From: a virus
Reading direction: 5' to 3' (one strand)
IMG/VR virus record: IMGVR_UViG_3300021964_000661
Location: 1 to 21,360 of that record
DNA: 21,360 bases
Shown: in pieces, positions 1 through 21,360 of the stretch
Numbering within the stretch: the stretch's first letter is position 1
Layout of the letters: each line of letters starts with the position of its first letter
Notes under the pieces: generated by a model
Database searches by the model: none
Told to the model about the DNA's origin: nothing
The model's input: only the letters and a program-made list of their open reading frames with translations
Made by a program: the position numbers and the translations under genes

Positions 1-240
1 CTGCTGCGCCAGGAACGCTTCCACCGCGGTGCGGCGGCGCCCCAGCTCATTGCTGACCGTGGCCAGGTCATCGAGCTGCTGCTTCAGCTCGCGCACCGAC
101 CGGCTGGCCGGGCCGCCCGCCTTGTCCACATCGGCGAGGCCGGACTCCAGCGAGGTGATGGTGCGGGAGAGGTCCTGGATTGTCTGCCGCGCGAGATCCT
201 TCGCACGGATGACAAGCTCGACGCGGTTTTCGTTGGCCAT
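1..240 (-). CDS. Tape measure protein, N-terminal part (cut by window edge)
   Basis: An open frame starts at ATG 240 and runs off the left edge, giving the first 80 residues. It begins MANENRVELVIRAKDLARQT and continues as a charged, coiled-coil-like helix, the usual start of a phage tail tape measure protein, which sets tail length and is threaded inside the tail tube. An AAGGA ribosome site lies about nine bases upstream. It lies directly after the tail assembly chaperone pair, exactly where lambda-type phages place gene H. The function is inferred mainly from position and from the helical N terminus; no transmembrane or lysozyme domain can be judged because the rest is outside the window. 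Confidence 0.85.
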   Translation of the reverse strand, partial: MANENRVELVIRAKDLARQTIQDLSRTITSLESGLADVDKAGGPASRSVRELKQQLDDLATVSNELGRRRTAVEAFLAQQ

Positions 241-244
241 GTGG

Positions 245-888
245 TCAATCCTTGAGCAGGGCCTTGCGCAGTTCCTTCCAGTGCTTGCCGCCCTCTTTCG
301 TCAGGAGGGCGCCCATCGCAGCCTGGAGCACGTCGGCCTGGAGAACGGCGGCCTGGGCGGCACGCCTGCGCACGATTATCGCCTCCGACCACAGGAGGCA
401 CAGCGGGTAGTGCCAGGCGTGCGGATGCCCCTCGGCGATCAGGAGGCTTGCGTCGGCGCGAAGGCCGGCGAGCCACCCGAAACCTTGCGGGCGAGCGTCC
501 CGGCCGCCGTGACTCCGCGCAGCACGGTGGCCAGGAATTTTCCCGCCTGCTCCAGGTCCACGAAGGTCAACGTGGCGACGGCTTCGAGCGCTTCCACCTG
601 CACCGCCACCGGCAGGCGCTCCACCACATCGGCGGCATCCGGCTCACCAGAGGCTTGCGCGATCACCTCAGCCACCAGCGCTGGTAGTTCGGTGAGCAGC
701 CGAGTGATGAAGCCGCCCATGTCGCCGTCTGCGTCCGACCACGCTTCGAGAGCGGCCGACACATCCTCGCGGCGGCGCAGGATCAGTTGTGACACGTTCG
801 TCAACGAAAGGCCCTGGACAAAAAAAGAGGTCGCGCCAGTGGCGACCTCGATCTTCGGCAAGGCCCCCCGGAGTTCCGAGAGGCTCAT
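245..888 (-). CDS. Tail assembly chaperone GT, -1 frameshift fusion (about 214 aa)
   Basis: Translation of the G frame to the heptamer GGGAAAA (544 down to 538, zero frame G GGA AAA), then slippage by -1, enters a frame that is open from 538 to a TGA at 245-247 and adds 97 residues. The added part contains GWLAGLRADASLLIAEGHPH, a YPL motif, a long basic helix and a C-terminal stretch ending ELRKALLKD. These resemble lambda gpT-like tail assembly proteins (YPL followed by an AAM..L.KEGGK segment). No convincing start codon with a ribosome site exists in the T frame, which argues for frameshifting rather than independent initiation. Lambda uses a heptamer of the same class (GGGAAAG) at the same gene pair. 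Confidence 0.85.
439..888 (-). CDS. Tail assembly chaperone, G-like (149 aa)
   Basis: The frame begins at ATG 888 behind an AAGGAG site and starts MSLSELRGALPKIEVATG. It lies between the tail tube gene and the tape measure gene, as lambda gene G does. G-like proteins coat the tape measure during tail assembly and are not kept in the finished tail. The first part is acidic and helical; the C-terminal end (residues about 115-149) lies beyond the slippery heptamer at 538-544 and is replaced in the frameshifted product. The reading frame that starts further upstream, around 1326, is only the shadow of the tail tube gene, so the start at 888 is preferred. Confidence 0.85.
   Translation of the reverse strand: MSLSELRGALPKIEVATGATSFFVQGLSLTNVSQLILRRREDVSAALEAWSDADGDMGGFITRLLTELPALVAEVIAQASGEPDAADVVERLPVAVQVEALEAVATLTFVDLEQAGKFLATVLRGVTAAGTLARKVSGGSPAFAPTQAS
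538..544 (-). promoter_or_regulatory. -1 ribosomal frameshift slippery heptamer
   Basis: On the minus strand the sequence reads GGGAAAA, with zero-frame codons GCG GGA AAA TTC. It fits the X XXY YYZ rule, and the -1 frame is open from here to 245. The site is in the last third of the G-like gene, as expected for G/GT chaperones. I did not identify a downstream stimulatory pseudoknot. Confidence 0.85.
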
Positions 889-902
889 GGTTGCTCCTTG
901 GG

Positions 903-1658
903 TCAGACCGGCACGCCGTCGCAGTAGATCGCGGCGGTGGAGTCGTTGAGCTGCAGGATTTCCAGGTTGAACCCGGCCTGCGCCCAGTCCTCGCCGATCA
1001 TGGTCATGTCGCCGTTGGCCGTCAGCTTGACGTAAGGCATGTACCAATTGCGGTTGGCACCAACGGTGTTGTCCGACACGAAGCGCAGCGCGCCAACCTT
1101 GACGGCCGAGTTGCTCGACGCCACCCGGGGGATGCTCTTCGCCGGCACATCGTAGGTCACGACCACGTTGGTGTCGCCGTCCAGACCGCCGCCCGGCACG
1201 ATGTAGATCCGACCCTCGTCGCCGTCCACCAGGTAGTCGGTGGTCAGCGTGGCGCCGGAAATGGTGACGCCGGTGATCCCGCGCACGCCGGTCGGGTTGC
1301 CGCTGGTGGCGCCCATTTTGTACCAACGGCCACCGGTGGCCGTGGCGATAGTGGTGGTGGTGTCGGTCGCCGACGCCTGGCTCACGCTGGATTCGGCGCC
1401 GCCGACGAACAGCGCGATGACGGTGGCCGTGATCGAGTCCAGCGTGAAGCTGCCAGATCGGTTGACCTCCAGCTCGACGGCTTGGTCCTTGGTGCGGACG
1501 GCCTCGCGGCTGGAGTAGTGGTCCAGCGTGTTGGTCTCGATCGAGATCGTGAACTCGGGCGCGTTGCCCAGGTCGATCTCGCCGGTCAGCGTCTGGTTGG
1601 ACGCGCTCACAAAGGGGTCGAAGTAGATGATCCCGCGACCCAGTACTTGGTCAGCCAT
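903..1658 (-). CDS. Major tail tube protein (251 aa)
   Basis: The gene starts at ATG 1658 with a perfect AAGGAGG site. The product begins MADQVLGRGIIYFDPF and is rich in Thr, Ser, Gly and Val with alternating beta-strand pattern, as expected for a tube subunit of the lambda gpV type. It stacks as hexameric rings around the tape measure. It sits between the tail terminator-like gene and the G/GT chaperones, the normal place for the tail tube gene. The strong ribosome site fits a highly expressed structural protein. The C-terminal part (from about residue 195, VGALRFVSDN onward) is also strand-rich; no separate immunoglobulin-like domain is obvious. Confidence 0.88.
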   Translation of the reverse strand: MADQVLGRGIIYFDPFVSASNQTLTGEIDLGNAPEFTISIETNTLDHYSSREAVRTKDQAVELEVNRSGSFTLDSITATVIALFVGGAESSVSQASATDTTTTIATATGGRWYKMGATSGNPTGVRGITGVTISGATLTTDYLVDGDEGRIYIVPGGGLDGDTNVVVTYDVPAKSIPRVASSNSAVKVGALRFVSDNTVGANRNWYMPYVKLTANGDMTMIGEDWAQAGFNLEILQLNDSTAAIYCDGVPV

Positions 1659-1673
1659 AGTGGCCTCCTTCGG

Positions 1674-2177
1674 TTATGACCCGTAGGGGTCGTTGGTGTC
1701 TTCCACCATCACCACATTGCAGTGCAGGTAGAAGAACGCAAGTGGTGACACCTCGACCTGGGGCGGCCGACAGGTGCCAGGTTCGATTTCAACTCGATCC
1801 ACCAGCCCGCCGAGCTGGTAGTTGGTGTGTCCGCGCTGGTTGATGGTGGCCAGGGCCTTCTTCACGTCAGCCATGAGCCAGTGCGCCGGGTCCGTGGGGT
1901 TGTCCAGGTCGTCCACCGCCCAGCCTTGCACGAGCAGTCGCCACACTTCCTTGGCGTACTGCCCTTTGGCGCCGGCCCGGCTCGCTTCGCGGTCGGGGTT
2001 CAGCGGCTCATTGATGGCGACGGCAGGCAGGGCTCCAGAATCGCTCTCCATGAACAGTCGCCCCCGCGTGACTCGGCCGGCAACCGACAGGTCGTGCTGG
2101 TAGCCGTTGGCCAGGGTGACCGTCTGCAGCAGCGCGGTCAGGCGCTTCTGGACGGTCAATCGCTTGGGGTCGATCAC
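1674..2177 (-). CDS. Tail terminator/completion-like protein (167 aa)
   Basis: I take GTG 2177 as the start because it overlaps the stop of the preceding gene as GTGA, the pattern used throughout this operon; a longer frame beginning at 2300 would overlap that gene by over 120 bases. The protein starts with IDPKRLTVQKRLTALLQTV, a helix followed by mixed strands, similar in layout to tail terminators that cap the tail tube (lambda gpU role). It lies between the Z-like gene and the tube gene, as U does in lambda. No clear family motif is visible, so the role rests on size and order. Confidence 0.6.
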   Translation of the reverse strand: MIDPKRLTVQKRLTALLQTVTLANGYQHDLSVAGRVTRGRLFMESDSGALPAVAINEPLNPDREASRAGAKGQYAKEVWRLLVQGWAVDDLDNPTDPAHWLMADVKKALATINQRGHTNYQLGGLVDRVEIEPGTCRPPQVEVSPLAFFYLHCNVVMVEDTNDPYGS

Positions 2178-2800
2178 TTGGCGAGCATCCGGTTGAGCTG
2201 GTGGAGGTATCGGCGCTGGTAGTACTCGGCAACCTTCGGGGTGATGCGATCCATGCCCTGGCGAAAGCCCTGGTGCACGCTCGGCCCGTAGAGCAACCAC
2301 ACATTGCCGGAGTTGCCGAGGCGTTTTGCGACGCGCTTGTTGCTCAGCTTCTCGCCAGGCTTGAGGCGCACCGCCAAGCCCAGATTGTAGAAGCCGGCCG
2401 CGACATCCGCTTTTTCCGATCCAACCTTGAGGGGGATCAGGAACCCGCGCTTGAGGGTCTTGCTGGCGCCGCCAGGCTTGACCTTGACGTGCACACCGCC
2501 AGGCCGACGACCCAGCTTGCGGCTGGTGGCGAAGCGGGCCAAAGACACGGGGCGCGCATTGGCCAGGATCACCGCCTCCCCGCTGGAGCCGCTCGCCTTC
2601 TTGGCGATGCGGAGCTTGTCCGGGTCGCGCACGTAGGCTGGCGGCAGGTTGATCTCGGAGGTGACGACCATGCGGGCGAGAGCCAAACCGTGCGCCGCCG
2701 CATCATTTGTGGCCAGGCGCTCGGCGACCTTGGATTGCTCAGGGTAGCGCCGGAAGTACTCGGCCAGGCCGTCCAGCCCCTTGATCTCGGCGCGGATCAT
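2174..2800 (-). CDS. Minor tail protein Z-like (208 aa)
   Basis: The start ATG 2800 overlaps the preceding stop as ATGA; ten extra upstream residues in the open frame are discarded. The product starts MIRAEIKGLDGLAEYFRRYP, contains a basic central region (residues about 90-125, rich in Arg, Lys and Gly) and ends in helical segments with many Arg and Tyr. This pattern, an N-terminal 'GL..L...L' helix then a basic core, is that of lambda gpZ and HK97-gp10-like tail completion proteins, which act at the head-tail interface. Gene order (joining protein, this, terminator, tube) supports it. Confidence 0.7.
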   Translation of the reverse strand: MIRAEIKGLDGLAEYFRRYPEQSKVAERLATNDAAAHGLALARMVVTSEINLPPAYVRDPDKLRIAKKASGSSGEAVILANARPVSLARFATSRKLGRRPGGVHVKVKPGGASKTLKRGFLIPLKVGSEKADVAAGFYNLGLAVRLKPGEKLSNKRVAKRLGNSGNVWLLYGPSVHQGFRQGMDRITPKVAEYYQRRYLHQLNRMLAK

Positions 2801-3141
2801 GCTGGCGCCCTCACGCACTGGACGTGCCACTCGACCGGATTGCGGCGAGGCTCCAGGGCCTCAACACGCCAGCGGCCCCAGTCGCCCAAGTCCAGCATGT
2901 CGCCGCGCGTCGGTCGGTCGGAGTACTCGGACTGCAGCAGGATGATCGTCACGTCGTCGCCCAGCACCTGCGAGTAGCCCTCGCGGTCCAGGTCGCCGTA
3001 CTGCGCCATGCTGACAGTGAGTCGAGCGGTCAGATCCACGGGGGCCGACAGGCCGCCCGCAGGCGTGAGCGTGGCCACATGGGAGAACGTCTCGTGGACG
3101 ATCCCCAGGGCCTCGCTCAGCATGTCTGACCAGCCGCTCAC
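2797..3141 (-). CDS. Head-tail joining protein, FII-like (114 aa)
   Basis: GTG 3141 overlaps the stop of the preceding gene as GTGA; ATG 3123 (MLSEALG) is a possible alternative. The protein is small and strand-rich, ending WGRWRVEALEPRRNPVEWHV, a layout common to phage head-tail attachment proteins of the lambda gpFII and Gifsy-2 type that sit between the connector and the tail. It lies between the small connector gene and the Z-like gene. The assignment rests on size, order and the RW.V..L.P C-terminal strand pattern, not on an identified catalytic feature. Confidence 0.6.
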   Translation of the reverse strand: MSGWSDMLSEALGIVHETFSHVATLTPAGGLSAPVDLTARLTVSMAQYGDLDREGYSQVLGDDVTIILLQSEYSDRPTRGDMLDLGDWGRWRVEALEPRRNPVEWHVQCVRAPA

Positions 3142-3326
3142 TTCTTCTGCACCTTCAGCGGCTCGACCTTGAGGGTCGGAGCGGCAGGCTCCGGGGTGGC
3201 GTCGGCCACCGCGGCACCCTCGGCCAGAAGCCAGTTGGCCTCCTTCTCCGAGGGCTCATCGAAGCTGGCGCCCGGCAGAACCGGGCCGCCCTTGCGTTCG
3301 ATCCGATGCAGGGCGATCAGCTTCAT
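3138..3326 (-). CDS. Small capsid-adjacent connector-like protein (62 aa)
   Basis: It starts at ATG 3326, overlapping the capsid gene stop as ATGA, so it is translationally coupled to it. The product begins MKLIALHRIERKGGPVLPGA and has an N-terminal strand-turn-strand with a conserved-looking 'F.....KEA.WL...GAAV' segment, followed by a Pro/Lys-rich tail. Small proteins of this form, placed right after major capsid genes, are common in siphoviruses and are usually annotated as hypothetical or as head-tail connector accessories. The position corresponds to lambda FI, but there is no clear sequence link. Confidence 0.6.
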   Translation of the reverse strand: MKLIALHRIERKGGPVLPGASFDEPSEKEANWLLAEGAAVADATPEPAAPTLKVEPLKVQKK

Positions 3327-4363
3327 GCCACCACCCGTGCTTTCAGCGTGGCGTTGGGCTCGCGCGGAACCATCAGCGGGGCTGACTGGTGCATGACGAA
3401 CTCGCCGGCCGGATCTTCCTGGATGAAGTTCTTGCCGAAGATGGGCACCGAGACGTAGCCAGCACGCGGGTCCATGATGGCTCCGAAGCAGCGCACGCCT
3501 TGAACGCCAGCCGGGTTCGCCATCAGCACGTCGCGCGGGTCCATGATGGCCGTGCTGGTGCCGTCAGCGTCCTGATAGAAGTCGCTGTAGACGTAGTACT
3601 GGCGGCTGCCGTCCGTCCCCTTGTACTGCAGCGAGGTGCCGTCGCCGGGCAGCGTGTTGAGCATCAAGCGCTCGGTGCCGCGGCTGTTGCGATCCAGGGC
3701 GTCCTTGACGTTCTGGTCGGCCGAGAAGGCGGCCCAGGCGGAGGTGCCCATAATCACGATGGTGGCCACATAGCCCGAGGCCGTGTGCATCGTGGTCGCC
3801 CAGGTCTCAATGCTGGTCAGCGGGTTGACCCCGCTGTCGCCCCAGCGGCTGCCGGAACCCAGGGTGATGGTGTGACCGGAGGCACGGTTGAAGCTGACGG
3901 TCTGCGACGGGTAGTTGTCGCCGGCCACCACCACGGAGCCATTCAGAACGGCGTGGGCTGCCATCACTTCCCAGCGGCGCTGGATCGATTCCTGGTGCAG
4001 GCGGATCAGGTCGGCACGAGCCGCCATAATGCGCTGGTCGGGGGTCAGATTGCCACCATAGGGCTCACCTGCACGGCGCTCGAACGCCTTGCTGGAGTCC
4101 ACCATGTCCTTCGGCTTGATGTAGGCCGGAGAGAAGCGGTTCTGGGTCCGGCCCTGCTCTTTCATCGGCTGACCCTGCACGTTCGGAGCGACGAACGGGG
4201 CGAGGCGCTTGTAGCGCGCAGCCACCACATCGAAGTCGATGTACTGGGTGTCGAAGGTGCGGGCGGTCGGGAAGAACATCGACAGCCACATCGGCGGAGC
4301 GTCGGGCTGCAGCTTCTGCAGCAGCTCCATCATCGTCGCGGTGTCGTAGGTTGCGAGTGCCAT
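3323..4363 (-). CDS. Major capsid protein, lambda gpE family (346 aa)
   Basis: The start ATG 4363 follows AAGGAGACC. The product begins MALATYDTATMMELLQKLQP, then PPMWLSMFFP, and continues with the mid-protein features of the gpE family of HK97-fold capsid proteins (for example YIKPKDMVDS and the G(G/N)LTPDQRI segment). It polymerises into the icosahedral shell. It follows the decoration protein by 12 bases, the lambda order C-D-E. Length is close to lambda gpE (about 341). Capsid assembly would be assisted by the nested scaffold and matured by the S49 protease upstream. Confidence 0.93.
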   Translation of the reverse strand: MALATYDTATMMELLQKLQPDAPPMWLSMFFPTARTFDTQYIDFDVVAARYKRLAPFVAPNVQGQPMKEQGRTQNRFSPAYIKPKDMVDSSKAFERRAGEPYGGNLTPDQRIMAARADLIRLHQESIQRRWEVMAAHAVLNGSVVVAGDNYPSQTVSFNRASGHTITLGSGSRWGDSGVNPLTSIETWATTMHTASGYVATIVIMGTSAWAAFSADQNVKDALDRNSRGTERLMLNTLPGDGTSLQYKGTDGSRQYYVYSDFYQDADGTSTAIMDPRDVLMANPAGVQGVRCFGAIMDPRAGYVSVPIFGKNFIQEDPAGEFVMHQSAPLMVPREPNATLKARVVA

Positions 4364-4375
4364 GTTGAGGTCTCC

Positions 4376-4765
4376 TTACGCCAGCGAGCGCAGCTTGATG
4401 GGGGAAGCGGGACCGAAGGTCGCCAGCTTGGCAGCGGTCGTGGTCACCCCCGAATCGTAGGTCAGCGCGGCGTAGTTGAACTCGCCGGCCACGTAGACGG
4501 GGGCGGTCACGTCACCCGTGGCTGCGGCCAGCGGCACGGCCAGGATGGCAACAGCCGTCTGCGAGCCATCGGACGCCGAAGTCTCGTGCATGACCAGCTT
4601 GCCGCTGGCGGTGATCTGGCCGAGCACCGTGCCGACAACCATCGCGGTGCCGGTCTGGGTCACCGTGTACGGCATCGTGATGATGTCGCTGGAGCCGACC
4701 ACCAGTTGCGTCGGGGTGTAGGTGTCCAGCGGGGTCGAGCCGGACGCGAGAACAGGGTAGGTCAT
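4376..4765 (-). CDS. Head decoration protein, gpD-like (129 aa)
   Basis: ATG 4765 follows GAGGAGG. The protein starts MTYPVLASGSTPLDTYTPTQ and is a Gly/Thr/Ala-rich beta protein that includes VAILAVPLAAATGDVTAPVY and a GEFNYAALTYDSG segment. These are typical of lambda gpD-family decoration proteins, which bind as trimers at capsid three-fold axes and stabilise the expanded head. It lies between the protease and the capsid gene, as D does in lambda. Confidence 0.88.
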   Translation of the reverse strand: MTYPVLASGSTPLDTYTPTQLVVGSSDIITMPYTVTQTGTAMVVGTVLGQITASGKLVMHETSASDGSQTAVAILAVPLAAATGDVTAPVYVAGEFNYAALTYDSGVTTTAAKLATFGPASPIKLRSLA

Positions 4766-4780
4766 CAGAGCCTCCTCAGC

Positions 4781-5113
4781 TTACTTGACGGCCCGGCCGG
4801 TGGCCAGGGTGAATGCGGCCAGGGCCTGCTGGGCAACACTCAGCTCGGCCGGCTTCTCGGGGGTGTTGGGGTCAACACCGCTGCCCGAGCCCCTCATGGC
4901 GTCCAGGAAGGCGTTGGCCTGCGGGGCCGGAGCCGGGGCAGCCGGCTTGTCCTTGGCAGCAGCGGCCAGAATGCCAGCCGCCTGCTCGGCGGTCAGATCA
5001 GTTTCGAGCGCCAGGTGGTCGGCCAGCTCGGGGTGGGAGGCTGCCGCCTCATGGCCCCGAATGGCCTTGATGCGCGCACGCTCAGCGGCGCGGGAGTCGT
5101 CGGTTTGTGGCAT
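4781..5113 (-). CDS. Probable nested scaffold protein, Nu3-like (110 aa)
   Basis: An in-frame ATG at 5113 inside the protease gene is preceded by GGAGG with five-base spacing, one of the better ribosome sites in the operon. The product would start MPQTDDSRAAERARIKAIRG and consist of the whole C-terminal region of the protease: acidic and basic helices, then an Ala/Pro linker, then a short conserved-looking helix near the end. Lambda makes its scaffold Nu3 in the same way from an in-frame start in gene C. Expression as a separate protein is inferred from the ribosome site and the family precedent. Confidence 0.7.
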   Translation of the reverse strand: MPQTDDSRAAERARIKAIRGHEAAASHPELADHLALETDLTAEQAAGILAAAAKDKPAAPAPAPQANAFLDAMRGSGSGVDPNTPEKPAELSVAQQALAAFTLATGRAVK

Positions 5114-5989
5114 GGGGGCCTCCGAGAGGACGAAAGGAGCGCTGGCCGCTTGCGAGAGGCCAGCAACGAAAGCGGCGTAGGCGTCGCGGGGACTCTGCAC
5201 CACATCTGCGAACCCGACTGCCACGGCGTCCTGCGCGCTGTAGCACCGGGCCTCGGTCGCAAGGACCGCTTCAACTGTCATGCCGCGACCCGCAGCAACC
5301 ACCTCGGCGAACTGCTGCCGGCGCTGGTCCACACGGGTCTGCATGTCCTTGCGGACATCTTCAGGGAGCGGCTCGAACGGGTTGCCGTCAACCTTGTGGT
5401 CGCCGGAGAAGATCGGGGTGACCTTCATGCCGACCATCTCCAAGTACTTGGACACGTCAACGTGGGTGGTGTAGACGCCAACGCTGCCGACCCCGCCGCT
5501 GGGGGTGACCACAATCCTGTCGGCGGACACTGCCAGCGCGAAGCTGGCGCTGTAGGAGTTGGCGTCCACGATGGCCACGGAAGGCTTCTTGCCCGCTGCC
5601 AGCTCGGCCGAAAGCTCGAAGCAACCCTGCGCGTCGCCACCTGGGGAGTTGTGGTCGTAGACGATGCCCCGAACCTCCGGATCGGCTTCAGCCGCCTGGA
5701 ACATGGCGAGCACGGCCTGGTAGCCGGTGGCTCCGCTGTAGGCGTAGTTGTAGCGGTTGAGCAGCACTCCGCGCACGGGAATCACAGCCACGCCGTTTGC
5801 CCGGTCGAACGCAAACGCCTTGCCGCCCGATTCCGCCTCGACACCGTACACCGCCGCCAAGTCCAGAGAGTAATCCTGGTCATCGCCCATGGCGGCCAGA
5901 GACGCCAATGCCGCCGCCACGCTTTGTGGAGCGATCGCCCACGGCTCTTGCGACATGCGGCTGATCGCCGCCAGAACGTCACGGTTCAT
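4781..5989 (-). CDS. S49-family head maturation protease, lambda gpC-like (402 aa)
   Basis: I choose ATG 5989, nine bases after a GGGA; ATG 5998 is also possible, and both overlap the end of the portal gene. The peptidase domain spans roughly residues 60-270. It shows VIPVRGVLLNRYNY, the oxyanion-type SPGG (115-118), the probable nucleophile Ser147 in NSYSASFALAVSADRI, and a probable general base Lys199 in GDHKVDGNPF. S49 enzymes use a Ser-Lys dyad. The domain is followed by an Ala/Pro-rich helical region (about 293-402) that likely acts as scaffold and can also be made separately from an internal start. The enzyme processes the prohead interior; position next to the portal matches lambda gene C. 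Confidence 0.92.
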   Translation of the reverse strand: MNRDVLAAISRMSQEPWAIAPQSVAAALASLAAMGDDQDYSLDLAAVYGVEAESGGKAFAFDRANGVAVIPVRGVLLNRYNYAYSGATGYQAVLAMFQAAEADPEVRGIVYDHNSPGGDAQGCFELSAELAAGKKPSVAIVDANSYSASFALAVSADRIVVTPSGGVGSVGVYTTHVDVSKYLEMVGMKVTPIFSGDHKVDGNPFEPLPEDVRKDMQTRVDQRRQQFAEVVAAGRGMTVEAVLATEARCYSAQDAVAVGFADVVQSPRDAYAAFVAGLSQAASAPFVLSEAPMPQTDDSRAAERARIKAIRGHEAAASHPELADHLALETDLTAEQAAGILAAAAKDKPAAPAPAPQANAFLDAMRGSGSGVDPNTPEKPAELSVAQQALAAFTLATGRAVK

Positions 5990-7577
5990 TTGGTGCATTC
6001 CCGGATTGTATTGCTGGCGCGGCTTTGGCGTCCAAATCGGGGAAGACGAGCCCGGCAGCGGCCCGCTCCTGCTGTTCCCGCAGGGCCTGTTCGAACACCT
6101 CGCGGTAGTCGCCGCCCAGGCGCGCGATCTCATCCTCGTGGGTCGAGAGGCCAGCCTTGATGCGGGCAACCGCCGCCTGAGTTTCCTTCAACTCATCGAT
6201 CTGACCGCGGCTTGCGCCAATCCAGGAGCACCGGGACATAGCCTCGCGGTTCAGGCCGCGGTAGAAGTCCCACTTGTCGAACCCGGGCGGCAGCGGCACC
6301 TCTCCGCGCTGGATTTGCTCTTCCAGCCACAGGGTGTACATCTCGGTGGCCTGGCGGTCGGCGAACTTCTTCTTGCGACCCTGCATCGCGCGCCAGGTCT
6401 GCAGCATGGTTGCGCGGGCAGAGCTGTAGTTGGTGTTCGTGTAGTCGCGGGTGAATTCCTCGTAGCTGAGGTTCAGCCGGGCGGCAATGTGGCGCAGCAG
6501 ACCCTGCTCGTAGGCCGCCATCCCCGTGCGGTCCTGCGGCTGGTAAAACTTGAGCTTGGTGTTGGGGGCGAAGACGGGAATCTTCACGCCGTCCAGCTTC
6601 ACCGCACCGGCCTCGCCGTAGTACTCGGCCAGCATGCTCATAAATTGCCGCACGCCGTTGCTGCCCTGACTCTGGCCCATCTGCTCGTAGATGGTCTCAG
6701 GTGGCAGCTCCGATTCGATGGCGGCAGCGTAGGTTGCGCCCAGCACGGCAGCCTGCAGCTCAACCTCACGCAGGCGCTGGGTCATCCGCATCTCTTTGAG
6801 CACGGAGACTGTCGCCGACACCCCGCGGGTCTGAGCCGGCAGGATTTGGTCGAAGATGTGGATGACCCGCTTGCGGCCCCAGGGCATGCGCGCCGGAACT
6901 TCCTTCCACTCCCACGCGCGCATGTCGCCGATGCGAGCATCCGACTTGTGTGCCTGGCGGAAATGGTAGCTCAGCGGCTCACCGGAGTTGTCCATGCTCA
7001 CCCCGCCGCGCAGGTTCTGCGTGTCGGCAGCGTCGTGCGGGTTGCACAAGCGCTCGGGGGCGATCAGTTGGAAGCAGGTGTTGAAGGGCCGACCAACCCG
7101 GTCGAGCCACTCAGAGGTCATCACCACCTCACCGCTCACCACCCCCAGACCAACTCCAAGGCGGATCTGGTCGGTGAAGGTCAGCTTGCGGGCGCGATCA
7201 AAGTGACACTCGATCGACTCGGCGCTCAGGCGCCAACGACTTTCGACCACCTGCTGGAACTCGCGCGCCCACTCGGGGCTCGCGCCAAGCGCCCGCCAGT
7301 CCGGCCGCGCGTTGAGCACGTACTGGGCGCCGACGATTGAGTCCTTGATGGTGTCAACCGCGCCGCCAACGAAGCCGTCACTGCCGGCCATGTCATGCGC
7401 TTTGGCGTCCCACTGCTCCTTGTTCGGCAGGATCGCCACATCTGCGGACTGGCTCGACGCATTCCAGAAGGCCGTGCTGCGCGCCGTGCGATCGGCGCCG
7501 TCGAGGCCGCCCACCAGGGCCTGCTCTGGGGCGGGGGTGTACGCCTTCACGGCAGCGGCAACGGGGGTCAGATCCAT
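5979..7577 (-). CDS. Portal protein, lambda gpB family (532 aa)
   Basis: It starts at ATG 7577, overlapping the end of the gpW gene by 10 bases, and begins MDLTPVAAAVKAYTPAPEQA. The length matches lambda gpB (533). Typical lambda-family features are present: the LVGAVDTIKD-like segment here as VGGAVDTIKDSIVG, the QLIAPERLCNP strand, HIFDQILPAQTRG, the YEEFTRDYTNTNYSSARATM segment and a charged helical C terminus. The portal forms the dodecameric DNA entry ring and docks the terminase. It is preceded by gpW and followed by the protease, the W-B-C order of lambda. Confidence 0.95.
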   Translation of the reverse strand: MDLTPVAAAVKAYTPAPEQALVGGLDGADRTARSTAFWNASSQSADVAILPNKEQWDAKAHDMAGSDGFVGGAVDTIKDSIVGAQYVLNARPDWRALGASPEWAREFQQVVESRWRLSAESIECHFDRARKLTFTDQIRLGVGLGVVSGEVVMTSEWLDRVGRPFNTCFQLIAPERLCNPHDAADTQNLRGGVSMDNSGEPLSYHFRQAHKSDARIGDMRAWEWKEVPARMPWGRKRVIHIFDQILPAQTRGVSATVSVLKEMRMTQRLREVELQAAVLGATYAAAIESELPPETIYEQMGQSQGSNGVRQFMSMLAEYYGEAGAVKLDGVKIPVFAPNTKLKFYQPQDRTGMAAYEQGLLRHIAARLNLSYEEFTRDYTNTNYSSARATMLQTWRAMQGRKKKFADRQATEMYTLWLEEQIQRGEVPLPPGFDKWDFYRGLNREAMSRCSWIGASRGQIDELKETQAAVARIKAGLSTHEDEIARLGGDYREVFEQALREQQERAAAGLVFPDLDAKAAPAIQSGNAPNEP

Positions 7578-7792
7578 ACCGTGATCGGCCCTCGCGTGCG
7601 GGTCGTGCCGGCAGTCTCGGCGGTCAGCGTCGCCTCAAGCTCCCGGATGTAGGCTTGCAGCCGCGGGGCGTCCGCCCGAGCGAACTCGACGCGGGACGAA
7701 TCCATGTTCACCACGACGGTCGGGCTCTTGCCCGTCACAAGGCGGTGGTACGCGGTGCGAGCCTCATCGAGGAGCTGGGCGGTTGTAGCCAT
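7568..7792 (-). CDS. Head-tail joining protein, gpW-like (74 aa)
   Basis: ATG 7792 begins MATTAQLLDEARTAYHRLVT; a longer frame to 7924 is rejected because the extra residues have no family look and would overlap the upstream gene. The protein has an N-terminal helix, a short beta hairpin (TVVVNMDSSRVEFA) and a second helix (RLQAYIRELEATL), the compact gpW fold, and is close to the 68 residues of lambda gpW. gpW closes the portal vertex and prepares it for tail attachment. It lies immediately before the portal as in lambda. Confidence 0.9.
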   Translation of the reverse strand: MATTAQLLDEARTAYHRLVTGKSPTVVVNMDSSRVEFARADAPRLQAYIRELEATLTAETAGTTRTRGPITVWI

Positions 7793-7818
7793 GTGGCAAT
7801 GGTACACCAGAGGCTGAC

Positions 7819-8001
7819 TCAGTAGTTCGGCAGTGCGCGCGCAGACAGGCTCTTTCGCAGACCTTCCAGCACCGCCGACCAACCGCGGCAGCTCAGGAAT
7901 GGGTTCACGCTCCGGCCTGGCCATGCGCGCGGCATCCCGGCCGCGCGCATGGCGTCGAGCTGCCGCTGCTGCGCCTCAGAGGCGCGCGTTCCGTCAGTCA
8001 T
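7819..8001 (-). CDS. Hypothetical small phage protein (60 aa)
   Basis: ATG 8001 overlaps the stop of the preceding gene (TGA 7994-7996), so it appears translationally coupled. The product begins MTDGTRASEAQQRQLDAMRA and contains AAGMPRAW followed by a basic, Leu-rich C-terminal half. I recognise no family. The frame extends upstream to 8094, but those residues overlap the better-supported 52-residue gene. It lies between that gene and gpW. Confidence 0.55.
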   Translation of the reverse strand: MTDGTRASEAQQRQLDAMRAAGMPRAWPGRSVNPFLSCRGWSAVLEGLRKSLSARALPNY

Positions 8002-8152
8002 GCCCGTTCTCCCAGAAATGGCGCAGTGCGTTGAGTGACTCCTGCCGCGCCTCCTCCCAGATCCAAACGCCACTCCAAGCCCTGAAAACGTCAATCATGA
8101 GGAGGATGGGCCAACTCACGATGACCACGGAAGCTCGGTAGATGGTGGTCAT
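7994..8152 (-). CDS. Small single-span membrane protein (52 aa)
   Basis: ATG 8152 follows an excellent AAAGGAGGTGAGTG site. The product starts MTTIYRASVVIVSWPILLMI and continues through a Trp-rich amphipathic stretch to ...FWENGHD. Residues about 8-24 form one hydrophobic segment, so a single-span membrane protein is likely. It may be the first full-length head-operon gene after the cassette array. No family is recognised. The strong ribosome site is the best reason to treat it as real despite its size. Confidence 0.65.
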   Translation of the reverse strand: MTTIYRASVVIVSWPILLMIDVFRAWSGVWIWEEARQESLNALRHFWENGHD

Positions 8153-8211
8153 CACTCACCTCCTTTCGGGGCCGATGCGAGCATGGCGCGGCGGGTGAGG
8201 CGGTAGGGCAT
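8152..8211 (-). CDS. Very short leader-like ORF (19 aa), possibly a remnant
   Basis: An ATG at 8211 gives MPYRLTRRAMLASAPKGGE, whose TGA overlaps the next start as TGATG. It could be a coupled leader peptide or a small phage gene. The ATG lies just beyond a hairpin and the left border of the cassette array. No ribosome site is evident, and the frame could be chance. Confidence 0.3.
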   Translation of the reverse strand: MPYRLTRRAMLASAPKGGE

Positions 8212-8219
8212 GGTGCGTG

Positions 8220-8237
8220 CGGACCTTGCACGGTCCG
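8220..8237. repeat. Hairpin at the left border of the array
   Basis: CGGACC, a six-base loop, then GGTCCG form a perfect 6-bp stem about 12 bases from the lone core site GTTAGGT. It could be part of the target site of cassette insertion, a degenerate attC arm or an old intergenic structure. It has no T-run on either strand, so it is not a good intrinsic terminator. Confidence 0.5.
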
Positions 8238-8248
8238 TATATGTCTCA

Positions 8249-8255
8249 GTTAGGT
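8249..8255 (+). other. Lone core site at the left end of the array (insertion point)
   Basis: GTTAGGT fits the GTTRRRY core consensus but has no R'' partner to its left. The next bases extend the identity: positions 8247-8258 are the exact reverse complement of positions 8795-8806, which contain the R'' box of the attC at the other end of the same cassette. This is what a cassette inserted at a non-attC secondary site would leave. Confidence 0.7.
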
Positions 8256-8855
8256 TGCTACATGCCGAAACTTGTGCTTGGCGAAGCGACCAACCATCTC
8301 GCATCCCATCGCAAGCATTTCGTCGCGGGTTCGTGTCTTTGGCCCCGCCTTGCGAGCGACCATCCTGCCATCCTTGAAGAACGTGGCCTCTTTTGCGGTC
8401 ATGCCGCAATACTCCCAGTTCGTCGCGCGGTAGATCGCGCCGGTGTGCCCCTGCATCTCATCCGCGTAGGTAACGAGGCATGGCCACCGTTTTCTGTCAA
8501 TCGCCGCCATGCTCTTGCCCAGCAGGAAAGACGCGCCATTTTTCGGAACCTCCGGTTCAATCGCGAGCCGCGTCAACGCCAGCACGCCTTGCCAGTCGGC
8601 TGGCCACGTCGCATTCGCTGCCGTCTTGGTGGGTGGTATCCACCACGCAACACCGAGGCACTCGTCATGGCCTTTGCGGAACAGCCCGTGCCGGTAGGTA
8701 GCCGTGTTTGACCCCCCGCCGGAGTAATGCAGCCGTCGCACCAGGTCTTGCGCTACCCGAAGCTCTACCGTCCTCACTTCCCAGTCCGCGCGACGCAACC
8801 TAACTGACGGTTCGAGCGGACCTGCAATGGCGGGCGAGTTTTGTGCGTTTGTCAT
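8250..8855 (-). CDS. Mom-like DNA adenine modification protein (up to 201 aa)
   Basis: The frame begins at ATG 8855 inside the loop of an attC site, without a clear ribosome site; residues 1-20 are encoded by that attC, so the true start may be further in (for example TTG at residue 20 or GTG at residue 27). The core shows LVRRLHYSGGGSNTATYRHG (39-58), LGVAWWIPPT (67-76), LTRLAIEPEVPKNGASFLLG (94-113) and YADEMQGHTGAIYRATNWEY (130-149). This is the pattern of the Mu Mom family, GNAT-fold proteins that convert adenine to N6-carbamoylmethyladenine and protect phage DNA from restriction. The stop TAA falls in the lone core site, so this is the cargo of cassette 1. The call rests on recalled motifs. 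Confidence 0.8.
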   Translation of the reverse strand: MTNAQNSPAIAGPLEPSVRLRRADWEVRTVELRVAQDLVRRLHYSGGGSNTATYRHGLFRKGHDECLGVAWWIPPTKTAANATWPADWQGVLALTRLAIEPEVPKNGASFLLGKSMAAIDRKRWPCLVTYADEMQGHTGAIYRATNWEYCGMTAKEATFFKDGRMVARKAGPKTRTRDEMLAMGCEMVGRFAKHKFRHVAT

Positions 8856-8899
8856 GGTGTGGTGCGCGCCATTACAGGCCGCTCAACCTAGCGTTAGGC
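8798..8899 (+). other. attC site 1 (102 bp)
   Basis: R'' is ACCTAAC (8798-8804) and the core is GTTAGGC (8893-8899). The arms pair over about 24 bases. The left arm carries an extra C after GGTT and an extra A six bases later, the two extrahelical bases typical of integron attC sites. The 5' end of the Mom-like gene lies in the loop, and the 3' end of the next gene runs through the right arm. Confidence 0.88.
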
Positions 8900-9183
8900 C
8901 CCAATGCCTTGCGCAGCGCGGCCATGTGCTCGTCCATCAGGCCGTTGGGGTCCCACACGGCGCTGCGCACCACCGTCCAGGCGGTAATGCAGCGCTCAGC
9001 CTGCCGGCGCAAGTCGCCGGCTCGCGGCTGGGCCAGCGGTATCACGTCGCCGCCTTGTGGGTCGGTCTCCAGCTCAAACACGCGCTCGCGCAGCCGCGCA
9101 ATCTCGGCCGCCTGCCACTGCGTTAGCTTCATCAGCCGCGCCATGTCATCGGGCAGCGGTATCAGCATATTCGGTTCGGCCAT
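8872..9183 (-). CDS. Cassette 2 hypothetical protein (103 aa)
   Basis: ATG 9183 follows AAGGAAAG. The product starts MAEPNMLIPLPDDMARLMKL and has a helical, heptad-like stretch (about residues 12-41, ending RLRERVFELE) that may form a coiled coil, then a Trp-containing helical second half. The last nine residues (PNARLSGL and the preceding Gly) are encoded by the right arm of attC site 1, and the stop lies inside it. No family is recognised. Such short, unknown proteins are typical cassette cargo. Confidence 0.75.
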   Translation of the reverse strand: MAEPNMLIPLPDDMARLMKLTQWQAAEIARLRERVFELETDPQGGDVIPLAQPRAGDLRRQAERCITAWTVVRSAVWDPNGLMDEHMAALRKALGPNARLSGL

Positions 9184-9185
9184 GT

Positions 9186-9238
9186 GTCAAGCTTTCCTTG
9201 TCAGTTCGCTTCGGCGCCGTTCAACCTGGAGGTTATGC
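9186..9238 (+). other. attC site 2, degenerate
   Basis: The core GTTATGC (9232-9238) is preceded by an arm GTTCAACC that pairs partly with GTTCGC...GGCG to its left. A canonical R'' box is missing; that segment now holds the ribosome site of the gene ending at site 1. It is called mainly because it sits between two cassette genes and has a good core. Confidence 0.55.
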
Positions 9239-9454
9239 GTTGTCGTATTCACGTATGCAGAAATAGTCGTAGTCACTTAACCAGTAGTTCTTTCCAACCA
9301 GTTTCACTACCTGCCGTCTTTCGTGCGCAGATGTCTCGCACTCGATTCGTCTTTCACGCATCAGCTTCCAAGCGCGAACAAGGTTCGTACTGGCGGCAAA
9401 TGCTGATCCGCCTTCGTATCTGCAACCACTTTCACAAACATAAATCTTGGTCAT
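9233..9454 (-). CDS. Cassette 3 hypothetical protein (73 aa)
   Basis: ATG 9454 follows GTGGAGACGCG. The product starts MTKIYVCESGCRYEGGSAFA, with a Cys-x3-Cys pair, then a basic helix (KLMRERRIE) and a Tyr/Asp-rich C terminus (WLSDYDYFCIREYDNA). The final Asn-Ala and the stop come from the core of attC site 2. The start segment TGGAGACG-NN-ATGACCAAG is nearly the same as in cassette 6, which suggests shared ancestry of the upstream region. No function is assigned. Confidence 0.75.
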   Translation of the reverse strand: MTKIYVCESGCRYEGGSAFAASTNLVRAWKLMRERRIECETSAHERRQVVKLVGKNYWLSDYDYFCIREYDNA

Positions 9455-9465
9455 CGCGTCTCCAC

Positions 9466-9522
9466 GTATAACTCTGCCGTCAACGGGACGGCTTTCAGCC
9501 GCCCGTCACGGCGGCGTTAGGC
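9466..9522 (+). other. attC site 3 (57 bp)
   Basis: R'' is GTATAAC (9466-9472) and the core is GTTAGGC (9516-9522). The arms pair around a TTTCA loop as GCCGT-C-AACGGG-A-CGGC against GCCG-CCCGTCACGGC, leaving an extra C and, six bases on, an extra A in the left arm. Size and structure match short class 1-type attC sites such as those of aadA genes. Confidence 0.9.
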
Positions 9523-9524
9523 CT

Positions 9525-9743
9525 CTACAGCATGTCCAGCGCATCAGCCCCGGTAATCTTCCTGTAGAGCATCGCCACCAGCACTTGGCCGTCCTCGCGC
9601 TCAATGACAAGCTTCTGAGCAAAGTCGTGCGCCGCCTCCATGCAGCCAGGGCCTTCGTACTCAAACACCTGCGCGCCAGTTTTCGTCTTCAACACCACGA
9701 TGTGCGGCATGTCCTTCAGGTCGTCAGTTGATTCCAAAGCCAT
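9525..9743 (-). CDS. Cassette 4 hypothetical protein (72 aa)
   Basis: ATG 9743 follows AAGGGGAAA and starts MALESTDDLKDMPHIVVLKT. A strand pair (HIVVLKTKTGAQVFEYEG), a helix (CMEAAHDFAQKLV) and another strand (GQVLVAMLYRKITG) suggest a small alpha/beta fold. The stop is three bases from the core of attC site 3, and the start is 24 bases from the R'' box of site 4, so the gene fills its cassette. No family is recognised. Confidence 0.78.
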   Translation of the reverse strand: MALESTDDLKDMPHIVVLKTKTGAQVFEYEGPGCMEAAHDFAQKLVIEREDGQVLVAMLYRKITGADALDML

Positions 9744-9766
9744 TCAATTTCCCCTTCGGCCACCAG

Positions 9767-9864
9767 GCCTAACAATCGCTCAACCGGACCCAGCCAGGCG
9801 GTCCGTCCTGTTCATCTGCCACCGCCCCGGCGCCTGGCCGGTCCGGTTAGCTCAAGCGTTATGT
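9767..9864 (+). other. attC site 4 (98 bp)
   Basis: R'' is GCCTAAC (9767-9773), followed by AATCGCTCAACCGGACC; the right arm is GGTCCGGTTAGCTCAAGC and the core GTTATGT (9858-9864). This is almost the textbook class 1 layout (TAACAA... and ...TCAAGCGTTA). The left arm has one extra C. R'' is the exact complement of the core at 9516 that opens the same cassette, not of its own right-hand core. Confidence 0.92.
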
Positions 9865-10535
9865 CTCACAACAGCCCATCGCTTCTTCTGGCCTCGGCTG
9901 CGGTTGCGGAACTCCCGCCGCCGCTTGGCTTCGATTAGTCGCGGGTGCTTACAGCCTCGCTCTGGCGCGCACCAGAATCGCCAGCCGTCGTAGTAGCACT
10001 GCACAACAACATCGCGGGCCGGATGCTTCCTGTTGCAACATTCACACCGGAGCATCTGCCCAGGTGTGTACCGCTTCCTGTAGGGCGGCTCCATGTTGCT
10101 ATCGGTGAAATCTGTAGCCGGTTGCATCGCGGCGCTGTAGATATGCAAGTTGGGCGCCGCAAAACTGTCGTTGTCCAGCCACCGCTGCAAATGCAGGATC
10201 AGTGCGGCCACCTGCTCACGATCCAGGTGCATGCGGGTGGTCAGGCTCACGCCGGGCGGAATCGGGTACGGCACCCAGCCCGTGCGCTCGGCCGTGTCCA
10301 CGCCCAGGCCGCGTGCTTCGCTCGCAAGCACCTTGGGCGCCGCGTCATCCGGCCCCAGCCACACCGCCGAAGTGCCGGGCTTCTCGTGTTCGGCCAGGCT
10401 CGAAGCCTGCAAGCTGCACGGCGTTCCGTAGCGGTCTTGGAACTCCAGCAGTTCAAAGCCGCGCGCAGTCCGCGCAACGGCGCCCAACCCTTCGCTCAAC
10501 TCGGACCCATCGGGGCCGGCACCATCTGTAGCCAT
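9852..10535 (-). CDS. Cassette 5 protein with RGFELL-type phage domain and Cys-rich C terminus (227 aa)
   Basis: ATG 10535 follows CAGGAG. Residues 22-124 (from RTARGFELLEFQDRYG to RMHLDREQVAALILHLQRWL) resemble a domain I have seen annotated as hypothetical in many proteobacterial phages and mobile elements. Residues 164-195 contain Cys164, 166, 167, 180, 189 and 195 with CNRKHPAR and WRFWC, a probable zinc-binding domain, followed by a very basic tail (KRRREFRNRSRGQKKRW) that could bind nucleic acid. The end HNA-stop is encoded by the right arm of attC site 4. The two halves may be an old fusion. Confidence 0.78.
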   Translation of the reverse strand: MATDGAGPDGSELSEGLGAVARTARGFELLEFQDRYGTPCSLQASSLAEHEKPGTSAVWLGPDDAAPKVLASEARGLGVDTAERTGWVPYPIPPGVSLTTRMHLDREQVAALILHLQRWLDNDSFAAPNLHIYSAAMQPATDFTDSNMEPPYRKRYTPGQMLRCECCNRKHPARDVVVQCYYDGWRFWCAPERGCKHPRLIEAKRRREFRNRSRGQKKRWAVVRHNA

Positions 10536-10539
10536 TGCA

Positions 10540-10585
10540 ATCTCCTGTAGCGGCCCCGCTGGGCCGGTTAGCTCAAACGTTAGGC
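10540..10585 (+). other. attC site 5, degenerate
   Basis: The right half is typical: GGGCCGGTTAGCTCAAAC and core GTTAGGC (10579-10585), nearly the same as the right arm of site 4. The stem CGGCCC (10551-10556) pairs with GGGCCG (10561-10566). The left half lacks R'' and the extrahelical bases; its place is taken by the ribosome site and start of the cassette 5 gene. Confidence 0.65.
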
Positions 10586-10914
10586 ATCACAACAGGCTCG
10601 CCCATGAACGTCGGCGGCTCTTGCATCGGTGCTGCGGCGCGACACGCTGCGCGGTACTCGTCCAGCAGCGCGTGCGCTTCGTTCCATGTCCCGGTCGGGT
10701 CCAGCAGTGCGCATTCCAGCAGCACAGCCAGCCGGTGCGCGTATGCGCTGCCAACCTCGTGCAGCGCCAGAGCTTCGCGCATCGTCTCAAGCTCGGCGCG
10801 GCAGGCTTGCAGCGGTGTAGGCTCTGGCGGCTTGCGCTTGCCGTCAGCGTCAAACCTTTGCGGTGCGCACGTCGCGCAGTCCTGCCAGTGTTCGCATTTG
10901 CATTGCTTGGTCAT
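10573..10914 (-). CDS. Cassette 6 hypothetical protein (113 aa)
   Basis: ATG 10914 follows CTGGAGACGAC. The product begins MTKQCKCEHWQDCATCAPQR, with Cys5, Cys7, His9, Cys13 and Cys16 forming a likely small metal-binding knuckle, then a long helix (about residues 35-68) that includes ACRAELETMREALALHE, and ends with GEPVVMPNV. The last residues Asn-Val and the stop are encoded by the core and arm of attC site 5. The gene start overlaps the read-through end of the methyltransferase gene by 65 bases. Confidence 0.75.
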   Translation of the reverse strand: MTKQCKCEHWQDCATCAPQRFDADGKRKPPEPTPLQACRAELETMREALALHEVGSAYAHRLAVLLECALLDPTGTWNEAHALLDEYRAACRAAAPMQEPPTFMGEPVVMPNV

Positions 10915-11701
10915 GTCGTCTCCAGTGATGCCTAGCGGACGACCTTCGGCCGCCGCTTAACTCCACGTTATACGTCTCGGCAATCGCCGCAAATATCGGG
11001 TATGCCTGCAAAGGCACAACCGCGTTTCCAAGCGCTTTCAGGCGCTCACGTCTGTCCAACCGGGCGGAAAGCCCATCAACCACTCGACCCATTCCGGGTT
11101 CAACACGCCATCCGCCGCCGTCCCGCCAAATCCCCGCGCCGCCTCTGAGAGAGTCCACCCCGCCTTTGCTGCGCTCGCTGCCGGTCGGTTCCCCGTCTTC
11201 CCTCTTGGGTCTTTCCAGTCCGTCGCCCTTGGCGTGGGCCAGTACGAAAACCCGCTCTCGCGTATGCGGGGCGCCTGCGGCGCAAGCCGGAACAACAACC
11301 GGCCTGACGGCGTAGCCTGCTGCTTCCAGGTCATTGCAAACGGCATCGAGGCCGATGGCAATGTGTCCTGTAACGTTTTCACCAACCACCCAAGCGGGTC
11401 GCAGCGCCTGCACAACCCCGAGCATTGCGGGCCACAGGTGGCGTTCGTCGGCGTGTCCGGCGCGCTTCCCGGCTTGGCTAAATGGCTGGCATGGGTAGCC
11501 TCCATGCACAAGTTCAATTGCTGGCAGATCGTCGGTTGCAGTTGTTCGTACATCATCAAAAATCCTCACGTTCGGCCACCGTGCCGCCAGCACCGACTTG
11601 CAAAACTTGTCGCGCTCGCAAAAGGCCACGGTCTTAAATCCTGCCCATTCGGCGGCAATGTCCAGCCCACCAATCCCGGAAAACAAGCTTAGTGCGTTCA
11701 T
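10850..11701 (-). CDS. C5 cytosine DNA methyltransferase (283 aa)
   Basis: I choose ATG 11701 (MNALSLFSGIGGLDIAAEWA); an upstream TTG at 11719 lies inside the attC and is less likely. Visible motifs: I, LFSGIGGLD (6-14); IV, GGYPCQPFSQ with catalytic Cys71; VI, GENV (107-110); VIII, TRERVFVLA (147-155); X, LGNAVVPLQAYPI (224-236). Together they define an m5C methyltransferase. The target-recognition region between VIII and X is short (about 65 residues), as in small phage enzymes. The frame reads through attC site 6, adding about 40 residues, and overlaps the next gene. It has no restriction partner here, so a solitary, DNA-protective role is likely. Confidence 0.92.
   Translation of the reverse strand: MNALSLFSGIGGLDIAAEWAGFKTVAFCERDKFCKSVLAARWPNVRIFDDVRTTATDDLPAIELVHGGYPCQPFSQAGKRAGHADERHLWPAMLGVVQALRPAWVVGENVTGHIAIGLDAVCNDLEAAGYAVRPVVVPACAAGAPHTRERVFVLAHAKGDGLERPKREDGEPTGSERSKGGVDSLRGGAGIWRDGGGWRVEPGMGRVVDGLSARLDRRERLKALGNAVVPLQAYPIFAAIAETYNVELSGGRRSSARHHWRRHDQAMQMRTLAGLRDVRTAKV
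10930..10973 (+). other. attC site 6 (44 bp, shortened)
   Basis: R'' is GCCTAGC (10930-10936) and the core is GTTATAC (10967-10973), with right arm CCGCTTAACTCCAC. The stem GCGG-A-CG-A-CC / GGCCGCCGC is imperfect. Positions 10925-10936 match the reverse complement of the opening core region of the same cassette (10579-10590) in 11 of 12 bases, which identifies the R'' box despite one substitution. Confidence 0.75.
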
Positions 11702-11705
11702 CAAC

Positions 11706-11764
11706 GTATAACTCTTCAATCAACCGGACTGCCTTCCGGCAGCCGGTTATTTCGGTCGTTATCA
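11706..11764 (+). other. attC site 7, right end of the array (59 bp)
   Basis: R'' is GTATAAC (11706-11712) and the core is GTTATCA (11758-11764). Arms AATCAACCGGACTGCC and GGCAGCCGGTTATT pair around TTCC, leaving an extra C and an extra A six bases apart in the left arm. R'' and flanking bases match the reverse complement of the core opening cassette 7 (10967) over nine bases. To the right is ordinary phage sequence leading into the terminase gene. Confidence 0.9.
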
Positions 11765-11772
11765 ATGTCGCA

Positions 11773-11801
11773 ACTCTACCTGCAAGTGACCGTGCCGTCA
11801 A
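11773..11801 (-). promoter_or_regulatory. Candidate sigma70 promoter pointing into the array
   Basis: On the minus strand TTGACG (11801-11796), a 17-base spacer and TAGAGT (11778-11773) form a good -35/-10 pair. The -35 box overlaps the terminase stop codon. Transcription would begin near 11766, pass through attC site 7 and reach the methyltransferase start at 11701. Confidence 0.55.
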
Positions 11802-13789
11802 CAGAGTTTTCGTGCGAAGTCTCCCCAACCTTGCGACACCTGCTCGACCGGTTTGACCTTCCCCTCGATCGCAGTGTTGCGCTCCCACTCGGCCGCCCAG
11901 CTCGGAGGGTCGTCCCACGAGATGCGATCCCACTTTTTGTGGTGCATAGCGCCCAGAGCCATGTAGAGCAGATCCCACGGCTCATTGCGAGCTGAGCGGG
12001 GGTTTTCCCATCCCTTTGCGGTGCGAACCTCGGCGCAGAGTTGCTTGTAGAACTCCAAGTCAAGCCACTCGGGAAACTCCACGGCGCCGCGCTGCAGCAT
12101 GCCGTCGAGCTGGTCCTTGAGCACGTTGGAGTTGAGCAACAGCACGGGGATCTCGCCGCGAGCTTTGGCGTGGCGATCCTTGCGCTCGCCGTCAGGGAAC
12201 GTGAGCAGAGAGCGCGGCGCGTCGGCGCGAGGGTTGCCCTTGGTGAGGTGAAACCAGGTGCGAACCTGACGCCAGTAGTCGTAGGCCATGCTGGTGACAC
12301 CCTCCCGGCCGGCCGAGTCACAGAACACGTCGCGCGGTGTCATGGTCCCGAAGCCCGGCACCTCGTAGGTCCGCTGCTTGACCTCCAGGTCGATCAGGTC
12401 CCAATCCTCCAGGTAGGCATGCGGCTCGACCGGCATGCGGTCGCCGTCGCCGTCCAGCCGCAGGCTCTTGGTGATGTCGAAGCGGTCCACCACGGCGAGC
12501 CCTTCCGGTCGCATGCCGATCACCAGCACGGCAAAGCGGGTCTTCTGCACGTCCACCGTGGCGAACAACGAGCGCACCCCGTCAGGCACCGCGCCTCGCC
12601 GCGCCGGCACCGCCTGCGCCCGGTACGCCTCGGCCGAACGCTCCTTGCCGTTGGTGCGGTAGATGTAGGGCAGCCCGAGGTCGGTGTTGGTCACGCTCTT
12701 CAGCGCATCCTGGCTGTTGGTGCGCCGGTACTCCGCTTCGGCCTGGAGCATCTTCTGCACCAGCGTGCCCCAGCTCGCAAAGGCCGCCGCGACCCCCTTC
12801 AGCCAGAAGCTGGCGATGTTGCTGCGGATGGGCTCACCGTCGATCTCGCCGCGCAGAGTGAACCGCTCGCCGTCACGCAGCCACCGGCCGTTGCGGTTCA
12901 AGTCGAACTTGCGGGCCGCCTTGTGCTGGTGATGGCAGTGCGGGCACTCCATGGTGGCCATCTCGCCGGCCTGCACCGGGTTGGCGTCAGGCGGGAAGGT
13001 CAGCAGCGCGTACTCGCCTTCAAACCAGTAGCCGCAGGATTCACACTGCCAGTACCACCGCCTGCGGTCGCCTCGGTTGTAGAGCGCCAGGATGCCGTCA
13101 GCGGGCGGCGCCTCGTGTGCCGTACTGGCGAGCCACTGGGGGTCGCGCTGCGGAAACCCAGGGCTCGACTCACACACGGTTTTGCCGAGCCGGCCGAAGG
13201 TGGTCGTGCGCTTCGTGGCCAGGTCGAACGGATTCCCTTCGCCGTCCACGTCCTGCGGCATGCGGTCGTAGTCAGTCAGGAACACCCAAGGAACCGGGCG
13301 GCCCGACAGCTCGTTGATGGTTGGCCACGACATCGTGACCATCATCCCTGAGCGGAAAACCTTGGTGAAGATGGTGTCACTGCTCGTGCCTCCCAGCAGC
13401 AGCTCGGTCAGCTTTGGGTTCTTGCGCAGCAGGCGGTCGATCCGGCGCCGAGAAAAGTCGCTGGCCGAGTTCATGCTGGTCTGGTAGATCAGCATGTCCA
13501 TCGGGTTGCAGTGCGCCCCGTAGACGATCGGCCCGAGGATCAGGCTCTCGGTTTTCGCGCACTGAGCCGGGCCGACGAAGATGCTCGCCGTGTAGTTGCG
13601 ATCAGTCAGCACGTTCATCGGCTCGACCATGTAGGGTACCTTCTCGTTCAACCACGGGCCGACGTAGGCGCCAGGGTTGTCGAGCCGCAGGTGCTGCGCC
13701 AGGGCCTCGCTCGGCTGGAGGCGCTGGGGTGGCCGCAAGCCCTCCGCCAGGCTGGTGATAACCTCACCCAGGTTGCGATAGTCGGTCAT
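11798..13789 (-). CDS. Terminase large subunit, lambda gpA family (663 aa)
   Basis: ATG 13789 (MTDYRNLGEVITSLAEGLRP) is chosen because GAGGGA lies nine bases before it; ATG 13798 is an alternative. The ATPase domain has an adapted Walker A GPAQCAKTES (73-82) and Walker B VFLTDYDRM (169-177). A zinc-ribbon pair CESC (249-252) and CPHC (282-285) follows, as in GpA proteins. The C-terminal nuclease has ATVDVQKTRFAVLV (Asp413) and VFCDSAGREGVTS (Asp491). The protein packages DNA into proheads by cutting and ATP-driven translocation. It overlaps the small subunit gene by 26 bases. Its downstream neighbour in the ancestral phage has been displaced by the cassette array. Confidence 0.95.
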   Translation of the reverse strand: MTDYRNLGEVITSLAEGLRPPQRLQPSEALAQHLRLDNPGAYVGPWLNEKVPYMVEPMNVLTDRNYTASIFVGPAQCAKTESLILGPIVYGAHCNPMDMLIYQTSMNSASDFSRRRIDRLLRKNPKLTELLLGGTSSDTIFTKVFRSGMMVTMSWPTINELSGRPVPWVFLTDYDRMPQDVDGEGNPFDLATKRTTTFGRLGKTVCESSPGFPQRDPQWLASTAHEAPPADGILALYNRGDRRRWYWQCESCGYWFEGEYALLTFPPDANPVQAGEMATMECPHCHHQHKAARKFDLNRNGRWLRDGERFTLRGEIDGEPIRSNIASFWLKGVAAAFASWGTLVQKMLQAEAEYRRTNSQDALKSVTNTDLGLPYIYRTNGKERSAEAYRAQAVPARRGAVPDGVRSLFATVDVQKTRFAVLVIGMRPEGLAVVDRFDITKSLRLDGDGDRMPVEPHAYLEDWDLIDLEVKQRTYEVPGFGTMTPRDVFCDSAGREGVTSMAYDYWRQVRTWFHLTKGNPRADAPRSLLTFPDGERKDRHAKARGEIPVLLLNSNVLKDQLDGMLQRGAVEFPEWLDLEFYKQLCAEVRTAKGWENPRSARNEPWDLLYMALGAMHHKKWDRISWDDPPSWAAEWERNTAIEGKVKPVEQVSQGWGDFARKLC

Positions 13790-14336
13790 CCCGGTCATTC
13801 CCCTCGTAGCCTGCGAAGTGCTCGATCGCCGCCCGGTGCAGGCTGTCCAGCAGCCCGTCAACCAGCCCGTGCAGCACCTTGCGCTGCGTGCCCGACATCT
13901 CGTCCTGCTGGTCCAGCGCGTTCTCGAAAAGCGTGATTTGCTGGCGCACCAGCCGCATCATCTCCGAGTAGACCGCCTCGACTCGCTCAGTGCGCCACAG
14001 GTTTTTGGCCGCCTCCTCGAACTCCAGGCGCTGGCGCTGGCCAGCCCAGAAGTCCTTCTGCAAGCGCACCGGCATGTCCTCCGGCTTCATGTTGCGGATG
14101 GCCGCGACGATGGCGTCCTCGTCCTGCTCGACCAGCCGCTGCACCACCTCCTGCAGGTCGTAGATCCAGTATGTGGTGGCGCCCGGCCCCTTCTCGGAAC
14201 GCCGGCTGCTGCAGGTCTCCAGCACGCGGTTGAGGGTGTTCCGGTCGCGCCCGATCAACTGCTCCAGGAACCGGTCGCTCACCCCGGCCCGGCAGTACTG
14301 CAGGACCTGCGCGTCGTTCTCGATGCGTTGGCTCAC
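13764..14336 (-). CDS. Terminase small subunit, Nu1/DUF1441-like (190 aa)
   Basis: ATG 14336 overlaps the preceding stop as ATGA. The product begins MSQRIENDAQVLQYCRAGVS; residues about 10-75 look like a helix-turn-helix with wing (LEQLIGRDRNTLNRVLETC ... YWIYDLQEVVQRL), and residues 95-170 form long helices for oligomerisation. The MPVRLQKDFWAGQRQRLEFE segment is characteristic of DUF1441/Nu1-type small terminases, which recognise the packaging site and recruit the large subunit. It directly precedes the large subunit gene. Confidence 0.85.
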   Translation of the reverse strand: MSQRIENDAQVLQYCRAGVSDRFLEQLIGRDRNTLNRVLETCSSRRSEKGPGATTYWIYDLQEVVQRLVEQDEDAIVAAIRNMKPEDMPVRLQKDFWAGQRQRLEFEEAAKNLWRTERVEAVYSEMMRLVRQQITLFENALDQQDEMSGTQRKVLHGLVDGLLDSLHRAAIEHFAGYEGNDRDDRLSQPG

Positions 14337-14614
14337 AGCTCCACCCAGTCATCAAGCCACCGGTTGAAGTCCGGCAGCGAGGAGATCCGCTTCTCGTCCG
14401 CCAGACTCTGCGCCATGTGGACGAGCCCGCCGACCAGCGCGTGCCGCACGCGGATCTCCACGGGGGCGAGCCGATACTGCATCCGGGCGTAGAAGTGCGG
14501 CATCTTCTTCGCGCCGGCCGGGGATTCCATGGTCACCCAAACCCCCGTGTCGTTGAGGTACTGGACCGGCTTCCCGTCCAACCACGCGCGGACCAATTTA
14601 TCGTGATGGTACAT
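14333..14614 (-). CDS. Hypothetical protein between polymerase and terminase (93 aa)
   Basis: ATG 14614 (MYHHDKLVRAWLDGKPVQYL) follows GGAGGATATCGGGT and overlaps the polymerase end by 17 bases; the longer frame from 14674 is discarded. The product has WLDGKPVQYLNDTGVWVTME near its start, a basic middle (MQYRLAPVEIRVRHALVGG) and an acidic Trp-containing C terminus. Its stop overlaps the small terminase start. No family is recognised. Coupling to both neighbours suggests co-expression of replication and packaging genes. Confidence 0.7.
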   Translation of the reverse strand: MYHHDKLVRAWLDGKPVQYLNDTGVWVTMESPAGAKKMPHFYARMQYRLAPVEIRVRHALVGGLVHMAQSLADEKRISSLPDFNRWLDDWVEL

Positions 14615-16589
14615 ACCCGATATCCTCCAGCATTCCGTTTGAGCGATTGATGTACCAATCGTAATCCACATCATCCGGAAACTCGTCCGGTAGCGTCATG
14701 CAAGGTTTTGCCCCATACGACATGGAAACGATGTTCCCATTGCTTGCATAAACGATTGGGCCTGGCGACTGCGTGCCGTAATACCATCGCACGACCTTGC
14801 CGAGGTATTCTTCGCGCTGCGGGGCAAAGCAATTCGCGTAAGCCGTCGATGCGTCGGCCTGAACGCCGTTCTTCTCCCACTTTCGGCCAACCTTGACCCA
14901 ACCGTTGGCCTGAATCACGGGGATCATGTCGCGCACCTTGTCGTCCTTGCGCGGACCGTCACCCCACATCTTCACGCCACCTCCGGTCACTCGCACCACG
15001 GTAACAAACTTGCGGATGTCTCGGCACGCACGGATCGTATCTGAAATGGCGACGCCCTTTTCCAGAAACAGCGCCACAGCATCCGAGCAAATCTCACAGT
15101 CTGGGTTCTTTTTCTCGACAAGCCCGGCCTTGCTGTATTCGCCCTTACGCTTGACTCCGCCGCCCTTCTTGACGGCGATGTAGTTGTTCACATCTCTCGA
15201 ATAGATCGCCGCGTACTCCGCAGTTTCCATAACGAGGCCGGTTCGCATCTGCCAGCCGGCAATCAACATCTCACTGATCGCAATCTGGTCTTTGCGGCAC
15301 TTGACCACAATGCCGTCAGTGTTGGCTGAAATTACCGATATGCCGGCGCGCTCGTGCCACTCGATCAACATCAGCAACGACAACTGACCAGTCACCGTGG
15401 TCTGAATCAGCATAGTCGGGGCAAAAAGAATACTGTAAGGACTCCCGGTCTTGCCGAAAGTCCCGTTAATCATGATCTTCCCTCCCTCATTGCCGACTTT
15501 GGCGTCCTCATACTCATCGCCAGATTTGACGCCAGCCTTCTCCAGTTGACCCTGCTTCTTTTTCGCAGCGAGCCGCTCGTCTTTGATCGACTCGTATTCC
15601 TTCAGGAACAGCGGCCCGAGTGCTTTCGGCCATTCGCCGGAATTCAGGATCAGCGAAGGGTAATAGCTGGCAACGTCGTTGTCGCGCAGCGACCAAACAT
15701 CGTCCGCCACATGAGCGATGCGCTTTTCCTGGCTGTGCAGCCCTCCGATTCCGACCTTGTACGTTGATCCCCCAATCGGTATGCACAACCCCTCCAGCGC
15801 GTCAGGCATGGTGACCGTGCCGCTCGCGCCGAGTCGAAACTCGGCCTTGCGCACCAGATCGAGCGCGTGCTTCAACTGTGGGAGTTCAAATTGAATAAAT
15901 TCGGGCACACGATAACAAAACCGCATGTCCCAGTCTATTTCCGGCTTGTAGATGCGCCGGCCCGCAGCAATCTCACATCGGTATTTGAGAACAGCTTCGG
16001 CAACCTGTGCGTCAGACTTACTGCGAAGGTCGATTCCGTATCGCTTTCCGAGAATCTCACGCTGCTTGATCTGCGGGTGCAGTTCGTCAAAAAGCGCATC
16101 AAGCACGTCAAGGTCGTTTTCGCAATACTGCGACACCTCGATGATCTGCAAAGGCGATAGTTCTGAATCAGGACTGTATGGAAGATCGCGCATGGTGCGA
16201 CAGTGAATCCGCCCGGCGTACTGCTTCTGGGACCCCGCGCCTGGCGCTACTTCCATCACGTCGATGTGGTCGGCAGGTTCCCACCTTGGAATTTCAAGCT
16301 CCCAAGGTTTGATGCGCTCAACGATGATCTTGTCGTTGAGTTGCTTGAGCATTGCAGGATTACAACCATTCAGTGCGGCAGCAATCATCCATTGGTCATA
16401 CCCGCGCCCGTTGAAACTCACAGAGGTATGTGAGTCGAACAAGGCGCGGATCTCAGAGACTTGAGCAGGTGTGAATTGCGCAGATCCGACAAGCGCAAAG
16501 GTGCGAGTACCACCGCCCCTTGGCCTGAATTTCAGCAGCCAATAGTTGGGATAGCACTCCGTGTCGAAACTGGCAATTCGCATGCTCAC
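14598..16589 (-). CDS. Family B-like DNA polymerase with 3'-5' exonuclease domain (663 aa)
   Basis: GTG 16589 overlaps the preceding stop as GTGA; ATG 16583, two codons on, is also possible. Exonuclease motifs: Exo I FDTE (Asp9, Glu11), Exo II SFNGRGYDQW (Asn60, Asp65), Exo III YCEND (Tyr155, Asp159). A GGLHS turn (282-286) links to the polymerase domain, with motif A DVASYYPSLI (Asp305), motif B KIMINGTFGKTGS (Lys371) and motif C SANTDGIVV (Asp425). The usual first Asp of the DTDS motif is Asn423. Only about 65 residues separate motifs A and B, too few for the TPR1 insert of phi29-type protein-primed enzymes. It replicates phage DNA together with the ssDNA-binding protein and the helicase. 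Confidence 0.85.
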   Translation of the reverse strand: MSMRIASFDTECYPNYWLLKFRPRGGGTRTFALVGSAQFTPAQVSEIRALFDSHTSVSFNGRGYDQWMIAAALNGCNPAMLKQLNDKIIVERIKPWELEIPRWEPADHIDVMEVAPGAGSQKQYAGRIHCRTMRDLPYSPDSELSPLQIIEVSQYCENDLDVLDALFDELHPQIKQREILGKRYGIDLRSKSDAQVAEAVLKYRCEIAAGRRIYKPEIDWDMRFCYRVPEFIQFELPQLKHALDLVRKAEFRLGASGTVTMPDALEGLCIPIGGSTYKVGIGGLHSQEKRIAHVADDVWSLRDNDVASYYPSLILNSGEWPKALGPLFLKEYESIKDERLAAKKKQGQLEKAGVKSGDEYEDAKVGNEGGKIMINGTFGKTGSPYSILFAPTMLIQTTVTGQLSLLMLIEWHERAGISVISANTDGIVVKCRKDQIAISEMLIAGWQMRTGLVMETAEYAAIYSRDVNNYIAVKKGGGVKRKGEYSKAGLVEKKNPDCEICSDAVALFLEKGVAISDTIRACRDIRKFVTVVRVTGGGVKMWGDGPRKDDKVRDMIPVIQANGWVKVGRKWEKNGVQADASTAYANCFAPQREEYLGKVVRWYYGTQSPGPIVYASNGNIVSMSYGAKPCMTLPDEFPDDVDYDWYINRSNGMLEDIGYVPSR

Positions 16590-17473
16590 ACCAAGAAGCC
16601 GTTCTGCCGCATCTGCTCGTCGGTCCAGTTGGCACCCTTGAGCGCCTCATAGGTCAGCCCGGCGCTGGTGGCCTTCTCGGTCATGACGGGCACCGGCACC
16701 TGCAGGAAGGCCGGGTTGGGGACAGCCAGAGGCATGGCGGCGGGCACGGCTGGCATGGCGGCGGGCACGGCTGGCATGGCGGCGGGCACTGGAGGCATGG
16801 CGGCGGGCACTGGAGGCATGGCGGCGGGCACTGGAGGCATCGCAGCGACCCCTGGCGGCGCAGCCATGGCGCCGGCCGGCATGCTGGTGGCGAAGCCGAT
16901 GCTGGCGGCGTCACGCTCGCGCTCGATGCGCGGCCCGAAGCCCTGGAAGCACACGGCACCCACGTTGATGTAGACCCCCGGCTTCTGGCGGTCGCCGTTG
17001 CCTTCGGTGCTGATCTCAGCCTGCACGTAGTCGCCCAGGTTGACCTGCAAGTCAACCGGCGCCCGCTGGACGCTCGGCACGTTGACCGCGGTGTAGATGG
17101 TCGGCGCGAAGCCACCGGAGATGCGGATCACCCAGTGACCGGGGAAGCCTTCCTTCTCGCACGGCTTGCGACCGCTCTGGTTGGGCACCTGCGAGTCGCC
17201 GTCAACGATCTTCCAGGCGAAGGTGGGGAGCTGGCCGGCGTTGGGCAGGAATGCGTGCCCGGCCGCCCAAATCTTGGCGCCCCAGTCGGTCTGCGCCCAG
17301 TGCTGCTCACCGCGCTTGGGGATGGCGACACCGTAATACCACACGTCGCGCGGCTGACCCATCTTGGGACCACGCTTGTAGACGTGCGGGTTGCCGTTGC
17401 CGTCCTTCTCCTGCTTTTTGTGGACATCACCCTCGACCAGGCGGCCGGGGGGCAAAAGGAAACGATCAGCCAT
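16586..17473 (-). CDS. OB-fold ssDNA-binding-like protein with Pro/Ala/Met linker (295 aa)
   Basis: ATG 17473 follows CAAGGAGCC; the longer frame to 17638 is discarded. Residues 1-190 form a strand-rich domain with RDVWYYGVAIPK (42-53), FAWKIVDGDS (85-94), GFPGHWVIRISGGF (109-122) and QKPGVYINVGAVCFQGFG (163-180). This layout matches phage ssDNA-binding proteins of the DUF2815 type. Residues about 212-248 are a tandem (P/A)VPAAMP repeat linker, and the C terminus (ALKGANWTDEQMRQNGFLV) is a conserved-looking tip that may contact the polymerase or helicase. It lies just upstream of the polymerase gene and overlaps it by four bases. Confidence 0.8.
   Translation of the reverse strand: MADRFLLPPGRLVEGDVHKKQEKDGNGNPHVYKRGPKMGQPRDVWYYGVAIPKRGEQHWAQTDWGAKIWAAGHAFLPNAGQLPTFAWKIVDGDSQVPNQSGRKPCEKEGFPGHWVIRISGGFAPTIYTAVNVPSVQRAPVDLQVNLGDYVQAEISTEGNGDRQKPGVYINVGAVCFQGFGPRIERERDAASIGFATSMPAGAMAAPPGVAAMPPVPAAMPPVPAAMPPVPAAMPAVPAAMPAVPAAMPLAVPNPAFLQVPVPVMTEKATSAGLTYEALKGANWTDEQMRQNGFLV
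16731..16835. repeat. Five tandem 21-bp coding repeats
   Basis: The unit GGCATGGCGGCGGGCAC plus four variable bases (GGCT in the first two copies, TGGA in the next three) repeats five times in register. It encodes seven-residue VPAAMP(P/A) units in the linker of the ssDNA-binding-like protein. Near-identity between copies suggests recent slippage. Confidence 0.92.
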
Positions 17474-17507
17474 TGTTGGCTCCTTGTTGGGTGAGGGTTG
17501 AATGCTC

Positions 17508-18611
17508 TCAGCTATTGACGGACTTGTCAATAGTGAAGCCAAAGACGCGAGCACCGTCGCGCTGCTGCACGATTTTTTCGGCGCCAGGGGTGCGTTGGAA
17601 CAACGCTTTGACCAGCGGCTCGGACAGGCCGGCGTCAATCGCCTGGTTGGGGGTCATCACCTCCAGAGGTTTGCGCACGTTGACCCCGCACGAATCGGCC
17701 AGCGCCGCCACGGTTTCGGGCGGAACCAGCCACTTCGAGCCGCCGCGCGTGCGCTGCATCTCGTAGCCCGGAAGTTGGCCGGCGCGCACCAGCGGCGCAG
17801 CGGACTCCTCCAGGGCAAGGATGCGAGCCTTCAGCAGGTCCGCTGCACGTCGAGCGTAGCCCAGTTCGACCGCCAGAGCCTCGGGCGGGAGGTCGGCGCC
17901 AGCGGGCCGGGTCGCCTCGCTCATGGCGTGACTTCCGGCCCGCTGGTTGGCGGCGCAATGCGCCCGGCCCGGGCAGTGTTGGCAATGCAGCCCCGCCGTG
18001 GCTGGCGGATCGGGTCGAACCGCCTCCGCGGCAGCATTGGCGAGCCGATTGAAGTGAGCGCGCACTTCGCTCGCAGGCACCGTCCAGACTCGATGCGGTC
18101 CGCTGCCGTCGAAGCAGCGCGGCTGCACAATGTGCAGTCTCAGCATCGGCTCGACCGGCAGTTTTCCGACGATCAACCTGGCGTAGGCCAGGAGCTGCCA
18201 GTTTTCGTACTCGTCCACGTGGCCGTGGCCGAACTTGAAGTCGAACACGTCAAGGATGCCGTTGGCGAGCGTCCACAGGTCCGGGGTGCCCCAAACGTGC
18301 GGCGAGAACGCCGGGTCGGCGTCCAGTCGCTCCTCGACGTGCCACTCCTGGCCGAGCAGAGGGCGGAGGGCCTGCATCCACACTTCCGAGGCGGCCAGCA
18401 TCTCGTGGTCAACCAGCACGCCGTTGGGCGCGCGGTCACCGACCTGGTGAAGCACGCCGTTCGCTCGCTCGGCGCACAGCCAGTGGGCGGCGGTGCCCTC
18501 CTCGGAGGCGTCCGAGTCGCACGACGGGTAGGCTGCGATCATGCCCGGCGCCGCAGCGCAACGCACCCAGATGTGGGCGCTGCTGGGCGCCAGGAAAGCG
18601 TGGGCGCTCAT
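17508..18611 (-). CDS. DUF2800/Cas4-like PD-(D/E)XK nuclease (367 aa)
   Basis: ATG 18611 lies two bases after the preceding stop; the 35 upstream residues of the frame are dropped. The N terminus has PSSAHIWVRCAAAPGM, with Cys18. The nuclease core shows EERL (Glu94), WGTPDLWTL (Asp111), VFDFKFGHG (Asp124, Lys126) and QLLAYARL (139-146). A cluster Cys210-x2-Cys213-x5-Cys219 follows, so an iron-sulfur cluster like that of Cas4/AddB nucleases is likely. Phages often place DUF2800 next to the ssDNA-binding protein and polymerase, as here, suggesting a recombination or end-processing role. Confidence 0.85.
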   Translation of the reverse strand: MSAHAFLAPSSAHIWVRCAAAPGMIAAYPSCDSDASEEGTAAHWLCAERANGVLHQVGDRAPNGVLVDHEMLAASEVWMQALRPLLGQEWHVEERLDADPAFSPHVWGTPDLWTLANGILDVFDFKFGHGHVDEYENWQLLAYARLIVGKLPVEPMLRLHIVQPRCFDGSGPHRVWTVPASEVRAHFNRLANAAAEAVRPDPPATAGLHCQHCPGRAHCAANQRAGSHAMSEATRPAGADLPPEALAVELGYARRAADLLKARILALEESAAPLVRAGQLPGYEMQRTRGGSKWLVPPETVAALADSCGVNVRKPLEVMTPNQAIDAGLSEPLVKALFQRTPGAEKIVQQRDGARVFGFTIDKSVNS

Positions 18612-18613
18612 GG

Positions 18614-19318
18614 TCAGCCGACCAGCTTCATCGCAGCAGCGATCTGCTCGGGGGTCGCGGTGCTGTACTCGGGCAGCGACATCGGCAGACCGTTCTGCGC
18701 CCAGAGCACCGCCCACGTGGCGGCTTCAGCAGGCATGCGCCCGACCAGGGTCTGCACCATCGTCGGGAAGTCGGCCACCGGCGCAGCGGGGACTGCGGGA
18801 GCCACCGGCGCAGCGGGGACTGCGGGAGCCACCGGCGCAGCGGGGACTGCGGGAGCCATCATCTTGGCCGCCAGCTCAGCAGCGGACGGCACGGCCGGAA
18901 TGCTGGGCGGCACGGCCGGAATGCTGGGCGGCACCGGCACGCCGCGCAGTTCAGCTTCCACCTGCAGCACCAGCTCCGGCTCGACGCCGCGCTTCTTGCG
19001 CCAGGTGCCGTCGCCGTTGGTCGCACGGTTGCCGGCATGGATGCGCTCATCCCACTTCAGGCCGGACGCATCCTTCGCATCCGGGTCCGCCGCGGGCTCG
19101 GGGGCAGAGGGCAGCACCGGGGCAGGGGATTGGAAGGTAGCCGCCGCAGCGGGCAATGTAGGGGGCATCGAGAACTGCGGCACCTCCGGGGCCGGGGTCG
19201 GAGCGCCGACATCCGGGCGGTCGCTGACGGGGATCACGCCGGCCGCGCGAGCGATGAAGTCGGCGACCAGGGTGGCCTGCTCGGCGGTGAGGTCGAAGGG
19301 GTTGAAGGTGAATTGCAT
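18614..19318 (-). CDS. Pro/Ala-repeat phage protein of the WDERIH type (234 aa)
   Basis: ATG 19318 is the first gene of the minus-strand replication operon, with a GGAG about ten bases upstream. The protein begins MQFTFNPFDLTAEQATLVAD and contains GLKWDERIHAGNRATNGDGT followed by WRKKRGV, a motif I recall from hypothetical proteins of many proteobacterial phages. Flanking it are Pro/Ala-rich low-complexity linkers, including two sets of tandem repeats. The C-terminal segment (PTMVQTLVGRMPAEAATWAV onward) is helical. No enzymatic motif is seen. It may be an accessory of the replication proteins encoded downstream. Confidence 0.75.
   Translation of the reverse strand: MQFTFNPFDLTAEQATLVADFIARAAGVIPVSDRPDVGAPTPAPEVPQFSMPPTLPAAAATFQSPAPVLPSAPEPAADPDAKDASGLKWDERIHAGNRATNGDGTWRKKRGVEPELVLQVEAELRGVPVPPSIPAVPPSIPAVPSAAELAAKMMAPAVPAAPVAPAVPAAPVAPAVPAAPVADFPTMVQTLVGRMPAEAATWAVLWAQNGLPMSLPEYSTATPEQIAAAMKLVG
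18774..18854. repeat. Three perfect tandem 27-bp coding repeats
   Basis: The unit starting GCCACCGGCGCAGCGG and ending TGCGGGA repeats three times without change, encoding the nine-residue unit APVAPAVPA. Perfect identity indicates recent expansion. Confidence 0.93.
18888..18929. repeat. Two perfect tandem 21-bp coding repeats
   Basis: GGCACGGCCGGAATGCTGGG plus C occurs twice in tandem, encoding a PPSIPAV unit in the same gene as the 27-bp repeats. Confidence 0.9.
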
Positions 19319-19338
19319 GGTGCGCTTGGCTCCAGTGG

Positions 19339-19367
19339 TTGACGGTGAGGCAACTGTAGGCCATACT
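19339..19367 (+). promoter_or_regulatory. Candidate sigma70 promoter for the helicase operon
   Basis: TTGACG (19339-19344), a 17-base spacer and CATACT (19362-19367). The -10 box ends seven bases before the helicase ATG at 19375, so the transcript would be leaderless or nearly so. Confidence 0.55.
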
Positions 19368-19381
19368 GACGGTCATGTCAA
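19353..19381 (-). promoter_or_regulatory. Candidate sigma70 promoter for the minus-strand replication operon
   Basis: On the minus strand a consensus TTGACA (19381-19376), a 17-base spacer and TACAGT (19358-19353). Start near 19346 would give a leader of about 28 bases before ATG 19318. It overlaps the opposing promoter by 15 bases. Confidence 0.65.
19367..19375. promoter_or_regulatory. Possible operator palindrome between the opposed promoters
   Basis: TGACGGTCA is a perfect palindrome around one central base. The half TGACGGT also occurs at 19340-19346 overlapping the other -35 box, 27 bases away. The paired sites could bind a repressor that controls both promoters; no repressor gene is seen in the window. 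Confidence 0.35.
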
Positions 19382-21021
19382 TAGCACTCTACGACTACCA
19401 ACAAGACCTGCAGGACCGCATCTTCCAGGCATGGGCCGATGGGCACCGCAACGTGTGCGCAGTGGCCCCGGTGGGCGCCGGCAAGACCATCATCATGGCC
19501 AGCACCGCTCAACGCTTCGGCGGGTCTGTCTGCGCGATCGCCCACCGGCAGGAACTGGTCGGTCAGATCAGCTTGGCGTTCGCTCAGGCCGGCGTGCGGC
19601 ACGGGATCATCGCCCCGCAGTCGGTCATCCGCACCATCTGCCAAATCCACAAGTTGGAGTTGGGGCGGCACTACTTCGACCCGTCAAGCAACATCCGAGT
19701 GGCAGGGGTCGGTACCCTCGTGAGGATGAGCCCGGATGACCGCTGGTTGCATCAAGTTGCCCTGTGGATGCAGGACGAGGCTCATCATCTGGTCCGCCAA
19801 ACTCAATGGGCCAAAGCCGCCGAGATGATGCCGAACGCCAGGGGGCTCGGGGTGACCGCCACACCGGTGCGGGGCGACGGCAAGGGGCTCGGTCGGCACG
19901 CTGACGGGATCATGGACACGATGGTGGTCGGCCCGTCACTGCGCGACCTGATCGCACGCGGCAGGCTCACCGACTACCGCATCTTCGCCCCACCGGCAGC
20001 CGCGCTCGACCTGACCGTGGTGCCGACCAGCGCCAGCGGCGACTACAGCCCGGAGCCGCTGCGCAAGGCCGTGCACAAGGCGCACCTGACCGGCGACGTG
20101 GTGAAGCACTACCTGCGCCACTGCGCCGGCAAGCGCGGCGTGACCTTCGCGGTGGACATCGAGGCTGCCGCCGAGCTAGCCAGGGCCTACCGCGACGCTG
20201 GCGTGCCCGCAGAGTGCGTGAGCGGCAAGACTCCCGACCTACTGCGCGCCCAGATCCTGCACCGCTTCCGCACGGGGGAGTTGCTCCAGCTCACCAACTG
20301 CGACCTGTTCGGCGAGGGCTTCAACCTGCCGGCGATCGAGTGTGTGAGCATGGCCCGGCCGACCCAGAGCTTCGGGCTGTTCGTGCAGCAGGCGGGGCGC
20401 GCACTGCGGACCCTGGAAGGCAAGACGCAAGCCACGATCATCGACCACGTTGGCAACGTGCAGCGCCACGCGGTCGCCCGCTTCGACCCGCACGCAGGCA
20501 AGCCGGTGGTGGACCTGTGCCACCGCTCGTGGACACTGGACCGCCGCGAGCGCAAGTCGAGCAGCAAGGCGGCTGACGGCATCCCGACCCGGGCATGCCC
20601 GCAGTGCACCCAGGTCTACGAGCGCGCCATGCCGGCGTGCCCATACTGCGGACACTCGCCGGAGCCGGCCGCACGCAACGACCCGATCCTGGTGGACGGC
20701 GACCTTACCGAGCTGGACGCCTCCACGCTGCGCGGCATGATGTCGCAGGTGCAGCGGGTCGATGGCATGCCACTGATCCCGCACGGTGCGCCACCCGAAG
20801 TTGAAGGTGCTGTGCGCAAGCGCCACCGCGAGCGCCAGGAAGCTCAACGTGAACTGCGCGAAAGCATGGCCCTGTGGGGTGGCGGGCATCGGGTCGGCCA
20901 AGAACGCCGCAGCCAGCGTGAATTTTTTCTCAAGTTCGGCACGGATGTGCTGACCGCTCAAACCCTCGGAGCGCGTGAAGCGAGGGAACTCACGGAGCGC
21001 GTGAAGCGCGACATGCAATGA
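19375..21021 (+). CDS. DEAH-box superfamily 2 helicase with C-terminal zinc ribbon (548 aa)
   Basis: ATG 19375 begins MSIALYDYQQDLQDRIFQAW, the Q-motif-like start usual in phage SSL2-type helicases. Motif I is APVGAGKT (31-38), motif II DEAH (134-137), motif III TATP (161-164) and motif VI QQAGRALR (338-345); FGEGFNLPAIE (312-322) corresponds to the motif V region. A zinc ribbon, Cys408-x2-Cys411 and Cys422-x2-Cys425, follows, then a charged helical tail. Enzymes of this type unwind DNA and appear in phage replication modules beside ssDNA-binding and polymerase genes. It is transcribed away from that module from its own promoter. Confidence 0.93.
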   Translation: MSIALYDYQQDLQDRIFQAWADGHRNVCAVAPVGAGKTIIMASTAQRFGGSVCAIAHRQELVGQISLAFAQAGVRHGIIAPQSVIRTICQIHKLELGRHYFDPSSNIRVAGVGTLVRMSPDDRWLHQVALWMQDEAHHLVRQTQWAKAAEMMPNARGLGVTATPVRGDGKGLGRHADGIMDTMVVGPSLRDLIARGRLTDYRIFAPPAAALDLTVVPTSASGDYSPEPLRKAVHKAHLTGDVVKHYLRHCAGKRGVTFAVDIEAAAELARAYRDAGVPAECVSGKTPDLLRAQILHRFRTGELLQLTNCDLFGEGFNLPAIECVSMARPTQSFGLFVQQAGRALRTLEGKTQATIIDHVGNVQRHAVARFDPHAGKPVVDLCHRSWTLDRRERKSSSKAADGIPTRACPQCTQVYERAMPACPYCGHSPEPAARNDPILVDGDLTELDASTLRGMMSQVQRVDGMPLIPHGAPPEVEGAVRKRHRERQEAQRELRESMALWGGGHRVGQERRSQREFFLKFGTDVLTAQTLGAREARELTERVKRDMQ

Positions 21022-21182
21022 CCATTCTACTCGCAGCAAACGCGGTATTTTTCCTTACCATGCTTCTGGTTTTGATCGGAGGTATACGGGATAGCAGCCT
21101 GGAAGCTGACTTTTTCGATTACGCATCGTGCGGAATCCTATCTGCGAGGTTTATCGCAAATGTCGCTAGAATGCTGCAATGA
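21018..21182 (+). CDS. Small membrane protein (54 aa)
   Basis: ATG 21018 overlaps the helicase stop as ATGA, so translation is probably coupled. The product begins MTILLAANAVFFLTMLLVLI, a single strong transmembrane segment, followed by a short acidic region (GIRDSSLEADFFDYASCGIL) and a basic amphipathic end. The base composition is less GC-rich than the helicase gene. No family is recognised; the coupling and the clean membrane span support a real gene. Confidence 0.65.
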   Translation: MTILLAANAVFFLTMLLVLIGGIRDSSLEADFFDYASCGILSARFIANVARMLQ

Positions 21183-21201
21183 CCGTAAAACACACGGTCA
21201 T
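21179..21201. promoter_or_regulatory. 8-bp inverted repeat upstream of the methyltransferase
   Basis: ATGACCGT (21179-21186), a seven-base loop, and ACGGTCAT (21194-21201) are perfect complements. It contains the same ACGGTCA half as the palindrome at 19367-19375. It could be an operator or an mRNA hairpin ahead of the methyltransferase; it has no T-run and is not a terminator. Confidence 0.4.
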
Positions 21202-21310
21202 GGAACGCTCACTGCTTTCAAAGGCACCGGGCGTCGGCATGAGCATGCGGCCAGCACAAGCCGCTTCCTGGCCAACCAGAGGATTTTTGGATGAGCAACG
21301 TCATTCTTAA
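21179..21310 (+). CDS. Doubtful small ORF (43 aa)
   Basis: ATG 21179 overlaps the preceding stop as ATGA, but the frame starts inside a hairpin, has no separate ribosome site and overlaps the next gene by 20 bases. The product (MTVKHTVMERSLLSKAPGVG and onward) has no recognisable feature. Confidence 0.25.
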   Translation: MTVKHTVMERSLLSKAPGVGMSMRPAQAASWPTRGFLDEQRHS

Positions 21311-21360
21311 GTTTGGGGATTGCCTTCAGGTATTGCGCAGCATGTCGGATTGCAGTGTCG
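21291..21360 (+). CDS. DNA methyltransferase, N4-cytosine/N6-adenine type, start only
   Basis: ATG 21291 follows AGAGGA by eight bases. The 23 residues visible include ILKFGDCLQVLRSM and end with DCSV. The pattern (I..GDcL..LrsmpD.SVD) is the usual start of beta-class DNA methyltransferases, where it precedes the catalytic (D/S)PPY motif; that motif lies outside the window. It continues the helicase operon after a 108-base gap. Confidence 0.8.
   Translation, partial: MSNVILKFGDCLQVLRSMSDCSV

Follow-up and report, generated by a model that had tools for sequence, protein, structure and literature searches.

The evidence gathered here supports the assignment of positions 8249–11764 of the window, the 21,360-nucleotide stretch of viral DNA under analysis, to an integron-type cassette array that lacks an integrase and sits inside the operon of head genes in a chi-like phage. 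Taken jointly, the observations are best explained if this phage captured an integron cassette array (CALIN) whose cassettes, about seven in number, occupy the 3.5 kb interval between the genes for the terminase large subunit (TerL) and gpW, a reading to which we assign a probability of roughly 0.87. The new element with respect to the earlier report on phage CALINs is the inverted polarity of the cassettes.

Genomic context of the array

The array is flanked upstream by a GpA-type TerL gene (11798–13861, minus strand; PF05876, 1.3e-62; PF20454, 1.9e-53) whose product is 46% identical to that of Burkholderia phage AH2, and downstream by the genes of the gpW head–tail adaptor (7568–7924, minus strand; PF02831, 1.3e-11) and of a lambda-family portal protein (5979–7577, minus strand; PF05136, 8.8e-80). 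With 45–46% TerL identity to AH2 and to chi-like Salmonella phages, the phage belongs to the chi-like siphovirus group (Chi, AH2), and the order TerL-gpW-portal is common to it and its chi-like relatives. In 29 relatives with a portal at least 43% identical, just 290–604 bases separate TerL from the portal gene, and the array is therefore an insertion. The closest TerL is 46% identical, and the search yielded no near relative in which the site is either occupied or empty.

By definition a CALIN has two or more neighboring attC sites, and here five sites of 29–46 bits lie inside 3 kb. The definition of a complete integron is not fulfilled, since TIGR02249 has no match, and hence no IntI gene was detected, in the 21 kb fragment, which is not the whole phage genome. 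On the gpW side, the array edge is the core site GTTAGGT (8249–8255, plus strand) with the crossover after G8249, the precise base at which DNA homology to phage contig L230 begins. At the other end, the R' core GTTATCA of attC site 7 is probably the phage-derived edge. The window gave no match to Rfam at gathering thresholds and megablast against named phages found nothing, while blastn searches of plasmids and phages with individual attC sites as queries gave no useful information.

attC sites

For detection of the sites we used a covariance model (R1) whose training set consisted of 13 class 1 integron attC sites and included no sequence of the window. Its five strong matches in the window are all on the plus strand, with E values from 1e-5 to 2e-10. 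They are site 1 (8798–8899; 29.2 bits, E 1e-5, against 7.3 bits on the minus strand), whose loop contains the start of the Mom gene, site 3 (9466–9522; 43.5 bits, against 7.5 on the minus strand), site 4 (9767–9864; 41.8 bits), site 5 (10482–10585; 46.4 bits, E 2.4e-10), and site 7 (11706–11764; 44.6 bits). Site 4 has 82% DNA identity to an attC in phage contig L096, and site 5 has 81–83% to those of contigs L094 and L092. The two remaining sites, likewise read on the plus strand, are degenerate: site 2 (about 9184–9238) has no R1 match and only its R' core, GTTATGC, is clear, while site 6 (10918–10973) yields a partial, nonsignificant match (10934–10957, 13.5 bits). Part of the array may therefore be fixed.

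A preliminary description, made from the sequence alone, had proposed an integron-type array in a phage late operon, with seven genes alternating with seven attC-like sites. The proposal itself is borne out by the five R1 matches and by the relatives without the insert, and covariance matches occur at all four positions that had been named for this check (8798, 9466, 9767, and 11706). The open reading frames and repeats are placed as described, but only five of the sites are good. The same division emerged from folding of the bottom strands, where five of the seven form hairpins with bulged bases at z scores of −3.6 to −5.0 (−4.8, −4.7, −3.6, −3.9, and −5.0 for sites 1, 3, 4, 5, and 7, respectively), and sites 2 (−0.2) and 6 (−1.6) fail.

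Among 1.03 Mb of TerL relatives R1 gave a single match, and this falls on a contig that carries a true integron integrase, so that chance can be excluded for the window sites. A hand-written R''/R' scanner was concordant with R1 on the strong sites and too permissive elsewhere, for which reason R1 was used. The pattern CTAACN{4,6}TCAACN{40,70}GCGTTAGGC retrieved six contigs (L105–L110), which were discarded as none has an attC by R1.

It had also been proposed that in cassettes 1, 3, 4, 6, and 7 the opening core is complementary, exactly or with one mismatch, to the R'' box of the same cassette's attC. In the window 7/7 positions agree for cassettes 1, 4, and 7, 6/7 for cassette 3, and 4/7 for cassette 5; a permutation test on the window alone is weak (12 of 120). 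The relation is strong across all phage arrays: of 154 phage cassettes, 113 are informative, and the start core agrees with R'' more closely than does the R' of the site itself in 108 of these and less closely in five.

Cassette genes and their polarity

The seven cassette genes all lie on the minus strand and are co-read with the late operon, to which the attC top strand is antisense. Cassette 1 (8250–8855) encodes a Mom-like DNA modification protein (PF25680, 1e-28) and cassette 7 (10850–11719) a Dcm-type C5-cytosine DNA methyltransferase (PF00145, 8.4e-38), with a likely gene start near 11701 and homologous inverted cassettes in contigs L237 and L093. Cassette 5 (9852–10535), of 227 residues, matches phrog_3849 (9.7e-15) and has its start codon within attC 5. 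Cassette 6 (10573–10914; 113 residues) is of unknown function; phage contigs L083 and L095 encode homologs, 53% and 50% identical over 56 residues, in cassettes that are likewise inverted. Cassettes 2 (8872–9183; 103 residues), 3 (9233–9454; 73 residues), and 4 (9525–9743; 72 residues) are also unknown; their codon scores on the minus and plus strands are 31.9 versus 2.2, 2.9 versus −26.8 (an ambiguous case), and 31.7 versus −1.8, respectively. As the five strong attC top strands are all on the plus strand, every cassette of the window departs from the canonical arrangement, in which the gene shares the strand of the attC top strand and is followed by its attC, and is inverted. The preliminary account of the cassettes had left their polarity aside; the genes are in fact oriented against the attC top strand.

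Inverted polarity is general across the phage arrays examined. The IMG/VR phage arrays comprise 135 inverted, two canonical, and 27 unclear cassettes, whereas the bacterial chromosomes, which share one exact attC pattern with the phage scan, have four, 52, and 61, respectively (Fisher p about 1e-39). Phage TJE1, with canonical cassettes, is an exception. The distribution of Pfam families agrees with inversion in phages: in phage arrays 16 families are found in inverted-strand ORFs and none in 143 canonical-strand ORFs, and in bacterial arrays 40 families occur in canonical-strand ORFs. Among the flanking genes, 106 of the 126 scored share the strand of the cassette genes. The phage count excludes two records because neither is a phage array without integrase: L135 (an integron with IntI) and L231 (a record from an isolate genome, with 14 attC sites and cassettes canonical where scorable), which by itself would add five canonical cassettes. 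The codon score alone would make the single cassette of L093 canonical, a call that was rejected since Dcm homology places the gene on the inverted strand.

The recognizable cargo of the phage cassettes is mostly counter-restriction. Their 142 ORFs include seven N6/N4 methylases, four Mom proteins, three C5 methylases, Lar, and an Acb2/Tad1 hairpin, and the window array itself combines Mom with a C5-methyltransferase.

Cassette exchange among phages

The Mom cassette of the window shares 74% DNA identity (83% at the amino acid level) with a cassette of L230 from the core G at 8249 to 8820, in the L'' arm, with none beyond. Contigs L085 and L094 have in common a 428-base cassette that is 100% identical from core to core, between neighbors that differ, and in L083, L089, and L095 the flanks can be aligned (68–97% identity) and the array occupies one locus with different cassettes. 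Homologous cassettes are common to several phages and inverted in all, and no homologs of the window proteins were found in the bacterial array loci. As judged from these sequence comparisons, cassettes move between phages.

Proposed mechanism and alternative explanations

Cassettes may be gained and lost through site-specific recombination of folded attC bottom strands. The putative catalyst is the integron integrase of the infected host, inferred because the 21 kb fragment encodes none; what actually moves the cassettes is unknown. The attC type of the window is found mainly in Burkholderiales chromosomes. The late promoter would drive cassette expression, and the cargo would presumably shield phage DNA from restriction. 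The most tentative step, an untested inference, concerns polarity: inversion could be retained because the recombining bottom strand then coincides with the coding (non-template) strand, the one that would be left single-stranded by transcription and, where it proceeds in the same direction, by replication. It is thus possible, though we hold it with less than even confidence, that phages maintain a cassette pool of their own, all inverted with respect to bacteria, in which the substrate strand of the host integrase is the exposed coding strand and counter-defense arrays can be exchanged between phages during infection by means of the host enzyme.

That the repeats are phage regulatory hairpins, serving between late genes as terminators or processing sites and resembling attC only in form, is very hard to sustain: they do fold and sit between genes of one operon, but they score up to 46 bits against an integron attC model with full R'' and R' boxes, 79 of the 80 TerL-relative loci have no match to this model, and the cassette ends coincide with the cores. 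It also seems unlikely, if less so, that the array is a fixed relic, a piece of bacterial integron captured once by illegitimate recombination, with attC sites that no longer recombine. Two of the seven sites are degenerate, the fragment has no integrase, and such a capture has been proposed for some phage CALINs (Qi et al. 2023, PMC9892861). Cassettes taken from a bacterium in this way should, however, be canonical, and here all seven genes are inverted; moreover, the Mom cassette is common to another phage and ends at the exact crossover base, and the core-to-core identity of the cassette in L085 and L094 also speaks against a relic.

The remaining alternative leaves the identity of the array untouched and rivals only the reason proposed for its polarity. 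Phages could trade a pool of cassettes inverted by accident, without any recombination advantage, and the homologous cassettes inverted in every phage that carries them are what such inheritance would give. We regard it as a real possibility, short of an even chance. The genes and attC types of the phage arrays are diverse, and the host cassettes within reach are mostly canonical, so that so strict a polarity would hardly be expected in the absence of selection, a point that rests on reasoning and not on a test.

Integrons have been studied as a bacterial device that collects resistance genes. The arrays in many unrelated phages, with a polarity opposite to that of bacteria, suggest a parallel phage cassette economy, in which cassettes are common to phages at single-base boundaries and the recognizable cargo is mostly directed against restriction and other defenses. 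The polarity rule makes it testable whether array orientation sets the recombination rate in nature, as in the Vibrio cholerae superintegron. Inverted polarity could also serve as a signature for recognizing phage-derived cassettes within bacterial integrons, and the many small cassettes of unknown function offer a route to new counter-defense genes.

Comparison with known systems

With class 1 integron arrays the window shares the attC anatomy (R'', L'', bulged bases, L', and R'), but it has no IntI, attI, or resistance gene and its gene polarity is opposite. The sedentary chromosomal integrons of Burkholderiales (Rubrivivax, Aquabacterium, Roseateles, and others) have the same attC type, with the exact 19-base pattern also used in the phage scan. 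They differ in that their cassettes are canonical (52 versus 4) and carry GNAT, TIR, antitoxin, and other families; the families listed include neither Mom nor a methylase. In V. cholerae, inversion of the superintegron puts the attC bottom strands on the other strand and excision rises sharply (PMC11023631). That inversion was an experimental one of the entire array, whereas in phages the cassettes are individually inverted with respect to their own attC sites, and their recombination rates are not known.

The closest parallel is provided by the phage CALINs of Qi et al. 2023 (PMC9892861), who reported 17 among 10,705 phage genomes, including TJE1, H101 (PH101), P12002L, and MW202573, and found that IntI1 recombined five of the six phage attC sites tested; the earlier suggestion that phage arrays are very unusual thus needs correcting. 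These are likewise integrase-less attC clusters, often with DNA methyltransferases. The attC sites of P12002L were not found by R1, and the cassettes of TJE1 differ from those of the window in being canonical. Polarity relative to attC goes unmentioned in that paper, and by R1 H101 and MW202573 are inverted like the window array, which differs in its greater length, its position between TerL and gpW, and its Mom cassette.

The cassette array and its insertion locus

On the minus strand, the late genes of the window run from TerL (13861-11798) through seven short ORFs to gpW (7924-7568) and the portal gene (7577-5979). The TerL is 45–46% identical to those of Burkholderia phage AH2 and of chi-like Salmonella phages, and no near relative of the window phage was found in sequence searches that included named phages; the record of 21,360 bases is probably a fragment. 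In 29 relatives, whose portals are at least 43% identical to that of the window, the end of TerL is separated from the portal match by 290–604 bases, with gpW in between wherever it is detectable; the cassettes of the window take up 3.5 kb of this TerL-portal interval. Proline-alanine repeat stretches (MPPVPAAMPPVPAAMP and PVAPAVPAAP) are present in two early-region proteins (16586-17638 and 18614-19318).

A covariance model, R1, was trained on 13 class 1 integron attC sites with the known pairing imposed: 12 were cut from annotated plasmids and the remaining one has identical copies in many plasmids. No window sequence was included. R1 matches five sites in the window, all on the plus strand (46.4, 44.6, 43.5, 41.8, and 29.2 bits), and hits all four positions, 8798, 9466, 9767, and 11706, that the preliminary description had proposed as a test. 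Across 1.03 Mb of TerL relatives (contigs L001–L080), R1 detected no attC except for one match, on a contig with a true integron integrase (418 bits). On the bottom strand, all five sites form bulged hairpins, with 0 of 200 shuffles equally stable, and the folding of sites 2 and 6 is not clearly above chance. The array of seven attC sites claimed initially is thus reduced to five good sites, sites 2 and 6 being degenerate remnants.

Cassette polarity in phages and bacteria

In bacterial integrons, attC lies 3' of the gene, on the same strand. In the window it is placed 5' of each cassette gene, as the attC sites are on the plus strand (R1 scores on plus versus minus of 43.5 and 7.5 bits for site 3, 29.2 and 7.3 bits for site 1) and the homologies of Mom, Dcm, and a 227 aa protein are on the minus strand. 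With a codon model, four of the six scored cassettes are inverted (gene opposite to the attC top strand), two ambiguous, and none canonical (same strand). For both Mom and the 227 aa protein, the start codon falls within the respective attC loop.

Further IMG/VR arrays were found by three attC patterns and then R1; such pattern searches cover only some attC types. Typical phage genes, including terminases, portals, tail fibres and spikes, RecT/RecE, and primases, are carried by 17 of the 46 array contigs, and the phage nature of the others rests on IMG/VR's own call. The codon model assigned 135 cassettes of the 46 contigs as inverted, 2 as canonical, and 27 as ambiguous; one of the two canonical calls (contig L093) is at odds with the Dcm homology, which lies on the inverted strand. 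For a control, one of these patterns, an exact 19-base attC motif, was searched in bacterial genomes, which returned mostly Burkholderiales chromosomes, with 52 cassettes canonical, 4 inverted, and 61 ambiguous (Fisher p ~1e-39 per cassette and 1.6e-15 per contig). That so many bacterial calls are ambiguous is probably because phage genes served to train the codon model. Comparing the longest ORFs, without any model, points in the same direction, with 115 inverted versus 48 in phages and 14 versus 103 in bacteria. In a second independent test, Pfam matched 16 families among inverted-strand ORFs of phage cassettes and none among their 143 canonical-strand ORFs, versus 40 families for canonical-strand ORFs of bacterial arrays.

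The published CALINs (cassette arrays without an integrase gene) of the named phages H101 (KR534323, 76228-77987) and MW202573 (1860-3738) are also inverted according to the depositors' own gene calls; the 2023 paper called the H101 orientation typical, leaving the inversion unmentioned (PMC9892861). The actinobacterium phage TJE1 has canonical cassettes, and inverted polarity in phages is therefore a strong but not absolute rule. Record L231 of IMG/VR, which comes from an isolate genome, carries 14 attC sites (385-7989) with canonical polarity in 5/5 scorable cassettes; it probably represents a prophage call to which a chromosomal integron is joined.

Cassette movement and cargo

Phage contig L230 carries a Mom cassette related to that of the window, with 74% DNA and 83% protein identity; the two are homologous from window base 8249, the G of the core GTTAGGT, to 8820, within the L'' arm, and not in the neighbouring sequences. 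A 428-base inverted cassette is 100% identical, core to core, between L085 (697-1124) and L094 (1067-1494), contigs from different metagenomes with different flanking sequences, and one cassette is common to L217 and L222 (94% identity). Three related phages, L083 (7833-10248), L095 (678-2401), and L089 (reverse complement, 7800-9461), have common flanks and a common array locus with different cassettes: homology is lost at the same left point and regained at about the same right point. In between, L083 and L095 share only one cassette, of the type that encodes the 113 aa protein of the window and with homologues of that protein, and L089 shares with either of them only attC-sized matches and no cassette. 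Over 154 phage cassettes, agreement of the start core with the R'' of its own cassette is 6.75 of 7 bases, compared with 5.58 for the site's own R' (better in 108, worse in 5). The shared cassettes, the polymorphic locus, and the core-R'' fit are footprints of integron-type recombination.

Most of the 142 phage cassette ORFs are of unknown function. Those recognised comprise seven N6/N4 methylases, four Mom, three C5 methylases, and a few others, PADLOC concurring on the methyltransferases. One Lar restriction alleviation protein and one Acb2/Tad1 hairpin protein hint at counter-defence reaching past DNA methylation. Bacterial arrays carry GNAT, TIR, antitoxin, and other families.

Possible origin of the polarity

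One explanation of the polarity involves host integron integrases, which are SOS-induced and act only on the folded bottom strand, SOS being triggerable by dsDNA phage infection (PMC8946536). The bottom strand of phage arrays is the operon coding strand, exposed by transcription, and co-directional replication would place it on the lagging template. Given this exposure, we think that the phage polarity favours cassette exchange, an inference without a measured rate; that phages merely inherit inverted cassettes from a closed pool is a fair rival.

Contig L135 (G023), which has a TerL relative, encodes an integron integrase (3184-4110; TIGR02249, 418 bits, above the curated cut-off) adjoined by attC sites at 4483, 4701, and 5341 (plus) and 12507 (minus), and may be a phage, or a prophage, that carries a complete integron. 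In L090, an inverted array of three attC sites (8691-9972) leads directly into a gene for a tyrosine-recombinase phage integrase of 412 aa (9959-11197), which matches the integron integrase family weakly. IMG/VR contigs are fragments, and the absence of IntI is not established for whole genomes; the evidence for the window array comes from one contig, without reads.

Comparison with known phage arrays

Phage CALINs with methyltransferases were already known and shown to recombine (PMC9892861); we found no mention there of polarity against attC. No other paper on phage cassette polarity was found in a search that did not extend to subscription papers and preprints, so that this absence is not proof. 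With respect to the known arrays, the novelty lies in the polarity rule, in cassette exchange between phages from core to core, in an array locus that is polymorphic, and in the location within a head operon.
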